Below, one piece after another: positions 1 through 64,000 of a DNA stretch of 64,000 bases. The translations under genes were made by a program, and so were the position numbers. This stretch comes from Rhodococcus sp. IEGM 1409 (lineage in GTDB: Bacteria > Actinomycetota > Actinomycetes > Mycobacteriales > Mycobacteriaceae), in NCBI RefSeq assembly GCF_030056735.1, contig NZ_JASHKN010000008.1:124001-188000 (forward strand). Reading direction: 5' to 3'. The notes under the pieces are model-generated. The model was not told the origin of the DNA. It did no database searches and worked only from the letters and a program-made list of their open reading frames with translations. Positions within the stretch are counted from its first letter, which is position 1. Each line of letters begins with the position of its first letter.

Positions 1-41
1 GGCGGCCTCGACAGACCGATTCCCGCTGGGTGGAAATGCCA

Positions 42-101
42 AAACGGCTCCACTCCCGGCCGGATTCGATGAAGTGAATCCGACAGGGCGTGGAGCCGTT
101 T
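42..101 (-). terminator. Terminator of the dnaK-grpE-dnaJ-hspR operon
   Basis: An 11-bp perfect outer stem (42-52 with 91-101, AAACGGCTCCA) encloses a second 7-bp stem (61-67 with 76-82, CGGATTC/GAATCCG). Read on the minus strand it lies just after the hspR stop and is followed by TTTTGG, so it fits an intrinsic terminator for the leftward chaperone operon. The flanking A/T residues are symmetrical, so it could also stop transcription arriving from the left. Confidence 0.75.
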
Positions 102-114
102 GTGTAAGGTCCGA

Positions 115-525
115 CTACCGCTGGTTGCGGGGCTTCCAAACCACCAACGCGTTGTTGCGCGGGATCGGCACGAGGTCCCGGCGATAGCCCGCATGGACTT
201 TCGCGATCTCCTCGGCCAATTCGCGGACGCGATGCTGCAGAGCCTCGACCTGGTTGGTCAGTTCGATGATCCGTTTGATTCCGGCAAGGTTGACGCCCTC
301 GTCCTGCGAAAGCCGTTGCACTTCACGAAGAAGCGCAACATCACGAGGGGAGTAGCGTCGTCCGCCACCGGTGGTTCGGTGCGGGGTGACCAAACCGAGT
401 CGGTCGTAGTTACGCAAGGTCTGCGCATGCATTCCGGCCAACTCGGCTGCCACCGAGATCACGAAGATCTGAGCGTCAGGATCGACCGTCGCATCCCATT
501 GATTCTGCGGTCGCTCGGTCATCAT
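115..525 (-). CDS. hspR: Heat-shock repressor HspR (MerR family)
   Basis: Autoregulatory repressor of the chaperone operon. The N-terminal half is a MerR-type winged helix ([21 protein letters not shown], then [20 protein letters not shown]), followed by a coiled-coil-like stretch ([19 protein letters not shown]). About 136 residues, usual for actinobacterial HspR. I chose the ATG at 525 because its ATGA overlaps the dnaJ stop; an upstream GTG at 537 and the next ATG at 522 are alternatives. It is the last gene of the operon. In Streptomyces and Mycobacterium HspR uses DnaK as co-repressor and binds HAIR operators; HAIR-like sites lie before dnaK here (4238-4313). The sequence shows the fold and position; the regulation is known from the family. 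Confidence 0.95.
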
Positions 526-1694
526 GCACCGGCCCACCCGGCCCGTGGATCGAACCCGCTCGCCTTCTCGGCTTCGAGATAGGTTTTCAGCGCTTCGATC
601 GCCGGGTCGTCCAACTTCTGCGGGACGGATACCTTGACGGTGACCAGAAGGTCACCAGCTCCCTCGGGACGCTTGGGGATGCCACGTCCGCGAACTCGCA
701 GAATGCGCCCGTCCACCGTTCCGGCCGGAACCTTCACTCCGACACGGCCGTCCAAGGTCGGCACCGACAGTGTCGTTCCCAGTACCAGCTCGCCGTAGCT
801 CACCGGAACCGTCAGTGTCAGGTCGTCACCGTTGCGGCCGAAGACGCTGTCCGGCTTGACGCGGATGTTGACGAACAGGTCGCCGGCCGGAGCTCCGCGG
901 AGTCCCGCTTCGCCCTTGCCCTTGAGTCTGATCTTCTGACCGTCGCTGACGCCCGCAGGCACCCGTACCGTGATGGTCCGTGTGCGATTGGTGACGCCGC
1001 TACCGTGGCAGTCCTCGCAAGGCGAATCGATGATCGAGCCGGTTCCCCGGCAATCGTCACACGGCTCACTGAATCCGAAAGCGCCCTGGTTCCGGCTCAC
1101 TACGCCGGTTCCGTTGCAATGCGGGCACACTCGCGGGCTGGTGCCTGGCTTTGCGCCGCTGCCGTGACACGTGGTGCACGACGTCGGGCTGGTCAGACGA
1201 AGTGGGACGGTGACACCGAGCGCTGCTTCGCGGAAGGCGAGCGTCGTCTCGGTCTCGAGATCCTTGCCTCGACGCGGACGGTTGGGCGCAGCTGTTCGCT
1301 GGCCCGCTCCCCCACGGTTGAACAATCCGCCGAAGATGTCTCCGAGACCCGAGTCCTGTCCACCGGCGCCGCCGCCGAACAGATCGTTGATGTCGAAACC
1401 ACCAGCGCCGGGGTTGAATCCACCGCCGCCTTGTGCGCGGGGGCCGAAGCCGCCGCTGGCAAACAGACGCCTGGCTTCGTCGTACTCCTTGCGCTTTTCC
1501 GGGTCGGACAGCACTGCATGAGCTTCGCTGACTGTCTTGAAACGCTCTTCGGCCTTCGCGTCGTCAGGGTTGGCATCGGGATGCAGATCCCGGGCCAGCT
1601 TGCGATACGCCTTCTTGATCTCGTCGGCCGTGGCGGTGGACGAGACGCCCAGCTCCTTGTAGAAGTCCTTCTCGATCCACTCCCGTTGACTCAC
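522..1694 (-). CDS. dnaJ: Chaperone DnaJ (Hsp40, type I)
   Basis: Co-chaperone that stimulates the DnaK ATPase and delivers unfolded substrate. The J domain at the N terminus contains the HPD motif (LHPDANPDD, near residue 38), followed by a Gly/Phe-rich linker (about 75-135), a zinc-binding region with four CxxCxGxG-type repeats ([32 protein letters not shown]) and the C-terminal substrate-binding region. 390 residues, full length, matching DnaJ1 of mycobacteria. GTG start at 1694 is preceded by a strong AGGAGGA ribosome site about 10 bases upstream. The gap to grpE is 22 bp, and the stop overlaps the hspR start, so all four genes are probably one transcript. Confidence 0.97.
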
Positions 1695-1716
1695 TGGGCG
1701 TCTCCTCCTCTCACTC

Positions 1717-2313
1717 TTACTTCGCTTCTTCCTCTGAACCGTCAGCAGGCTTGTCGCCCACCCGGTCCGTCACGGCCACCATCGCGGTCCGAAGGACCCG
1801 GTCGCCGAGCTTGTAACCCTTGCGCATGACCGTCCCGAGTACGGGGTCGTGGCCTTCGCCTTCATGCTGCACCGCTTCGTGGAGCGCGGGATCGAAATCG
1901 TCACCCTCGTTACCGAAGTCGATCAAACCCAGACCCGTCAGGGTCGTGTTGAGCTTGTCCGCGAGCGCACGCAACGGACCTGTTTCCAGGTCACCGTGTG
2001 CCCGAGCGCGATCCAGGTCGTCGAGAATTCCGATGAGCTCGGTGATGACCGAAGCCCGCGCGGTTTCCTTGATGACCTGCTTGTCACGCTCGACGCGACG
2101 ACGGTAGTTGGTGAACTCCGCCTGCAAGCGCTGCAGATCCGCAGTTCGTTCGGCGAGCTGATCGGTGGCGGATGCTTCCTCCACGATCGACTCTGCTTCC
2201 TGAACTACCCCTGTGTCTTCCGAGTCGAGCGGCGGCAGGGATTCCCCCGCCGCCTCTCCCTGTGCACCGGTCTCGGGGTCGACCGGGTTGTTCTCGGAGT
2301 TGTCCGAGGTCAC
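1717..2313 (-). CDS. grpE: Nucleotide exchange factor GrpE
   Basis: Releases ADP from DnaK. An acidic N-terminal tail precedes a long helical segment ([20 protein letters not shown], about 58-80) and the conserved beta domain signature ([17 protein letters not shown] followed by [16 protein letters not shown], about 140-180). 198 residues, normal for actinobacteria. The GTG start at 2313 overlaps the dnaK stop codon by GTGA, which suggests translational coupling to dnaK. Confidence 0.97.
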
Positions 2314-4163
2314 TTCTTGTCCGAGTCGGTGGGCTCGTCGACAACCTCGGCGTCGACGACGTCGTCGTCATTGCCAGCGCCGTCGGTGTTTCCGGCCTCG
2401 TTTGCAGCGGAAGCCTCGTAGATGGCCTGGCCCAGAGCCTGCGACTCGGTGCCCAGCTTCTCCACTGCGGTCTTCACTGCAGCGATGTCGGTGCCTGCCA
2501 GGGCGTCGTTGACGTCCTTGACCGCTGCCTCGACCTTGGTCAGGATCTCCTCGGAGACCTTGCCCGCGTTCTCACCGTCACGCTGCTCCTTGACGAACTT
2601 CTCCGTCTGGTGGACCAGCGACTCGGCCTGGTTGCGGACCTCTGCCTCTTCGCGACGGGCCTTGTCTTCCTCGGCGTGAGCCTCGGCATCCTTGACCATG
2701 CGCTCGATCTCTTCCTTGGACAGACCGGAGCCGTCCTGGATCTTGATCGTGTTTTCCTTGCCGGTGCCCTTGTCCTTCGCCGTCACGTGCACGATGCCGT
2801 TGGCGTCGATGTCGAACGTGACCTCGATCTGCGGGACGCCACGCGGGGCGGGCGGCAGATCGGTGAGCTCGAAGGAGCCGAGCAGCTTGTTGTGCGAAGC
2901 GATTTCGCGCTCACCCTGGAAGACCTGGATCTGCACCGAAGGCTGATTGTCGTCAGCCGTGGTGAAGGTCTCGGAACGCTTCGTGGGGATCGTGGTGTTG
3001 CGCTCGATGAGCTTGGTCATCACGCCACCCTTGGTTTCGATACCGAGGGAAAGCGGCGTGACGTCGAGGAGCAGAACGTCCTTGACCTCACCCTTGAGCA
3101 CGCCGGCCTGGAGTGCGGCGCCGACGGCGACGACCTCGTCCGGGTTGACACCCTTGTTGGGCTCACGGCCACCGGTCAGTTCACGAACCAGATCGGAGAC
3201 GGCCGGCATACGGGTGGAGCCACCGACGAGCACGACATGGTCGATGTCCTTGACGGCGATTCCGCTGTCCTTGATCACTGCCTGGAACGGCGCACGGGTG
3301 CGATCGAGCAGATCGGAGGTGATCTTCTGGAACTCGCTGCGGGAGAGCTGCTCGTCCAGGAAGAGCGGGTTCTTGTCCGCGTCGACCGTGATGTACGGGA
3401 GGTTGATGGAGGTGCTCTGCGAGCTGGAGAGCTCGATCTTCGCCTTCTCCGCAGCCTCACGCAGACGCTGCAGGGCCATCTTGTCCTTGGTCAGATCGAT
3501 GCCGTTCTGAGCCTTGAACTTGTCGACCAGCCAAGCGACGACGCGCTCGTCCCAGTCGTCGCCACCGAGGTGGTTGTCACCGGAAGTTGCACGAACCTCG
3601 ACGACGCCGTCGCCGATTTCGAGCAGGGAGACGTCGAAGGTTCCGCCACCGAGGTCGAAGACCAGGATGGTCTGCTCGGTGTCACCCTTGTCCAGTCCGT
3701 ACGCCAGTGCAGCCGCGGTGGGCTCGTTGACGATACGAAGGACGTTGAGGCCGGCGATCTGGCCGGCTTCCTTGGTTGCCTGACGCTGTGCGTCCTCGAA
3801 GTACGCGGGGACGGTGATGACGGCGTCGGTGATGTCTTCGCCGAGGTAAGCCTCCGCGTCACGCTTGAGCTTCATGAGCGTGCGGGCGCTGATTTCCTGC
3901 GGCGTGTACTTCTTGCCGTCGATTTCAACGTTCCAGTCAGTGCCGATGTGGCGCTTGACGGAGCGGAGGGTGCGGTCGACGTTCGTGACTGCCTGGTTCT
4001 TCGCGGGCTGACCGACGAGAACCTCGCCGTTCTTGGCAAATGCGACCACCGAGGGGGTGGTACGTGAGCCTTCGGCGTTGGCGACCACTACGGGCTCGCC
4101 GCCCTCCAGCACTGCAACTACCGAGTTGGTCGTACCGAGATCGATACCGACTGCACGAGCCAT
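2310..4163 (-). CDS. dnaK: Chaperone DnaK (Hsp70)
   Basis: ATP-dependent cytoplasmic chaperone. The nucleotide-binding domain shows the phosphate-1 loop ([17 protein letters not shown] at residue 6 onward), phosphate-2 ([19 protein letters not shown]) and the adenosine motif ([13 protein letters not shown]), followed by the linker [16 protein letters not shown] and the peptide-binding domain. The C terminus is acidic ([10 protein letters not shown], then DEPTDSDKK). 617 residues, full length. The start ATG at 4163 follows a GAAAGGTAGG ribosome site. It heads the grpE-dnaJ-hspR operon and lies downstream of HAIR-like operators, as in other actinobacteria, where it is induced by heat through loss of HspR binding. 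It is the only canonical Hsp70 in the window; two others (14529 and 34691) have degenerate phosphate-2 loops and membrane anchors. Confidence 0.98.
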
Positions 4164-4237
4164 AGTGTTCCTACCTTTCGTTCTGCGGTTCTCTGCCCGA
4201 GTGGTTGATCTCGAACATGACCGCGAGCTTTTCGCTT

Positions 4238-4313
4238 GGTGAGCGTCCTCCGCTCAAGTTTGCCTCCGACCGTGGCCGGGAGTCAACTTGAAGTTGAGCC
4301 GAGGGCACTCAAG
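4238..4313 (-). promoter_or_regulatory. Two HAIR-like HspR operators upstream of dnaK
   Basis: HAIR consensus is CTTGAGT-N7-ACTCAAG. At 4293-4313 the sequence is GTTGAGC-N7-ACTCAAG, with a perfect right half and five matches in the left. At 4238-4258 there is a weaker copy, GGTGAGC-N7-GCTCAAG, whose inner TGAGC/GCTCA repeat exactly. Between them, at 4283-4297, is a 15-bp odd palindrome (TCAACTT-G-AAGTTGA) overlapping the better site. The arrangement lies 75-150 bp before the dnaK start. The sites are seen; binding by the HspR encoded at 115-525 is inferred from the family. Confidence 0.7.
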
Positions 4314-4425
4314 CTTGTCGAAATGGTCAACTACAGCCCACGTAGATTTGTTCCCGCCTTCCCCGAAAAGCCGGAAAAGTGCGCCACATCACTTCCGTAT
4401 CTCTCCAAATGGCTACGATCGGCCG

Positions 4426-5016
4426 GTGACCGATCCCGACAATTCTCCCGCTCGACCTGCTCGACCTGCTCGACCGGCGCCACCGCCGCCGCGCCCGGCA
4501 CCCGAGCGACCCGACGTCTCGGTTCGGCCACTCCGACCTGCAGCGAGCGACGAGACGCCCAAAGCCGTGACCTTGTCTGCTTCTGCCTGGGTCGGCTCGT
4601 TCGTCGTTCTGGCCGGAATCGCCGGAGTGGTAGTCACCAACCTCGACGACGTCCGATCCGCTCTCGAAGAATCGACTGCGCGCGACAACCCCGGATACTC
4701 GTCTACCGACATCTCCGACGCCGTGACCGTCGTGCTGGCGGGCAGCGGCGGCGGCGCTCTCGTCCTGGTCCTGCTCGCACTTTTGAGCCTTCAACTCCTC
4801 CGCGCACGCAAGAACGCCGGGCGGGTGATGACGGTGATCGTCGGAGCCCTGAGCATCGCGGCCGGGCTCGGCTTCATGTCCCTGGTCGACGGCGCAGCGG
4901 ATATCGGCGCCGGAGTCCTGACGTGGGGTCCGATTCTCTACTGCATCCTTGTTGCAGTGGCGGCGATCGCGCCGTTCGGTCCCGGTGTCAGCGACTGGCT
5001 GCGAGCACGCCGATGA
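4426..5016 (+). CDS. Small membrane protein with Pro-rich N terminus, function unknown
   Basis: Not recognised. About 196 residues from GTG at 4426. An N-terminal low-complexity stretch of PAR and Pro repeats (ARPARPARPAPPPPRPAPERP) is probably cytosolic, followed by a segment VTLSASAWVGSFVVLAGIAGVVV and three more hydrophobic segments (VTVVLAGSGGGALVLVLLAL; VMTVIVGALSIAAGLGFMSL; WGPILYCILVAVAAIAPFG), so about four membrane spans. A TACGAT box lies only 6-7 bases before the GTG and there is no clear ribosome site, so the mRNA may be leaderless. The stop overlaps the next gene by ATGA, so the two are probably cotranslated. Actinobacteria have many such small four-TM proteins. Confidence 0.75.
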   Translation: MTDPDNSPARPARPARPAPPPPRPAPERPDVSVRPLRPAASDETPKAVTLSASAWVGSFVVLAGIAGVVVTNLDDVRSALEESTARDNPGYSSTDISDAVTVVLAGSGGGALVLVLLALLSLQLLRARKNAGRVMTVIVGALSIAAGLGFMSLVDGAADIGAGVLTWGPILYCILVAVAAIAPFGPGVSDWLRARR

Positions 5017-6017
5017 AGGTTCACGTTCAACTCGACTCCTCGCCTGGCGCAGGCGCTGTTCGCAGCCGTGAACTCGCGGAGACCGGCGCCGGCGGCCTGT
5101 TCACGTTCGAGGGGCCGCACGACGTGTTCTTCCCACTTGTCGAAGCTGCTTCGGCCGTCGAACTCGACCTGATGACCAACGTGGCCATCGCGTTCCCCCG
5201 CAGTCCCATGCATCTGGCGCATTCGGCCAACGACCTACAGTTGCTCAGTCGCGGCCACTTTCGGCTGGGTCTCGGATCGCAGATCAAACCGCACATCGAA
5301 AATCGCTACAGCGCAACGTGGTCGCGTCCAGTGGCCCGCATGAAGGAGACGGTCGCAGCGGTCAAAGCGATCTTCACGGCGTGGGAGAACACCTCGACGC
5401 TGAACTTCCGCGGCGAGTTCTTCACCCACACTCTGATGCCGCCGACATTCGACCCCGGACCCAATCCCTATGGACCGCCGCCCATCCTGATGGGGGCACT
5501 CGGGCCGGTGATGACCCGTACCGCCGCGGCGGTGGCCGACGGACTCCTCGTGATGCCGTTCCACTCGGAGCGACACTTCCTCGAGCGCACACTTCCGGCA
5601 GTCGATACAGGCCTTCGCGAATCCGCGCGCACCCGAGACGAATTCACGATTATCCCGCAGGTCATCGTCGGCGTCGGCCGCAGCGACGATCAACTCGCCG
5701 CGGCCACCCGCGGTGTCCGAGCCCTGCTCTCGTTCTACGGTTCGACACCCGCATACCGTCCGGTGCTCGACGTCGAAGGGTGGGGCGAGATCCAGCCGGA
5801 ACTCAACGCCCTGTCGAAGCGAGGCGGCTACGCCGACATGGCATCACTGATCACCGATCCGATGCTCACCACACTCGCCGTTGTCGGCACCCCCGACGAA
5901 TGTGCCACCGAGATTCGGCGGCGGTTCGGCGAGCATGCCGACGAAGTGTGTTGCTACTTTCCCGGTTACGACGCAGAGCCGACAGACGTGGCGTCGATGA
6001 TCTCGGGTCTCGCCTGA
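5013..6017 (+). CDS. Luciferase-like oxidoreductase, probably F420-dependent (TIGR03617-like)
   Basis: LLM-class oxidoreductase with a TIM-barrel fold, 334 residues. Features include the N-terminal strand (MKVHVQLDSS), the family region LDLMTNVAIAFPRSPMHLAHSANDLQLLSRGHFRLGLGSQIKPHIENR (typical of F420-dependent actinobacterial members), PPILMGALGPVMTRTAAAVADGLL, and the C-terminal VVGTPDECATEIRRRFG. Mycobacterial proteins of this group probably use coenzyme F420; the substrate is unknown. The ATG at 5013 overlaps the stop of the small membrane protein upstream, so function near the membrane is possible but is only suggested by the pairing. FMN cannot be excluded as cofactor. Confidence 0.85.
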   Translation: MKVHVQLDSSPGAGAVRSRELAETGAGGLFTFEGPHDVFFPLVEAASAVELDLMTNVAIAFPRSPMHLAHSANDLQLLSRGHFRLGLGSQIKPHIENRYSATWSRPVARMKETVAAVKAIFTAWENTSTLNFRGEFFTHTLMPPTFDPGPNPYGPPPILMGALGPVMTRTAAAVADGLLVMPFHSERHFLERTLPAVDTGLRESARTRDEFTIIPQVIVGVGRSDDQLAAATRGVRALLSFYGSTPAYRPVLDVEGWGEIQPELNALSKRGGYADMASLITDPMLTTLAVVGTPDECATEIRRRFGEHADEVCCYFPGYDAEPTDVASMISGLA

Positions 6018-6028
6018 ACCTGGTCAGA

Positions 6029-6063
6029 CCCCTGATCAGGCCCCTGATCAAGCCCCCTGATCA
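6029..6063. repeat. Three short tandem copies of CCCCTGATCA over a gene end
   Basis: CCCCTGATCA occurs at 6029-6038, 6041-6050 and 6054-6063 (periods 12 and 13). The last copy contains the stop codon of the leftward azoreductase gene, and the block fills the whole space between two convergent genes. Each unit includes the palindrome TGATCA. No function is evident; replication slippage is the simplest origin. Confidence 0.7.
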
Positions 6064-6705
6064 ATCCCCCAAGGTACGGACCAGCTCGACGAGCGATTCC
6101 CGGGCAGCGCGCAGGCTTGCCTGAGCCTGCTCGATCAGCGGTGCCATCGCCGGAATGCGCTGCGCCAAGGTCAGTTCCGCGGTGATGACGGAGACATCCA
6201 TTCCCATCGACACCCCCAGTACCTGAACGAGCGGCGGGACGGTGTGATCGTTGGCCTCGTTCCCCGAACCCGGCGCATAGGTGTTTCCGCGGCTGGACAC
6301 GATCACCACGGGCTTGCCTGCCATGGGCTGAGTACGCGTGTCGAAAGGCACCGTTGTGCCCAGGACGTGTACGTAATCGATCCACGCTTTCAACGTGGAC
6401 GGGATCGACCAGTTGTACATCGGTGCACCGATCACGACTACGTCCGCAGCGGCGAGTTGCTCGATGACCCGAGCCTGCAATGCTTCTGCGTCGGCATCCG
6501 GACTCTCTCCGTCGACGCGCAAGCGTGGTGCGTAGTGCAGGGCCGCGTCCGCGAGGTGCGGCAAGGGATCTCGGTGCAGGTCCAACGTCACCGTCGTGTG
6601 ATTCGGGCTGATCTCCGACCACTGCTGAGCGAACAGTGCGGTCAGGTCACGCGAGGTCGAGTTGCGGAGTTCGGCAGACGAATCGATGTGAAGTAGTTGT
6701 GGCAT
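6061..6705 (-). CDS. azoR: FMN-dependent NADH-azoreductase / NAD(P)H:quinone reductase
   Basis: Flavodoxin-fold enzyme that reduces quinones and azo compounds with NAD(P)H. The diagnostic motif for the AzoR/AcpD family is present ([20 protein letters not shown], about residues 85-104), as is the N-terminal FMN-phosphate loop ([16 protein letters not shown]) and a C-terminal [14 protein letters not shown] segment. 214 residues, usual length. It is 23 bp downstream of an MFS exporter gene in the same direction, so the two may form a detoxification operon. The symbol marks the family; the physiological substrate is unknown. Confidence 0.9.
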
Positions 6706-6728
6706 CCCTCATCAGTACCAGAGCGTGC

Positions 6729-8312
6729 TCAACTCTTCTCCGCGGCGAGATCGGATTCCGCCGCGTACTGCGCCAGCAGGACACGCTCACGCTCGCGATG
6801 CGGATAGAAGAACGTCACCACTGCGGCACCGGCGCACACGATGATGATTGCCGCGAGGTAGGCATGTGTATCCCCGTCCAGGAAGGCATTTTTGGCGGCG
6901 GTCATGATTTGGTCGGCGTATTGCGGGTAGCGTTCTGCCAGAACTTCGGCGCTGGAGAAGGATTTGGTGAGCGCGGCTTGAGTTTCGGGAGTCACCTCGG
7001 ATGCGTTCGGCGAGGACGAGATCGCATTCCCCAACGATTTTGCGTACCCGGCAGTGAGTATGCCGCCGAGAATCGACTGCATGATGGCGCCGCCCAGGTC
7101 GCGTTGCAGGTCCGAAGTTCCCGACGCCATACCCGCGCGATGCACGGGAACGGAACCGGTGAGGGACCGAGATGCCGGTGTGCCGGCCAGCCCGACCCCG
7201 ATGCCGACAAGTGCGTAGGCCAACGCAACCTGCCAGTATTGTGTTTTTTCGTTCCACATGAACAGCGCGACAAACAACCCGAGAACCACAAACAGGTACC
7301 CGGAGAGCAGAGTGACTCGGGCGCCGTACCTTTCGATCATGGTCGCCGAACGCGGCGCAACGATCACCATCGCCAGAGCCGCCGGAATAATGGCCGCACC
7401 AGCTGCCAGCGTCGAGTAACTCAGTACGTTCTGCAGGAACTGCTGGCCGATGAACATCGCGCCCATGAGCGATCCGAACACCACCAACCCGCCCACGGCT
7501 GCGACCCAGAAAGTTGGGCGCGCAGCTACGTGAAGGTCGAACAGTGGATTGACCGCGCGTCGTTGCTGCAGGAAAAACCCGACGCCCGCGACGAGCGCGA
7601 TCGCGCCGAGCACGAGTGCCATCGTGCCCGAACCCTTCACCGGCGCGAAGTTGATGGACAGCACCAGCGCCCCGATGAAGACGATCGAAACTATGCCGCC
7701 GAGGTGATCAACTCGTTCGGTCGTCTCGTTGACGTGAGCGGGCACCAACATCAGTGAACAGATCAGTGCGACGAGAGCCAACGGAAGGGTGACGAAGAAG
7801 ACCGAACCCCAGTGAAACTGCTCGAGCAGCGCCCCCGAGACGATCGGACCCAGTGCCGAGATCGCTCCGCCGATGGCCGACCACATGGCTATCGCCTTGG
7901 TTCGTGCCGGTCCTGCCCACAACGCCGTGATGATCGCCAGCGTCGTCGGGAATGCCAGACCTGCCGACACGCCTCCGAGTATTCGGGCGAGGAAGAGAAC
8001 TTCGAAGTTCCCGGCGAATCCCGCCACGATCGACGCCGGAATGGACAGCGCCATGCCGGTGACCAGCAGCATCTTGCGCCCGTACCGGTCTCCCAAGGCC
8101 CCGAGGTAGAGCACCGTTCCGGCCAGGCCCAGCGAGTAGCCGACCGCGATCAGATTCAGTTGCGTCTGACTGGCGTCGAAAGCCCGACCGATGTCGGGCA
8201 GCGCGACATTCGCGACCGAAAGATTGAGGTTCGCGACCGCAGCCACCAGGATGAGCGTCCCCAGGACGAAGGTGGCTCGATCCGGTGATGCGGACTTGAT
8301 GTCACTCGCCAT
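6729..8312 (-). CDS. MFS transporter, drug:H+ antiporter (DHA2/EmrB-like)
   Basis: 527 residues with about fourteen hydrophobic segments, typical of the 14-TM DHA2 subfamily. Visible motifs are the motif A-like loop between TM2 and TM3 (GALGDRYGRKMLL, about 75-87) and a motif C-like TM5 (IGGAISALGPIVSGALLEQ). A charged C-terminal tail (HRERERVLLAQ) follows the last span. The ATG at 8312 is preceded by GGGAG. It probably exports a toxic compound; substrate unknown. It sits 104 bp after iniC and 23 bp before the azoreductase, so it may be reached by readthrough from the ini genes. Confidence 0.9.
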   Translation of the reverse strand: MASDIKSASPDRATFVLGTLILVAAVANLNLSVANVALPDIGRAFDASQTQLNLIAVGYSLGLAGTVLYLGALGDRYGRKMLLVTGMALSIPASIVAGFAGNFEVLFLARILGGVSAGLAFPTTLAIITALWAGPARTKAIAMWSAIGGAISALGPIVSGALLEQFHWGSVFFVTLPLALVALICSLMLVPAHVNETTERVDHLGGIVSIVFIGALVLSINFAPVKGSGTMALVLGAIALVAGVGFFLQQRRAVNPLFDLHVAARPTFWVAAVGGLVVFGSLMGAMFIGQQFLQNVLSYSTLAAGAAIIPAALAMVIVAPRSATMIERYGARVTLLSGYLFVVLGLFVALFMWNEKTQYWQVALAYALVGIGVGLAGTPASRSLTGSVPVHRAGMASGTSDLQRDLGGAIMQSILGGILTAGYAKSLGNAISSSPNASEVTPETQAALTKSFSSAEVLAERYPQYADQIMTAAKNAFLDGDTHAYLAAIIIVCAGAAVVTFFYPHRERERVLLAQYAAESDLAAEKS

Positions 8313-8416
8313 GCGCGTGCTCCCATCGAGGTGGGACCCGAACCTGGGAGTTATGTCCGGATCATCCCGAACTCAAGATAGAACCCTCTTCCGGCGCTCG
8401 CATAGTGAACGGGTCC

Positions 8417-9901
8417 CTATTCGGGCACAATTTCGGCCAAGACGCCCTCGGCGCTGCGGGCAGCAACCAGGCAGGCGCGCGAGGTGAATCTGTCGAAGAG
8501 CGGATGTCTGGACAGTTCGCGCCATCGCCGGACAGCCGCCGTAGCCCGCGCACGCTGCACCTCCGACGATTCTTCCGGTTCGCAGCCCAGCCGATCGCTG
8601 GCCCGGATTCCGTAGCCACCGATCAGTCTTTGCAGTTGTGCCAGGTCGTCGGGGGGCAGATCTGTGTGTACCGAACGAAGACGCCCGAGCAGGCGAAGTT
8701 CGTGGAAACCGTGAACATCGGCGAGCAACCGTTGCGCCTCCGCCGCGATCTGATCGCCTTCCTCACTCGGATCGGCTTCGAGGATTCTTCCCAGCGTCAC
8801 CAGTGCTGTATGCGATTTGAGCTGATCTGCCCGTTGACCGAATTGAACGTCGATCACCTGACGCAGTTCGTCCAGGCCGCTGCGCTCCAACAATTCGGCC
8901 GCCAGGGACGGTGAATCAGTGGCCCCCAGCTTGATCGACGTCACAGCGAGGCGAATTCCGAAGAGCCCGAACCGATCGGCCAATTGCGCCCGCATGGCCG
9001 CATCGACCGGCAGCGGACTGTCTTGCCTGGCAAAGCGATCCGCGGACAGGAGCGCCAGGCTCAGATCCTCGGCCGGAACCTGCGCGAGTGCCGAGAAGGC
9101 CGAGAACTCGCTCTGTCTCATCGTCCGAGCAGCGAGCGCGAGCAGACCCGCCACCGGAACCACCGACTGGCACAGGCCAGTTCGCTCCAACTCCTCGGCA
9201 AATCGTGCCGCGACGTCCTTCGCAGAAGACAACGCGTCGAGCCTGCCCGCGCCGACCTCGTCGGCACGCGAGAGAACACCGATCACTCCGAGCGGCCCGG
9301 ATTCTCCGCCCACATGATCCGCGATCTTCCCGAGGAACTGCATGTCACTGGCGTTCAGGGCCCGCAGGAGATAGACCACTGCATCCGCGCCCGGTGCCCC
9401 GCCGTCAGGAACAAGCATGTCCCAGGTGCGGGCCGAAACCTCGGTCGAGAGCGACGAGGTACCCGGTGTGTCGATGATCGTCGTGCGAGCCAATGCCGAA
9501 GACGGCCAGTCGACGTCGATGCGGTCCACCGAGTCTGCGGTGTACTCGCCCAGATCGAAGGTGAGTCTGCCGTCGCGGCGCGTCACCGGCACGTTGAACT
9601 CGGCGCCGTTCTCGGCCGTCGCGGTCACCTGCGGCGTTGTCCCGTTCCGATACCAGGTGACGACGCGCGTGCACTCCGTCGCATCAGTGGGCGCTATGTC
9701 CTGTCCGACAAGAGAATTGAGCAGCGTCGACTTACCTGCCTTGAGGGAGCCGGCGAGTGCCACCCGGAGTGGCTCGTCGAGCCTGGCCGCACATTCTTCC
9801 AACTGGGCGCGCGTCCGTGGCTGATCGACGTAGACCCTCCTGGCGTGGTCGATCAGTGCGTGTGCCGACTCCACAGCGGTCACGGTGGTCGTGGCATTCA
9901 T
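8417..9901 (-). CDS. iniC: IniC-like dynamin-family GTPase
   Basis: 494 residues, close to the 493 of M. tuberculosis IniC. G1 P-loop GSLKAGKSTLLNSLVG (about 50-66), switch region Thr in PTDATECTRVV, G3 DTPGTSSL, and an altered G4 SRADE. The rest is helical, as in bacterial dynamin-like proteins, with no clear membrane span. The ATG at 9901 overlaps the iniA stop by ATGA, so the two GTPases are translationally coupled. In mycobacteria the ini genes respond to cell-wall inhibitors such as isoniazid and ethambutol; mycobacterial IniA was shown to be a membrane-remodelling dynamin-like protein. A role for IniC as its partner is inferred from the pairing. Confidence 0.9.
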   Translation of the reverse strand: MNATTTVTAVESAHALIDHARRVYVDQPRTRAQLEECAARLDEPLRVALAGSLKAGKSTLLNSLVGQDIAPTDATECTRVVTWYRNGTTPQVTATAENGAEFNVPVTRRDGRLTFDLGEYTADSVDRIDVDWPSSALARTTIIDTPGTSSLSTEVSARTWDMLVPDGGAPGADAVVYLLRALNASDMQFLGKIADHVGGESGPLGVIGVLSRADEVGAGRLDALSSAKDVAARFAEELERTGLCQSVVPVAGLLALAARTMRQSEFSAFSALAQVPAEDLSLALLSADRFARQDSPLPVDAAMRAQLADRFGLFGIRLAVTSIKLGATDSPSLAAELLERSGLDELRQVIDVQFGQRADQLKSHTALVTLGRILEADPSEEGDQIAAEAQRLLADVHGFHELRLLGRLRSVHTDLPPDDLAQLQRLIGGYGIRASDRLGCEPEESSEVQRARATAAVRRWRELSRHPLFDRFTSRACLVAARSAEGVLAEIVPE

Positions 9902-11766
9902 GCGTTGGTCACCTTTGCCGAAGCGAGAGCGGGACTTTCACCGATCAGCGTTCCGGCAACGGCGTCGAGCTCCGCGACGACGCGCATGTCGGTCTCCAGA
10001 CGCTTGATACGAGCGGCATGTTCGCTCGACTCCAGCTGCGCGGCTTCCTGCGTAGCGCGGAGGGATTCGTTGATCGAGCGCAGCGCCTGCTCTGCGATCT
10101 CGGTGAAGTGATCACGCAACAGCCGCTGCACCAGGCGGAGGCGATCCTTCGACTCCTTGCCCACCTGGAAGCTGACGTCGTCGGCAAACCGCCGGATAGC
10201 CGCTTTCGCCTCGGCTCGACGCTTGAGTACCTGAGCCTGCTTGTCTTCACGATAAGCCTTGGTACCCAGCAGGACCCCGGCGCCGATGGAGATCGGATTG
10301 ACCAGAGCCATGCCCATCATCGTGGTGATCAAGCCGAACATCAGCACGCCGCCGTACGAGCCGCGCATACCGACCAGGACCTTCTGAGTGATGCCGATTC
10401 GACCGGATTCGAGATCCGACAATGCGCCGACCGGTTCCAGGAAACCGTCGGTGTCGGCGACGTCGAGATGCGGCAGCGCGACGTCGCCGGTCTCCGCAAA
10501 GTGCTGCGCCACAACTTCTGCCAGCCATTGAGCACGGTCGTGAGCCCACACGAAGTTGTCACCGATCGCGGTGGCGATCTCCTGTTCGAGCCACTCCCCC
10601 ACGACGTCCCAGTCCTTACCCGGATCGCCTTCGTCGACCGTCTCCTCGGCCTGGCGGGTGACCCGGCGCAACCGGTCCCGGAGGTCGTGATCGATGTCGG
10701 CTGCGAGGTCTGCGATGCCGTCGCCGAGGCTCTGTTGCCAGAGTGAGGTCTTCTTGTGCAGTTCCTCGGCCGCTGTCCGGGCGCGCTGCAAGCCGGCGAC
10801 CGCTGCTTGAGCGGTCGACGGATCCTTCAGCGCCGCAAGCTCACTGCCCATCTCCAACGTCAGATGCGCTGCCGCGGAGCGCACGTCCATCGCGACCGCG
10901 CGTCGGGTGTTCGATTCGGCACGTGCAACGACGTTGTCTCGCAAGAACTGATAGAGGTCCTGGAAGCCGGATTCCGCTTCGAGTTCTTTGTCCCCCAGCC
11001 TCAGCGCGTGCGACCGCAGTACCGAGGAGATCGGGATGAGCGGCAGGTCCAGCCCGGCGCGCTGGAGGTGTCCGCGGTCGGCGTCGAGGATCTGCCTCCA
11101 GTGCGGGTACAGATCGGTCTTGCTGATCAGCCCGGCTACCGCAGGGCACAGATTGACGACCTGGCGGATGAATCCCAACTCGGGTTCGGTGAACTCCTGG
11201 CTGGAGTCCGACAGAACCAACACGGCATCGGCCGCGGTGATCAATCCCAATGTTCCTGCAGCATGCGGATTTCCATGACCGCCGACGCCGGGGGTGTCGA
11301 TCAGTACCAAACCGTCGGCCAACAGTGGACTGGGCACACCGACCTCGACGCGCAGAACTTCGCGCCCTTCAGCGCGAGGTGTGGCCGGGGTGATCCCCAT
11401 GAGTTCTTCGAGCGGAAGCGGTACCCGGATGGGCGCCGCACCCGGATCGGCGAGAATCAGTTCGGCGACCGCGGTCTCCGCGTACTGCACGACCGTCGCC
11501 ACGGCCGTGGTCTCGTCGTCACCGACCGAGCAGACGTCGATGCCGAGCAGCGAATTGACGAACTGGCTCTTGCCCTGCTTGAGAGGGCCGACCACCACGA
11601 TGCGAATACGCGGGTCGTTGACTCTGACCTGAGCGTTCTCGAGTCGACGCACCAGATCCGTGCGCCCGAAATCCTTCGCCACTACAGCTGTTCGTTCGAG
11701 CAACGACGCCGTCGACGACGCGACGCGTGCCTTCCGACTGCTTACCTGACTCGCTGAATCACTCAT
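9898..11766 (-). CDS. iniA: IniA-like dynamin-family GTPase
   Basis: 622 residues (M. tuberculosis IniA has 640). G1 loop GPLKQGKSQFVNSLLG (about 60-75), switch Thr in GDDETTAVATVVQY, G3 DTPGVGGHGNP (about 155), G4 SKTDLYPHW. A long helical stalk follows, with a hydrophobic paddle-like region (GGVLMFGLITTMMGMALVNP, then ISIGAGVLLG, about 470-500) fitting the membrane-inserting tip of bacterial dynamins. Read after iniB with a 123-bp gap containing an 11-bp hairpin, and coupled to iniC by a 4-base overlap. Predicted to act at the inner face of the plasma membrane in envelope stress. Confidence 0.92.
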   Translation of the reverse strand: MSDSASQVSSRKARVASSTASLLERTAVVAKDFGRTDLVRRLENAQVRVNDPRIRIVVVGPLKQGKSQFVNSLLGIDVCSVGDDETTAVATVVQYAETAVAELILADPGAAPIRVPLPLEELMGITPATPRAEGREVLRVEVGVPSPLLADGLVLIDTPGVGGHGNPHAAGTLGLITAADAVLVLSDSSQEFTEPELGFIRQVVNLCPAVAGLISKTDLYPHWRQILDADRGHLQRAGLDLPLIPISSVLRSHALRLGDKELEAESGFQDLYQFLRDNVVARAESNTRRAVAMDVRSAAAHLTLEMGSELAALKDPSTAQAAVAGLQRARTAAEELHKKTSLWQQSLGDGIADLAADIDHDLRDRLRRVTRQAEETVDEGDPGKDWDVVGEWLEQEIATAIGDNFVWAHDRAQWLAEVVAQHFAETGDVALPHLDVADTDGFLEPVGALSDLESGRIGITQKVLVGMRGSYGGVLMFGLITTMMGMALVNPISIGAGVLLGTKAYREDKQAQVLKRRAEAKAAIRRFADDVSFQVGKESKDRLRLVQRLLRDHFTEIAEQALRSINESLRATQEAAQLESSEHAARIKRLETDMRVVAELDAVAGTLIGESPALASAKVTNA

Positions 11767-11802
11767 GAGCTACGTTGACCCGCAATTCTTCCCGACTCGA
11801 AT

Positions 11803-11841
11803 ATCCGGCCCTGCGAACGCATAGCGCACACAGGGCCGGAT
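11803..11841 (-). terminator. Hairpin between iniB and iniA (possible attenuator)
   Basis: Perfect 11-bp inverted repeat ATCCGGCCCTG (11803-11813) and its complement (11831-11841) with a 17-base loop, between the iniB stop and the iniA start. Minus-strand RNA has no U-run after the stem, so it may reduce rather than end readthrough and lower iniA/iniC output relative to iniB. mRNA processing or stabilisation is an alternative. Confidence 0.5.
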
Positions 11842-11889
11842 TTGTTACATCAGGTCATTTTGACCGATTTCAGTTCCTGCGTCAGCAGA

Positions 11890-14208
11890 TCAGGGATGCA
11901 GGTGATCGACAACCGCAACCGGGTCGATGTGATCGACCGGTGCTGCAACCGAATCCTCGGCGAAGAGCGAGTGTTCGGTATCGGCGCTCAGGCCCGAAGC
12001 GGAACCCGAACCGAAAGCGTCGGTCGCATCGATCGACGACCACGGGTTCAGCGCACCGGTCAACGAGCTCGTCAGGTCGGACACACCGCTGACCGCTCCA
12101 CCGAGAGATCCACCCAGGTCAGCGACCCCACCGCCGCCAACGGTACCGCCACCGTCGACGGTGCCACCGGCAGCAGCGGTTGCGTCTGCTCCGATCGAAC
12201 CGGTCACGTCGGTCACTGCTCCGCCGGCTCCGACGGCTCCGACGGCTCCGACGGCTCCGCCGAGGGATCCACCCACGTCAGTGACACCATTCAGTGCACC
12301 GCCTAGCGACCCGCTCAAGCCGGCCACCGCATCCGTGGCTGCATCGAGACCTGCGGTTGCGTCGAGACCTGCTGTTGTGTCCAGAGCACCGCCCACCGTT
12401 GCTCCGAGGTCACCGGTCACACCGCCGAGGTTCAGGCCGTCCGCCGCGATGCTTCCGAGATCGACGGAAGGCAGTTCAGCGGAGATCGGGCCAAGGTTCA
12501 CTGCGCCGAGGTCGACGGAGGGCAGGTCGGCGCCGATCGCACCGGTGCCGATTCCGCCGATGTTCAGTGCCGTGTCCAGCGCGCCACCGAGGGCACCTTC
12601 GGCACCGAGAATGCTGTCGAGAGAGCCGCCCAATCCAGCCCCGAGGCCGGCGCCCAGTGCACCGTCGAGTGCGCCGGTGAGGTCCGTGCCCACAGAACCG
12701 ACAGCGCCCAAGCCGCCTGCACCTGCCAGAGCGGTGTCGAGAGCCGCGGCCACACCGGCAGCCAAACCTGCTTCGCCGCCCAGGCCGAGTGCACCACCGA
12801 GGTCGATTCCGGTAAGTCCGCCTGCGCCCAGCGCTGCATCGAGTGCGCCGCCAAGGCCGCCCGCGAGCCCGGCATCGACACCGAGTGCCGAACCGAGGAC
12901 GCCTTCGAGGGCAGTCGACAGGTTCGCGCCGCCGCCCAGAGCCGCCGCGAGGTCGGCGCCGAGTCCGCCTTCGATGTCGAGTGCTCCCCCGAGCAGTCCG
13001 CCGAGTGCGCCGCCCAGGTCGGCTCCGACCGTTCCGCCGGCACCGAGAGCGCCGGAGAGTGCCGCGCTGAGCTGCGCGCCGAGGTCTGCGCCTCCGCCGA
13101 GCACTGCGTCGAGGTCGAGTCCTCCGCCGAGGCCCAGCGCTGCGTCGAGTGCACCGCCGAGTGCAGTTTCCAATCCGCCACCGACGCCGAGTGCTCCGCC
13201 GAGGGCGCCGCTGAGTGCAGCACCGAGATCGAGCCCTCCCGCGATATCCGTGAGAACACTGACGTCGGTGATCGCGCCGAGAACGCCGCCGAGCGATGCA
13301 CCCAGGTCGGCGCCGATCGTGCCGCCGGCTCCCAGGACGCCGGAGAGCGCGCCTGACAATGCCGTGCTGAGGTCACCCGTCAGAGCGCCGGCCAGGTCCA
13401 GGCCGCCGCCGAGGGCAAGGGCGGATTCCAGTGCGCCGCTCAGGCTTGCACCCAGTTCGCCGCCGATGTCGAGAAGACCACTGAGGTCTGCTGCGCCGCC
13501 GAGGAGTCCGCCCAGAGCCAGTCCGAGATCGGCTCCGAGGTCGCCGCCGATGGCAAAGACGGGTGCGAGGGCTCCGCTGAGCCCTGCCGTCAGGTCGAGT
13601 CCGCCGACTGCACCGATTGCTGCGTCGAGCGCTGCTCCCAGTTCCGCGGTCAAGCCTCCGGTCACTCCGAGCGCGCCGCCCAGAGCCGCGCTGAGCTGTG
13701 CACCGAGGTCGAGTGCGCCGCCGAGATCGAGTTCGCCACCGAGGCCGAGGCCGGCTTCGATGACGGCGCCGAAGGCTGCGCCGAGGTCGGCACTGATCTC
13801 GCCCCCGATGGCAAGCGCGGCACTGAGGGCTGCTGCGAAGTCGCCGACCAGATCGAACTGGCCGCCGAGGGCGCCTCCGACTCCGAGGCCCGCGCCGGCG
13901 CCGAGACCCAGGCTGCCGCCGAGGCCGCCACCGAGACCACCGGTGAGTCCACCACCGATTCCGAGGCCGCCGCCGATCGCACCGGCAGCGGACGCGCCGG
14001 CGTTGACGATCGCGGACAGGTCGGCGCCGCCACCGGCAAAGAGTCCGGACTCGGCGACCAGCGGAGCAACAGCGACGATGTCGGCGGGGCTGACGTCGCA
14101 CAGGCCTGCAGCGTTGAGAGCCTCGGTCGGGTTGGCGCAGTAGTTGGCAGCTGCCTCGTCGTCACGAAGTAGCCCGAGGATGAATTCGAGTACGGCGTTC
14201 GTTGCCAT
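11890..14208 (-). CDS. iniB: IniB-like Gly/Ala/Leu-rich repetitive protein
   Basis: 772 residues. The first 60 or so form a folded-looking head (NAVLEFILGLLRDDEAAANY, then NPTEALNAAGLCDVSPADIVAVAPLV) that matches the N-terminal layout of mycobacterial IniB (a short LxxILxLFR-type helix, then an AGL..I/VSP segment). The remaining 700 residues are almost only Gly, Ala, Leu, Asp, Ser, Val, Thr and Ile, in loose blocks of 30-40 residues around LGGALG, AALDAALG, GGGLDLGGAL and DLGAQLSAAL. The C terminus differs: DSVAAPVDHIDPVAVVDHLHP, with three His and four Asp. No signal peptide or membrane span is evident. Mycobacterial IniB is about 480 residues, so this one is much longer. Start ATG at 14208 follows AGGAGAA. 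It is the first gene of a leftward iniB-iniA-iniC unit. Biochemical role unknown. Confidence 0.85.
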   Translation of the reverse strand: MATNAVLEFILGLLRDDEAAANYCANPTEALNAAGLCDVSPADIVAVAPLVAESGLFAGGGADLSAIVNAGASAAGAIGGGLGIGGGLTGGLGGGLGGSLGLGAGAGLGVGGALGGQFDLVGDFAAALSAALAIGGEISADLGAAFGAVIEAGLGLGGELDLGGALDLGAQLSAALGGALGVTGGLTAELGAALDAAIGAVGGLDLTAGLSGALAPVFAIGGDLGADLGLALGGLLGGAADLSGLLDIGGELGASLSGALESALALGGGLDLAGALTGDLSTALSGALSGVLGAGGTIGADLGASLGGVLGAITDVSVLTDIAGGLDLGAALSGALGGALGVGGGLETALGGALDAALGLGGGLDLDAVLGGGADLGAQLSAALSGALGAGGTVGADLGGALGGLLGGALDIEGGLGADLAAALGGGANLSTALEGVLGSALGVDAGLAGGLGGALDAALGAGGLTGIDLGGALGLGGEAGLAAGVAAALDTALAGAGGLGAVGSVGTDLTGALDGALGAGLGAGLGGSLDSILGAEGALGGALDTALNIGGIGTGAIGADLPSVDLGAVNLGPISAELPSVDLGSIAADGLNLGGVTGDLGATVGGALDTTAGLDATAGLDAATDAVAGLSGSLGGALNGVTDVGGSLGGAVGAVGAVGAGGAVTDVTGSIGADATAAAGGTVDGGGTVGGGGVADLGGSLGGAVSGVSDLTSSLTGALNPWSSIDATDAFGSGSASGLSADTEHSLFAEDSVAAPVDHIDPVAVVDHLHP

Positions 14209-14528
14209 GGCGGGTTCTCCTGAAGTTCGTTGACCGTGTTGTTGCCGGTGGTCCGGAAACTGGTGCGCTGCCAGAGGTAGCGAGTGGAATCAACGCTAAG
14301 AACTTTGGCGACCGGGGCCAACGGGGAGCATCCCCCTCTTCTACGGGGGCGGAGGGGGAAGTCCCCTACGGGCTACGACTGGCCTGGTTAGGGGATTTGC
14401 CCCGATTAGGGGATCGACCCCCTACTTCGTCGGGCCGCCTCCAATCCGGTAACGATCTTGGTCCTGAAACCGACATCGCAGACAACCGCGACAGTCCTTC
14501 TGTCGCCCACGACCAGGGGAGTTCGTTC
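14209..14528. promoter_or_regulatory. Divergent iniB / DnaK-like promoter region with GGGG/CCCC inverted repeats
   Basis: 320 bp without a gene between two divergent starts. It carries three inverted repeats: AGGGGG-AAGT-CCCCT (14353-14367), TAGGGG-ATTTG-CCCC (14389-14403) and TAGGGG-ATCGAC-CCCCTA (14407-14424). The last two begin with the same TTAGGGGAT, 18 bp apart, so they would lie on one face of the helix. CTACGGGG-type half sites also occur at 14340-14350 and 14365-14372. The spacing suggests operators for a dimeric regulator, most simply the LuxR/MalT-type protein encoded at 16265. That assignment is inference. Confidence 0.6.
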
Positions 14529-16250
14529 ATGGCGGCAGGGCTCGGCATCAGCATCGGTTCGGCCACTCTCGTAGCTGTCAGCGACGGTTCGACCGGTGAA
14601 ACGCAACAGGTCCGCTTACCCAGTGCACTGCAATTGGACGACGGATCCGTCATCACCGGATTTGTCGAGCGCGTCGGCGATCCGATTCCGATACTTGCCG
14701 CCGACGGCACCGAGTACCGCGGCGAGGATCTCGCGGCAACAGCGGTAGCGGCGCTCGTCGGCCAGGCGGGCGGAGACGAAGGGCCAACTGTCGTCCTGGC
14801 TCACCCTGTGGGGTGGAACCGCCACACAGCACGCACCATGGAGTCTGCGCTGGACGACGCCGGGGTTCACGGGGCGACTCTCGTCACCGAACCCGCGGCG
14901 GTCATGGCGTGGCTCGCCGCTTCCGGAACTGTTGTCAACGACGGTCTGACCGTCGTCTACGACCTCGGCGCCCGCTCGCTCGACGTCACGATGATGTCCA
15001 CGACCGGCGGACGGAGCGAGATCTTCGGCAAGCCGCTGCGCAGCGAGGACATCGGCGGCGACGAATTCGATCACCTCGTCACCGTGCACCTGCTCGACGC
15101 GGTGTCGGATCACTTCGCAGCCCTTGATCCCTTTGCTCCCCAGACGATTGAAGCGCTGGAAACTCTGCGCGAGCATGCCCGCGCAGCCAAGGAGGAACTT
15201 TCCACCGAGACGGAAACCGTTGCCCCCGTGGCACTTCCCGGTGCCGTCAGCGACGTTCGACTCGTTCGTTCCGAGCTCGAGGATCTGATCCGGCCCGCCC
15301 TCACAGAATCGGTGGCCTTGGTTCGCGAAAGCCTGCGATCTGCCGGCGTCGAGTCCAGTGACGTCAATCAGGTTGTTCTGGCCGGCGGAAGCTCGTCCAT
15401 TCCCCTTGTCGCCGAACTATTGTCTGCGGAGCTTCGTGTCCCGGTGATCGCCGACGCCGATCCCGCGTCGTGCGCGGCGTCCGGCGCTGCGACGCTGGCC
15501 ACAGAATTGACAGCCACCTCGGCACTCGCTGTCCCTGTTGTCCCCACCGAACCGACCCGCAAGCCCGCACCAGTTCCGGCCTTCTCCACTCCGTTGCTCG
15601 CCGAGCCGACCGAGGAAGAGAACACGGCGACTCGACGCTCGTCGAGGGTGGGCGTCGTTGCTGCAGTGGTTGGTGCGTTCATCGTGCTCGCCGCCGGCGG
15701 GCTCGGAATCGGAACAGCCATGGACAAGATCAACGTCCCGTCCAGTTCGGCGAACACCACCAGCGAGTCCACCTCCTCGACTGCATCGACCACCGCAGGC
15801 TCTACTCCGGGCAGCACCACGGCAGCCGAAGCAGCAGGCACCGGATCCACGACTGCGAACAACGGAACTCAGAACAACCAGCCCGGTTCTCCTGCTGCCG
15901 CAGGCGGTTCGACGACGGCACCAGGGGCAGTTCCGGTTGCCGGCGCACCGGCTGGATCCGCGCCGGCACCGGGCGAGACCGCCCAGTCGGCGCCTGCACC
16001 TACCGCACCCGGCGCCCCGGCACCCGCTCCCGCCCCGGCACCGGCACCCGCACCCGCACCCGCACCTGGAGCAGGCGTCGGAACCGGTATCGGTGATGCT
16101 GCGACCGGCGTCGGCAACGGAGTCGGCGGCTTGGTCAACGGCGTCGGGGACGGTGTCGGCGGCGTGGTCGGAGGTCTCGGTAACGTCGTCGGTGGTGTCG
16201 GCAACGTGGTCGGTGGTGTCGTCGGCGGCGTCACCGCGCCGATCCGCTGA
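14529..16250 (+). CDS. Membrane-anchored DnaK-like (Hsp70/actin-fold) protein
   Basis: 573 residues. The N-terminal 350 or so follow the Hsp70 nucleotide-binding domain: GISIGSATLVAVSDG (phosphate-1), VVYDLGARSLDVTMMSTT (phosphate-2, where Hsp70 has [10 protein letters not shown]) and VVLAGGSSSIPLVAELL (adenosine motif). There is no peptide-binding domain. Instead a single membrane span (VVAAVVGAFIVLAAGGLGIG, about 372-391) leads to an outer region rich in Ser/Thr, then Pro-Ala repeats and a Gly/Val tail (GVGNGVGGLVNGVGDGVGGV). The ATG at 14529 fits best: AGGGGAG lies just upstream and the residues before it are non-coding in character. It is divergent from iniB and 14 bp before the regulator gene, so it may sense ATP state or envelope signals for that pathway; this is inference. 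Actinobacteria have several such proteins of unknown function. Confidence 0.85.
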   Translation: MAAGLGISIGSATLVAVSDGSTGETQQVRLPSALQLDDGSVITGFVERVGDPIPILAADGTEYRGEDLAATAVAALVGQAGGDEGPTVVLAHPVGWNRHTARTMESALDDAGVHGATLVTEPAAVMAWLAASGTVVNDGLTVVYDLGARSLDVTMMSTTGGRSEIFGKPLRSEDIGGDEFDHLVTVHLLDAVSDHFAALDPFAPQTIEALETLREHARAAKEELSTETETVAPVALPGAVSDVRLVRSELEDLIRPALTESVALVRESLRSAGVESSDVNQVVLAGGSSSIPLVAELLSAELRVPVIADADPASCAASGAATLATELTATSALAVPVVPTEPTRKPAPVPAFSTPLLAEPTEEENTATRRSSRVGVVAAVVGAFIVLAAGGLGIGTAMDKINVPSSSANTTSESTSSTASTTAGSTPGSTTAAEAAGTGSTTANNGTQNNQPGSPAAAGGSTTAPGAVPVAGAPAGSAPAPGETAQSAPAPTAPGAPAPAPAPAPAPAPAPAPGAGVGTGIGDAATGVGNGVGGLVNGVGDGVGGVVGGLGNVVGGVGNVVGGVVGGVTAPIR

Positions 16251-16264
16251 CCGGTGGGCTTTCG

Positions 16265-18700
16265 ATGAACCGTGACAGCGTCGCCGAATCGTCTTACATC
16301 GCAGGACTTTTGCGCGGGATCGTCCTGACTGCAACGCCACTGCGCCTGTTCGTCACCGGGACCGACGCCAGCGCCCGTCTCCAAGTCACGAGGGCGCTGA
16401 GGAAGAGAATCGAATCGGGTGACAAACCCGTGGTCACCACGCTCGCACGTGACGCCCCGGCCGATGCGATTGTGGTGATCGCGGACGCGCAGGCTCTGAC
16501 CTCCGATGAAATCCGTGCCCTGAACGAGCTTGTTCAACGCGACGACCTCGGAGTTTTCGTCGCCTCCGATCGGATCGATCCTCCACTCGCACCGATCTAC
16601 GCGAACATCTCGAGTTTCGGTACCGCCCTTCATCTGAACCTGTTGAACCGATCCGATATTCGGAAGATCGCCGCAGAGCGAAGAGTCCCGCTCGACGACC
16701 GTGCCGTGCTGACGCTCGAGCACCTTGCCGGTGGTTCCTTCGGGGCCATCGAAGCGTACTTCGCCGCCGCCTCGGCGGGCCGCCCGGAAATGGCGACAGC
16801 CGTACGCACACACTTCCTTCATCAGGTCACCGCTCTACATCCGATCGAGCGTGAGATCCTCGAAGTTTCACTCACCGTCCCGGACATCGACGCCTTCGAA
16901 CTCGATCTGGGACAGGAGAAGTTCAGCCTCACAGCGGCATTCGACCGTGCACTGGCGACCGGTCTGTTCGGTTCACGATCTCCTCTCGTCGCGAGCGTTT
17001 TGGCAGAGTCGACGAGCACAAGGCGTATCCGCAGCGAGCTGATCGGAATCGTCGAATCACGCGCGCACGCGCGAACTCTCGACATCGACACTGCACGAAG
17101 ACTTTTCGACTTCGGTATCCGCCACCGCGATCTCACGGCCGTGCTACGAGACGCAGTCGACGGCAGCACGCCGGCGGTCGCGGCAGATCTCTTTCGTCGT
17201 GTGCATTCGATCGAGCCTCTCGACCTGGCCGACACGCTGCTGTACGCCCAGGTCTCAGCTCGGAGTGGTGACATCGACACCGCGTGCCGCCTGGCAGATT
17301 CCGTCATCGCCGAACCCGATCTCGACAACGCGAAACTGGCGGCGGCAGTGCGGGTCCGCGCAGCTTCGTCCGCGGCGTGCGGTCAACTCGGCGCCGCTGC
17401 AGATCTCTACGCCTGGCTCGGATCAGAGCGCACCGGAACCGAATCCCCCTTCGCCGCAATCACCTTCCTCGGCCTCGGCAAGGTCGACGAAGCGAACGCG
17501 GCGCTCACCGGACACATCGGATCACCGTCGAGCTCCACTGTCGGCGCTGCCACGCTGGCCAACGGACTCATGCAATCGGTAACGGGGAGTGCACCGAGTG
17601 CTCTCAACACCATGTCCCGCGCACTCTCCCTCCCCGGCGGCGCCGACACATCGCAATTCCAGCCTGATTCCGCGCCGGCACTGGTCGCTCTGGCGCTCCT
17701 GCACAACGGTGCCCATGAACGCGCCGCCGCTGTTGTCACCGCCGCGATCGCCGCCGACGACGCAAGCAGCCACACGTGGGCACGGCTTCACATTCTCGGC
17801 GCCTGGATCGCGATGGTGCGCGGGCAGGACACTGCTGTCGAAGACCTACCGGAAGAGGTAGTCCGCGGTCCCCTCCGCGAACGTGACGCACTGTTTCTGC
17901 ATGCTCTGATCGTGGGTCTCGCTCGGCGCTCCGGCGATCTCGCTCAGTTGCGTCGGGCTTGGTCCGGCGCGGCAGGCGCCCTCTCGTCCTGCAGCGTGGA
18001 TCTCTTCAATTTGCTTCCCATTGGCGAACTGTGGCTTGCGGCAGTACGGCTCGACGAGGCCGAGCAGGTCGAGTATCTGGTCGACGACGCGCGCTCGCTC
18101 CTCCGCGCACTCGGCGAGCCGCCACTGTGGTCGTCACCGCTGCATTGGTACGGCGTCCAGGCGTCGATCCTCTCGCAGTCACCGGCCGACCTCCTTCCAC
18201 ACGCTCACGCACTCGCAGAATCGGCCAAAACCCACACTTACGCAGCCGGTTTGGCGACCGCCGGCCGCCAATGGCTCCTGCTCATGCAAGGCAGCGTCGA
18301 CGCAGACGAAGTCGAAGCCGCTGCGCGAACACTCAGTCGCATCGGACTCCCCTGGGACGCTGCCCGCCTCGCCGGCGAAGCAGCGCTGCGCACCCCGGAC
18401 ACCAAATCGGCGACGGCCTTGCTCCACGTTGCACGCTCGCTACGCACAACGTCGACGGCCGAGACGATTGCAACCGATTCGGCCGACAGCGCGACACCAC
18501 CGTCGGTACTGACCGAGCGCGAACAAGAAGTTGCCGAACTCGTCGTCGTCGGCCTGACGTATCGGGAAATCGGCGAACGCCTCTACATCTCCGCCAAAAC
18601 CGTCGAGCACCACGTCGCACGTATCAAGCGGCGCGTCGGAGCGCAGTCTCGTTCGGAATTGCTCACAATCCTTCGAAGCATGACACCGGCGAACAAATAG
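16265..18700 (+). CDS. Large LuxR/MalT-type transcriptional regulator
   Basis: 811 residues. The C-terminal 60 form a LuxR-type HTH (LTEREQEVAELVVVGLTYRE, then KTVEHHVARIKRRVGAQSRSELL, about 750-805). The N-terminal region has the layout of a STAND/AAA ATPase (LRLFVTGTDASARLQVTRAL; AIVVIADAQAL like a Walker B strand), but the P-loop lacks the GxGKT lysine, so nucleotide binding is doubtful. The middle is a long array of helical repeats, Ala/Leu-rich and TPR-like. Size and place match Rv0339c, the LuxR-type regulator beside etfD and iniBAC in M. tuberculosis. It probably controls the iniB/DnaK-like divergent promoter in response to an envelope or metabolite signal. Start ATG at 16265 lies 14 bp after the upstream stop. 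Confidence 0.88.
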   Translation: MNRDSVAESSYIAGLLRGIVLTATPLRLFVTGTDASARLQVTRALRKRIESGDKPVVTTLARDAPADAIVVIADAQALTSDEIRALNELVQRDDLGVFVASDRIDPPLAPIYANISSFGTALHLNLLNRSDIRKIAAERRVPLDDRAVLTLEHLAGGSFGAIEAYFAAASAGRPEMATAVRTHFLHQVTALHPIEREILEVSLTVPDIDAFELDLGQEKFSLTAAFDRALATGLFGSRSPLVASVLAESTSTRRIRSELIGIVESRAHARTLDIDTARRLFDFGIRHRDLTAVLRDAVDGSTPAVAADLFRRVHSIEPLDLADTLLYAQVSARSGDIDTACRLADSVIAEPDLDNAKLAAAVRVRAASSAACGQLGAAADLYAWLGSERTGTESPFAAITFLGLGKVDEANAALTGHIGSPSSSTVGAATLANGLMQSVTGSAPSALNTMSRALSLPGGADTSQFQPDSAPALVALALLHNGAHERAAAVVTAAIAADDASSHTWARLHILGAWIAMVRGQDTAVEDLPEEVVRGPLRERDALFLHALIVGLARRSGDLAQLRRAWSGAAGALSSCSVDLFNLLPIGELWLAAVRLDEAEQVEYLVDDARSLLRALGEPPLWSSPLHWYGVQASILSQSPADLLPHAHALAESAKTHTYAAGLATAGRQWLLLMQGSVDADEVEAAARTLSRIGLPWDAARLAGEAALRTPDTKSATALLHVARSLRTTSTAETIATDSADSATPPSVLTEREQEVAELVVVGLTYREIGERLYISAKTVEHHVARIKRRVGAQSRSELLTILRSMTPANK

Positions 18701-18741
18701 TTAGCTGAATATTGTCCGCAGGGTTGCGTATATCCATTCAG

Positions 18742-19194
18742 GTGATTGTTTTCACGGAATCGGGGCATGTATGCCGAGCAAAGTTCGGTAACTGCAAAAC
18801 GGGGATCGCTGCGAATTGGGGAGTCGGACTCGCTGTCGGCAATAAACGAAGCATTGCTGCGATCGCGAAACCTGACTCGGAACCAGTGATCCTCGAACGC
18901 AAATCGGTGCTGCACCGCGCCCCTGACGGCACCGTGCAGCCAGGTGGAACCGCGACGGGTTCCATGCAGATCGACCCACTTCGGATCGAAAACCTGCCGC
19001 CGGTCGTCAGACCGCTGAATCCGGTCGATCTGGTCGATCCGGCTACCCCGGACACTCCCACCGTGACCGACCCCACTGATACACAGACGACGCCGACGCA
19101 GCCCTCCAGCCCGACCGACACAACCGATCCGATGGTTCCGAATCCCGACATGCCCGTAATGCCAACGGCTCCGAGACCCGGAATGCCAAGCTAG
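18742..19194 (+). CDS. Short protein with Hsp70-like first strands and a Pro/Thr-rich tail
   Basis: About 150 residues; start uncertain (GTG 18742 chosen; TTG codons at 18712 and 18724 are alternatives). Residues about 29-65 (WGVGLAVGNKRSIAAIAKP, then ERKSVLHRAPDGTVQPGG) resemble the first beta strands and phosphate-1 turn of the DnaK-like proteins encoded at 14529 and 34691, but no later actin-fold motif follows. The second half is low complexity (PVDLVDPATPDTPTVTDPTD, then PSSPTDTTDPMVPNPDMP) and ends PRPGMPS. It could be a standalone fragment domain or a decayed DnaK-like gene. It follows the regulator by about 40 bp in the same direction. Confidence 0.6.
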   Translation: MIVFTESGHVCRAKFGNCKTGIAANWGVGLAVGNKRSIAAIAKPDSEPVILERKSVLHRAPDGTVQPGGTATGSMQIDPLRIENLPPVVRPLNPVDLVDPATPDTPTVTDPTDTQTTPTQPSSPTDTTDPMVPNPDMPVMPTAPRPGMPS

Positions 19195-19303
19195 ACAGAT
19201 GGATTCAACCGGCCGACAGGAGGTGCACATTCCTCCTCGAAACTTTTCCCCTATGGTGGGTGCCGTACCTACCGGCTCGGTGCCGGGGACTCGAAGGGAT
19301 TTC

Positions 19304-20644
19304 ATGCGTAACTCGTTGGCGATCCGCACCGCTGTGGTCGGCGCCTCGGCACTACTGCTCGCAGCTCCATTCATCACGACGGCATCGGCAGGGCCCGCCT
19401 CCGACACGCATGTCGAACAGCTCGACGCCGACCAGCTTCCGGCTGAGCTGGTCGAGGCGATCACACGCGATCTGAAGATCTCCCCGCAGGAGTACCTGGA
19501 CCGCGCTGCCAAAGCTCAGGAGCTCGGTGCGTACGCCCAGGATTTCAAGTCCGAGCGCCCCGGCGACTACGCCGGCTCGTGGATGGGACTCGACGGTCAA
19601 CCCGTCGTAGCCGTCACCACCACCGAAGCTGCACGCATCGCCGCCGACGACGGTTACCGCACGCACGTCGCCCCCGTCTCCGCCGACACCCTCGAGAAGA
19701 CGCTGGCCGACGTCAACGGATGGATTGCCGGGCTGCCCAAGGAAATCTCACGCGCAGTCAATTCGGCGACGATCGACGTCCTGAACAACCAGGTCGTCAT
19801 CGACGTCGCGAACAGCCCCGTCGGGCAGGCACTCAATCTGCCGACCCTGCTCGAGAACACCAAGATCGTTCTCAGCCCGGACGCTGGCGGATCGGTTGAT
19901 CCCCGAGCACTCGGCGGCGACACCTACATCACGTCGACGGGCCCCATTCGCGAGACGCCGACCGAGAACATCTCGGTCTGCTCGTTCGGGTTCAACGCCG
20001 TCGACGATCAGAACAATGCACTCAATATCAGTGCTGGACACTGCAATCCGGCCGAGGGTTCGAAGTCCCCGGTCTACCTGCCGAATCACGTGAACGTCGA
20101 CGACAGTCAGTTGATCGGCGCCTTCTCACAGTCTTCGGTCGGCAACAACGCCGGCGATCTCGATTACTCGGTCATCAAGTTCGACCAGTCGGGCATCGAT
20201 GCGGGCCTCGATCGCGCTGCCGTCCGCGGCGCCAACGGCACCACCCTCGCGATCACCGGAACAGCACGTCCCGTGATCGGCGCTCCCATCTGCAAGTCGG
20301 GCCAGACGTCGTCCTTCACCTGTGGCGTCGTGGCGGCGGATCGAGTCGAAACACAGCTGGTCATGGCCGACGGTGATTCGCGAACCGTCCGCGGATTCGC
20401 CGGTACCGCGTGCACCCTCGCCGGCGACAGCGGCGGCGCCATCGTCTCCGGAACCTTGGCGTTGGGCATCACCAGCGGCTCGAACAGCAGCGGCGCCCCG
20501 AGTTGCAACGAAGCGAACCTGGTACTGGCGACCTCGGGTGGAACCTCGAATCTCGGTATTCCGGTCGGAGACATCCTCGATGCGGCAGATCGCGCATCCG
20601 GTGGCGGTGTCGGTTCCGGAATCCGCGTTCGCACTGCGGGTTGA
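19304..20644 (+). CDS. Secreted chymotrypsin-fold serine protease 1 with pro-domain
   Basis: 446 residues. A signal peptide (MRNSLAIRTAVVGASALLLA, cleavage likely after TTASAG or nearby) is followed by a pro-region of about 180 residues (ELVEAITRDLKISPQEYLDR) like those of streptogrisin/alpha-lytic proteases. The catalytic triad is visible: His246 in SAGHC, Asp287 in DLDYSV, Ser376 in GDSGGAIVSG, and paired cysteines (CSFGF...GHC, PICKSG...FTCG). Start ATG at 19304 follows GAAGGGATTTC and gives a clean signal peptide. A paralogue of the same architecture follows at 20869. Predicted to be exported, self-cleaved and active outside the cell; substrate unknown. Confidence 0.9.
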   Translation: MRNSLAIRTAVVGASALLLAAPFITTASAGPASDTHVEQLDADQLPAELVEAITRDLKISPQEYLDRAAKAQELGAYAQDFKSERPGDYAGSWMGLDGQPVVAVTTTEAARIAADDGYRTHVAPVSADTLEKTLADVNGWIAGLPKEISRAVNSATIDVLNNQVVIDVANSPVGQALNLPTLLENTKIVLSPDAGGSVDPRALGGDTYITSTGPIRETPTENISVCSFGFNAVDDQNNALNISAGHCNPAEGSKSPVYLPNHVNVDDSQLIGAFSQSSVGNNAGDLDYSVIKFDQSGIDAGLDRAAVRGANGTTLAITGTARPVIGAPICKSGQTSSFTCGVVAADRVETQLVMADGDSRTVRGFAGTACTLAGDSGGAIVSGTLALGITSGSNSSGAPSCNEANLVLATSGGTSNLGIPVGDILDAADRASGGGVGSGIRVRTAG

Positions 20645-20660
20645 CCAACCCCGATCCACT

Positions 20661-20702
20661 CACTGTGCCCGCCGATCCGTTTCTCGATCGGCGGGCACAG
20701 TG
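20661..20702 (+). terminator. Terminator after protease 1
   Basis: A perfect 17-bp stem (20661-20677 with 20686-20702, CACTGTGCCCGCCGATC) with an 8-base loop starts 16 bp after the protease stop. The following bases (CTGTTGTC) are only moderately T-rich, which is common in actinobacterial intrinsic terminators. It separates the two protease genes into independent transcripts. Confidence 0.8.
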
Positions 20703-20868
20703 CTGTTGTCGGCCGGGGTCAGCGCTGCGTGCTCGTGTAACGGGTGGGATTAGCGCGTTCGAACCCATATAGTCATGGTCGACTGTGATCGGCTCACCAC
20801 AAGTCCGTGAGCCGTATCCGTGTGCTCCCAGGGGGGTGGTACGCGGTCAACGAAGTGGAAAGGCCCTC

Positions 20869-22179
20869 ATGCGAAGCTCCATCGCACGTCGTGCCGCAGT
20901 GTTCGGTTCGGCCGCGCTGCTGCTCCTCGGACCGATTACCGCGGTCGCGAACGCAGAACCGAACGAATCCGGGGTATCCGATCAGGCAGCCCATCTGCCC
21001 GTCGAACTCGCCGAAGCCCTACAGCATGACTTGGCGCTGACGCCCGACCAGTTCGTCTCGCGTTCCGAACTCGCGCAGAAGCTCGCGGAGTTCGCCGCAA
21101 TCGCGCGCGTCCAGTTCCCCGACTCTTTTGCCGGTGTGTGGCTCGACGACCTCGGCAAGGGCGTCGTCGCTCTCGCTGATGGTCGCGACAAGGATGCTGC
21201 CCGCGAGGCCGCCGAAAAGGCAGGCTTCGAAGTCAAGGACGTCGCTCAGAGCGAGCAGGCTCTGCAGGGCCAGCTCTCGGCGCTCAACACTTGGCTCGAG
21301 TCGCAGCCTGCCGAGGTCGCAGACCTCGTGCGTGGCATTGCCGTCGACGTAGTCGGCAACGGAGTCGCCCTCACGGCCGATCCTGCCGCCGGCATCGAAT
21401 TGCCTGAATTCCTGAAGCGGACAGTTGTACACACCGCTGCTCCGCTGCTGGTTCCCCCGATCGTCGCGGACCTCATCCCCGCAACCGGATCCGCAACCGG
21501 CGACGCAGCACTGGGCGGAGATGCATTCGGCGCAACCTCCGGTAACACCGGACTGCGTTGTTCGTTCGGATTCAACGGCACCGACGGTTCAGGACGCACG
21601 GTCAACATCAGCGCCGGCCACTGCGATCCCAACCGCGCCGCTGCCGGCACCTCGAACTCCAGCCAGGTCTTCCCGATGGTGAACAACCAGACCGGCCCCC
21701 GCGTCGGATTCTTCGCCAAGAGCAGCTTCGACGGACGCGACTACTCGATCATCAACATCGACGACAACGCGAAGTACCGCTTCGAGAACAACAGCGTGCG
21801 GGTCCCGTTCAACCGCTCGGTCAACATCACCGGTACCGCCGATCCTGTTGTGGGCGCCCCGGTCTGCAAGGCAGGATCGACCACCGGCTTCAGCTGCGGC
21901 GTCGTCACCGGCGTCAACCGCGTCGCCAAGGTTTTGGATCACACGCTCGACAACGGCTTCACCACCAACATCTGCGTCCTGCAAGGTGACAGCGGTGGCC
22001 CCATCGTCTCCGGAACACTGGCAGTGGGCATCACGAGTGCCTCCAACGTCGCCACCTCTCCCCTGTGTGAGATCGCACAGGCCGAGACATTGTTCGGACA
22101 GGAAGCACCGACGCAGTACGCGACGCCGATCAACGACATCCTCGCGGCCAATCCGGGCCTGAAGGTTCGTGACTACTGA
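20869..22179 (+). CDS. Secreted chymotrypsin-fold serine protease 2 with pro-domain
   Basis: 436 residues, paralogue of the protease encoded at 19304. Signal peptide MRSSIARRAAVFGSAALLLL ending near AVANAEP, then a pro-region (ELAEALQHDLALTPDQFVSR) and a mature domain with His251 in SAGHC, Asp291 in GRDYSI and Ser375 in GDSGGPIVSG, with the same cysteine pairs (LRCSFGF...GHC; PVCKAG...FSCG). The ATG at 20869 gives a normal signal peptide; a TATAGT box lies about 100 bp upstream (20768-20773). It ends before a bidirectional hairpin. The mature domains of the two align throughout, so the pair arose by tandem duplication. Confidence 0.9.
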   Translation: MRSSIARRAAVFGSAALLLLGPITAVANAEPNESGVSDQAAHLPVELAEALQHDLALTPDQFVSRSELAQKLAEFAAIARVQFPDSFAGVWLDDLGKGVVALADGRDKDAAREAAEKAGFEVKDVAQSEQALQGQLSALNTWLESQPAEVADLVRGIAVDVVGNGVALTADPAAGIELPEFLKRTVVHTAAPLLVPPIVADLIPATGSATGDAALGGDAFGATSGNTGLRCSFGFNGTDGSGRTVNISAGHCDPNRAAAGTSNSSQVFPMVNNQTGPRVGFFAKSSFDGRDYSIINIDDNAKYRFENNSVRVPFNRSVNITGTADPVVGAPVCKAGSTTGFSCGVVTGVNRVAKVLDHTLDNGFTTNICVLQGDSGGPIVSGTLAVGITSASNVATSPLCEIAQAETLFGQEAPTQYATPINDILAANPGLKVRDY

Positions 22180-22217
22180 TCGCATGCTTTCCCTGAGATA
22201 GCAATACGGGACATACA

Positions 22218-22256
22218 AAACGGGCGCCACACCTTTCGAAGGTGTGGCGCCCGTTT
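22218..22256. terminator. Bidirectional terminator between convergent genes
   Basis: Perfect 18-bp stem (22218-22235 with 22239-22256, AAACGGGCGCCACACCTT) with a 3-base loop. Rightward RNA ends in GTTTCGG, leftward in GTTTTGT, so it can serve both protease 2 and the leftward secreted-protein gene. Confidence 0.88.
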
Positions 22257-22274
22257 CGGCGTGCGTGATGTCTT

Positions 22275-22318
22275 TACTGGAAGAGCTGCCTACTGGAAGA
22301 GCTGCTTACTGGAAGAGC
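22275..22318. repeat. Near-tandem 16-bp repeat across a stop codon
   Basis: TACTGGAAGAGCTGC occurs at 22275-22289 and 22291-22305, with a third, 12-base copy at 22307-22318. Period 16. The third copy holds the last codons and part of the stop codon of the leftward secreted-protein gene; the other two repeat this gene end, each with its own TAA/TAG, downstream. It looks like slippage at a gene end. Confidence 0.75.
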
Positions 22319-22956
22319 GTCGTTCCGGCCGGAGCGTTCAGAACCTTGATCAGGTCCATACCCGCGACGATGGCAGTTCCGCCGCCGGCGAGGATCGTAC
22401 CGGCGACTCCACCGATACCGGCGCCGGTGACCATGCCGGGGAGGCAGCCGATAACCAGACCGGGCAGACCCACGATGCAACCGATGACTGCACCGACGAT
22501 CGTGCCGGTGAGGCTACCGATCTGCGTGGCAAGCCCGAGCTGTGACTGGAACTTCTCGATGGCCTTCTGATCCTCGTCAGGCGAAGCAACCGGGGTGAAC
22601 TCGGCAGCGACCGGCTTCGGCTTGGAGCTGGCCGGATCCAGGTTCGGCTTGAGGGTGAGGGTCTTGCCGTCCTCACTGACGGTCTCGTCGAACGGGAACT
22701 GAACGTCGCCGAGGTTGAACGCAAGCGGCAGGCTCACCAGAGTTGCGCCCTGGCTGTTCTGCAGGTCGACATGTGTTCCGTCACCCGATACCCGGAATGC
22801 CCCGGCATCGATGGTGGTGACAACGGCCTGGTCGACGACCTCGGCGGTGTACGAAACGTCGGGTGACGTCTCCGGAGCTGCGTACGAAGTACCTGCAGCG
22901 ATGCCCGTAGCGGCAATGGTCATCGCTGCGACGGCCGCAGCTTTACGAATGAACAT
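22306..22956 (-). CDS. Secreted protein with glycine-zipper C terminus, function unknown
   Basis: 216 residues with a signal peptide (MFIRKAAAVAAMTIAATGIA, cleavage near SYAAP). The middle is a beta-rich domain (SYTAEVVDQAVVTTIDAGAF, then VSLPLAFNLGDVQFPFDETV). The last 80 residues are a run of small hydrophobic helices with GxxxG spacing (LTGTIVGAVIGCIVGLPGLV, then MVTGAGIGGVAGTILAGGGTAIVAGM), ending in APAGTTLFQ. Such glycine zippers often insert in or associate with outer membranes; an actinobacterial mycomembrane location is possible but not shown. The ATG at 22956 follows GGGGAGGA. Similar secreted proteins are common in Rhodococcus and Nocardia; I know no function. Confidence 0.8.
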   Translation of the reverse strand: MFIRKAAAVAAMTIAATGIAAGTSYAAPETSPDVSYTAEVVDQAVVTTIDAGAFRVSGDGTHVDLQNSQGATLVSLPLAFNLGDVQFPFDETVSEDGKTLTLKPNLDPASSKPKPVAAEFTPVASPDEDQKAIEKFQSQLGLATQIGSLTGTIVGAVIGCIVGLPGLVIGCLPGMVTGAGIGGVAGTILAGGGTAIVAGMDLIKVLNAPAGTTLFQ

Positions 22957-23315
22957 TTTCAATCCTCCCCGGGATCGGGCGGGTGCAAGTCGATGACTCA
23001 CACCACCCGTTTCCCCTGTGCGTGACGGGCGTAACGATAACAGCCGGTCGGTTGTCCTTACCTGCTCGGAACCCGAGTTAGGGCTGCCTGACAGATGGAC
23101 ACCTGACGGGTACCGCCTAACGTGACCACCAGACATGTCTGCGTCTGGCCAAGCCCGTCCGACGCAGAAGATTGATCTCTCCAGGCCACGAGCGGTTACC
23201 AGCCGGTACCTACAGGTTGATAATGCTAGTTACTGGCGGGTAACATAACGCAGGTTAGTATCAGTGGGCTGTCCCGAGGTGGCCGACGCGTCGCCCTGAA
23301 ACGAAAGGCCGCGAC
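22957..23315 (+). promoter_or_regulatory. etfD upstream region with TetR-like inverted repeats
   Basis: 359 bp between divergent genes. GTTAC-TGGCGG-GTAAC (23229-23244) and, just after it, TAAC-GCAG-GTTA (23246-23257 approx.) are inverted repeats of the kind bound by TetR-family regulators; a looser GGTTACC...GGTACC lies at 23194-23210. TAGTAT near 23256 could be the -10 box of etfD, about 55 bp before its start. The left part (22957-23150) shows nothing clear. Confidence 0.5.
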
Positions 23316-26300
23316 ATGAATGCCCTGACGATTACGTTGGGCACGATTGGTGCACTGCTGAGCTTGGTGTGTTGGTACATCTTCCTCTCAGGTGCATTGA
23401 GGATGTTCAACACCGTGCGCATCGGCCAGTCGGCACCCGATCGATGGCGCCCGTTCTTCCCTCGCTTCAAGCAGATGATCATCGAGTTCATCGCGCACAC
23501 GCGCATGAACAAGTTCCGCAGCGTCGGCTGGGCCCACTGGCTCGTCATGGTCGGCTTCCTCGGCGGATTCCTGCTGTGGTTCGAGGCTTACGGACAGACG
23601 TTCAACCCCGAGTTCCACTGGCCCATCTTCGGTAACACGTGGGCGTGGCACCTGTGGGACGAGATCCTCGGCCTGGGCACCGTCATCGGCATCACCACGC
23701 TGATCGTGATCCGTCAGCTCAACCACCCGCGTCTGCCCGCGCGCCTGTCCCGGTTCGGCGGCTCCAACTTCAAGGCTGCCTACGTCATCGAAGGCATCGT
23801 CCTGCTCGAGGGCCTGGGCATGATCATGGTCAAGGCCGGCAAGATCGCAACCTACGGCCACGCCAACCCGTGGACCGACTTCTTCACCATGCAGGTCGCG
23901 AAACTGCTTCCCGCCAGCCCCGTCATGATCTCGGTGTTCGCGTTCGTCAAGCTGATGACCGGCATGATCTGGCTCGCGATCGTGGGCCGAAACATCACCT
24001 GGGGCGTCGCCTGGCACCGCTTCTCGGCGTTCTTCAACATCTACTTCAAGCGTGAAGACGACGGCACCGTCGCCCTCGGCGCCGCCAAGCCCATGATGTC
24101 CAAGGGCAAAGCCCTCACCATGGACAACGTCGACCCCGACACCGACACCCTCGGCGCCGGAAACATCGAAGACTTCTCCTGGAAGGGCTGGCTCGACTTC
24201 ACCACCTGCACCGAGTGCGGGCGTTGCCAGTCCCAGTGCCCCGCGTGGAACACCGGAAAGCCGCTCTCCCCCAAGCTGCTCATCATGTCGCTACGTGACC
24301 ACGGCTATGCCAAGGCCCCGTACCTGCTGGCCGGTGGACGCAAGGACATGGGCGGCGACGAGATCGGTCTCGTCGACGCCGAAGGCAACGTCAAGGAAGC
24401 CGCCCTCGCCGCGATCCCGGAGGCCGCACGCCTCGAGGCCGACCGCAAGCTCGTCGGTGAAACCGTCGAAGGGGAGATGGCCCCGGTCATCGACGCCGAA
24501 ACCTTGTGGAGCTGCACCAACTGCGGCGCCTGCGTCGAACAGTGCCCCGTCGACATCGAACACGTCGACCACATCATCGACATGCGTCGCTACCAGGTCC
24601 TCATCGAATCGGAATTCCCCTCCGAACTCGCCGGCCTGTTCAAGAACCTCGAGAACAAGGGCAACCCCTGGGGCCAGAACTCCAAGGACCGTCTCAACTG
24701 GATCAATGAGATGGACTTCGAGATCCCCGTCTTCGGCAAAGACGCCGACAGCTTCGAGGACTACGAGTACCTCTTCTGGGTCGGCTGCGCCGGTGCCTAC
24801 GAAGACCGAGCCAAGAAGACCACCAAGGCCGTTGCCGAGCTCCTCGCCACCGCGGGAGTGAAGTTCATGGTCCTCGGCGCCGACGAAACCTGCACCGGTG
24901 ACTCCGCTCGCCGCGCCGGCAACGAGTTCTTGTTCCAACAGCTCGCGATGCAGAACATCGAGATGCTCAACTCCGTCTTCGACGGTATCGAGCAACGCAA
25001 GCGCAAGATCGTCGTCACGTGCGCGCACTGCTTCAACGCTCTCGGCAACGAGTACCCGGAAGTGGGCGGCGACTACGAGGTCGTGCACCACACCCAGTTG
25101 CTCAACCGTCTGGTGCGCCAGAAGAAGCTGATCCCCGTTGCATCCGTGAGCGAAGACGTCACCTACCACGACCCGTGCTTCCTCGGACGCCACAACAAGG
25201 TCTACGACGCTCCCCGTGAACTCATGGAAGCCTCCGGCGCCAAGCTCGTCGAAATGCCGCGTCACGGTGAACGTTCCATGTGCTGTGGTGCCGGTGGCGC
25301 CCGCATGTGGATGGAAGAGAACATCGGCAAGCGCATCAACGTCGACCGCGTCGACGAAGCGCTCTCCACCAACCCCAAGAAGATCGCCACGGGTTGCCCG
25401 TTCTGCCGCGTCATGCTCACCGACGGCGTCACTGCCCGCCAGGAGCAAGGCCAGGGCGAAGGTGTCGAGGTTGTCGACGTCGCGCAGCTGATGCTGAACT
25501 CGGTCACCCGCCTCGAACCCGCCCAGCTCAGCGAGAACATCAAGGTGATCCCGCGGGAGAAGGCACCGGTCGCTGCTGAGGCAAAGGCTGAAACTGTCGA
25601 GCAGGATCGGGTCGCCGAAGTCGAGGAAGCAGCTGCGACTCCGGAAGCCAAGGCCGCGCCCGCTGGTAAGGGTCTGGCCATGAAGGGCCTCGCCAAGGCA
25701 CCCGGTGCAAAAGCTCCCGGCGCCAAGGCGCCCGGCAAGGGACTCGGAATGGCAGGTGGGGCAAAGGCTCCCGGCGCCAAGAAGGCAGCTCCCGCTGCAG
25801 CCGACGCAGCTCCCGCTGCCGAAGCACCCGCTGCACCGGTCGCAAAGCCGAAGGGCCTCGGTCTTGCGGGCGGAGCCAAGGCTCCCGGCGGCAAGGGACT
25901 GCAGATGAAGGGCGCCGCCAAGGCACCCGGAGCGAAGGCTGCGGCCGCACCGGCAGCGGAAGCTCCCGCTGTTGAGGCTGCTTCACCCGAAGCTGCTGCA
26001 CCTGTCGCCAAGCCGAAGGGTCTTGGCCTGGCGTCCGGCGCCAAGGCTCCCGGCGGCAAGGGACTGCAGATGAAGGGCGGAGCCAAGGCACCTGGTGCGA
26101 AGGCAGCCCCTGCTTCTGAAGCACCTGCCGCTGCGACGGAAGCACCCGTCTCTGCACCTGCTGCACCTCCAGAGGCTCCGGCCGCCGAGGCGGAAGCCCC
26201 GAAGGCTCCACCGGTCGCCAAGGCCGGCGGACTCGGATTCAAGTCGGGCGCAAAGGCTCCCGGTGCTCGGAAGGCAGCTCCCGCTGCAGCCCCGGCACCG

Positions 26301-26477
26301 GCTGCGGAGGCACCGGCAGTGAAGGCCGAACCCGTGAAGGCGGAAGCATCTGCCGAAGCACCTGCTGAGGCGTCCGCACCCGCGGAAGCTCCGGCACCTG
26401 CTGCCGCGCCGCCCGCCCCCAAGGCAGGCGGACTCGGATTCAAGGCCGGCGCAAAGGCTCCCGGCCGCAAGAAGTAG
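23316..26477 (+). CDS. etfD: EtfD-type membrane iron-sulfur oxidoreductase (HdrD-like) with repetitive tail
   Basis: 1053 residues. An N-terminal membrane domain with about five spans (LGTIGALLSLVCWYIFLSGA; WLVMVGFLGGFLLWFEAYGQ) is followed by two 4Fe-4S ferredoxin motifs (CTECGRCQSQCP about 297; CTNCGACVEQCP about 399) and two CCG-type domains (CAHCFNALGNEYPE; CCGAGGARMWMEE about 655). This is the layout of Rv0338c, reported as EtfD, which takes electrons from the ETF of fatty-acid beta-oxidation to the quinone pool. From about residue 750 a 300-residue Ala/Pro/Lys-rich tail carries five blocks of a GLGxxxGAKAPG unit (KGLGMAGGAKAPG, KGLGLASGAKAPG, GGLGFKAGAKAPG). Upstream spacer has TetR-like operators, fitting lipid control. 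The neighbourhood (alaA, LuxR regulator, ini genes) matches the mycobacterial one. Confidence 0.9.
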   Translation: MNALTITLGTIGALLSLVCWYIFLSGALRMFNTVRIGQSAPDRWRPFFPRFKQMIIEFIAHTRMNKFRSVGWAHWLVMVGFLGGFLLWFEAYGQTFNPEFHWPIFGNTWAWHLWDEILGLGTVIGITTLIVIRQLNHPRLPARLSRFGGSNFKAAYVIEGIVLLEGLGMIMVKAGKIATYGHANPWTDFFTMQVAKLLPASPVMISVFAFVKLMTGMIWLAIVGRNITWGVAWHRFSAFFNIYFKREDDGTVALGAAKPMMSKGKALTMDNVDPDTDTLGAGNIEDFSWKGWLDFTTCTECGRCQSQCPAWNTGKPLSPKLLIMSLRDHGYAKAPYLLAGGRKDMGGDEIGLVDAEGNVKEAALAAIPEAARLEADRKLVGETVEGEMAPVIDAETLWSCTNCGACVEQCPVDIEHVDHIIDMRRYQVLIESEFPSELAGLFKNLENKGNPWGQNSKDRLNWINEMDFEIPVFGKDADSFEDYEYLFWVGCAGAYEDRAKKTTKAVAELLATAGVKFMVLGADETCTGDSARRAGNEFLFQQLAMQNIEMLNSVFDGIEQRKRKIVVTCAHCFNALGNEYPEVGGDYEVVHHTQLLNRLVRQKKLIPVASVSEDVTYHDPCFLGRHNKVYDAPRELMEASGAKLVEMPRHGERSMCCGAGGARMWMEENIGKRINVDRVDEALSTNPKKIATGCPFCRVMLTDGVTARQEQGQGEGVEVVDVAQLMLNSVTRLEPAQLSENIKVIPREKAPVAAEAKAETVEQDRVAEVEEAAATPEAKAAPAGKGLAMKGLAKAPGAKAPGAKAPGKGLGMAGGAKAPGAKKAAPAAADAAPAAEAPAAPVAKPKGLGLAGGAKAPGGKGLQMKGAAKAPGAKAAAAPAAEAPAVEAASPEAAAPVAKPKGLGLASGAKAPGGKGLQMKGGAKAPGAKAAPASEAPAAATEAPVSAPAAPPEAPAAEAEAPKAPPVAKAGGLGFKSGAKAPGARKAAPAAAPAPAAEAPAVKAEPVKAEASAEAPAEASAPAEAPAPAAAPPAPKAGGLGFKAGAKAPGRKK

Positions 26478-26488
26478 ACGCACCACCC

Positions 26489-26523
26489 GCGAATGCCCTC
26501 ACCGTCATGGTGGGGGCATTCGC
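26489..26523 (+). terminator. Terminator after etfD
   Basis: A 15-bp stem with one G-T wobble (26489-26503 with 26509-26523; GCGAATGCCC...GGGCATTCGC) and a 5-base loop, 12 bp after the etfD stop, followed by ATTTGTATGG. Confidence 0.85.
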
Positions 26524-26649
26524 ATTTGTATGGGAGCCCTAGCCGACCGAGCACCCTTTCTCTCGACCCAGCACACCGTGCAGCACGCGGAAACCGGTGC
26601 TCGCCCTACGCAAGTGGTGCTCGCTCCCCGCCCTCTGAAACCCGGCGTG

Positions 26650-27105
26650 TCAATCTGCAACAAGCATCGCCGCACCGCGCGCACGCCCGACGCCTCTTTC
26701 CTGCTGCCGTCCGATGACGTAACGCCCCGGAGCGATGCCAGTCGCGCCGTGCTCCGGATGGATGAGGTACGCGGTCACTCGGGTGTCGAGCACACCGAGC
26801 GCAAGGCGCCGGGCATCTTTCACCGGCGTCGACCACGTGCACTCCCCTGCGTCCGCAACCAAGCTGTGAGGGTTCCCGCCCGCCGCGCTCCGCAGCAGTT
26901 CCACTCCGGAGAGCGGAACGTTCACGGATCGAGTCCACGGTAACGGCGCGACGATGTTTGCAAGCAGTGCAAACGGGATCACGATGAGATCGCCCTGCGC
27001 CTGAAGACCGTCGACCACAGGAATGGACACTTCCCTGTCGAGATAGTCGAAGACATCGAGGCCGGTGAGGGTGGTAAGAGCGGACAAGGTCATGTTCGAG
27101 TTCAT
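26650..27105 (-). CDS. Small hypothetical protein paired with the DUF6745-type gene
   Basis: 151 residues from ATG 27105. Not recognised. A hydrophobic stretch (GDLIVIPFALLANIVAPLPW, about 39-58) is followed by VNVPLSGVELLRSAAGGNPHSL, a likely alpha/beta region with HPEHGATGIAPGRYVIGRQQE near the end. No signal peptide. It lies 44 bp downstream of the DUF6745-type gene in the same direction, and the pair probably makes one transcript. The GIAPGRYVIGRQQE end resembles the surface of a small beta-barrel, but this is weak. Confidence 0.7.
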   Translation of the reverse strand: MNSNMTLSALTTLTGLDVFDYLDREVSIPVVDGLQAQGDLIVIPFALLANIVAPLPWTRSVNVPLSGVELLRSAAGGNPHSLVADAGECTWSTPVKDARRLALGVLDTRVTAYLIHPEHGATGIAPGRYVIGRQQERGVGRARGAAMLVAD

Positions 27106-27149
27106 ATGTATCACCTGGGGTTTGAGGATTGGCGGTTCGGGTTCGAGGT

Positions 27150-28418
27150 TCAGGTTCGACGAACGAGGCATGCATAGTCGGCACCGGTGATGCCGTAGGT
27201 CCAGCCGGCGGCATCCATCGCGGACGTGAACCATCCCGGCACGTGAAGTCCGTATCGCCGCCGATGCCCATCACGTTCGAGAGAGCCGTTGACCGCGAGC
27301 AAGATTCGCCCACTTCGGCCCCAGCCTTCCGGTGACGCGTAGAGCTGTAGCAGACAACCCGCATTGCCGGGATCGTCAGTTTCATCGACCAGTGTCAGTC
27401 CGGCAATCTCGATGTAGGTATCCCAGCCGATACGCTCGATCGCGCATCGGCGGATCTCGACATTGCGCTCCTGCGCGATCCGTTCGGCGGTCGGGTCGAG
27501 CACCACCCAGTCGGGAACGATCGCCCCGTGCAGAACGAAGGCGTTTGTGCCGTCTTCGAATTCGATTGCGGGGGAATCAGAATGGTGCAACCGTCGTTCT
27601 CCCTGCGCGCTGCCCGGAATCGGTTCGGCATGCAAGGCGGTGGGTCGTTCAGCCATGATGCACACGTTGTCGAACGCCCACCACCACCCGGTCGAGTCAG
27701 CCAGTGCCGTTTGCACGTCCAGAAGCTCACGATCTTCCGAATCGAATGTCGAAAGACCGTATCGACGGAACATGTCGTAGTACGCGATTCGATGGGCTTC
27801 CTGCTGTCCGTACCAGGTCACCCCGCCGGCCACCGGGGTCAACATCGTTCGTATCGCAGCTGCGACGCCGTCGAACAGCGTGGTGTGCAACGATTCCCAA
27901 ACGGCTGCTCTGATGAGCCGCTGGGGACTGATTCCACGCCGAGCCGAATCATCGGATGGCAGGTCACGCACGGTCCCGACTGCTCGGCGTCCCCTCTGCC
28001 AGTGTTCTATCTGCCAGTCAATTCTCCGACGTTCGATTCGCGCATCCATACGTCGGCGCGATGCCGCAAACATGCTCGCGATATACCCAGAAGCGCAGTC
28101 GAGTCCGGTGCCGTCGAAGGACATCTTGGTCGACAGTCCTTCAATGACAATCAGGTCCGAACCGGCACGGGGAGACGGGACCCAGACGAACTCCGGTTTC
28201 GGGAGTCCGGATCGCCGATATAGTTGCGCGACAGAGGATTCTGCGGTGGATCGATCGGCAGGACGAGTACACAATCCGCGTTCGAGCCATACGTTGCGGA
28301 TCGTTTCCAGGGCCAGGCTGTCTTCATCGAACAGCAGCTTGCGTTCATCGAAGAGATCGATGTTCTCGGGCAATGTCGCTCGACGTGATGCCGACGAGCG
28401 AATCGGTGCGGCGCTCAC
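27150..28418 (-). CDS. DUF6745-type protein, function unknown
   Basis: 422 residues, GTG start at 28418. The C-terminal half fits DUF6745 as I remember it: WWWAFDNVCIMAERP (about 248-262), RLHHSDSPAIEFEDGTNAFV and LHGAIVPDWVV (about 285-312), an alternation of short His- and Trp-containing strands, then two beta-rich stretches (NAGCLLQLYASPEGWG; YGLHVPGWFTSAMDAAGWTY). The N-terminal 200 residues are helical and Arg-rich. It may be a cytosolic scaffold or sensor; members appear in actinobacteria and cyanobacteria, often with a small neighbour like the one at 26650. No catalytic motif is seen. The family match is from memory of its signature and should be checked. Confidence 0.7.
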   Translation of the reverse strand: MSAAPIRSSASRRATLPENIDLFDERKLLFDEDSLALETIRNVWLERGLCTRPADRSTAESSVAQLYRRSGLPKPEFVWVPSPRAGSDLIVIEGLSTKMSFDGTGLDCASGYIASMFAASRRRMDARIERRRIDWQIEHWQRGRRAVGTVRDLPSDDSARRGISPQRLIRAAVWESLHTTLFDGVAAAIRTMLTPVAGGVTWYGQQEAHRIAYYDMFRRYGLSTFDSEDRELLDVQTALADSTGWWWAFDNVCIMAERPTALHAEPIPGSAQGERRLHHSDSPAIEFEDGTNAFVLHGAIVPDWVVLDPTAERIAQERNVEIRRCAIERIGWDTYIEIAGLTLVDETDDPGNAGCLLQLYASPEGWGRSGRILLAVNGSLERDGHRRRYGLHVPGWFTSAMDAAGWTYGITGADYACLVRRT

Positions 28419-28662
28419 GCGACGGTGGCGGTGTCCGCCTTTCCTGTAGTCATAGTTCTACAGCGTGGCACGCAAATGCTCCGAACGCAAGGAACACCCG
28501 GTCGCAACGCCGAGAACCGGACACCGTTTCCGTTTACTCAACACCCCCTCCAGCGAGGCGAAACCAGTTCGCACTGTGGACAAGTGGTGTTCACTCGAAC
28601 TTATCCACAGCCTCCGGATCACCACTTCCCTCTCGTCGCCACGTGCACCAAAATCGATCGAC

Positions 28663-29595
28663 ATGGGGGAACAGACACGTATCATCCGCAGGCCGGACCA
28701 GCTGTCGATCGGTCGCACCGATGCCGAGATCCGACAGGCCTGCGCCAGTGGGACCTGGGCCAGAATCCATCGTGGTGCATATGTAGACAGCGACCACCTG
28801 TCCCGCCTCGACACAGACGGACGACATCGATTGCGGACCGAGGCCGTGGCCTGCGCCGCTTCACCCGGTGCCGCTGTCAGCCACATCTCGGCTGCGGTGC
28901 TGCACGGTTTCGAACTCTGGAACACTCCGCTCGAGGTCGTCCACCTGTCCCGGAACCGGCGAGGTGGTGGCCGAAAGTCCGCTCGACGTCACGTGCACTC
29001 GACATCGCTGACGGACAACGAGGTCACCGAAGTCGATGGTCTGCGCGTCACGACTCCAGCTCGCACTGTTGCCGATCTCGCCAGAGTTCTGCCTTTCGAA
29101 CAGGCTCTCGTAGTTGGCAATTCAGCGCTGCACCGGTCATCTTTGACCACGGAAGCGCTTACGAACTCGATTGCGCTCAGCCCGAACCACCCGCGACATC
29201 GACACGCGCTTCACGCCCTCGCTGCGATGGACTTCCGTATCGAAAGCGTCGGCGAATCACGCAGTCTCGCACTATTCATCCGAGAGCACCTTCCGCTCCC
29301 CGAGCCACAGGTCGAAATCCACGACGCTCGCGGGCTGGTCGGTCGCGTCGACTTCCTGTGGCGTGAACAGCGCACCGTCGGAGAGTTCGACGGCCGCATC
29401 AAGTACGGCCGACTGGTGCCCGCCGGTCGCAGCGCCGAGGACGTGCTCTGGAACGAGAAACTCCGCGAAGACCGGCTCCGTGATGCAGGCTGGCAGGTCG
29501 CGAGGTGGACCTGGTCCGACCTGGCGACTCCGTCGCTCGTGGCAGGTCGGATCACGGCGGCCTTCTCGCGCATCCGCGGGCCGGTCAGGTACTGA
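28663..29595 (+). CDS. AbiEi/DUF559-like protein with VSR-type nuclease fold
   Basis: 310 residues from ATG 28663 (earlier start codons to 28465 exist, but the added residues look non-coding). The N-terminal 100 residues have an AbiEi-type winged helix (IGRTDAEIRQACASGTWARI, then AVSHISAAVLHGFEL), and the C-terminal 100 carry a PD-(D/E)XK-like core (GLVGRVDFLWREQRTVGEFD, then NEKLREDRLRDAGWQVARWTW), as in VSR-type and DUF559 proteins. Such genes occur in many copies in Rhodococcus and mycobacteria and are often called AbiEi-family, although no toxin partner lies here. Its end overlaps the convergent S9 peptidase end by 11 bp. Nuclease activity is unproven. Confidence 0.75.
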   Translation: MGEQTRIIRRPDQLSIGRTDAEIRQACASGTWARIHRGAYVDSDHLSRLDTDGRHRLRTEAVACAASPGAAVSHISAAVLHGFELWNTPLEVVHLSRNRRGGGRKSARRHVHSTSLTDNEVTEVDGLRVTTPARTVADLARVLPFEQALVVGNSALHRSSLTTEALTNSIALSPNHPRHRHALHALAAMDFRIESVGESRSLALFIREHLPLPEPQVEIHDARGLVGRVDFLWREQRTVGEFDGRIKYGRLVPAGRSAEDVLWNEKLREDRLRDAGWQVARWTWSDLATPSLVAGRITAAFSRIRGPVRY

Positions 29596-31525
29596 TTGCC
29601 TGCTCCCACAGCTCGAGCGCCGGAATGCCGGGTGGGGTGAATCCGAGCACCTGCCCGTAGAAGGACAACTCGGCGTTACGTGAGCTGATGATGGTCGACT
29701 GCTTGCGGAATCCGTGAGATTCACCCTCATAGGCCAGGTACGCATGCGGAATGCCCTTGGCCACCAGGGCATCGCGGAATCGCTCCGCCTGCGAGGGTGG
29801 CACGATCGGATCGTCGAGACCCTGGAGCAGCAACACCGGGCAGTTCAACCCGTCGACGTTGTTGAGCGGAGCACGTTCCGCATACAGGTCGGCGGATTCC
29901 GGCAGCGGGCCGATCAAACCGTCGACGTAGCGCGATTCGAAATCGTGAGTTTCCTGCACGAACAGGTCCAGTTCGGCCACGCCGAAATAGGAAGCACCAC
30001 AAGCGAACACGTCGGAGGTCGTCAGTGCGGCCAGGACGGTCCATCCACCGGCAGATCCACCCTCGATGGCAAGGCGGTCCGGATCGGCAAGTCCCTGCTC
30101 GGCCAACCCGGTGACTGCGGTGACGACATCCTGCACGTCGACGACGCCCCACTGTCCGCGCAGTCGGTTGCGGTACTCACGTCCGTAACCGGTCGACCCT
30201 CCGTAATTCACATCGACGACGCCGATTCCGCGGCTGGTGAAGAAGGCGTAGACGAGGTTCAGTGCCGGTGCAACGTGTGCCGTCGGGCCACCGTGAACAA
30301 ACGCGACGTACGGCGGCAGTTCACCGTCGAGACCTTTGTATCGCGGACTGCGCGGCGGATACGCGACGGCATGCACTTCTCGTCCCTGTCCGTGGGCGAC
30401 GACGGCTCGCGCTTCCGGAAGATAGGCGGACTCGGGCAATTCTTCGACCGACGATCGGATTTCTTCGAGTTCACCGGTACCGAGGTTCAATTCACGTAAC
30501 GCACCCGCCAGCTTTGCTCCGCCCGAGGTGAGCAGCAGCCGGTCTCCACGGACCTGCATGAGGCCGATGCTGGTGACGCCAGGGATCGCGATGTCGCGCA
30601 GTTCTCCCGACGCCGGGTCGAGTACCGCCAGTGTGTCGGTTCCCACGGTGCGTGCGGTGAGAAGGTGTCCGTTGTCGAGTTCGACGAACCAGCGCGCGCC
30701 GAATCGCCATTGCGGCCCACCGAAATCCGCATCCGTCGGGCATACCGGGGTGATCTCGGCGCCGACACGATAGATGTTCCACCAGCCGCTGCGATCACTG
30801 ATCGCATAGAGCTCGTCGTCGGTGATCCACTCCGGTTGCAGGACAGACTCTTCGGGTCCACCGACCAGCACGGAGTACGCCTGCGCGACGCCGTCGACGA
30901 GTGGAGCAACCCGTAGTTCGGTACCGTCCCAGGGCATTTGGGGATGATTCCACGCGATCCAGGCGATCTTGGTTCCACTCGGCGAAAGCCTCGGTGAGGA
31001 GAGGAAATCGGAGCCGCCGACGATCGAGCGAATCTCACCGGAACCATCCAGCGGAATCGCACAGATGTCGCGCGTGATCGTCCCGTCAACAGCGTGCGCT
31101 TCCCGAACCGCCCACACCTCGCCGTTCACGATCTGCAGGTCCGCGTACCGCAGCACGGCCGGCGACGCCGGTTCGGGCGTCAGAGCCCGCGGAGTGACGC
31201 CGTCGAGGACGTACACACGCTGATCGGAGAATTCACTGAAGACCAGTTTCCCGGACTCCGTGACGGTCCAGGCGCCACCGCCGTACTCGTGAACCCTGGT
31301 CCGCGCGTTCCACGGCGCGGGGAGAATGTCCACGGGTTGGTTGTCGAGACCAGACCGACGAATCGACGTCCGACCGCTCTCGGTCGGCCGGAGTTCGGCC
31401 CACCAGATCTCGTCGCCGACGTATCGTCCGCCCTCGACGGGGTGCCCGCCTGCAGCGAGATCAGCTGCTGTGATCGGCGACGTCCACGATCCGTACGGGG
31501 CTGCAATCTGCTCGCTCGGGGTCAT
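29585..31525 (-). CDS. S9-family prolyl oligopeptidase-like serine peptidase
   Basis: 646 residues from ATG 31525. A seven-bladed propeller-like N-terminal part (AELRPTESGRTSIRRSGLDN; VYVLDGVTPRALTPEPASPA) precedes an alpha/beta-hydrolase domain with Ser about 490 in IEGGSAGGWTVLAAL, Asp about 570 in LLLQGLDDPIVPPSQ, and His about 603 in YEGESHGFR. The GYGREYRNRLRGQWGVVDVQD region is typical of acylaminoacyl peptidase/dipeptidyl-peptidase relatives. No signal peptide, so probably cytosolic. Read-through of the same frame to 32791 crosses aminotransferase antisense and is not part of it. Confidence 0.92.
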   Translation of the reverse strand: MTPSEQIAAPYGSWTSPITAADLAAGGHPVEGGRYVGDEIWWAELRPTESGRTSIRRSGLDNQPVDILPAPWNARTRVHEYGGGAWTVTESGKLVFSEFSDQRVYVLDGVTPRALTPEPASPAVLRYADLQIVNGEVWAVREAHAVDGTITRDICAIPLDGSGEIRSIVGGSDFLSSPRLSPSGTKIAWIAWNHPQMPWDGTELRVAPLVDGVAQAYSVLVGGPEESVLQPEWITDDELYAISDRSGWWNIYRVGAEITPVCPTDADFGGPQWRFGARWFVELDNGHLLTARTVGTDTLAVLDPASGELRDIAIPGVTSIGLMQVRGDRLLLTSGGAKLAGALRELNLGTGELEEIRSSVEELPESAYLPEARAVVAHGQGREVHAVAYPPRSPRYKGLDGELPPYVAFVHGGPTAHVAPALNLVYAFFTSRGIGVVDVNYGGSTGYGREYRNRLRGQWGVVDVQDVVTAVTGLAEQGLADPDRLAIEGGSAGGWTVLAALTTSDVFACGASYFGVAELDLFVQETHDFESRYVDGLIGPLPESADLYAERAPLNNVDGLNCPVLLLQGLDDPIVPPSQAERFRDALVAKGIPHAYLAYEGESHGFRKQSTIISSRNAELSFYGQVLGFTPPGIPALELWEQAIST

Positions 31526-31557
31526 CGCTCGACAATAGCCAACGGGTCGTGCGACCA

Positions 31558-31601
31558 GGTCCCCGACAATGCACTTGCGCGGTCCCCGACAATGCACTTG
31601 C
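31558..31601. repeat. 21-bp direct repeat (period 23) upstream of the aminotransferase
   Basis: The 21 bases at 31558-31578 recur perfectly at 31581-31601; each contains CCCCGACAATGCACTTGC. The two units lie between the divergent peptidase and aminotransferase starts, 24 bp before the aminotransferase GTG. They could be a duplicated operator or a slippage product covering promoter elements. Confidence 0.75.
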
Positions 31602-31624
31602 ACAGTGGTGGGATCATGTAACTC

Positions 31625-32878
31625 GTGAGCACACCAGAACCCGTCCGCCATCGTCAGCCGCAGCGCGAGCTGGAGCAGTCGTCGAAGCTCCAGAACGTCC
31701 TGTACGAAATCCGTGGACCGGTGCACGCGCATGCCGCCCGGTTGGAGGCGGAAGGGCACCGGATCCTCAAGCTCAACATCGGCAACCCGGCACCGTTCGG
31801 ATTCGATGCTCCCGATGTGATCATGCGGGACATGATCGCTGCTCTGCCCTATGCGCAGGGCTATTCGGAATCCAAGGGCATTCTGTCGGCGCGGCGCGCG
31901 ATCGTGACGCGATACGAGCTGGTTCCCGGCTTCCCCGAGCTCGACGTCGACAACATCTACCTCGGCAACGGTGTTTCCGAGCTGATCACGATGACCATGC
32001 AGGCCCTCCTCAACAACGGCGACGAGGTGCTGATCCCTGCGCCGGACTACCCGTTGTGGACCGCGATGACGAGCTTGTCCGGGGGCACACCCGTCCACTA
32101 CCTCTGCGACGAGGCCAACGACTGGAATCCCGATATCGCCGATATCGAATCCAAGATCACCGACAAGACGAAGGCTCTCCTCGTCATCAACCCGAACAAT
32201 CCCACGGGTGCGGTGTACTCGATGGAGGTTCTGCAGCAATTGGTCGATCTGGCGCGCAAGCATCAGCTTCTGCTCCTCGCCGACGAGATCTACGACAAGA
32301 TCCTCTACGACGACGCAAAGCACATCTCGCTGGCGACGCTTGCCCCTGATCTGCTGTGCCTGACTTTCAACGGCCTCTCGAAGGCCTACCGCGTCGCGGG
32401 CTACCGCTCCGGCTGGGTGGCGATCACCGGGCCGAAGGATCATGCGGCCGGCTTCCTCGAGGGGCTCGATCTCTTGGCGTCGACGCGACTGTGCCCCAAT
32501 GTCCCCGGACAGCACGCCATTCAGGTCGCCCTCGGCGGACACCAGAGCATCGAAGACCTGATCCTGCCCGGCGGCCGTCTCCTCGAGCAGCGCGACGTCG
32601 CCTGGGAGCGACTGAACATGATTCCTGGCGTCTCGTGCGTGAAACCTCGCGGCGCGCTCTACGCGTTCCCTCGTCTGGATCCGAACGTCTACGAGATCCA
32701 CGACGACGAGAAGTTGGTTCAGGACCTCCTTCTCCAGGAGAAGATCCTGATGGTTCAGGGCACCGGGTTCAATTGGCCGAACCACGATCATCTTCGGATC
32801 GTTACGCTTCCGTGGGCTCGAGATCTTGCCGTGGCCATCGAACGATTCGGCAACTTCCTCACCAGTTACAAGCAGTAG
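31625..32878 (+). CDS. alaA: AlaA-type alanine/aspartate aminotransferase (PLP)
   Basis: 417 residues, GTG start. It matches the AlaA group closely: LKLNIGNPAPFGFDAPD, LPYAQGYSESKGILSARRAI, IYLGNGVSELITMTMQALLN, INPNNPTGAVYS, and the PLP lysine in FNGLSKAYRVAGYRSGW (about residue 252), ending with VKPRGALYAFP and MVQGTGFNWP. In E. coli AlaA is a glutamate-pyruvate transaminase; the M. tuberculosis orthologue Rv0337c is called AspC. Lies beside etfD as in mycobacteria, though here with a DUF6745/AbiEi/S9 insertion between. Confidence 0.93.
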   Translation: MSTPEPVRHRQPQRELEQSSKLQNVLYEIRGPVHAHAARLEAEGHRILKLNIGNPAPFGFDAPDVIMRDMIAALPYAQGYSESKGILSARRAIVTRYELVPGFPELDVDNIYLGNGVSELITMTMQALLNNGDEVLIPAPDYPLWTAMTSLSGGTPVHYLCDEANDWNPDIADIESKITDKTKALLVINPNNPTGAVYSMEVLQQLVDLARKHQLLLLADEIYDKILYDDAKHISLATLAPDLLCLTFNGLSKAYRVAGYRSGWVAITGPKDHAAGFLEGLDLLASTRLCPNVPGQHAIQVALGGHQSIEDLILPGGRLLEQRDVAWERLNMIPGVSCVKPRGALYAFPRLDPNVYEIHDDEKLVQDLLLQEKILMVQGTGFNWPNHDHLRIVTLPWARDLAVAIERFGNFLTSYKQ

Positions 32879-32923
32879 ATTCTCCGGCCGAATCCGGGCG
32901 AAATCGGGTAAACAATTCGTTGT

Positions 32924-32961
32924 ACAAATGCCCCGTAAACGTAAAACGGCGGGGCATTTGT
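32924..32961 (+). terminator. Terminator after the aminotransferase
   Basis: A perfect 12-bp stem ACAAATGCCCCG (32924-32935) and its complement (32950-32961) with a 14-base loop, 45 bp after the stop. Confidence 0.8.
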
Positions 32962-33124
32962 GCGACCTTGGTCACATCTTTCGCAAACCACCCGGTTTGA
33001 TTGACACTTTAACTATTTAGTGACCTGCCCTGATGTGAAAACGGTCCACCCGGTACGTGATTCGTTGTGAAATTGATAGTTGGACAACGCGCCAAATCAG
33101 TTTGAAATTGGGTACATTAGTTAT

Positions 33125-33220
33125 CAGCACTTCGGTGCCGCGAGCACCTGGTATCCCTCCCCCCCCTGTGGATACCAGGTTGGTGGCGGGGACAACCCCC
33201 CCTGTTCCCCGCCACCCAGC
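33125..33220 (+). ncRNA. 6C-type small RNA with two poly-C-loop hairpins
   Basis: Two adjacent perfect 11-bp stems carry loops of the same size (13 bases) and pattern. Stem 1 (33146-33156 with 33170-33180) has a loop of CT, eight C and TGT; stem 2 (33182-33192 with 33206-33216) has CAA, seven C and TGT. Paired stem-loops with at least six cytosines per loop are the defining feature of the actinobacterial 6C RNA (Rfam 6C; B11 in M. tuberculosis), which pairs with G-rich ribosome-binding regions of target mRNAs. The C-rich strand is the plus strand. The 5' end is estimated; an A/T-rich TACATTAGTTATC stretch just before it (33111-33123) could be the promoter. Confidence 0.85.
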
Positions 33221-33299
33221 TCGACCAATCTCAGTTTCACACTCCGGTATTTATCTCCCGGATAATTCCTGTGCCGACACTGTCGTTGATCGACCCTGT

Positions 33300-33335
33300 C
33301 TTCAGACGTTGATCGACCTTCAGACGTTGATCGAC
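33300..33335. repeat. Perfect 18-bp tandem duplication
   Basis: CTTCAGACGTTGATCGAC at 33300-33317 is repeated exactly at 33318-33335. A partial relative (GTTGATCGACCCTGTCTTCAG) precedes and CACTGTCTTCAGAAGC follows, so the array has about three degenerate units. It lies between the 6C RNA and yibE/F and overlaps no gene. Confidence 0.75.
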
Positions 33336-33417
33336 ACTGTCTTCAGAAGCTGACCATTCGCTTCGAAGCCGATAACATTGCAGCGGTGCAAATCCCCAGT
33401 CCGACACTCAGTTTCCG

Positions 33418-34680
33418 ATGAGTCACGGCCACGGTCACGGCGGACCCATCCAGATCGGGCCCACCGCATCCCGCGTCGTCATCGGCTTGCTCGTCGTCAT
33501 CGGCATGGTCGTCGTCGCGGCAGCAATCGCACTGTGGCCCGACAAGAACTCTTTTCCCGTCCCGCTCCCGTTTCAGAACGCCGACGGCAGTTCGGTGGAA
33601 ACCGAGGCGGGCACTGTCACGATGCAGGATCTTGGCGACTGCGGAAGCTCTTCCGCCGGAAGGGTATTCGTGGGTGCACCGCAACCACCACCCACCTCTG
33701 CATATCAGTGTCAGCGAAGTATCGTCGATATCGAATCCGGGCCTAATGCCGGAACCAAGACATTGCTCGAGGTCATTCCGGGTGCCGGTCAGCCGGACCT
33801 TCGCGTGGGTGACCACATTCGCCTCGTGCGTCAGACGGACCCGAACGGCAATACGCAGTACTCCTTCGAGGACTATTCGCGTGGGCTCCCGCTGGCGCTG
33901 ATCGTCGTCGCGTTTGCCGTCGTCATCATCGCCGTTGCGCGGTGGCGCGGATTGCGCGCACTCGTCGGCCTGGTGATCGCCTTCGGCGTTGTCGTCGGAT
34001 TTCTCCTCCCCGCCTTACTGGACGGCAAGCCTGCAATACCCGTTGCACTGGTCGCCGGGGCGGTGATCTTGTACGCGGTTCTCTATCTGGCGCATGGCGT
34101 CTCATTGAAAACCAGTTCGGCATTGCTGGGCACCCTTGCCGCGATGGTGCTCGCTGCCGTTCTCTCATACCTCTGTATCGAACTGACTCATCTCACCGGA
34201 CTGTCGGAAGAGCAGAACACCAATGTTCAGACGTACATCGAGCACATAGATATCACCGGCCTGCTGTTGGCGGGATTCATCATCGGCTCACTGGGCGTTC
34301 TCAATGACGTCACTATCACCCAGGCATCCTCGGCTTTCGAGTTGGCCGAACTCGACAAGCATGCGTCGCGCCGAAAAGTCTTCAGCGGTGCGATGCGGGT
34401 CGGACGCGATCACATTGCCAGCACGGTCTACACCTTGGTTCTCGCGTACGCGGGCGGGGCGCTGCCGCTGCTGCTGCTCTTCAGTGTCAGCGGGCGCCCG
34501 CTTCAGGACGTTTTGGTCGGTGACGCCGTCGCGATCGAGATCGTACGGTCCGCGGTCGGCGGAATAGCTCTGGCTCTTTCGGTTCCGCTCACCACTGCCA
34601 TTGCCGTGATTCTCGCGCGGCCACCCGGCAGTGCGGTCCAGGCCGGTTCGACTTCGGGTGGACGCCACTCCAAACGTTGA
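33418..34680 (+). CDS. YibE/F-family multi-span membrane protein
   Basis: 420 residues, ATG 33418. A His-rich start (MSHGHGHGG) precedes a first span (VVIGLLVVIGMVVVAAAIAL) and an outer domain of about 110 residues, then some seven spans (PLALIVVAFAVVIIAVARWR; LVIAFGVVVGFLLPALLDG; LLAGFIIGSLGVLNDVTITQ with the family's GALGD/GSLGVLNDVTITQ signature; LYTLVLAYAGGALPLLLLF). YibE/F proteins are common in Gram-positives and have no firm function. The gene converges with the DnaK-like gene at 34691, with 10 bp between. Confidence 0.88.
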   Translation: MSHGHGHGGPIQIGPTASRVVIGLLVVIGMVVVAAAIALWPDKNSFPVPLPFQNADGSSVETEAGTVTMQDLGDCGSSSAGRVFVGAPQPPPTSAYQCQRSIVDIESGPNAGTKTLLEVIPGAGQPDLRVGDHIRLVRQTDPNGNTQYSFEDYSRGLPLALIVVAFAVVIIAVARWRGLRALVGLVIAFGVVVGFLLPALLDGKPAIPVALVAGAVILYAVLYLAHGVSLKTSSALLGTLAAMVLAAVLSYLCIELTHLTGLSEEQNTNVQTYIEHIDITGLLLAGFIIGSLGVLNDVTITQASSAFELAELDKHASRRKVFSGAMRVGRDHIASTVYTLVLAYAGGALPLLLLFSVSGRPLQDVLVGDAVAIEIVRSAVGGIALALSVPLTTAIAVILARPPGSAVQAGSTSGGRHSKR

Positions 34681-34690
34681 GAACGGGGCC

Positions 34691-36367
34691 TCAGAGTCCA
34701 GGAATCGGCGGGAGGACCGGCAACAGAATCGGCGGCAGTCCGGGAATGTAGATCGCGGGCGGCGGAGGCGCAGGTGCGGGCGCCGGCGGCACGTAGGTGT
34801 CCCGTACCACCGGCGGTGCCTCGACGACGGGTGGGGCTTCCTCGGTCGTAGTCGGAGGCGGCGTCGTTGTGGTCGGCGGCGGAGTAGTCGTGGTCGTCGG
34901 GGCCGGGGTAGTCACCTCGGTTGCCGCAGGTCCAGCTTCTTCGGAGTCTCCGAAGACCTTTCCTCCATAGCCCAACCCCAGCCCGACGATGACGACTGCT
35001 GCGATCACACCGGCGCCGAGGCCGGCAAAACGCAGTGGATTCCTCGGCTCTGTGGACATGGTTTCCACAGTCTGGGTTCCGGAGAGCCACGACGGGTGTG
35101 CGGTTCCTGCTCCGACTCCCTCGTCTTCGCGCACTGCCGAGTACGCCTGGGCGTCAACCATCACGGCCTCGGTATCGGCGTCCCGCTCGGCCCCGAACCC
35201 GTCCGTGACCGGTTCACTGTCAGCGACGACAAAATCTGCACTCTGGTCGAATCGTTGCTCGTGCCGGTTCGGTCGTGGCTGCGGCAGTTCCGCGGCATAC
35301 GGACTCGACATCCGTTCCTGCGGAACCGACTTCGCCTCGACAGCAACCTCCGGCACGGCTTTCGGTCGCTCCGATTCGGGGAGCGTCGTGACTCCTCCAT
35401 AGCTGAACGCCTGTACCGGGACGGGCACCTCTGCCGGTGTGTGAATCGGATAAGGCGCGAAGATCGGCGCCACCGCTGGGACCTGAACCGGCACGGCGAC
35501 AGGGCGTGACGACGGCGCCATGGACAACTCGGCGATCAGCGCGGCGCCTTGCGCTGTCACCAGTTCAGGCTGCTCGGGCGCGATGACGGGGGAATCCAGC
35601 CACGCCGCGAGAGTCGCTCGCACGATCGGGATGCGCGCGCCGCCGCCGATGAGGACAATCACGTCCGGGTTACGGCCGGACGTTGCGATGACCTCTCGTA
35701 TTTCTCGCGCAAAAGCCTCCACCGACGTGATGACCAAGGAATCGAAAACTTCCCGCGACAACAAGAGAAGTCCACCAGGGCCGGGCAGGCACACTGCGCT
35801 CCGTGTGGACAGCTGTTCCTTGGCAAGTCGGCATCGCGCCTGCAGTTCGGAGTCGCCACCCGGGTCGGCCGGCGTCGCAATTCGGCGACGCACGGTCTGG
35901 TCGGAGTAGACGAGGTCATCGAAGTGGTCTCCACTGGCCCGAGTCGACCGAGCGGTCACGACGGTAGATCTCGTATGCCTGTCCACAACGCTGATCGTCG
36001 ATCCCGAACTACCCATGTCGACGACGACGAGCGTGCTCTGATCGGTCAGTGCACCGGGTTCCTCGAGCATCCGGAGCGTCGCTGATACTTCGGGCACCAA
36101 CTCGAAGTTGTCGATGCCTTTCTGTTCGAACGCGGACTGGAGTGCACCGGCTTGCGCTTGATCGCGGTAGACGACGACCGTATGGCTGCTGAGTTCGGCG
36201 TTCTCGGTCAACGCCACTCGAGTCGCTTCTGCAGCGATGTCCTCCGGGACGTCCCGCCCCCGATCAACCGATCTCGATCGAAACACCGGACCGCTGTGGT
36301 CGGGCGTCCCCGGGCGCGCCAAACGCACAGCGCTGGCTCCCACCGTCACGCCCAATACCAAGTTCAT
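34691..36367 (-). CDS. Second membrane-anchored DnaK-like protein
   Basis: 558 residues from ATG 36367. An actin/Hsp70-like N-terminal part: LVLGVTVGASAVRLA (phosphate-1), VVVDMGSSGSTISVVDRH (phosphate-2, with Ser for the usual Gly-Thr), and VIVLIGGGARIPIVRATLAAWL (adenosine motif). A linker rich in Pro, Val and Glu leads to one span (FAGLGAGVIAAVVIVGLGLG, about 455-474), then an outside tail of Thr/Pro repeats (PPPTTTTPPPTTTEEAPP) and a Pro-Ile-Leu end (YIPGLPPILLPVLPPIPGL). No peptide-binding domain. Same architecture as the protein encoded at 14529, although the outer tails are unrelated in sequence. Function unknown. Confidence 0.85.
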   Translation of the reverse strand: MNLVLGVTVGASAVRLARPGTPDHSGPVFRSRSVDRGRDVPEDIAAEATRVALTENAELSSHTVVVYRDQAQAGALQSAFEQKGIDNFELVPEVSATLRMLEEPGALTDQSTLVVVDMGSSGSTISVVDRHTRSTVVTARSTRASGDHFDDLVYSDQTVRRRIATPADPGGDSELQARCRLAKEQLSTRSAVCLPGPGGLLLLSREVFDSLVITSVEAFAREIREVIATSGRNPDVIVLIGGGARIPIVRATLAAWLDSPVIAPEQPELVTAQGAALIAELSMAPSSRPVAVPVQVPAVAPIFAPYPIHTPAEVPVPVQAFSYGGVTTLPESERPKAVPEVAVEAKSVPQERMSSPYAAELPQPRPNRHEQRFDQSADFVVADSEPVTDGFGAERDADTEAVMVDAQAYSAVREDEGVGAGTAHPSWLSGTQTVETMSTEPRNPLRFAGLGAGVIAAVVIVGLGLGYGGKVFGDSEEAGPAATEVTTPAPTTTTTPPPTTTTPPPTTTEEAPPVVEAPPVVRDTYVPPAPAPAPPPPAIYIPGLPPILLPVLPPIPGL

Positions 36368-36515
36368 GATCCACCTTCGTCGACCGTGGACGGGTCCCGT
36401 CAGCAGACCCGTCATTCCCCGGCCGGAAGTCTACCCACTAGGGATGGGCTGCGAGGTTCGCGCATCGCATCCAACGCTTAAACGCAGCTACTATTTCGCT
36501 ACCTGGACGCTCAAC

Positions 36516-37835
36516 CTACCGCCCTAAGCCGCGATAGTTCCAACCGGCAGCACGCCAGAGTTCCGGATCGAGGCAATTTCTGGCGTCGACGATCACGCGT
36601 CGACGAACGAGGGGTTCCAGATCGGCAGGCATTAGTGAGGCGAACTCATCCCATTCCGTCGCGATCAAAACGACATCGGCATTCTTGCAGGCGTCTGACG
36701 TGGAGGTTGCGTAGTGCAGGGTGGGAAACAGTCGGCGAGAATTGTCCATCGCCTTCGGATCGAAGACGGTAACTGCCGCCCCGTGCAGCTGCATCATTCC
36801 CGCAACGTTCAGCGCAGGCGAATCGCGCACATCGTCGGATTCGGGCTTGAATGCGGCCCCGAGCACCGACACGTTAGCTCCCAGCAAACCGCCATCGCAG
36901 GCTGCCGTCACCAGTTCCACTGCTTTTGTTCGTCGTCGCATGTTGATGCTGTCGACCTCACGAAGGAAGTACAGCGCTTGGTCTACACCCAACTCTCCGG
37001 CGCGTGCCATGAAAGCCCGAATGTCCTTCGGCAGGCAACCACCGCCGAACCCCAACCCCGCATTCAGAAACCGCCTGCCGATCCGAGCGTCGTATCCGAG
37101 AGCGTCGGCCAAGATCGTGACATCGGCGCCGGTGGCCTCACACACCTCCGCAATCGCGTTGATGAAGGACACCTTGGTCGCGAGAAACGCATTCGCAGAT
37201 CCCTTCACCAACTCGGATGTCGCCAGATCGGTCACGAGAAACGGCACCCCCGCGCCTAACATCTCGGCGTACACCTCACGAAGAACACCTTCGGCATTTC
37301 CCGGTCGATCACGATCAACCCCTAGAACCAACCGATCAGGGCTCAGGGTGTCCGCGATGGCGTGCCCCTCACGCAGAAACTCCGGATTCCAGGCCACCTC
37401 AACGGCGCTACCCGCGGGCGCAGTGGCCCTGAGTCGCTCGCCGAGAGCCGCAGCCGTCCCTACCGGAACGGTCGACTTGCCGACGATCAGCGAAGGCCGT
37501 CGAAGGAACGGCGCCAACATATCGATCACCGAATGAACGTGACTCAGATCCGCGGCGTACTCCCCCTTCTTCTGCGGAGTCCCCACCCCGACAAAATGGA
37601 TGTCGGCAAAATCCGCGGCGTCGGCATAGGACGTCGTGAACCGGAGCCGACCCGACTCCAGATTCTTCTCGAGCATTTCGGTCAGACCCGGCTCGAAGAA
37701 CGGGACCTCCCCCCGGGACAACTTGTCGACTTTGGACTGGTCGATGTCGACTCCCAGCACGTCGTGACCCAGTTCCGCCATACACACTGCGTGGGTCGCC
37801 CCCAGGTATCCCGTTCCGAACACGGTCATTTTCAT
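36516..37835 (-). CDS. ugd: UDP-glucose 6-dehydrogenase (Ugd), copy 1
   Basis: Oxidises UDP-glucose to UDP-glucuronate with NAD. 439 residues from ATG 37835. N-terminal Rossmann motif FGTGYLGATHAVCMAELG, central FINAIAEVCEATGADV, catalytic Cys in GFGGGCLPKDIRAFM (about 265), and the C-terminal NAD/UDP region (VLGAAFKPESDDVRDSPALN). It shares most residues with the copy at 41464. It is divergent from the Wzb-like phosphatase gene and outside the main operon. BY-kinases activate Ugd by tyrosine phosphorylation in other bacteria, and a Wzc-type kinase lies at 39316. Confidence 0.95.
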   Translation of the reverse strand: MKMTVFGTGYLGATHAVCMAELGHDVLGVDIDQSKVDKLSRGEVPFFEPGLTEMLEKNLESGRLRFTTSYADAADFADIHFVGVGTPQKKGEYAADLSHVHSVIDMLAPFLRRPSLIVGKSTVPVGTAAALGERLRATAPAGSAVEVAWNPEFLREGHAIADTLSPDRLVLGVDRDRPGNAEGVLREVYAEMLGAGVPFLVTDLATSELVKGSANAFLATKVSFINAIAEVCEATGADVTILADALGYDARIGRRFLNAGLGFGGGCLPKDIRAFMARAGELGVDQALYFLREVDSINMRRRTKAVELVTAACDGGLLGANVSVLGAAFKPESDDVRDSPALNVAGMMQLHGAAVTVFDPKAMDNSRRLFPTLHYATSTSDACKNADVVLIATEWDEFASLMPADLEPLVRRRVIVDARNCLDPELWRAAGWNYRGLGR

Positions 37836-37943
37836 GTGTTGTTGGTATGCGCCCGAACTTTCCGACACGCGTACGCCAGGTGGGCGCGAAACCAACATCG
37901 GGCGTACGACGAGTGCGTCGCGCCTGCGACCTATGCTTCTGCC

Positions 37944-38468
37944 ATGCACGTTCTCTTTGTCTGTACGGGAAACATCTGCCGATCACCTACCGGTGAACGC
38001 CTCGCGCGTGCCTACGCCGCCGAAGCCGGGGCCACCGGCTTCACCGCTTCGAGTGCCGGCACCCGGGCGATGGTCGGACACCCGATCGAGCCGACTGCAG
38101 CACGGGTTCTCGCGGGTCTCGGCGGCGACCCCGGAGAGTTTCAAGCCCGACGTCTGACGACGGTGCTGGCTGCCGATGCCGATCTCATTCTCACGATGAC
38201 CGAAAGTCACCGGGACAAAGTCCTGGCGATGGCTCCGACGCGACTGAAGCGCACCTTCACCCTTCGAGAAGCCGCACGGTTGGCCACGCTCGCCGACGCC
38301 GGCAGTGTTGACGATCTGGCCGCCGCCAGACCGCGTTTTCGTGCCACCGAGCCCGAGGACGTCACAGATCCGATGGGTAAGGAAGAGAGACTCTTTCACG
38401 AGATCGGACTTCAGATCGCCGATCTCGTGGGCCCGCTGCTCAGCCGACTTCGCTTCGGTGAGGGCTGA
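37944..38468 (+). CDS. Low-molecular-weight protein tyrosine phosphatase (Wzb-like)
   Basis: 174 residues from ATG 37944. The active-site loop CTGNICRS starts at Cys7, with Arg13; the family Asp is probably Asp142 in TDPMG. Compact alpha/beta fold, normal length. Close to a Wzc-type tyrosine kinase gene and two ugd genes, so it probably dephosphorylates the kinase tail or Ugd, as Wzb does in enteric capsule loci. Divergent from ugd copy 1 with 108 bp between. Confidence 0.92.
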   Translation: MHVLFVCTGNICRSPTGERLARAYAAEAGATGFTASSAGTRAMVGHPIEPTAARVLAGLGGDPGEFQARRLTTVLAADADLILTMTESHRDKVLAMAPTRLKRTFTLREAARLATLADAGSVDDLAAARPRFRATEPEDVTDPMGKEERLFHEIGLQIADLVGPLLSRLRFGEG

Positions 38469-39239
38469 GCGACGTCACCGCGGTCAACTGCGGTAGCGAC
38501 TTGTCCGATTCGCAGGAGTAGCTGTACTCGTACGCATTACGCCCTCGAGACGGCGTCGTTATTCACCCTCCAAGCAGGCAAGTACGCGCATGCTTCACCA
38601 TTAGCATTGCGTACCTATAGTTTTCATTGCCTGACCAATTGGACTCCACGTTTGAGCGGAAACCCGCACGCGGTTGATAAACCCTCTGCAAATCGAACCA
38701 TCGCCCGTCCGGCTGCACGGCAATTCCGAACGATCGTCCGACACTTCGCCGCTGGGTGCGCCACGCGATATGTGAAGACGAAATCTTCGACGAATTGGGG
38801 GCATACCTACCAAGCGATTAGCCCGCATATCGGAAAAGATTGCAGTACAACATCATTCGCAATACTTGACAGACCACCGACCCGAAGCTGCAATGCGCGG
38901 AGGCTGCTACCGCAAATACCTGGCCCGTTGCCATCGGCCCTACAAAAAGAAGGGCACGTCGGCTGATTTCGTAAACTGCTCGGTCCCAACGTCATCGCGT
39001 CTCGACGCAACAGGAATACCGCGCCGCCAAGATTGCGGACACGCGGCACCCTCCAAGTACGGAATGGGGCCGACACCGGCATCCCGGCAAACAGACAAAA
39101 ACGGATCCGAACGCCGACGACCCGACCGGCGATACTCTCACGGGCATCTCCAGTCGGGTCCGGTTCGAAGATCGAAGTATCTGCGACGGGTAATCGCCTC
39201 CCGTGCCAACACGGCCGGGGCTACCGGAGTCGCTGGAAA
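38469..39239. other. Gene-free stretch with a kinase-tail relic
   Basis: 771 bp without a supported gene, between the phosphatase stop and the terminator hairpin at 39240. Only the relic at 38497-38583 resembles a protein. Reading frames on the plus strand (38607-38966; 38866-39291) have no recognisable residues and stop-rich alternatives. The middle (38590-38870) is A/T-richer than the flanks. Confidence 0.6.
38497..38583 (-). pseudogene. Relic of a Wzc-type kinase C terminus
   Basis: On the minus strand the frame reads TCLLGG-stop-ITTPSRGRNAYEYSYSCESD. The intact kinase at 39316 ends ATILGTVITMTPLNGRGVYE, then YKYYYDSDP. With one gap and the stop opposite the Val after LGT, 14 of about 26 positions match, including the TPxxGRxxYEYxY core and the SD. 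No start or upstream kinase motif is found in the same frame. It is probably the stump of an older, deleted copy of the kinase gene. Confidence 0.55.
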
Positions 39240-39278
39240 GCTAACGGGCCCCCGAGCATTTCTCGGGGGCCCGTTAGC
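39240..39278 (-). terminator. Terminator of the Wzc/polysaccharide transcript
   Basis: Perfect 17-bp stem (39240-39256 with 39262-39278; GCTAACGGGCCCCCGAG) with a 5-base loop, 37 bp after the kinase stop on the minus strand, followed by TTTCCAGC. Confidence 0.9.
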
Positions 39279-39315
39279 GCGACGCGAGTGAAACAAAGGT
39301 CAGTACTCGACCCGT

Positions 39316-40767
39316 TCAGTTGACTGTCGACGGAGCCCGCACTTCGTTGACTGCGCTGGCACTGGCGCCGGACGAACTTCCTACAGGTATGTCAGCCACA
39401 ACAGGATCGGAGTCGTAGTAGTACTTGTACTCGTAAACCCCGCGACCGTTCAGCGGGGTCATCGTTATGACAGTGCCGAGAATCGTCGCACCCACGCTGT
39501 GGAGGTTGCCCACCGCCCTGCTCAACTGTTCCCTCTTCGTCGAACCATGACGAGCAATGACGAGTGCGCCGTCAGCTAGAGCAGACAGAACTGCAGCATC
39601 CGTAACCGGAAGCAACGGCGAGGCGTCGATGATGACGTAGTCGAACCTTCTGCGGAGATCAGCAAAAACTGCGTGGGCAGTGTCAGTCCCCAGCAATTCG
39701 CTCGGGTTCGGAGGAATCGGACCCGAGGCAAGAACCGTCAGGTCCGCATTGCTCGTAACTTGAAGCACGTCGTCCAGATCTGCTTGCCCGGCCAGGACCG
39801 AACTGAGCCCGACGCTTCCGATTAGTCCGAGGTACTTCGACACACGAGGCTTACGAAGGTCCCCTTCGACGAGACATACCTTCTTGCCCGCCTCGGCCAG
39901 CACGAGTGCGATGTTGACGGCGGTCGTAGTCTTGCCCTCCGAGGGAAGCGAACTCGTGACGACGATGACACTCGGGGGGTGATCCACTGCCAGGAACTGC
40001 AAATTGGTTCGTAGTTCACGGTATGCCTCGGCACTGGCGGAGTTGCCTTCGTGGAAGTTGATCGCTTGATGAACTTCACGTTCCTTGTCGAACGGAATTG
40101 TTCCCACCATCGCCGCACCAACGACGTCCTCGACTGTCTTTCGTTCTTTGACAGTGTTGTCCAAGCGGTCACGCACCACCGCTAACCCGATCCCCAGCAG
40201 AAGACCGATCGCGGCACCCAGTGCCACGTTCCGCGACGTCTTCGGCGAGACCGGTTCCGCGGGAGTTTGTGCTCGCTGCTCCACAACGACGCGCGCAGGC
40301 GCCGTGCCACCGTTGGCGGGCGTACCCAGATCTTTGACCATGACGACAAATTCGTCCGACAGCGCATTGGCAATTTCTCGAGCCAGTTCAGGCGACGCAT
40401 CTTGCACGCTCAAGTCGAGAAGTACTGTCTCCGGTGCCGATGTGGCGGTCACCTTCGACGAAATCTCCGCAGCGGAAAGCCCGCCGAGCCGATCCGGCCC
40501 GACTGAATCGATCGTCCTCTGTGCCAGTGTCTCGCCGGTAAGGAGCTTGGCGTAGGAAGTGACCAACTGCTGCGAGAGCTGGTTGCCTTGGTAAGCCTCG
40601 TTCACGGTTGTTCCGGTAGAAGTCGACACGAACAGGCGTGTGGAAGCCTGGTAGATCGGTGTGGCAATCAACGAGGCGCCCAATGCACCCAAGATCACGA
40701 CTACAGTGACGACAGCAACTATCTTCCACCGTGCCTGCAGAATCTTCAGGTAGTCCCGTACATCCAT
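39316..40767 (-). CDS. wzc: Polysaccharide co-polymerase / tyrosine autokinase (Wzc/CpsD-like)
   Basis: 483 residues from ATG 40767, preceded by AAGGAG. A Wzz-type N-terminal span (WKIVAVVTVVVILGALGASL, about 13-32), an outer segment to about 190, a second span (VALGAAIGLLLGIGLAVVRD) and a cytosolic BY-kinase: Walker A in VTSSLPSEGKTTTAVNIAL (about 270), Walker A' in VCLVEGDLRKP, Walker B in FDYVIIDASPLL. The tyrosine cluster YEYKYYYDSD lies near residue 460, followed by a tail. Length control and export of the polymer by transphosphorylation of the tyrosine tail are known from the family. 696 bp separates it from ugd copy 2. Confidence 0.93.
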   Translation of the reverse strand: MDVRDYLKILQARWKIVAVVTVVVILGALGASLIATPIYQASTRLFVSTSTGTTVNEAYQGNQLSQQLVTSYAKLLTGETLAQRTIDSVGPDRLGGLSAAEISSKVTATSAPETVLLDLSVQDASPELAREIANALSDEFVVMVKDLGTPANGGTAPARVVVEQRAQTPAEPVSPKTSRNVALGAAIGLLLGIGLAVVRDRLDNTVKERKTVEDVVGAAMVGTIPFDKEREVHQAINFHEGNSASAEAYRELRTNLQFLAVDHPPSVIVVTSSLPSEGKTTTAVNIALVLAEAGKKVCLVEGDLRKPRVSKYLGLIGSVGLSSVLAGQADLDDVLQVTSNADLTVLASGPIPPNPSELLGTDTAHAVFADLRRRFDYVIIDASPLLPVTDAAVLSALADGALVIARHGSTKREQLSRAVGNLHSVGATILGTVITMTPLNGRGVYEYKYYYDSDPVVADIPVGSSSGASASAVNEVRAPSTVN

Positions 40768-41385
40768 CGTCGAATCTCCTTCGGCTCGAACACGAATCAC
40801 GTCTTCGAGTAGTAATCGACAGCCGCTTGTCGAGCCGCTGCACTCAATCCAGGCTGAACGAGGCAGCCAATCTTCTATCGCACACACATAGTGTGATTTT
40901 GTGTTCGGAACGAGCAGGTTCGCGTTCCTTCAAGGCATGTCACGACGCGGCCGACACATGAAGGCGTAGCGACGGGCTCGAGGCAGTGGACATCAGGGCC
41001 CTCTCCCACGTCTCCTGTACCAGCCTTGCTCGCCGAGACCGCATTGCGGCGACCCCAGCGCATGCATTCAGTCCGAGTTGGGAGCAAATACTACGAACAG
41101 CTGTGCTGAACTCTACTGTGTCATTAACCTTTTCACCACCGCAACAACAATTCGGCGCAGCTGTGCAGCCACATTCGATCTCGCCGTCCGAGCGAGGATC
41201 GCCCACGGCCAATTGACGGTAAGGACCAAAGTCCACCCAGGTGCATTCACGGACCACTAGATCGAAAGCTGCTGCGCACCAGTAGAACAAGGCTCTATTC
41301 CACACCACGGCACCATCGGCCGGACGCAAACTCAGTGCCGCGCCGACACAGCTCATCTATTGACGGACCTTGGTCCCGATCCTTG
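40768..41385. other. Wzc upstream spacer
   Basis: 618 bp without a supported gene. CACAC-ATA-GTGTG at 40883-40895 is a perfect 13-bp palindrome, 120 bp before the kinase start, and could be an operator. The minus-strand frame at 40940-41356 (138 codons) contains a Cys-rich stretch and no recognised motif and I do not count it as a gene. The spacer is long enough to hold the kinase's own promoter. Confidence 0.55.
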
Positions 41386-41411
41386 GCGAATCCACCCGAG
41401 GGTGGACTCGC
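41386..41411 (-). terminator. Hairpin after ugd copy 2
   Basis: GCGAATCCACC (41386-41396) pairs with GGTGGACTCGC (41401-41411) with one A-C mismatch and a 4-base loop, about 50 bp after the ugd stop on the minus strand. It probably ends or thins the main polysaccharide transcript before the kinase gene. Confidence 0.6.
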
Positions 41412-41430
41412 ACCAGGCTTCGCCCACTGA

Positions 41431-41470
41431 TGGTTTCGACGATTTACGGCTGGTTTCAAAGATTTACGGT
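41431..41470. repeat. Imperfect 20-bp tandem duplication across the ugd stop
   Basis: TGGTTTCGACGATTTACGGC (41431-41450) is followed by TGGTTTCAAAGATTTACGGT (41451-41470), 16 of 20 identical. The second copy contains the stop codon (TAA, 41464-41466) and last codon of ugd copy 2; the first repeats it downstream. Confidence 0.8.
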
Positions 41471-42789
41471 CTTCCGAGCCCTCGATAGGTCCACCCCGCG
41501 TCGCGCCAGGTGCTCGGTTCCAGGCAATTGCGCCCGTCAATGATCGCCTTCTTGCGCACGATTGCTTCGAGGTCCGACGGCAGCAATTTTCGAAATTCGG
41601 TCCATTCGGTCAGGACCAGGACGACATCAGCCCCTGCGCACGCTTCAAGTGCGCTCGACGTGTAGGTGAGGGTGGGGAACAAAGCCTTCGAATTTCCCAT
41701 TGCCTTTGGATCGTAGACATTGACGGCAGCGCCTTGCAGTTGAATCTGACCCGCGACGTTCAGTGCCGGCGAGTCACGAACGTCGTCGGAGTCAGGTTTG
41801 AACGCGGCACCGAGAACCGCCACACGGGCTCCGAGCAGCGAGCCACACGCTTCACGAGCCAGTTCGACCATCCGTGTACGACGGCGCATGTTGATATTGT
41901 CGACTTCGCGCAGGAAGGTGAGTGCTTGGTCTGCCCCCAATTCACCCGCGCGTGCCATGAAAGCACGGATATCCTTCGGCAAGCAGCCGCCACCGAAACC
42001 GATCCCGGCATTGAGGAATCGCCTGCCTATTCTCTCGTCGTGGCCGATGGCATCGGCAAGAACGGTGACATCCGCACCCGAGGCCTCGCATACCTCCGAG
42101 ATCGCATTGATAAACGAGATCTTCGTCGCCAGAAAGGCATTGGCTGATGCTTTGACCAACTCCGAAGTGGCAAGGTCGGTGACAACAAAGGGGATACCTT
42201 CGTTCAAGAGCTGCTCGTATACTTCACGCGCAACCGATTCTGCACGTCCAGGTCGATTGCGGTCTACCCCTAGCACAAGCCGGTCCGGGTGAAGCGTGTC
42301 CTTCACCGCGTAGCCTTCCCGGAGGAATTCCGGGTTCCACGCCACCTCGACGTCTCGTCCTGCAGGCGCCAGCTCACGCGCCCGCGCACCTAATCGCTCG
42401 GCAGTACCCACTGGCACAGTCGATTTTCCGAAAATGACGGCCGGCCTGGTCAAGAGAGGTGCGAGGGACTCGATCACCGAATCGACAAAGCGCATGTCGG
42501 CCGCGAACTCCCCCTTCTTCTGAGGCGTACCGACGCCGAGGAAATGGATGTCCGCGAACTCTGCGGCCTCCTCGTAGGAAGACGTGAACCGAAGACGTCC
42601 CGCGGCTATGTTGCGGCGCAACACTTCCTCGAGCCCTGGCTCGTAGAAAGGAACCTCCCCAGCTTCGAGCATAGCGAGCTTGTTCGGATCGACATCGACG
42701 CCGAGAACCTCGTGACCCAACTCGGCCATGCATGCTGCGTGTGTCGCGCCCAGGTAGCCGGTGCCGAATACCGCAATACGAGAAGTCAT
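41464..42789 (-). CDS. ugd: UDP-glucose 6-dehydrogenase (Ugd), copy 2
   Basis: 441 residues from ATG 42789. Rossmann loop FGTGYLGATHAACMAELG, catalytic Cys in GFGGGCLPKDIRAFM (about 267), C-terminal VLGAAFKPDSDDVRDSPALN. It is collinear with copy 1 over its whole length, without gaps of note. It closes the main leftward operon, 52 bp after fcl, so it is probably the copy dedicated to this polysaccharide. Confidence 0.95.
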   Translation of the reverse strand: MTSRIAVFGTGYLGATHAACMAELGHEVLGVDVDPNKLAMLEAGEVPFYEPGLEEVLRRNIAAGRLRFTSSYEEAAEFADIHFLGVGTPQKKGEFAADMRFVDSVIESLAPLLTRPAVIFGKSTVPVGTAERLGARARELAPAGRDVEVAWNPEFLREGYAVKDTLHPDRLVLGVDRNRPGRAESVAREVYEQLLNEGIPFVVTDLATSELVKASANAFLATKISFINAISEVCEASGADVTVLADAIGHDERIGRRFLNAGIGFGGGCLPKDIRAFMARAGELGADQALTFLREVDNINMRRRTRMVELAREACGSLLGARVAVLGAAFKPDSDDVRDSPALNVAGQIQLQGAAVNVYDPKAMGNSKALFPTLTYTSSALEACAGADVVLVLTEWTEFRKLLPSDLEAIVRKKAIIDGRNCLEPSTWRDAGWTYRGLGRP

Positions 42790-42841
42790 AACGATGTCTG
42801 CCTGTCGAAGTCGGTTTTACGTCGAATAATGCTGTAGTACT

Positions 42842-43810
42842 TCATGTCCTGATCGAATCGACGTTCTGTCGATACCACTCCACAGTCGATGCGATCCCCA
42901 CACGCAAGTCAATCCTGGGCTGCCAACCCAAATCTCGAAGCTTCCCGATGTCGAGCAGCTTCCGCGGCGTTCCGTCAGGTTTCGTGTGGTCCCATTCGAT
43001 CTCGCCGCCGAACCCGACCTCGTCCGCCACGATCGCGGAGATCTCCGCGATGCTCTGGTCCTCGCCAGTACCCACGTTGACGTGCTCAACTCCGTCATAG
43101 TGGTCGAGCAGATGAAGACAGGCATCCGCCATGTCGTCGACATGAAGAAACTCACGCCGTGGGGTCCCGCTACCCCAGTTCACAACTGACGCCGCTCCCT
43201 CACGGCGCGCGTCGTCGAAGCGCCTGATGAGTGCTGGCAGCACATGAGAGCCCTTGGTAGAGAAGTTGTCACCAGGGCCGTAGAGATTGGTCGGCATCGC
43301 GGAAATCCACGGACGCCCGAACTGCTTGCGAACAGCCTGCACCTGCAGGATTCCGGCGATCTTTGCGATCGCATACGCATCGTTGGTCGGCTCCAAATGA
43401 CCGGTCAGCAGATACTCTTCGCGAATCGGTTGGGGAGCGAACTTCGGGTAGATGCAGGATGACCCGAGGAATAGCAGGCGCTCGACATCGAACTCGGCCG
43501 CCGCATCCATCACGTTCACCTGAATGCGAAGGTTGTCGGAGATAAAGTCCACCGGCAGTGTGCTGTTCGCCAAGATCCCGCCCACTCTGGCTGCCGCGAG
43601 AACCACGTTCTTCGGCCTCTCCTCGGCGAAGAATTCGAACACTGCACCGCGGTCACGAAGATCGAGTTCGGCGGACGTGCGACCGACAAGGCGATTGAAA
43701 CCGTCGGCTTCCAAACGACGCCAAATCGCTGAACCTACGAGCCCACGATGGCCCGCGACGAACACACGCTCGCTCCGATCGAGCGGCCGCTGCACGTTCT
43801 CTCCTGTCAT
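42842..43810 (-). CDS. fcl: GDP-L-fucose synthase (WcaG/Fcl)
   Basis: 322 residues. Epimerase-reductase that completes GDP-L-fucose from GDP-4-keto-6-deoxymannose with [27 protein letters not shown] is the cofactor loop, [19 protein letters not shown] is the family Ser-Cys/Tyr region, and YAIAKIAGI carries the Tyr-x3-Lys pair. ATG 43810 overlaps the gmd stop by ATGA. Confidence 0.95.
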
Positions 43811-44838
43811 CGAGCGTGCTCCCAATCCACCAGGTTCGGACGATCGATCCAAGGCTTGCCCTCACATGTCAACGCCTCGATGTCCGCGTCGACCATGATT
43901 CGAGCCAGTTCGGGGGTATGCACTGTCGCCTTCCAACCGAGCTTCTGCTCGGCCTTTCCGGCGTCCCCGATCAACGCATCGACTTCCGTCGGGCGGAGAT
44001 AGCGCTCATCGAAGCGCACGTGATCTTCCCAGTTCAGCCCGGCATGCTCGAAGGCCACCGTCAGGAAGTCCTTGACTGAATAGTTGCCGCCAGTCGCGAG
44101 AACATAGTCGTCCGGTTCGTCGGCCTGAAGCATCCTCCACATTCCCTCTACGTACTCCGGCGCATAACCCCAGTCACGAATTGCATCGAGATTGCCCATG
44201 TACAAGTTACTTTCAAGGCCCGCTTTGATTCGAGCGACTGCTCGCGTGATCTTGCGGGTCACAAACGTCTCACCACGGCGAGGGGATTCGTGGTTGAACA
44301 GAATTCCATTCACCGCGAAGATCCCGTATGCCTCACGATAGTTCTTCGTGATCCAATATGAATAGACCTTCGCAGCGCCATACGGCGACCGAGGATAGAA
44401 GGGGGTCTGCTCGTCCTGCGGAGGTGGTGTCGCACCGAACATCTCGGAACTGGACGCCTGGTAGAACCTGCATTCGAGCCCTGCCATTCGAACTGCTTCG
44501 AGCAACCGGATCGACCCGATTCCCGTCGTGTCACCGGTATGTTCAGGCTCGTCGAAGCTCACCCGTACATGGGACTGCGCCGCGAGGTTGTAGACCTCGT
44601 CCGGGCGTATCTGTGCGAGAAGGGTGACCAAACGCGCCCCGTCGCTGAGATCTCCGTAATGGAGGAACAGTTTTGCATCCGGGGTGTGGGGATCTACATA
44701 CATATGATCGATCCGAGCTGTATTGAACGTGGACGACCTACGAATGAGTCCGTGGACCTCGTATCCCTTGCTCAACAACAGCTCGGCCAGGTATGAACCG
44801 TCTTGGCCTGTAATTCCGGTAATCAGTGCGCGTTTCAC
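43807..44838 (-). CDS. gmd: GDP-mannose 4,6-dehydratase
   Basis: 343 residues from GTG 44838, which gives the family start [20 protein letters not shown] (upstream ATGs exist but would add unmatched residues). Rossmann motif [11 protein letters not shown], the catalytic SSEMFG, and [15 protein letters not shown] with Tyr-x3-Lys; C-terminal [20 protein letters not shown]. First step from GDP-mannose to GDP-L-fucose; coupled to fcl. Confidence 0.96.
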
Positions 44839-44938
44839 TTGAAACCCCGTCCTCGAAGCAGATACTCGTCTGCGGATAGTCATCGGCCGAAATGTGTTGT
44901 GTGGGAGTACCGACCCCACAACCAGAACTGAGAAACCC

Positions 44939-46003
44939 TCACGGCATTACTGCCCCCTTGATCCGCGACCTCAAATCCTCCAGTTCCGCGGCAGCGGAAT
45001 CCATTCCGTGAAAGATTCGGGCAGATTCGTCGTGCCCGAGATTCAAGCTGCCACCCGTCGAGTCGTCCATCCACGATGCCTGCGGCGCGAGTACCGGTTC
45101 CAGCGAATCCCTCAGCTTCGGTACCGAACTGCTGCCCGACATCACCGGTATCGATCCACGTCGAGCGCTCAGGATCAAAACATGGAGTCGGTCACTGATC
45201 GTCACAGCCGCGCGCTCGTACAGGGCACGGAGCGCGAGCTCCTGTTGCCGATGGGTCACGTCATCGTCCCATCCCACGTAGGGAATTCCGAGCGTCGCAG
45301 CAACTTCACGGTTGTGGTTGTCGTCCTCGACAACCTGGCAACAGGCCATCAGATCCAAACCATTTGCCTCGACCTGAGTGTGGATCGACCGAAGGGTCGC
45401 GTAGTTCACCGGACGGTCATGCCGAAGCGAAAGCAATGCTATTTCTCGGCCCGCAGATCCTTGGCCCGCCAACTTCGCTACGTCAGATGCGCTGCCCCGG
45501 AACGCGAGATCGGGATAGAACCGGCTCTTACCTCGCAGATACTCGCACGTCCGTTTGTCACGTGCCGCGTAGACGTCGGCTATGCCGACGAGGATCTTCT
45601 CGGGTACTGCCGCGAAGGAGCTTCGCACCTCGATCGATCGCCCCAAAACGAGGATTCGTGTACCGAACATGCGAAGCACCGCAAAGACTGTCACCAGTAA
45701 CGAGTGTTTGACGACGCTCGCGACCGAAGCTCCCAGAACTGCAGGCCCAGGCGCCATGACGATCACTGCCCGCTTGCGGCGCACCGTATCGGCCAAAACT
45801 GCTCGCCAGAAGCGAAAGCCCGAATTCATGACCTCGTCGGTTGGTTCCCAATCGAAGGCATCCACGTACTCCGCGCTCATACTGCCCGAAAAGACTACGG
45901 GACGGAATCCCAGGCCGCGCATGTAATCGACTGCTGTTCGGCGTATCTCGATGTCGCCCAGATTTCCCTGGGCAGCCGCAATACTCATGAAGAACCTACG
46001 CAT
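44939..46003 (-). CDS. Polysaccharide pyruvyl transferase family protein
   Basis: 354 residues. N-terminal [14 protein letters not shown] and C-terminal [19 protein letters not shown] are the two signatures of the CsaB/WcaK pyruvyltransferase family. It probably adds ketal-linked pyruvate from PEP to a sugar of the repeat unit, giving acidic charge. Its start overlaps the end of the flippase gene by 8 bp. No membrane span. The acceptor is unknown. Confidence 0.85.
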
Positions 46004-47207
46004 GGGGATCCCTCCTCATTGCAACGACAACGACGCAGGTCAGGAATACGGTTTGAAGTACATAGCTGAGCGAGAGCGACCATCCCGCCCCGAGCGCCCC
46101 GTAACGGGGAGCCACCAGCACGATTCCGACTAGGCAGATCAACGTGCTCAAAACAGTTATGTACGAGACAATTTCAACTCTGCCCGTACCTTGCAGAATT
46201 GCGTTCAACTGCGACGAGATCGCTGCGAAGATCAAACTGAAGCAGACGACCTGCATTACCGGTACCGCGTCTACATATGCAGCGCCCAAAACCGGTGGAA
46301 CGACCACAGGTATGACTGCCGCGATCACGCCGAAGATCACCGCGCTGGCAAGACACACATACATCGCGGGCCGCAGAATGCTCTGGGTAATTCGCCCAGT
46401 CGTCGAGCGCGCCGCTGCAGGCATAAGAACTGCCGCAAATGAAGTGGGAATCAGCCGCAGTGGAGTGGTGATACGACTAGTCACGCCGTAGATTCCGGAG
46501 ACGGCCGGGGATGTCACGAGTCCGACCAGCAGTACGTCGAAGTTACGCGTCTGAGTGGCCACGGAATTCAACCAAAAGTGCGATGACTTGCGAAGAATCG
46601 ACGTATACGATCGCCTCGATCTGATACGGGTGATTACCGGTCCGAGCCGAATGGCCACGAAGACAGCGATCATCGAAGAGAACGCGAGACCCACTGAATA
46701 CCAGAGCACTGCATCGACACCCGAGAGCCAAGCGGCCGCGACAAAGACGAGGGCAAGTGCTCGACGAAGGAGCAACGATACGGCGTTCTGCCAGGTATTC
46801 CCGTCAGCGAGTGGTAGCGAAAGCAGCGTCTCGACGTAATTGTCCAGGACAACCCACACTGCCAATGGCACAACGAACCAGAGCCTCGGCTCGAAGACCG
46901 AGGCCACAGCCGCGATCATTGCCAGCAACGCCCCAACGGCCAGATTGGCGCGGCGCGAGAACTCCAAAGTCGAAGCGATGAGAGTTTCCTGGTCACCCAA
47001 CGCACGGATTCGAACCAGAAATGGGGTGAACCCGAAGTTCAGAACGGTTTGAAGCACCAGTCCGACGCCATATGCCGCAGCGAAGATTCCAAAGCCGGAC
47101 GGACCGGAGATGCGAGCGAGGAGAACCATGCTCAATGCCTGAATCAATGCACCGACGAGACGTCCGCCGGCGATTCCGGTGAACTGCACCACCAGGGGGT
47201 TTGTCAT
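45996..47207 (-). CDS. wzx: Wzx-type polysaccharide flippase
   Basis: 403 residues from ATG 47207, which follows GAAGGTG. Twelve or so spans (QFTGIAGGRLVGALIQALSM; FGIFAAAYGVGLVLQTVLNF; VMQVVCFSLIFAAISSQLNA; IVSYITVLSTLICLVGIVLV) with Arg/Gly-rich loops and the polysaccharide-biosynthesis flippase pattern (GFTPFLVRIRALGDQETLIA). It moves the undecaprenyl-linked repeat unit across the membrane. Symbol given by role and place. Confidence 0.85.
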   Translation of the reverse strand: MTNPLVVQFTGIAGGRLVGALIQALSMVLLARISGPSGFGIFAAAYGVGLVLQTVLNFGFTPFLVRIRALGDQETLIASTLEFSRRANLAVGALLAMIAAVASVFEPRLWFVVPLAVWVVLDNYVETLLSLPLADGNTWQNAVSLLLRRALALVFVAAAWLSGVDAVLWYSVGLAFSSMIAVFVAIRLGPVITRIRSRRSYTSILRKSSHFWLNSVATQTRNFDVLLVGLVTSPAVSGIYGVTSRITTPLRLIPTSFAAVLMPAAARSTTGRITQSILRPAMYVCLASAVIFGVIAAVIPVVVPPVLGAAYVDAVPVMQVVCFSLIFAAISSQLNAILQGTGRVEIVSYITVLSTLICLVGIVLVAPRYGALGAGWSLSLSYVLQTVFLTCVVVVAMRRDPHA

Positions 47208-47277
47208 CACCTTCACGTGGCACCAACCAGGTGGTAGAACGACTGTGCGACTCCAGCGCAATGCGGCCGTGCGCTTC

Positions 47278-47817
47278 TCATGCTCGTCCGATCGCCGAGA
47301 CCGGGGCACGGACAATTGCCCTCGCCGGAACATCCGATATGACAAGGCAATTCGCGCCAATCACCGAGTGGTCACCGATCGACGTACCACGGAGGACGGT
47401 GGATCTGGCCGCAATCCATACGCCATCACCGATGACGATCGGCCCGTTGTCGAACTCGAAAGTCCGTGATTTTCTGCTATGACTGCCCGCGCACAGGAAA
47501 ACGTCCTGCGAGACGCAACTGTTCGACCCGATGCTCACCGGTTCGAGATTGAGGATCCACGCTCCCTCACCCACCCAGGTGTTATCGCCGATCGACAGCT
47601 TCCACGGCCAATGGATCTTCACGCCGTGCCGTATCAGGACTGCCTCGCCGATCCGAGCGCCGAACAGTCGGAGAATGGCGACCCGCATGCGTGCCGGCAC
47701 GAACCAGGCCCGGAACAGTGGTGCTACCGCGAGCCAGGCGATCTGCACTGACGCCGGACGTCCCTTGTCATATCCTGCCCCGGTGAATTCGCCGAGGGAG
47801 AGCTGTGGGTGGGTCAC
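47278..47817 (-). CDS. WcaF-like acetyltransferase (left-handed beta-helix)
   Basis: 179 residues from GTG 47817 (GTGA overlap with the glycosyltransferase stop). FRAWFVPARMRVAILRLFGARIGEAV is the family's N-terminal part, then hexapeptide repeats (VKIHWPWKLSIGDNTWVGEG; VSIGSNSCVSQDVFLCAGSH; IVIGDGVWIAARSTVLRGTS). Likely transfers an acetyl group to a sugar of the repeat unit. Confidence 0.87.
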   Translation of the reverse strand: MTHPQLSLGEFTGAGYDKGRPASVQIAWLAVAPLFRAWFVPARMRVAILRLFGARIGEAVLIRHGVKIHWPWKLSIGDNTWVGEGAWILNLEPVSIGSNSCVSQDVFLCAGSHSRKSRTFEFDNGPIVIGDGVWIAARSTVLRGTSIGDHSVIGANCLVISDVPARAIVRAPVSAIGRA

Positions 47818-49103
47818 CGCGCTCGGGCTTCCGTCAGTCGAGTCGGCGAACTCGCTCGGTTGACAAGTCTGTCGAACAGTTCACCGAACGCGATAGTGGC
47901 AGAACCGGGAGACAGTACTTCGTGCACGTACGCCCTCCCGTTTCGCGCGAGTTGCTCCGAACGGGCGGGGTCAGACACCAACATCTCTATTTCACGAACC
48001 AATGCCTCCGGATTGCCGGCGTCAACGCGTACTCCCGCCTCTGACAGGGCGATCTCTTCGCCCGACGCACTGTCCGCAGACGTAGCCGCGACGACTGGCA
48101 CCCCTGAGGCGAAATACGATGTGAGTTTGCTCGGAACAGCCATGCTGCGAAGATCGGCCAACTCGTTGAGAAGTAGCGCATCCGCCGCACGTAGCACGTC
48201 GGTGAAGTCCTCGCTGCCAACAGGATCCATGAATTCGATCCCCGCGCATCCCTTGGACAACTCTTCGAGATGGGCTCGCTGATTCCCGTCCCCCATCAAC
48301 ACGAATTTGATGTCGGACTGCCGTGCATCGAGCAAACGCGCGGCGTCCACCACGTTTTCGAGCCCTTGCTTTGCACCCATGTTTCCGGCATGCAGAACTA
48401 TCTTCTGTTCCGGCGCCCATCCCAATCGTCTTCGCGAATCCTCTCGGGCACAAGCCGACTGGGAGAGGTCGAGATGGGTCCAGTTTCTGATTACCGTGAT
48501 GCTGCTCGAATCGACGCCGAGGTTCTCCTGGGCATGCTTCGCAAACCGCGGATGGATCACGACAACGTGATCGGACTTTCGCAAGATCCAAGATTCAACT
48601 CGATCGACGAGAGACGACAAACCACCGCTCAGTTGGCCGGTCTCGGACGCGCCCAGTCCGTAGAAGTCCTGCACCCACAGCACCACGGGTGTGCGCGACC
48701 GAAAGAGCCTGGTCCTGATGACAAATGCCGCTGAGGACAAAAGCGTCGGGCTTACACACAGAACGAGGTCCGCTCGGTGGAAAAGAGTCGCCCAGGACGC
48801 CCTCAGGGCGAAGCTCGACTCCATCAGGATTCTTCTCAGGAAACTGGGATTCCGAGGGATGTAGTGACGGAGTCTGTGCACTGTCAGATTCTCTGACTTC
48901 TCGACCGAAGACAGTCCTGAGAAACCATCCATCTTTCGCCAGAATGGATAGTGCGGATACCCCGTCACCATCCTGACGTCAGCACCAGCGTCCGCTATCG
49001 CATTTACCAAGCCCTCAGTGTAAGGAGCGATACCGGTTGGCTCAGGAGAATAGTTGATTCCCACGATCAGGATTTTGTTTCCCCGATTATCCATCGTGCT
49101 CAT
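47814..49103 (-). CDS. Family 4 glycosyltransferase (WcaI-like)
   Basis: 429 residues. GT-B fold: N-terminal KILIVGINYSPEPTGIAPYT (acceptor loop), TGYPHYPFWRKM, and a C-terminal donor domain with VLHAGNMGAKQGLENVVDAA and the EX7E-type region (DALLLNELADLRSMAVPSKL; SGVPVVAATSADSASGEE). The WcaI group adds a sugar in colanic-acid synthesis, often fucose; donor here is inferred to be GDP-fucose from gmd/fcl but unproven. Confidence 0.87.
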   Translation of the reverse strand: MSTMDNRGNKILIVGINYSPEPTGIAPYTEGLVNAIADAGADVRMVTGYPHYPFWRKMDGFSGLSSVEKSENLTVHRLRHYIPRNPSFLRRILMESSFALRASWATLFHRADLVLCVSPTLLSSAAFVIRTRLFRSRTPVVLWVQDFYGLGASETGQLSGGLSSLVDRVESWILRKSDHVVVIHPRFAKHAQENLGVDSSSITVIRNWTHLDLSQSACAREDSRRRLGWAPEQKIVLHAGNMGAKQGLENVVDAARLLDARQSDIKFVLMGDGNQRAHLEELSKGCAGIEFMDPVGSEDFTDVLRAADALLLNELADLRSMAVPSKLTSYFASGVPVVAATSADSASGEEIALSEAGVRVDAGNPEALVREIEMLVSDPARSEQLARNGRAYVHEVLSPGSATIAFGELFDRLVNRASSPTRLTEARAR

Positions 49104-49111
49104 TTCCCTTT

Positions 49112-49678
49112 TCAGCTCGCTGAGGACGACAGTCCATGCACAGCTTGCAGGTGTGCACTTCTCTGCGTTTCACTCTCGAATCGTTCGCCGACTTTCCGTG
49201 CGGGAACTCCGACATTCACAGAGAAACTCTCGACGTCACTCGTCACGACTGAACCTGCTCCGATCACGGCACCGTCGCCTATCGTCACACCGCTCAATAT
49301 CACCGAACAAGCGCCTATCCATACGTCTGTTCCAATTTGGACAGAATCGCGAGCGCCAGGCTCTCGGTCCCCCACCCACGTCGACGCGAGCATCGGAATA
49401 CCCACTTCGTCGATCGCGTGGTCTTCACGCCCTACGATGTAGACATTCATTCCGATCATGACGTGGGATCCGATCGAACCGTCTACTTGGATAACAGTCC
49501 GAGGCCCGACACTGACATTATCGCCGATATTCAATCCGTGAGGCGCACTGATGATTGCCCCACGGCCGGCGTTGAAGTCGCGTCCTACTGAAACATTTCC
49601 GTTCGATATTGCGAGCCCGTTCATGATTCCTCGAAGGGCTCGCCTAACCCCTGATGGGAAGCGGGATCGGTTACTCAT
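49112..49678 (-). CDS. Hexapeptide-repeat acyltransferase
   Basis: 188 residues; ATG at 49678 overlaps the next gene's stop by ATGA. Hexapeptide coils (LNIGDNVSVGPRTVIQVDGS; VQIGTDVWIGACSVILSGVT; IGDGAVIGAGSVVTSDVESF), with His in GREDHAIDEV as the likely catalytic base. Ends in HLQAVHGLSSSAS. O-acetylates or otherwise acylates a sugar of the repeat unit. Confidence 0.86.
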   Translation of the reverse strand: MSNRSRFPSGVRRALRGIMNGLAISNGNVSVGRDFNAGRGAIISAPHGLNIGDNVSVGPRTVIQVDGSIGSHVMIGMNVYIVGREDHAIDEVGIPMLASTWVGDREPGARDSVQIGTDVWIGACSVILSGVTIGDGAVIGAGSVVTSDVESFSVNVGVPARKVGERFESETQRSAHLQAVHGLSSSAS

Positions 49679-50850
49679 CGTGCGACCATCTCCTTAGGCC
49701 ATCCGTCTTTGTCGAATTCAACGACCTGACCTCTCAACGCAGCAGAGATACCCGATGCCATCGTTTCAGCGGAATAGAGTTCTCCAACCTTCGTTGATAT
49801 TTCCCTTGCCGATACGGGATTGGAGACCAGATACAGAAAGTAATCTCGTAGTGCCACGGCCAGCGATTCCTCGGTCGTCGGCGAGTAACTCTGCATCGGA
49901 CCGACTACGGCAAGCTCGATCTCAGGAGCGTGCGGGGCATCCTCGGGGTACAGCATCGGGACTCCGAATCCCAGGCTCTGAGTGACACTCAATCCGACGT
50001 ATCCTGGAGAGACCGACATGATTGATCGTGCGTAGATTTCAGCAAGTTCGACGGGACTTTCGATACGTCCGTGCAGAACAACCGATTCTTCGAGACCGAG
50101 ATCTGAAATTTGCCTCTCTATCGTTTCCGTGGCATTTCCGAAACCTACGATTTCCAACACGGCACCCTCGTCTTTGAGGCCCGATCGATGGAAAGCCGGA
50201 ACCAATTGATCCACATTCTTCTCGGCAACCAATCGACCAACATAGACTATTGACTTACGCGATTCAGTGGCGTTCTCGGCGTTGATATCAGTGCGCTTGT
50301 ACAAAGAATTCGGCGCTACCCAAACTGGCTGGCCCGGTATCTCACCCCTGGCCGGGACTACGCTGGCGTACCCGTAAAGAATAGTTCCCTGAGACAACCG
50401 GCGCATCGTCCGTCGAAGAAATGCCGTCTTCGACGAAGAACCTTCTCTGGGATGAAGATGACCCCAGACCAAAGTGCGGCGTCGCAAAATTCGTCGAAGG
50501 GCTAAAATACCCCACGCTGTGAGACTCCGAGGGTTCAAATCCAGGATGGTCACGGAAGCAGAAAGCGGATTTCTCCAGGAGCCAACCTGTAGAAGAACCT
50601 TGTCACCGAAGATTCCGATCCGTCGAACTCGCTCATAGAAATCCTTGTCGATACCAGTTCGAACCGTAGGATCCAATCCGTAGTCAGAAGCAAGAATACG
50701 GAGATTGCCATTTTCCATCTCGCGCAACACTTCGATGCACGGATTCCGATATGTTGGAATTACCGCCAAGTACATCGAATATTTCGACGATGACATCGAA
50801 ACGGTTCCCCCAAAGTTCTCATCGAGTATGACCGATTGGTCAGTGTGCAT
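49675..50850 (-). CDS. Family 4-type glycosyltransferase
   Basis: 391 residues from ATG 50850 (AAAGGGA upstream; ATG 50886 is an alternative). Donor-domain motifs are KSIVYVGRLVAEKNVDQLVP and VLEIVGFGNATETIERQISD, and SPGYVGLSVTQSLGFGVPML carries the EX7E-like loop. The N-terminal domain is variable (LGVWGH-type HLHPREGSSSKTAFLRRTM). The gene looks richer in A/T than its neighbours, which suggests a separate origin, but I did not compute composition. Confidence 0.8.
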   Translation of the reverse strand: MHTDQSVILDENFGGTVSMSSSKYSMYLAVIPTYRNPCIEVLREMENGNLRILASDYGLDPTVRTGIDKDFYERVRRIGIFGDKVLLQVGSWRNPLSASVTILDLNPRSLTAWGILALRRILRRRTLVWGHLHPREGSSSKTAFLRRTMRRLSQGTILYGYASVVPARGEIPGQPVWVAPNSLYKRTDINAENATESRKSIVYVGRLVAEKNVDQLVPAFHRSGLKDEGAVLEIVGFGNATETIERQISDLGLEESVVLHGRIESPVELAEIYARSIMSVSPGYVGLSVTQSLGFGVPMLYPEDAPHAPEIELAVVGPMQSYSPTTEESLAVALRDYFLYLVSNPVSAREISTKVGELYSAETMASGISAALRGQVVEFDKDGWPKEMVAR

Positions 50851-50943
50851 TGCGCAATTCCCTTTACTTCGGATCCCAGGCTGCATTCACCGGGACTGGC
50901 GAATCGGATTCGCGATTTGAATACGAAAGACTGACAGAACCGA

Positions 50944-52464
50944 TCAGTAAGCGCCGTCACTTGCCATTACGGCTTTGAGCGTTTTCACGACGATCATGAC
51001 GTCCCCAACCATCGACCAGTTGTCGACATAGGACAGATCCAGTCGAACGGTTTCTTCCCACGAAAGATCCGAGCGCCCACTCACCTGCCACAAACCGGTG
51101 ATCCCTGGTTTGACCAGCAGTCTCCTTTTCACGGCCCCGTCGTACGCCTCTACCTCACGCCTCAACGGCGGCCTTGGGCCAACCACACTCATCTCGCGAC
51201 GGAGCACGTTGACGAACTGGGGCAACTCGTCTATCGAAAACTTTCGAATGACACGCCCTACCTTGGTAACCCGAGGATCGTCACGCATCTTGAACAGGAC
51301 GCCGGCGCCCTCGTTGTCCGACAGGAGACTGTCGACCTGAGCGTCGGCGTTTTGAACCATCGATCGGAACTTCAGCATTGGGAAAGGAACACCGTCCAAT
51401 CCCATTCGCTCTGACCGATAGAGCACAGGACCCCGACTGGTGAACTTCACTGCCAACGCCGTCACGATCAACACCGGACTGATCAGGATGAGAATGACAG
51501 ACGCGAAGACGACGTCGAATGCTGTCTTGGCGAACCGTTGCGCACCGTGGTAGCGCGGACGTTCGACGTGAATCAGTGGAAGACCGGCCACCGGCCGCAT
51601 CGAAAGTCTGGGACCGGAAACGTCCAGGATTCCAGGTGCCACAACAAGATCAACGTCCTTGCACTCCAGATCCCAGGCCAGTTTCCGCATACCGTCGTAC
51701 CCGAGGTGTTCCGTCGCAGTGACCGCCACCGCATCGGCACCGACCAAGTCGAGCGCGTCGGTCACGTCGTGCTCGTCCCCGAGGACCGGTATTTCGTTGC
51801 CGTCGACGACTATGACTCTGTCGCGACGACCTAGTTGACTCGGTTGGCAGACGCCCACTACCCGGTAACCGTCGCCGGGAGCTCGTTCGAAGGTTTGGGC
51901 CAGTTTCTTGACTGCAACGGGGCTCCCTACAACCAACACGGATGTCTGAAAATCACCTCGAGACCGCTTCCGCGCGATGACCTTTCGCCAGATCCAGCGG
52001 CTCGCCATCAGCGCCGTCAGGCCAACCGGGAATGCAAAGGCCAGATAGAGCCGCGCGATGTCCAACTGCAGCAGAAGACTGACAATCGCAATGAGTCCGA
52101 AGAGGCGCACTGTCGCTACGAAGATTCGTCTGTACTCTTCGGGGCCGCTGCCGATCACACGGATCGATCGAGTGCGGAAGATGCCCAGAGACGATAACCA
52201 CATTGCCGCCAACGCAATTGACACACCGGTGTAACTCAGTTGCCCGAGGATGCCGGAGCTCACCGCACGGCCGTCTCCGCCGAACCGTAGCCACTGAGCC
52301 AGGAAAACTGTCCCCACGATGATCACCGAGTCGCCCAGGAACAGTCTCCTGCGGTATGCCGTTTCCCATTCCCGCCGTGAAGTCGATCCGCTGCGGAGGT
52401 CGGGCACTGCACGGGGAAGCGTGTGCTTGTTCTTGCCCAGCGTGGACACGTCGAGCGCCGTCAC
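50944..52464 (-). CDS. Polyprenyl-phosphate sugar-1-phosphate transferase (WcaJ/WbaP-like)
   Basis: 506 residues from GTG 52464. Four N-terminal spans (YRRRLFLGDSVIIVGTVFLA and others), a cytosolic Rossmann-like region (VLVVGSPVAVKKLAQTFERA) and a fifth span before the C-terminal transferase domain (FDVVFASVILILISPVLIVT; LYRSERMGLDGVPFPMLKFR; KFSIDELPQFVNVLRREMSV; GPRPPLRREVEAYDGA; KPGITGLWQVSGRSDLSWEE). This starts the repeat unit by moving a sugar phosphate to undecaprenyl phosphate; the operon's first gene by position. Confidence 0.93.
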   Translation of the reverse strand: MTALDVSTLGKNKHTLPRAVPDLRSGSTSRREWETAYRRRLFLGDSVIIVGTVFLAQWLRFGGDGRAVSSGILGQLSYTGVSIALAAMWLSSLGIFRTRSIRVIGSGPEEYRRIFVATVRLFGLIAIVSLLLQLDIARLYLAFAFPVGLTALMASRWIWRKVIARKRSRGDFQTSVLVVGSPVAVKKLAQTFERAPGDGYRVVGVCQPSQLGRRDRVIVVDGNEIPVLGDEHDVTDALDLVGADAVAVTATEHLGYDGMRKLAWDLECKDVDLVVAPGILDVSGPRLSMRPVAGLPLIHVERPRYHGAQRFAKTAFDVVFASVILILISPVLIVTALAVKFTSRGPVLYRSERMGLDGVPFPMLKFRSMVQNADAQVDSLLSDNEGAGVLFKMRDDPRVTKVGRVIRKFSIDELPQFVNVLRREMSVVGPRPPLRREVEAYDGAVKRRLLVKPGITGLWQVSGRSDLSWEETVRLDLSYVDNWSMVGDVMIVVKTLKAVMASDGAY

Positions 52465-53323
52465 GTGATCAGTCCCTTCCTCATTCGTGGAATCTGTGCG
52501 TCATTGAATTCGTATGTCGTTGACAGGTGTTGAGCGTGATTCATCAGATCTGAGCAATACGCTGGAACAGCAAATTGCCCGCTTCGATCCGAAAAGTGCA
52601 ATTCCTCGAGAATCGGAACGCTCTCACGCTCCGAGTGGATTACATTTCAGCACTGTCCGCGCGCAGGATCAAACGCAAAGTCGCCCCAGTTCAGGCCCGT
52701 AGCCGCGTACACCCCCGACCATTCCAATCTGACCGCAGCGCAAGCGCTTTGCGTCTTGCCCTTCGGACGCAGCTCGACCGGAGTAACGGGGCGAAAGATC
52801 GATTCAGAAGCAACTTTCGCGTTACTTCGTCGAAAGTGCATCAAACAGAAGGACCTTACTCACCAGTAGGCGGTTGCCACGGTGCATCCCATTTCAGATA
52901 CCGCCTGGATAGAGGATCATTTCCATCGGTAGCCGACGCAATGACTTTCGCCGACAGAAGGTGCCTGCGCCGTTGGGGACCTACGTCCCCGGCAGGGATC
53001 TTGGTCCCTACTGCCGATTTGATGTGCAATTCGAAGGCGAATAGCCATACAGCCCTTGCTGATACAGGTAGCACCCCTGAAACAAGATCAGGTCGCTTGT
53101 CCAGTTCGCGACAAACCCACTTCTGAAATGAATTTTTCATTCGTCCCACTATATGAGATTTCTACCCGGCTTCAGTCGTTCCGCATCGGTGGGTGTTCGG
53201 ATTCGCACCTTGTGACCGATCACGTAAGGTCGACAAAAGTCGTGTTCGTTGACACATGCTCACACCAGCCGGCACGGCCGGCACAGCCCGAGTAGACGAC
53301 CAGTTCGAATAGGACTACATATC
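52465..53323. other. Gene-free region between divergent polysaccharide transcripts
   Basis: 859 bp with no supported gene. The plus-strand frame at 52575-53126 (183 codons) has no recognised motif or ribosome site. Of note is the tandem palindrome pair at 52975-53009. TTGACAGGTGTTGAGCGTGA (52522-52541) contains TTGACA but no -10 at usual spacing. The region near 53128-53146 is A/T-rich. Confidence 0.55.
52975..53009 (+). promoter_or_regulatory. Tandem DosR-like palindromes
   Basis: GGGGAC-CTAC-GTCCCC (52975-52990), preceded by TT, and AGGGAT-CTTG-GTCCCT (52994-53009) are centred 19 bp apart. The first fits the mycobacterial DosR box (TTSGGGACTWWAGTCCCSAA) well in its outer halves. They lie 315-350 bp before the start at 53324. 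Response to hypoxia or a LuxR-type regulator is possible; inference only. Confidence 0.45.
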
Positions 53324-54790
53324 TTGAAGATTCGCGACATACGCACGCAGTCGGGAATTATCCCCCGCCTCACAGTCCGTTGGCTGATGATTGCAGCCGC
53401 GACAATCTTTGCTTTCTGGCCTACCTGGACCAATTTGTGGAGGAGCACTGCGAGTGGTACGGCCATCGGATACGTTTTCGCCCTCCCCCTGCTGTGCCTG
53501 ATAGCTGCCGTCGGAACAGATTTACGACGAGGCCCGGACCTCCCGATCCATGATCGTGAGACGGACAAGATTGTCGGCGGTATCGGCTTACTGGTCTCTC
53601 TGGGGTTGCAGGCACTCCTCATGCCACGTTTTGCCGAGAACTACGAATTGATGCATATCGATGTAATCGCGGCTTGGGTATTTGTCTGGAGCGCAGCGGT
53701 TCTCATGTTCGGGTTACGTCCAGTGAATCGTTACTGGGCAATATGGGTTGTTCCGATCCTCCTGGCTCCGCTCATCTACCGCACGTTGGCGACTGGACTC
53801 GGCGGCACACGATTCGACTACAGCATCATCATGGTGCTGGTCGCTTCGGCCGCCACGACGATCGCCGTCAGCCGAACGTGGAGAAGGGGATTCGCCGGGT
53901 TCGTCGGCTCGTCCGTCTTGGGTGCAGGCTTGGTCTACTACCTCTCACGTCAGTACCCGACTGCACCGTTGTTCAGCGTCCAGCTGCTACCGGCATTAGG
54001 TAGCGCATTGCTGGTAGGCGGGTTCTTCTACCTCTACGAGCGACGCGGAAAGTCGTGGAAGCCGTTCGAGCGTCCGCTCCGAAATCCTTCGACGTCAACC
54101 AGCAACTGGACGATCCTGGTGGTGTTCGCCGCAGCGATTGTGATGTTCTTTACGCCAGTACCCACCGCACAGAACGTTCCGGTCTCGGTAGGCCCGCCGG
54201 CGACGTCTGATCCACGACTCATAGTCCCCGCTGGCTGGCGCGAAATCTCGACCAACGAATACGACTGGCCTAGAAAGTACTTCGGTTCCACTTCGGCACT
54301 CACTCGCCAGACGATTCGTGCTGACACGCCCAACCCTGCATGGGACAGTCAAATGCGCCCACGCACCGTCCAAATGGACGTTGTTCAAGTGCGTCGCCCA
54401 TCCACTTTGGCTGTCTATCCGAGCAACACAACCTATGATCTCCAGAATGCACGTGTCAGCCCAACGGTACGAGTTGAGTTGAGCCGTGGGGTGGTCGCAG
54501 AAATGTACACCGTTGTCGACGACTCCCTCCTCCTCACCTGGAGCAACCTCAATTTCGTGTGGACACGTGGCGACGGCGCCGCACAGCGCGTCACTCTCTT
54601 GACGGTGGATAATCATGAACCGAATGCCTTGTTCCCCGAACCGAAACCATCGATGGCGTCGAATGGAAGCAACACCTTGGCCGTTCTACTCAGAGGCCGG
54701 ATATCGACGGTGGACAGTGAATCTCAGTACAAGGATCTAGGTATGCTCCAGTCACTCGGAAGGCTTGTCGTGGAGGCACAGAAGTGGTAA
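53324..54790 (+). CDS. Multi-span membrane protein with C-terminal outer domain, function unknown
   Basis: 488 residues from TTG 53324 (AGGA 12 bases upstream). About nine spans (LMIAAATIFAFWPTWTNLWR; AIGYVFALPLLCLIAAVGTD; IGLLVSLGLQALLMPRF; YWAIWVVPILLAPLIYRTLA; IIMVLVASAATTIAVSRTWR; WTILVVFAAAIVMFFTPVPT) are followed by an outer beta-rich domain of about 200 residues (DPRLIVPAGWREISTNEYDW; ARVSPTVRVELSRGVVAEMY). The layout recalls exosortase plus EpsI-type fusions, but I see no Cys-Arg-His set. Its stop overlaps the start of the GT2 gene by 7 bp, so it probably works with that synthase. Confidence 0.8.
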   Translation: MKIRDIRTQSGIIPRLTVRWLMIAAATIFAFWPTWTNLWRSTASGTAIGYVFALPLLCLIAAVGTDLRRGPDLPIHDRETDKIVGGIGLLVSLGLQALLMPRFAENYELMHIDVIAAWVFVWSAAVLMFGLRPVNRYWAIWVVPILLAPLIYRTLATGLGGTRFDYSIIMVLVASAATTIAVSRTWRRGFAGFVGSSVLGAGLVYYLSRQYPTAPLFSVQLLPALGSALLVGGFFYLYERRGKSWKPFERPLRNPSTSTSNWTILVVFAAAIVMFFTPVPTAQNVPVSVGPPATSDPRLIVPAGWREISTNEYDWPRKYFGSTSALTRQTIRADTPNPAWDSQMRPRTVQMDVVQVRRPSTLAVYPSNTTYDLQNARVSPTVRVELSRGVVAEMYTVVDDSLLLTWSNLNFVWTRGDGAAQRVTLLTVDNHEPNALFPEPKPSMASNGSNTLAVLLRGRISTVDSESQYKDLGMLQSLGRLVVEAQKW

Positions 54791-56235
54791 TTCCCAATCT
54801 CTCGGTTGAGAACGAAAGCTCCGAGGAATTCAAACGAGCCGCACTCCACGAAGCTGTGAACGGATTGCGTGAACGCAAACCGATTTCATCGGCATCAGTT
54901 GCGTTCTATCCATGGCAGCGCAACATCCTGCTCGCGATTCTCGCGATCACAATCGCGTGTCTTGTCTTCTTCCTGACTCCCACGCTCATCGTTCTCACAT
55001 TGGTGTGCACGCTCGGGTACGTGTGGGCGATGGTGGATCGACTTGTGTTGTTCACACGAGGTTTGGATGCTTCCTCGATTGTGACGATCAGCGATCAAGA
55101 GGCAAGCGCACTTTCGGATGAAGATCTCCCGCACTACACAATCCTTGTTCCGGCGTACAACGAACCGGAAGTAGTCGGGGACCTGATTTCCGCCATGCGC
55201 GCGATCGACTACCCCTCGGACAAATTGCAAGTGCTGTTGCTCCTCGAAGAGGATGACGCTGTCACGATCGACGCTGCAACTGCCGCCGGAGTCGATGAAG
55301 TGGTGAGCATCTTGAAGGTCCCCGCTGCAGATCCACGTACCAAACCCAAAGCCTGCAACTACGGATTGCACTTCTCGACCGGCGAGATAATCACCATCTA
55401 TGACGCCGAAGACTCTCCGGATCCTCTTCAGTTACGCCGCGTAATAGCGACTTTCGCGAAGCTTCCAGCGAATACTGCGTGTGTGCAGGCGAAACTAGCG
55501 TTTCACAACGGAACTCAGAATCTGTTGACTGCATGGTTCACGGCCGACTACGCACTCTGGTTCAACTTCATCCTCCCCGGTCTGATGCGAAGTCAATCAC
55601 CAATTCCTTTGGGTGGCACGTCCAATCATCTTCGCCGAAGTGTGCTCGACGAGATCGGCGCCTGGGATCCCTTCAATGTCACCGAGGATGCAGACCTCGG
55701 AGTCCGCATCGCCGAGAGCGGTTACCGGACCGCAGTTCTGAACTCGACGACGCTCGAAGAGGCCAACAGCGACACGATCAACTGGATCCGCCAACGCTCA
55801 CGCTGGTACAAGGGTTACCTGCAGACTTGGTTGGTTCATATGCGTCAACCGTTGAAACTATGGCGCGGACTCGGCGCAGTCGGATTTCTACGCTTCACCA
55901 TCTTGATGGCGGGGACACCCATTGTGGCGACACTGAACATGGCGTTCTGGCTGATCAGTCTGGGTTGGATTCTCGGCCAGCCCGAGGTCATCCACGACGT
56001 GTTTCCCAACTACGTCTATTTTCCCGCCCTCGTGTCACTCGTGTTCGGTAACGCCGCAGTCCTTTACATGAACCTGGTGGCATGCCGAGAGACGAGAAAT
56101 CCTATGCTGCTGATAGCTTGCCTGACCGCTCCGCTTTACTGGGTCTTGATGAGCATCGCAGCCATCAAAGGCACATATCAGTTGATACGCAACCCGTCTT
56201 ACTGGGAGAAGACCTTCCATGGCTTGAACACGTAA
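54784..56235 (+). CDS. BcsA-like family 2 glycosyltransferase (processive synthase type)
   Basis: 483 residues, GTG start. Two N-terminal spans (NILLAILAITIACLVFFLTP; LIVLTLVCTLGYVWAMVDRL), a GT-A domain with VPAYNEPEVVGDLISAMRAI, DAEDSPDPLQLRRVI (DxD-like), TEDADLGVRIAESGY, and RQRSRWYKGYLQTW (Q/RxxRW), then three C-terminal spans (FLRFTILMAGTPIVATLNMA; NYVYFPALVSLVFGNAAVLY; LLIACLTAPLYWVLMSIAAI). No PilZ domain. It probably builds a beta-linked polymer or transfers a sugar across the membrane; the partner encoded at 53324 is coupled to it. Confidence 0.9.
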   Translation: MVIPNLSVENESSEEFKRAALHEAVNGLRERKPISSASVAFYPWQRNILLAILAITIACLVFFLTPTLIVLTLVCTLGYVWAMVDRLVLFTRGLDASSIVTISDQEASALSDEDLPHYTILVPAYNEPEVVGDLISAMRAIDYPSDKLQVLLLLEEDDAVTIDAATAAGVDEVVSILKVPAADPRTKPKACNYGLHFSTGEIITIYDAEDSPDPLQLRRVIATFAKLPANTACVQAKLAFHNGTQNLLTAWFTADYALWFNFILPGLMRSQSPIPLGGTSNHLRRSVLDEIGAWDPFNVTEDADLGVRIAESGYRTAVLNSTTLEEANSDTINWIRQRSRWYKGYLQTWLVHMRQPLKLWRGLGAVGFLRFTILMAGTPIVATLNMAFWLISLGWILGQPEVIHDVFPNYVYFPALVSLVFGNAAVLYMNLVACRETRNPMLLIACLTAPLYWVLMSIAAIKGTYQLIRNPSYWEKTFHGLNT

Positions 56236-56237
56236 CC

Positions 56238-57518
56238 TCAATTCCCGATCAACGCTTGTTGCGCGGGTTGAGCTTTGGAGCTTGCGGTCCGATCACTCTC
56301 CGTCGACAAACATGCAAAGGCGAGTACGACTGGTAGCCAGTAGTAGGCCTGCTCGAAGAACGCCGATGTCAGAGCGAATGTCATCATCGAGACCAGCACG
56401 CCGGCCGCGGCAGCGTTCTTGCCGGACTTCATCGATCTGAACGCGACCAGGACCGTCGCGCAGATGATCAGTGCCACGGCAAGGGCAAGCACCACCCCGC
56501 CTTGGTACCAGGATCGTAGGAAAACATTGTGAACGACTGTGACGTTGTCGAACGAGGCAGCATTCGCCGAGTTCAAACCGACTCCGGACAGCGGATGCGC
56601 ACGAATCGCGTCCCACGCGAATCCGTAAGTGTCGTTACGGATCTCGAGTGTGCTGACCGCTTTGGTCTGGCCGGTGACCTGAAGGTATCGATCGGCCGGC
56701 GTCTCCAGGTGCTTGCCGAACTCGGTGTAGGTGATTGCGATCCAGAAGAGAATGGCGGCACCGACAAAACTCTTGGCGATGGTGGTGATCTTCACTCGCG
56801 AAGAAATCGCCACGACGATCAATCCGATCGCGCAGGCCGACAACGAACTCAAACTACCGGTCGCCAGCAGTCCCACCGCGTTCACGATCGAGATCAGCAC
56901 CAGAACGAGCCGATTCTCTACCTTTCGCACCGCAGCCCCCAGGCAGAGAATCAATGCAAGTGAGGACATGATGCCCAGAACGTTCGGATGGCCTGCCAGA
57001 CCTGGAGCACGACCGTTCACAACACCGAATCCGAAGACGGATGAACCAGCCAGTTGGATGGCGGCGACCAGAGCAGAAACCGATTGGCTTGCGATGAACG
57101 CAATACAGACACGCCTGACAAAAGCCGGATCACGCTGGACATTGGCGACCATCACAAATATCCCGAGCCCGAGAACAATGAAAAGTTGGACTCCAACATA
57201 GAGATTTCCGGTGACATCACTGCCACGCGTCGCCGTTACAGTCGCGACGAGGGCTGCGTAGCCGGCCATCAACCAAATGCTGACAAACTGCGGCCGAGCG
57301 ACTCGTCCCAGCGCTACTGAGGCCACGATGACCACAAGCACCGCCATCGCCCATAACTGTGTGACGGTGCCGGGCAGCGAGCGGTATATCGGAACTACGA
57401 TCGCAATCGCCATCCAAATGGCGGTGGTCGGCGAAAATGGAATTCTGGCTGTTCGCCTTGCCGTCGGAGCGACACCATCACGAAGGCCTTCAAGTCTGAG
57501 TTGACTCGGAGTTGTCAT
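56238..57518 (-). CDS. O-antigen ligase / Wzy-type polymerase family protein
   Basis: 426 residues, ATG 57518. About ten to twelve spans (VVIVASVALGRVARPQFVSI; LIAGYAALVATVTATRGSDV is the loop) with the family motif HNVFLRSWYQGGVVLALAVA and GVGLNSANAASFDN. Either ligates or polymerises repeat units. The stop is 2 bp from the convergent GT2 stop. It may serve as the polymerase of the operon to its left, as none is found inside it. Confidence 0.85.
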   Translation of the reverse strand: MTTPSQLRLEGLRDGVAPTARRTARIPFSPTTAIWMAIAIVVPIYRSLPGTVTQLWAMAVLVVIVASVALGRVARPQFVSIWLMAGYAALVATVTATRGSDVTGNLYVGVQLFIVLGLGIFVMVANVQRDPAFVRRVCIAFIASQSVSALVAAIQLAGSSVFGFGVVNGRAPGLAGHPNVLGIMSSLALILCLGAAVRKVENRLVLVLISIVNAVGLLATGSLSSLSACAIGLIVVAISSRVKITTIAKSFVGAAILFWIAITYTEFGKHLETPADRYLQVTGQTKAVSTLEIRNDTYGFAWDAIRAHPLSGVGLNSANAASFDNVTVVHNVFLRSWYQGGVVLALAVALIICATVLVAFRSMKSGKNAAAAGVLVSMMTFALTSAFFEQAYYWLPVVLAFACLSTESDRTASSKAQPAQQALIGN

Positions 57519-57752
57519 TGAGTTCCTGCTTCCGACAATCGAATTTTTTGCATTTCACCCTCAATTTCACCCTTCACCAACGGCCGACTGAATAATCCCC
57601 GCTCAGAGAAGAAGTCAGTCCCCGTCAGCGACGTCGCGTAACTGCAAATAAGCGAATCGCCGGCGAAAAACTTTGCCACGACATGGCAGATATCCAAATG
57701 TCCTCGACTTGTAGCCGAAAGGAAGTGGCATATACCTCTCGGCTCAGGCAAT

Positions 57753-58097
57753 ATGACCGCTATGAGTGGTTTTTCCGCATGGGTCGAGCAACAACTGGAA
57801 CTTCGCTCGTTCAGCGACATCCAGGAAGCTGCGCGTGCGCTGAAGATTCGACCTTCCGAACTGAGTCGATGGCTTTCGGCCAAGCGCCCTCCCACGCAGG
57901 ACACGATGCGGACGGCATGTCAGGTCTTCGACGCTCCGATTACAGAGGTGCTCGTAGCCGCCGGTTATCTGACTCCTGAAGAAGCGCGGCCGGGAACGAC
58001 CCCACCGTCGGTTCTGAAGACGATCGCGACGCAGGCCCTGGTGGACGAACTCGCCCGCCGCGGTATAGATCAACACAGCGGTATCGATCAACACTGA
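57753..58097 (+). CDS. Small XRE-type HTH protein with a duplicated C-terminal hexapeptide
   Basis: 114 residues from ATG 57753 (ATG 57762 is an alternative). An HTH of the XRE type: SDIQEAARALKIRPSELSRW, then LSAKRPPTQDTMRTACQVFD, followed by ITEVLVAAGYLTPEEARPG. The C terminus is GIDQHSGIDQH, from an 18-bp duplication (58061-58078 and 58079-58096). It has no strong ribosome site and TATACC lies about 25 bp upstream, so it may be leaderless. Target unknown; perhaps the neighbouring polysaccharide genes. Confidence 0.82.
   Translation: MTAMSGFSAWVEQQLELRSFSDIQEAARALKIRPSELSRWLSAKRPPTQDTMRTACQVFDAPITEVLVAAGYLTPEEARPGTTPPSVLKTIATQALVDELARRGIDQHSGIDQH
58061..58096. repeat. In-frame 18-bp duplication at a C terminus
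   Basis: CGGTATAGATCAACACAG (58061-58078) and CGGTATCGATCAACACTG (58079-58096) differ at two bases. The two units encode GIDQHS and GIDQH plus part of the stop codon, so the protein tail is doubled. Confidence 0.85.
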
Positions 58098-58251
58098 GCT
58101 GCCAGAATCGCATCTACCTAGAAGCGGGAATTGATCGCGGGCGTGCCCGAATGAGCCTGGGCTATTGACGTTCACATGCGCGCACGCAGAATCGGTGCGG
58201 ATTCTCTTGCACCAAAACATATTTCGACCACAGGTGTCATGGGCGGCCTCT

Positions 58252-59175
58252 TCAGTACGTCAGCTGCGGATCGGGCTGATCCAATCGTTCCTTGAGCCAG
58301 ACTCGCAATTCCGGCCCGTACTCGGTGCGACTGAGCGCATGGTCGAGAGAAGCTCGCAGAAAGCCGCCCGGGTTGCCCAGATCGTGGCGGGTGCCGTGAT
58401 GGACGACGACGTGAACTGGATGCCCCTCCGCGATCAACAGCGCTATCGCATCCGTCAGTTGCAGCTCACCACCTTGACCTGGCGAGATTCGCCGGAGCGC
58501 ATCGAACACGGCGCGATCGAGAAGATAACGTCCGGCTGCGGCGAGAGTGGACGGAGCATCCGCCGGGTCCGGCTTCTCCACCATGCCGACGACCGCGAGC
58601 ACATCGGGATCCTCGCCTTCCACAGGCGCTTGCACGTCGAACACTCCGTAGGCACCAACACGATCCGGCTCGACGTCGAACGCGCACAGCACGGAACCAC
58701 CGCGCTCGGCACGCACCTTCGCCATCGCGTCGAGAACGCCGCAGGGGTGGACCAGATCGTCGGGAAGCAGCACCGCAAACGAGTCCTCGTCCGCATCCAG
58801 CACCGATTCGACAAGACCGACAGCGTGTCCCAATCCCAGCGGAGACTCTTGTACAACCGGCTCCACCGAGATCAGGCCTGGAGCCCGACGCACACGCTCG
58901 AGTAGATGATGCTTCCCGCTGGCGGCGAGTTTGCCCTCGAGCACCAGATCCTCGACGAAATGGCCGACCACCGATGCCTTGCCCGGCGCAGTGACGATCA
59001 CCAGACGTTCCGCACCGGCCTGCGCCGCTTCGCTCGCGACAAGCTCGATCCCTGGTGTATCGACAACGGGAAGCAACTCTTTCGGAACCGTCTTGGTGGC
59101 CGGGAGGAAACGGGTCCCCATCCCGGCAGCCGGTACCACCGCAGTCTTGAAAGGTCGTTCAGAGTATCCAGTCAT
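58252..59175 (-). CDS. galU: UTP-glucose-1-phosphate uridylyltransferase
   Basis: 307 residues from ATG 59175. VVPAAGMGTRFLPATKTVPK is the signature nucleotide-binding loop, with KELLPVVDTPGIELVASEAA, the LPDDLV metal site and GQGGELQLTDAIALLIAEG. Makes UDP-glucose, the substrate for the two Ugd enzymes. About 154 bp from the HTH gene, convergent with it. Confidence 0.96.
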   Translation of the reverse strand: MTGYSERPFKTAVVPAAGMGTRFLPATKTVPKELLPVVDTPGIELVASEAAQAGAERLVIVTAPGKASVVGHFVEDLVLEGKLAASGKHHLLERVRRAPGLISVEPVVQESPLGLGHAVGLVESVLDADEDSFAVLLPDDLVHPCGVLDAMAKVRAERGGSVLCAFDVEPDRVGAYGVFDVQAPVEGEDPDVLAVVGMVEKPDPADAPSTLAAAGRYLLDRAVFDALRRISPGQGGELQLTDAIALLIAEGHPVHVVVHHGTRHDLGNPGGFLRASLDHALSRTEYGPELRVWLKERLDQPDPQLTY

Positions 59176-59747
59176 CGTTCACCTCTCCGCTCACGCGATG
59201 CTCCACACACTTACCGTTACGCGCATGCAGCGGTCGTCCCCTCATTTCGACGACCGAAAGCTCACATCGCATGTACAGCCTGCGCACAAGGTCTACCGGG
59301 CGACTGATGCTGTCGCAAGTTGACTCGAACTCGGAATTCGTTGCGCGCGAGAGCTACACACCACCACGCATTGTCACTTCCACGAGGGTCGCACCAAACT
59401 CCGCTCACTACCCGTTACCACGGCGAACGGTCGCGCCCGTATTTCGACGTCAATCAGAACGGGACCGCCCTGTCAACCAAAGGGGCAGGTACAGCACAAC
59501 TTCCGACCGCAGCGGTCCGATCGGACCGTCCTCGTGCTACCGGACGTAGGTCCTGCGGGCGCCGCGTCGATGGTCCCGCCCCGCCGCACCGGCTTTCAAG
59601 TTCGGCTATCCGCAGGTGAATGCCACTGAATGCCATTGAATACAAACGAAATACGATCATCACATCACCACGGAGGGTTCAGGTTGTTATCAAATCGTGA
59701 TCAAATATCGGCTGTGCGAATAGCCGAGAGGTCGACCGGAGACCGCG
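59176..59747. other. Gene-free region upstream of galU
   Basis: 572 bp without a supported gene. CGGTCCGATCGGACCG at 59513-59528 is a perfect 16-bp palindrome. TGAATGCCACTGAATGCCAT (59620-59639 region) is an 11-bp duplication. An A/T-rich stretch (59640-59715) contains ATCAAATCGTGATCAAATAT. It may hold the galU promoter and a terminator for the GH5 gene, but no clear hairpin with T-run is seen. Confidence 0.55.
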
Positions 59748-60896
59748 CTAACCTGCCAGTGAAGTGATCACGTCGAAGAGTGGATCGCCAGGCCCGATGT
59801 CCATTGTGCATTCGTTCGGACGTGGATCCGGAACGAACGCCCACAGGAGAACCCCTGCCGTGCCGGCCGCTTTCTGCCCCGTCAGCTTCGTCTCGATATT
59901 CGTGGCTCTGGTCGCCAGTGATTCACAACTGCCCGCCAATTCGCCTGTCTCGGCGACCAACAACGGCTTCCCGACGGTCGTCGCCTGTTCGATGCGACGT
60001 GCCAGTCCGTTCCACTGATCGCCCGGAAGTGGTACCCCGTCCGCTCCGTAGTCGTGATATTGCAGAACGTCGACGAAGTCGGACTCGCTCACGTATCGGT
60101 AGTCGTCACCCGCAGTGCCGCACTGACCGCCCCCGACGTATCCCGCCGTGATCAGGGTGTTCGGATCAATCGCCCGAAGCTCGGCGCCTGCCGTGTCGAA
60201 GAACTCCCGCAACACCTGCGCGGAATCGGACGGACACGTTCTCGTCCACCAATTGCAGGCCCCGTCGGTACACAGACTTGGCTCCGGCTCCCCCACCAAT
60301 TCCCACGCCGCGACGGAAGGCTCGTTCTTCCATCGGTCGACGGCGGTGTGCATCCAGTCCTGGAAGCTCATGGTGGCTCGACCCGGGATCAGGTTCGCGA
60401 CCTTCCAATCGTCGGTGTACCAATCCCTGGATTTGAACTGCCCGTCATCGCACCCACTGTCCTGGGGTGAGAGCACCGGAATCGTGAACTGGTTGTGTCG
60501 CGCCGCAGCGTCGAACACCGCGTCCATCGGGCCGAAATCCATATCTCCGGAGAACTTGTTCACCGCAAGAGCTTGGAAGGCGTTGAAGCGCGTGACGGAG
60601 TTCGGTGGCAGCGAACCGAAGTACGCGTCGAGGTCGACCATGGCGCCGCAGCCGAAGTTCACCGACCAATCAGTGGCCAGCTGATAGGCATTGAGCCCGG
60701 TAGGCCACCACGGCTGACCGTCGAGCGTCAGTCCGTTCGACGACGCTCCGACCCGAACCTGCTTGGGAGAATCGGCGCCTGCGGGCATCGTGAACACGCC
60801 CACGACCGCAGCGACGGTCACAACGGCGGCTACAGCGGAAGCGACACGGCGCCGGACTGTGCCACGCTCACGCGGACGCACTTCTTCAGAAGACAT
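59748..60896 (-). CDS. Secreted GH5-like glycoside hydrolase
   Basis: 382 residues from ATG 60896 (TTG 60902 would add two). A basic start and hydrophobic span (VASAVAAVVTVAAVVGVFTM) with likely cleavage near AGADSP give a signal peptide or anchor. A clan-A TIM barrel: GLTLDGQPWWPTGLNAYQLA, VAAWELVGEPEPS (acid/base Glu, where most members have NEP), and LLVAETGE (nucleophile Glu) with WAFVPDP. Eight Cys suggest disulfides. Substrate may be a mannan or beta-glucan. It ends a leftward group with the GT-C-like and BcsB-like genes, with 46 bp to its neighbour. Confidence 0.8.
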   Translation of the reverse strand: MSSEEVRPRERGTVRRRVASAVAAVVTVAAVVGVFTMPAGADSPKQVRVGASSNGLTLDGQPWWPTGLNAYQLATDWSVNFGCGAMVDLDAYFGSLPPNSVTRFNAFQALAVNKFSGDMDFGPMDAVFDAAARHNQFTIPVLSPQDSGCDDGQFKSRDWYTDDWKVANLIPGRATMSFQDWMHTAVDRWKNEPSVAAWELVGEPEPSLCTDGACNWWTRTCPSDSAQVLREFFDTAGAELRAIDPNTLITAGYVGGGQCGTAGDDYRYVSESDFVDVLQYHDYGADGVPLPGDQWNGLARRIEQATTVGKPLLVAETGELAGSCESLATRATNIETKLTGQKAAGTAGVLLWAFVPDPRPNECTMDIGPGDPLFDVITSLAG

Positions 60897-60942
60897 CTGC
60901 AACCATCCACGTCATACGGACAATCCTCCCACACGAATTGCC

Positions 60943-62676
60943 TCATCGACCCGTTTGGCGTTCACCGGTGATGCGGTACAAACGCCAGGCCGACGGGTCC
61001 ATACCGCCGTCGTTGGGTACTTCGAGCACCAGCGCTCCGACCCCTCCGGCACCGGTGTCGTACATCGTCGGATAGCGCCGATTGACGGCGTCCGACACAC
61101 CACGACCGGTATTCGGAACCGACAGAATGTACTCGACGTGATATTCGGCCGGGTTGTTCAGTACGCGCACGAAGTCCGCATCGGAGGGCACGACGAATTG
61201 CCGAGGGTTGTTCGACGACGCGACGACGGCATAGCTCTCCACGGTGTCTAGCAGAACCGAACCCTGCGGCAGATCCAAGTCGTCCAGGTATTCGGCGATG
61301 CGGCGCTCGGCCGCAAACGTGCGTAGATTCGTCTGCTCTTCCAAGTTCTGCCGCCCCGGAATGATCGCGCTGGCAATGGAATGCTCGAGCACTGCGAGCC
61401 GCGCATTACCCATCGCGACAAACGTGACCAGTGTCGACCCGACCAGCAAGCACAGGGAGATCACCAGAGGCAGAGACGGTCCCACCGGCTCGGGGTACGT
61501 CGTCACCGAGCGCGACGCAGCAGCACCCGGTCGACGCGTGACAACCGGAACGCCGCGTGGCGCGATCAGCACGACCAGCACGAAACACAGCGGAATGATC
61601 GAAATATAGAACCGCAGAAGGGGAAACGTCGAACCCATCACGTAGAGCAACGTCTGGGCGCCGAGGATCGCGCCGAACAGCACAAGAGGCACAACCACTT
61701 CGGTGTCCCGCCGCCGAAGTGCGTAGATGACGGCCAGGACCGCGAACACCGGGAGCGCCGGCCCGAGTAGGGCCATTTCGGTAATCGAGAAAGCAAGGCG
61801 CGCAATCGGTGAGCCGGTTCCGGCACCAGCCTGCTCCAGGATGGAACTGTTCCCGTACACCGACGAGAACTGTTGGAACGCTTGACCCGTGATGAGCCAG
61901 CTGGCAAACGACCACAAGACGAACGCCAGGAATCCCGGCATCATCACGACAGCACCGTCGAGTGCTGCTGCCCAGAGCCGCAAGCCAGGTCCGGTGCCCT
62001 CGCCCCGCTCCTCCGCGGTCGGTTGAAAACGAAGCCAACTCACCACAGTCACCAGCACCACCGCGACAAAAAGCGGTGCCAGTGCGTCGTATCGGGTGAG
62101 GTACGCCAGAGCAAATGCGAGGCCGGCGCCGATGAGGTCGTGTACGTCGTCGCTGCGCATCCACCGAATCAGTCGACGTGTCGCCCACAGAACGAAGAAG
62201 AGGAACGGGGCTTCGCTCATTCCGCTCGCCGCGTACATGACGATCATCGGATTGACAGCGAACAGCACGGTAAGGACGACGGTGACCCATCGCGCACACC
62301 CACGGTCGCGGCTGACCCCGCGTATCTGAATCACTGCACCAGCCATGAACGCCGCGGACATCACGACCGCAGTGATGTTCCACCGCAGCAGGTCCGGCCA
62401 CCAATGGCCCATCAGACCCATCGGAATCTGGACGGCCGCCGTCAACGGGGTGAACACGAATCCGATCGCCGCGAAGTGCGGATCACGGCTGAGCAGCATT
62501 GCCGACACCGCGGCAACACGGCTGAGCGAGTCGGTGAAGATGAAGCCGATGCCGGCGTTCATCCACACACCCAACGCGCTGTAGATCGCGAAGAGGACAA
62601 CAAACATCCGCCACGGCTTGCGACCCGGCAGATCGTGGACCGCAACGGACAGGGCCGGGCGATCGGTGACGGTCAC
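60943..62676 (-). CDS. GT-C-like polytopic membrane protein (possible glycosyltransferase)
   Basis: 577 residues from GTG 62676. Around ten spans, with first loop FTDSLSRVAAVSAMLL after TM1 (the place where GT-C enzymes have an acidic motif), VNPMIVMYAASGMSEAPFLF, and ALAYLTRYDALAPLFVAVVL, all like the ArnT/PMT group. The C-terminal 150 residues form an outer domain (FAAERRIAEYLDDLDLPQGS; FVRVLNNPAEYHVEYILSVP). Probably uses a lipid-linked sugar. Its start overlaps the stop of the gene at its right by GTGA. Confidence 0.8.
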   Translation of the reverse strand: MTVTDRPALSVAVHDLPGRKPWRMFVVLFAIYSALGVWMNAGIGFIFTDSLSRVAAVSAMLLSRDPHFAAIGFVFTPLTAAVQIPMGLMGHWWPDLLRWNITAVVMSAAFMAGAVIQIRGVSRDRGCARWVTVVLTVLFAVNPMIVMYAASGMSEAPFLFFVLWATRRLIRWMRSDDVHDLIGAGLAFALAYLTRYDALAPLFVAVVLVTVVSWLRFQPTAEERGEGTGPGLRLWAAALDGAVVMMPGFLAFVLWSFASWLITGQAFQQFSSVYGNSSILEQAGAGTGSPIARLAFSITEMALLGPALPVFAVLAVIYALRRRDTEVVVPLVLFGAILGAQTLLYVMGSTFPLLRFYISIIPLCFVLVVLIAPRGVPVVTRRPGAAASRSVTTYPEPVGPSLPLVISLCLLVGSTLVTFVAMGNARLAVLEHSIASAIIPGRQNLEEQTNLRTFAAERRIAEYLDDLDLPQGSVLLDTVESYAVVASSNNPRQFVVPSDADFVRVLNNPAEYHVEYILSVPNTGRGVSDAVNRRYPTMYDTGAGGVGALVLEVPNDGGMDPSAWRLYRITGERQTGR

Positions 62677-64000
62677 TGTCCTCGACGCCTCGCCACGAGC
62701 GCACCGCCGACGGCCACAGCGATCAGAACCGCGGTCCCGAATCCGATCCAGCCGATCGTGACCGCACTCAGGCCGGTCTCCTCTTCGGCGGATGTCGCAG
62801 TGCCCAACGGCGCGACGTTGACTCCGATGTCGAACGGCTCGCCGCCTTCAGGCGCTACCAGTAGATCGCCGGTCAATTCTGCGAATCTGTCCTTCCCGCC
62901 TTCCAACCAGTTGAGCAGACCGTCGGCGTCGGCCGCATTACCCTCAGACGTCAGCGCTACCACTTCGTTGTGCGAACCCGAAACCACCTGCAAGGCACCG
63001 TATTGCCCACCGAATTCCAGGCCCTGCAAGCGCAGAAGCCCTTGATCTGCCGTGTCCACGGGTAGAGCAACCGGAGTGGGCAGGGTTCCGTCCGCCGCGA
63101 TCAACAACGCCGGCAGAGAACTGGTCGCGGCGTCGCCGAACGGGAGCACACGCGGTTGCATCGGCAGGTAGCTCAACCGCTGCATCGCGACAACGAGGCG
63201 CTGAGCTCGAATGAGATCTGCAAAATCACCTCGACTCAAACCGACGTCGAGTGTGGGCAGCATCGACTGCGGCAAGGCCTGAAATCCTCCAGGCGTCGGC
63301 GGAAATCCGGTAGAGGAGGTGATGATGCTGGCCGGATCGACGGTGAGGGAAGAAGGACTACTCGTGCCGCACTGGAAGTCGCCAGTCACGTCCATCGAGA
63401 CCTCGAACGTCAACTCACGCCGCAGGAGTTCGTTCGGAACATCGACCCCGATGTCGAAGCGCCCGGTCTCGTTCACCGTTTGCGAGGCAAGTCTCGTATC
63501 CCCGAGCGAGATCGAAAGCTCTCCGTTGCGCGAATTCGGCAGCGGCACATAGGAACCGATTATTCTTACCGATACGTCTTTCATCGGACGCCCCAACTGC
63601 GATTGACTGAACGGGACATCGACCTCGATGTGATTGAGACCGGAGGCTGTCAACGTTCCGAGCTTCAGTTGACCGACGGTGATCGCGTCCTGGGAAATCT
63701 GGGCGACTGTGTTGTCCGGCGACGCAAGCGCTCTGCTCGCCGCCCAGTAGCCGTCGAAGTTCGCCGCCAAGAGACTGACTTGGGGAACCAAGGTCTTGTC
63801 GTCACCCGAGATCCGAAGCACAGGTGAGCCGTTCGGAGTCGACGCGAGATCGATGCCGGCGTCCCCACTGGTGCCGAGCACAACAGCTCGCTCGAAGAGT
63901 CCCGGCTCGGCGGACGGTAGGCTCTGACCGTTCGGCAGCTGCTCCACCACCACGGCATCGGGCTGACTTCCGTATTTGTTGACAATCGCTGCGCTCAGTT
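62673..64000 (-). CDS. BcsB-like membrane-anchored protein (5' part cut by window edge)
   Basis: At least 441 residues; the reading frame stays open to the window edge (LSAAIVNKYGSQPDAVVVEQ before the first possible start at 63953), so the N terminus is missing. It has beta-rich domains (LNHIEVDVPFSQSQLGRPMK, VRIIGSYVPLPNSRNGELSI, FGDAATSSLPALLIAADG) and one C-terminal span (IGWIGFGTAVLIAVAVGGAL) with RRRGQ. This arrangement matches BcsB, the periplasmic partner of cellulose synthase. A BcsA-like partner would be expected just right of the window. It is coupled to the GT-C-like gene. Confidence 0.72.
   Translation of the reverse strand, partial: LSAAIVNKYGSQPDAVVVEQLPNGQSLPSAEPGLFERAVVLGTSGDAGIDLASTPNGSPVLRISGDDKTLVPQVSLLAANFDGYWAASRALASPDNTVAQISQDAITVGQLKLGTLTASGLNHIEVDVPFSQSQLGRPMKDVSVRIIGSYVPLPNSRNGELSISLGDTRLASQTVNETGRFDIGVDVPNELLRRELTFEVSMDVTGDFQCGTSSPSSLTVDPASIITSSTGFPPTPGGFQALPQSMLPTLDVGLSRGDFADLIRAQRLVVAMQRLSYLPMQPRVLPFGDAATSSLPALLIAADGTLPTPVALPVDTADQGLLRLQGLEFGGQYGALQVVSGSHNEVVALTSEGNAADADGLLNWLEGGKDRFAELTGDLLVAPEGGEPFDIGVNVAPLGTATSAEEETGLSAVTIGWIGFGTAVLIAVAVGGALVARRRGQ

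Follow-up and report, generated by a model that had tools for sequence, protein, structure and literature searches.

Which part does a membrane-anchored relative of DnaK play when its gene lies between the promoter of the iniBAC genes and the gene of their regulator? The question is raised by a locus of Rhodococcus sp. IEGM 1409, contained in the stretch of 64,000 nucleotides that was analysed as a whole (the window), and it touches on the way in which damage to the cell wall is conveyed to the activator IniR.

The iniBAC locus and its regulator

On the reverse strand lie iniC (8417..9901), coding for a dynamin-like GTPase of 494 amino acids (Dynamin_N, 6.4e-12), iniA (9898..11766), which overlaps the start of iniC by 4 bp and codes for a dynamin-like GTPase of 622 amino acids (Dynamin_N, 8e-15), and iniB (11890..14208), whose product of 772 amino acids combines Gly/Ala-rich repeats with a conserved N-terminal domain (NF038175, IniB_NTERM, 70 bits at a cut-off of 40). 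This N-terminal domain occurs once in the window, and a separate iniB* gene is absent here; at locus L095 of R. qingshengii, the IniC profile reaches 755 bits. Across a divergent promoter region of exactly 320 bp (14209..14528, from the ORF limits), common to both directions, the forward strand carries the dnaK-like gene (14529..16250, ATG at 14529), encoding a membrane protein of 573 amino acids (HSP70, 5.9e-27), and, after a spacing of 14 bp by the ORF limits and in the same operon, a LuxR-type iniR homologue of 811 amino acids (16265..18700; GerE 1.4e-13, PF00196 50.7 bits, NF038181). The layout of iniB, iniA and iniC facing these two genes, as given by an earlier sequence-only reading, is confirmed by ORF limits and domain matches. 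The canonical dnaK gene resides elsewhere, at 2310-4163, which rules out this identity for the dnaK-like gene.

The mycobacterial module, which we take to consist of Rv0339c (iniR) and Rv0341-Rv0343, with Rv0340 as the iniB*-like gene, shares with the window the genes iniB, iniA and iniC as well as an IniR that carries MalT-like domains and is encoded divergently. The window differs from it by the membrane-anchored Hsp70-like gene between promoter and iniR, by the missing iniB*, and by a degenerate P-loop in IniR. Against NF038181 (reg_ATPase_IniR) the regulator scores 453 bits, with the match covering positions 17 to 825 (of 827); since the curated equivalog cut-off is 750 bits, it was classed not as an equivalog but as the IniR homologue found in the same locus. 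Its MalT-like fold comprises an N-terminal NTPase-like domain with the degenerate P-loop, a superhelix of the MalT domain III type and a LuxR/GerE DNA-binding domain, and its gene is divergent from iniBAC. In the VIA-align output for IniR, a full-length MalT chain was not listed. A regulator unrelated to IniR is ruled out by the NF038181 match; judged from its sequence, the protein is a full-length IniR relative and hence not new. What had been taken for an addition to the mycobacterial module is instead the module's own IniR (PMC5760070; NF038181 match). The available passages of Boot 2017 (PMC5760070) describe IniR as a proven activator that binds upstream of iniBAC, and report that IniR of M. 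marinum and M. tuberculosis activates iniBAC on exposure to cell-wall drugs and trehalose.

The P-loop position of the window IniR reads GTDASAR in place of GK[ST], with the lysine missing, as had been noted before. The GK[ST] motif is intact in the IniR of 108 of the 131 assessable loci and lost in 16, a call made by pattern match that includes three loci whose IniR N-termini are blurred by overlapping frames (L055, L058, L063); in some loci the whole NTPase domain is gone. Loss or deletion is found in some Rhodococcus lineages, while most lineages have retained the P-loop, such that the missing lysine stands for the window but not as a trait of the module, being limited to some Rhodococcus-type lineages. 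There, control must come from elsewhere, since the P-loop or NTPase domain of IniR has been lost.

Within the shared promoter region, two copies of TTAGGGGAT are found on the forward strand, at 14388..14396 and 14406..14414, forming a direct repeat 18 bp apart, with TAGGGG starting at 14389 and 14407. Two inverted half-boxes CCCCTA on the reverse strand (14363..14368 and 14419..14424) accompany them, the latter 12 bp past the start of the second TAGGGG; all of these elements lie in the segment 14340-14425, to which attention had been drawn beforehand. The TTAGGGGAT pair provides the GGGGA-core repeat looked for with STAND/MalT-like regulators, and the MalT box, as quoted in the available part of PMC7567727, resembles this direct repeat. 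In a first set of 47 promoter regions, 37 contain TTAGGGGA, against 0.26 in shuffles, and its pair in the window is the sole exact one with 6-10 bp between the copies in the 6.1-Mb genome. TAGGGG is absent from two of the 47 regions (L049, L059), and TTAGGGGA from 11 of 68 regions of a named set, four of which duplicate first-set loci; TTAGGGG was found anywhere in the locus in six of nine loci outside the order Mycobacteriales. Some -10-like positions were picked out as candidates, without shuffle comparison. As the mycobacterial relative acts on the iniB promoter and the boxes are conserved, the Rhodococcus homologue very probably does likewise, by way of these candidate boxes and in keeping with the earlier expectation.

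Architecture of the DnaK-like protein

Residues 1-333 of the DnaK-like protein form an Hsp70 nucleotide-binding fold according to profile match and predicted model. A short linker then leads to a single transmembrane helix, predicted at about 371-393, and to a Gly/Ala/Pro/Thr-rich C-terminal tail predicted to reside outside the membrane. With a single hydrophobic stretch after the core and Arg flanking its N-terminal side, the proposed membrane anchorage holds as a prediction. Beyond the nucleotide-binding domain the model is of low confidence, save for one helix; the profile match stops with this domain of DnaK, and no substrate-binding domain of Hsp70 was found. At the positions of Asp8, Lys70 and Thr199, which we take to be the catalytic residues in DnaK numbering, the window protein carries S8, E47 and S150, the Lys70 position being set by alignment with DnaK. 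Among 98 members from the family Mycobacteriaceae, Lys70 is found in none (one gap), the phosphate-site residue Asp8 in two (two gaps), and Thr199 in five; Asp194, the adenosine-side Lys270 and Gly-Gly are retained. These counts cover family members only, as loci outside the family show mostly gaps beyond the first motif and were left out. A clear transmembrane stretch is present in six of 17 copies outside the family (13 of 24 in a rougher count).

The best reading of these features is a predicted membrane pseudo-ATPase built on the nucleotide-binding half of a chaperone, and the loss of hydrolysis residues together with the retention of adenosine-side residues would fit nucleotide sensing. 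Ssz1 is an Hsp70 relative that is not known to hydrolyse ATP. Compared with Hsp70/DnaK and Ssz1-type relatives, the window protein lacks the substrate-binding domain, carries a transmembrane anchor and a low-complexity tail, and has lost the catalytic Lys and Asp. That the protein acts on envelope proteins as a functional Hsp70 chaperone, to which the nucleotide-binding fold by itself would point, is highly improbable in view of the absent substrate-binding domain and the rarity of all three catalytic residues in the family.

Conservation of the dnaK-like gene

IniA is encoded in 112 of 201 genomes of the family, including all 105 that carry IniR; in 94 of these 105, a DnaK-like match is located upstream of IniR, on the same strand and within 8 kb, one of them (G052) representing a copy beyond iniC. 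For closer comparison 140 loci were gathered, four of which repeat another; nine were cut by contig ends and dropped, leaving 131. By profile, the dnaK-like gene directly precedes iniR in 121 of these 131, with a median gap of 17 bp and a gap below 100 bp in 119 of the 121. The remaining ten are nine with the gene past iniC, namely L064 and eight mycobacterial loci, and L165, which is cut inside iniB; wherever visible, the gene is present in the locus (130 of 130). The profile recovered three cases in which a phmmer first pass had missed the gene (L033) or had not placed it upstream (L041, L046). Gene order is kept in Rhodococcus, Nocardia and Gordonia as well as in most Mycobacterium loci examined, none of which is named M. 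tuberculosis or M. marinum, and the predicted co-occurrence is thereby borne out. Outside the order Mycobacteriales, the gene accompanies iniA, iniC and iniR in nine of nine loci. Linkage across loci rules out chance proximity to the module. A supposed loss of the gene in some mycobacteria, paired with an intact IniR P-loop, was dropped, L086 and L090 carrying it just past iniC; with the gene kept in nearly every locus, P-loop loss cannot be correlated with its presence.

Its position is less uniform. In four of the nine loci outside the order (L178, L179, L182, L184) the gene faces or adjoins iniB, with iniR beyond iniC, and in L064 and L183 iniR, iniA, iniC and the dnaK-like gene all occupy one strand and iniB is not recognisable. 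Extra copies 3' of iniC, in iniBAC orientation, occur in 12 mycobacterial loci, and copies past iniC nest among the upstream copies (support 0.95-0.96) in a single midpoint-rooted FastTree, the one method used. The gene is thus tied to the locus and not solely to iniR, as its location past iniC in eight mycobacterial loci and beside iniB in four loci outside the order demonstrates. Because related genomes keep it in place or close by, its product probably takes part in the response to cell-wall damage.

Contrary to the view that such a gene is foreign to the mycobacterial module, a dnaK-like gene beside iniR has been mentioned for M. smegmatis, in one sentence of the available text of Boot 2017 (PMC5760070) that places it directly downstream of iniR. 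That gene is likewise Hsp70-like and adjoins iniR, but is described as downstream, whereas the window gene is upstream; it is one of several mycobacterial copies. Among the matches listed, passages of PMC13413693 and PMC11094368 included and subscription papers being outside the scope, nothing beyond this sentence dealt with the DnaK-like gene of the IniR locus, and its status as a constant module member appears to be new.

Proposed gating of IniR and a possible role beside IniBAC

In E. coli, idle MalT is kept at the membrane by MalK (PMC10427625, available part). Unlike the Hsp70-like protein considered here, MalK is the ABC ATPase of a transporter, and the ligand of MalT is maltotriose. Along these lines, we tentatively propose, at somewhat below an even chance, that a pseudo-ATPase of Hsp70 type, anchored in the membrane, belongs to the IniR-iniBAC module as its fifth constant member, and that IniR is docked and gated by it. 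The Hsp70-type domain would face the cytoplasm, with the low-complexity tail on the outer side of the membrane; at rest the protein would hold IniR at the membrane and block its oligomerisation, in a manner similar to that of MalK with MalT. Cell-wall damage, a changed bound nucleotide, or both might release IniR, which would then bind the TTAGGGGAT repeats between the divergent promoters and turn on iniBAC, and probably also the operon in which it is itself encoded. Where the IniR of a Rhodococcus lineage no longer has an NTPase switch of its own, control may lie mainly with this external gate. Gating is favoured by the linkage, by fold and anchor, by the residue losses, by the MalT-like nature of IniR, by the loss of its P-loop, and by the finding in BCG that iniBAC induction tracks cellular ATP (PMC6104191, available part). 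It is disfavoured by the tie of the gene to the locus rather than to iniR alone, by the scarcity of clear transmembrane stretches outside the family, and by the available passages of Boot et al., in which IniR is functional in M. marinum and M. tuberculosis yet no dnaK-like gene is mentioned for either species.

Nearly as likely, with gating ahead, is a role of the DnaK-like protein beside IniB, IniA and IniC in repair, where it might, for instance, handle IniB or organise membrane sites, without signalling, its operon with iniR reflecting co-expression only. The four loci in which it faces iniB away from iniR, the eight with the gene past iniC, the further copies after iniC, the one-strand arrangement in L064 and L183, and a Gly/Ala-rich tail like that of the window IniB all speak for this role; against it stand the 119 loci in which the gene is close to iniR and divergent from iniB, and its retention in L064 and L183 without a recognisable iniB. 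That IniR senses trehalose and ATP on its own, with its neighbour a modifier of minor weight, would agree with the drug and trehalose responses of M. marinum and M. tuberculosis, whose locus is described without an adjoining dnaK-like gene (PMC5760070, available passages), yet is unlikely given the presence of the gene in every visible locus of the 131, its presence in all nine loci outside the order, and its retention where IniR has lost the NTPase domain. Returning to gating, its widest form is possible but rather doubtful: throughout the Actinomycetes, an activator of MalT type would be gated by an Hsp70-derived pseudo-ATPase fixed in the membrane with a low-complexity tail outside, and in those Rhodococcus lineages whose IniR lacks the NTPase domain this protein would have assumed the role of the switch.

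If true, gating would represent a new kind of transmembrane signalling via an Hsp70-derived pseudo-ATPase. Trehalose and ATP have been proposed as the signals from cell-wall damage to IniR (available parts of PMC5760070 and PMC6104191), and a conserved membrane partner in the same locus is a concrete candidate for the missing link from damage to IniR. For binding assays, the conserved boxes define the DNA target precisely, and Rhodococcus, in which IniR has naturally lost its P-loop or whole NTPase domain in some lineages, is well suited to separating the possible switches.

IniR and its DnaK-like neighbour

Re-examination of the ORFs, domains and distances at the ini locus bore out the sequence-only reading, in which iniC-iniA-iniB (8417-14208, minus strand) diverge across 320 bp from two plus-strand genes, encoding a 573-residue DnaK-like predicted membrane protein (14529-16250) and an 811-residue LuxR protein (16265-18700). 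The latter matches the NCBI IniR model over its full length, at 453 bits, below the cut-off of 750, and is 94% identical to IniR of R. qingshengii (locus L095), a degree of identity that places the source of the window close to that species. IniR is established as the activator of iniBAC and binds upstream of the operon in ChIP-seq; the response to ethambutol and isoniazid is absent in an iniR knockout, and iniBAC is inducible by trehalose (PMC5760070). The same paper mentions, in one sentence, a dnaK-like gene beside iniR in M. smegmatis. This mention and the match to IniR alter the earlier interpretation. Just downstream of iniR lie two similar tandem ORFs (19199-20644 and 20785-22179, plus strand), resembling by eye secreted trypsin-type proteases (GDSGG); Pfam gives no match for the first.

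Among 201 Mycobacteriaceae genomes, IniA was found in 112 and IniR in 105, all 105 with IniA. Of these 105, 94 have a DnaK-like match no more than 8 kb upstream of iniR and in the same orientation: 90 genomes, including G052, where the copy sits beyond iniC, plus G034, G116, G130 and G154, where the nearest copy is downstream and a further one upstream. In five of the remaining 11 (G060, G454, G460, G492, G523) a contig end is no more than 1.2 kb away from iniR; in another, G404, an adjacent DnaK-like gene was found by profile (locus L058). Profiles derived from this set were applied to 144 retrieved loci (L031-L174), 140 of which contain IniR; nine are cut by contig ends, leaving 131. The DnaK-like gene is directly upstream of iniR in 121 of the 131, among them all 24 from outside the family (20 assigned there by handle, four by record title), with a median gap of 17 bp (<100 bp in 119 of 121). 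Genera with this arrangement include Williamsia, Mycolicibacterium and Mycobacteroides as well as Rhodococcus, Nocardia and Gordonia, the three in which a search for co-occurrence with iniBAC had been suggested. One locus, L154, is labelled Kitasatospora arboriphila yet is Williamsia-like, possibly from a mislabelled assembly. Four genomes of one genus (g3: G021, G234, G254, G293) carry a second IniA-like gene, ~40% identical, and have no IniR match.

Relocation, duplication and wider distribution

Among the 80 named loci, which are the best 80 of 411, the gene is upstream of iniR in 65, cut off in nine and not upstream in six, all labelled Mycobacterium: M. asiaticum (L127), M. szulgai (L140), M. 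angelicum (L153), M. gastri (L166), M. rhizamassiliense (L170) and Mycobacterium sp. (L165), whose locus ends inside iniB. The profile search placed it on the far side of iniC in the first five (running into the locus edge in L127) and in L073; genome searches and longer stretches revealed copies immediately beyond iniC, in convergent orientation, for L086 and L090. The eight copies group together (support 1.0), and their clade is nested in a larger one that also holds 39 mycobacterial copies from upstream positions (0.95 in a 157-sequence tree; 0.96 for the same nesting in an earlier tree lacking three sequences). The gene therefore switched sides of iniBAC and remained with the locus, and its loss in these mycobacteria was rejected. 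It is also past iniC in L064, and it is present in all 130 loci where it would be visible, L165 being left out.

Extra DnaK-like paralogues follow iniC in iniBAC orientation in L115, L118, L134, L137, L148, L149, L164 and others, and are found downstream of iniR in other mycobacterial loci. Twelve copies of the former kind and 15 of the latter each form their own clade (support 0.999 and 0.98), and the paralogues represent repeated duplication at one locus. In the window, a canonical dnaK (2310-4163, minus strand; 966 bits, cut-off 648) and, by eye, a DnaJ-like gene (522-1694, minus strand) lie a few kb past iniC. A second protein built alike, in which a degenerate Hsp70-like core is followed by a Pro-rich linker, a hydrophobic stretch and a tail rich in Thr and Pro, is encoded at 34691-36415 (minus strand) beside a UDP-glucose dehydrogenase-like gene (36516-37949); membrane Hsp70-like proteins may form a wider family. 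Giant repeat proteins occupy the iniB position in L091 (2735-18049) and L092 (1751-16219), where the open frames measure 5105 and 4823 codons from stop to stop.

At class level, IniR occurs in 27 of 296 genomes. Nine of the ten loci outside Mycobacteriales were fetched (G609, at a contig start, was left out), and all nine hold DnaK-like, IniR, IniA and IniC within 19 kb, eight with the IniB N-terminal domain. Gene order varies: in L178, L179, L182 and L184 the DnaK-like gene stands opposite iniB, with iniR on the far side of iniC; in L183, as in L064 inside the family, all four genes share one strand, and iniB is not recognisable in either. Since the four stay together despite rearrangement, they very likely form one functional unit.

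Putative IniR boxes in the shared promoter region

The repeat TTAGGGGA occurs in 37 of 47 promoter regions (0.26 expected from shuffles, by eight-mer counting) and in 57 of 68 from named loci (shuffles 0.51, at most 2). TAGGGG is present in all 68 (shuffles 9.5), and 48 contain a box pair with a spacing of 15-18 bp (shuffles 0); without four regions that duplicate earlier loci, the counts are 53/64 for TTAGGGGA and 64/64 for TAGGGG. By comparison, of 1360 stretches taken at random from these loci, 10 contained TTAGGGGA, 39 contained TAGGGG and one contained the pair. In mycobacterial loci the spacing is usually 15 bp, in Rhodococcus-type loci usually 18 bp. The boxes persist in the six promoter regions that have no adjoining DnaK-like gene, which argues that these putative operators belong with IniR. 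In the whole 6.1-Mb genome the exact pair is unique, in agreement with the reported control of iniBAC only. In 46 of 113 regions, a -10-like hexamer for iniB keeps a constant distance to the first box, and 32 such matches for dnaK-like/iniR lie 67-69 bp on the other side, so that the boxes seem placed between two promoters. They share GGGGA with the MalT box, given as GGGGA(T/G)GAGG (PMC7567727).

Possible roles of the DnaK-like protein

MalK of the idle transporter is reported to keep MalT at the membrane (PMC10427625). Because IniR shares the fold of MalT and the conserved gene beside it encodes a membrane protein of nucleotide-binding fold, we propose that this DnaK-like protein docks IniR and gates it; the signal could be either an envelope change, which its tail would sense, or a nucleotide change. 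In BCG, an ATP rise is apparently needed for iniBAC induction, and the study's authors suspected that the ATPase of IniR was involved (PMC6104191); this ATPase is an unlikely sensor in Rhodococcus lineages without the IniR P-loop. The main rival reading, in which the protein works alongside IniB, IniA and IniC, is almost as likely as docking, since the gene adjoins iniB or iniC in several lineages, and the copies past iniC in L086 and L090 raised this reading slightly. The same two copies lowered the standing of the gene as a dispensable modifier. Docking and gating of IniR is the mechanism we infer, and conservation of the gene with the module is strong: the ini module is known, and the DnaK-like gene is its new constant member.
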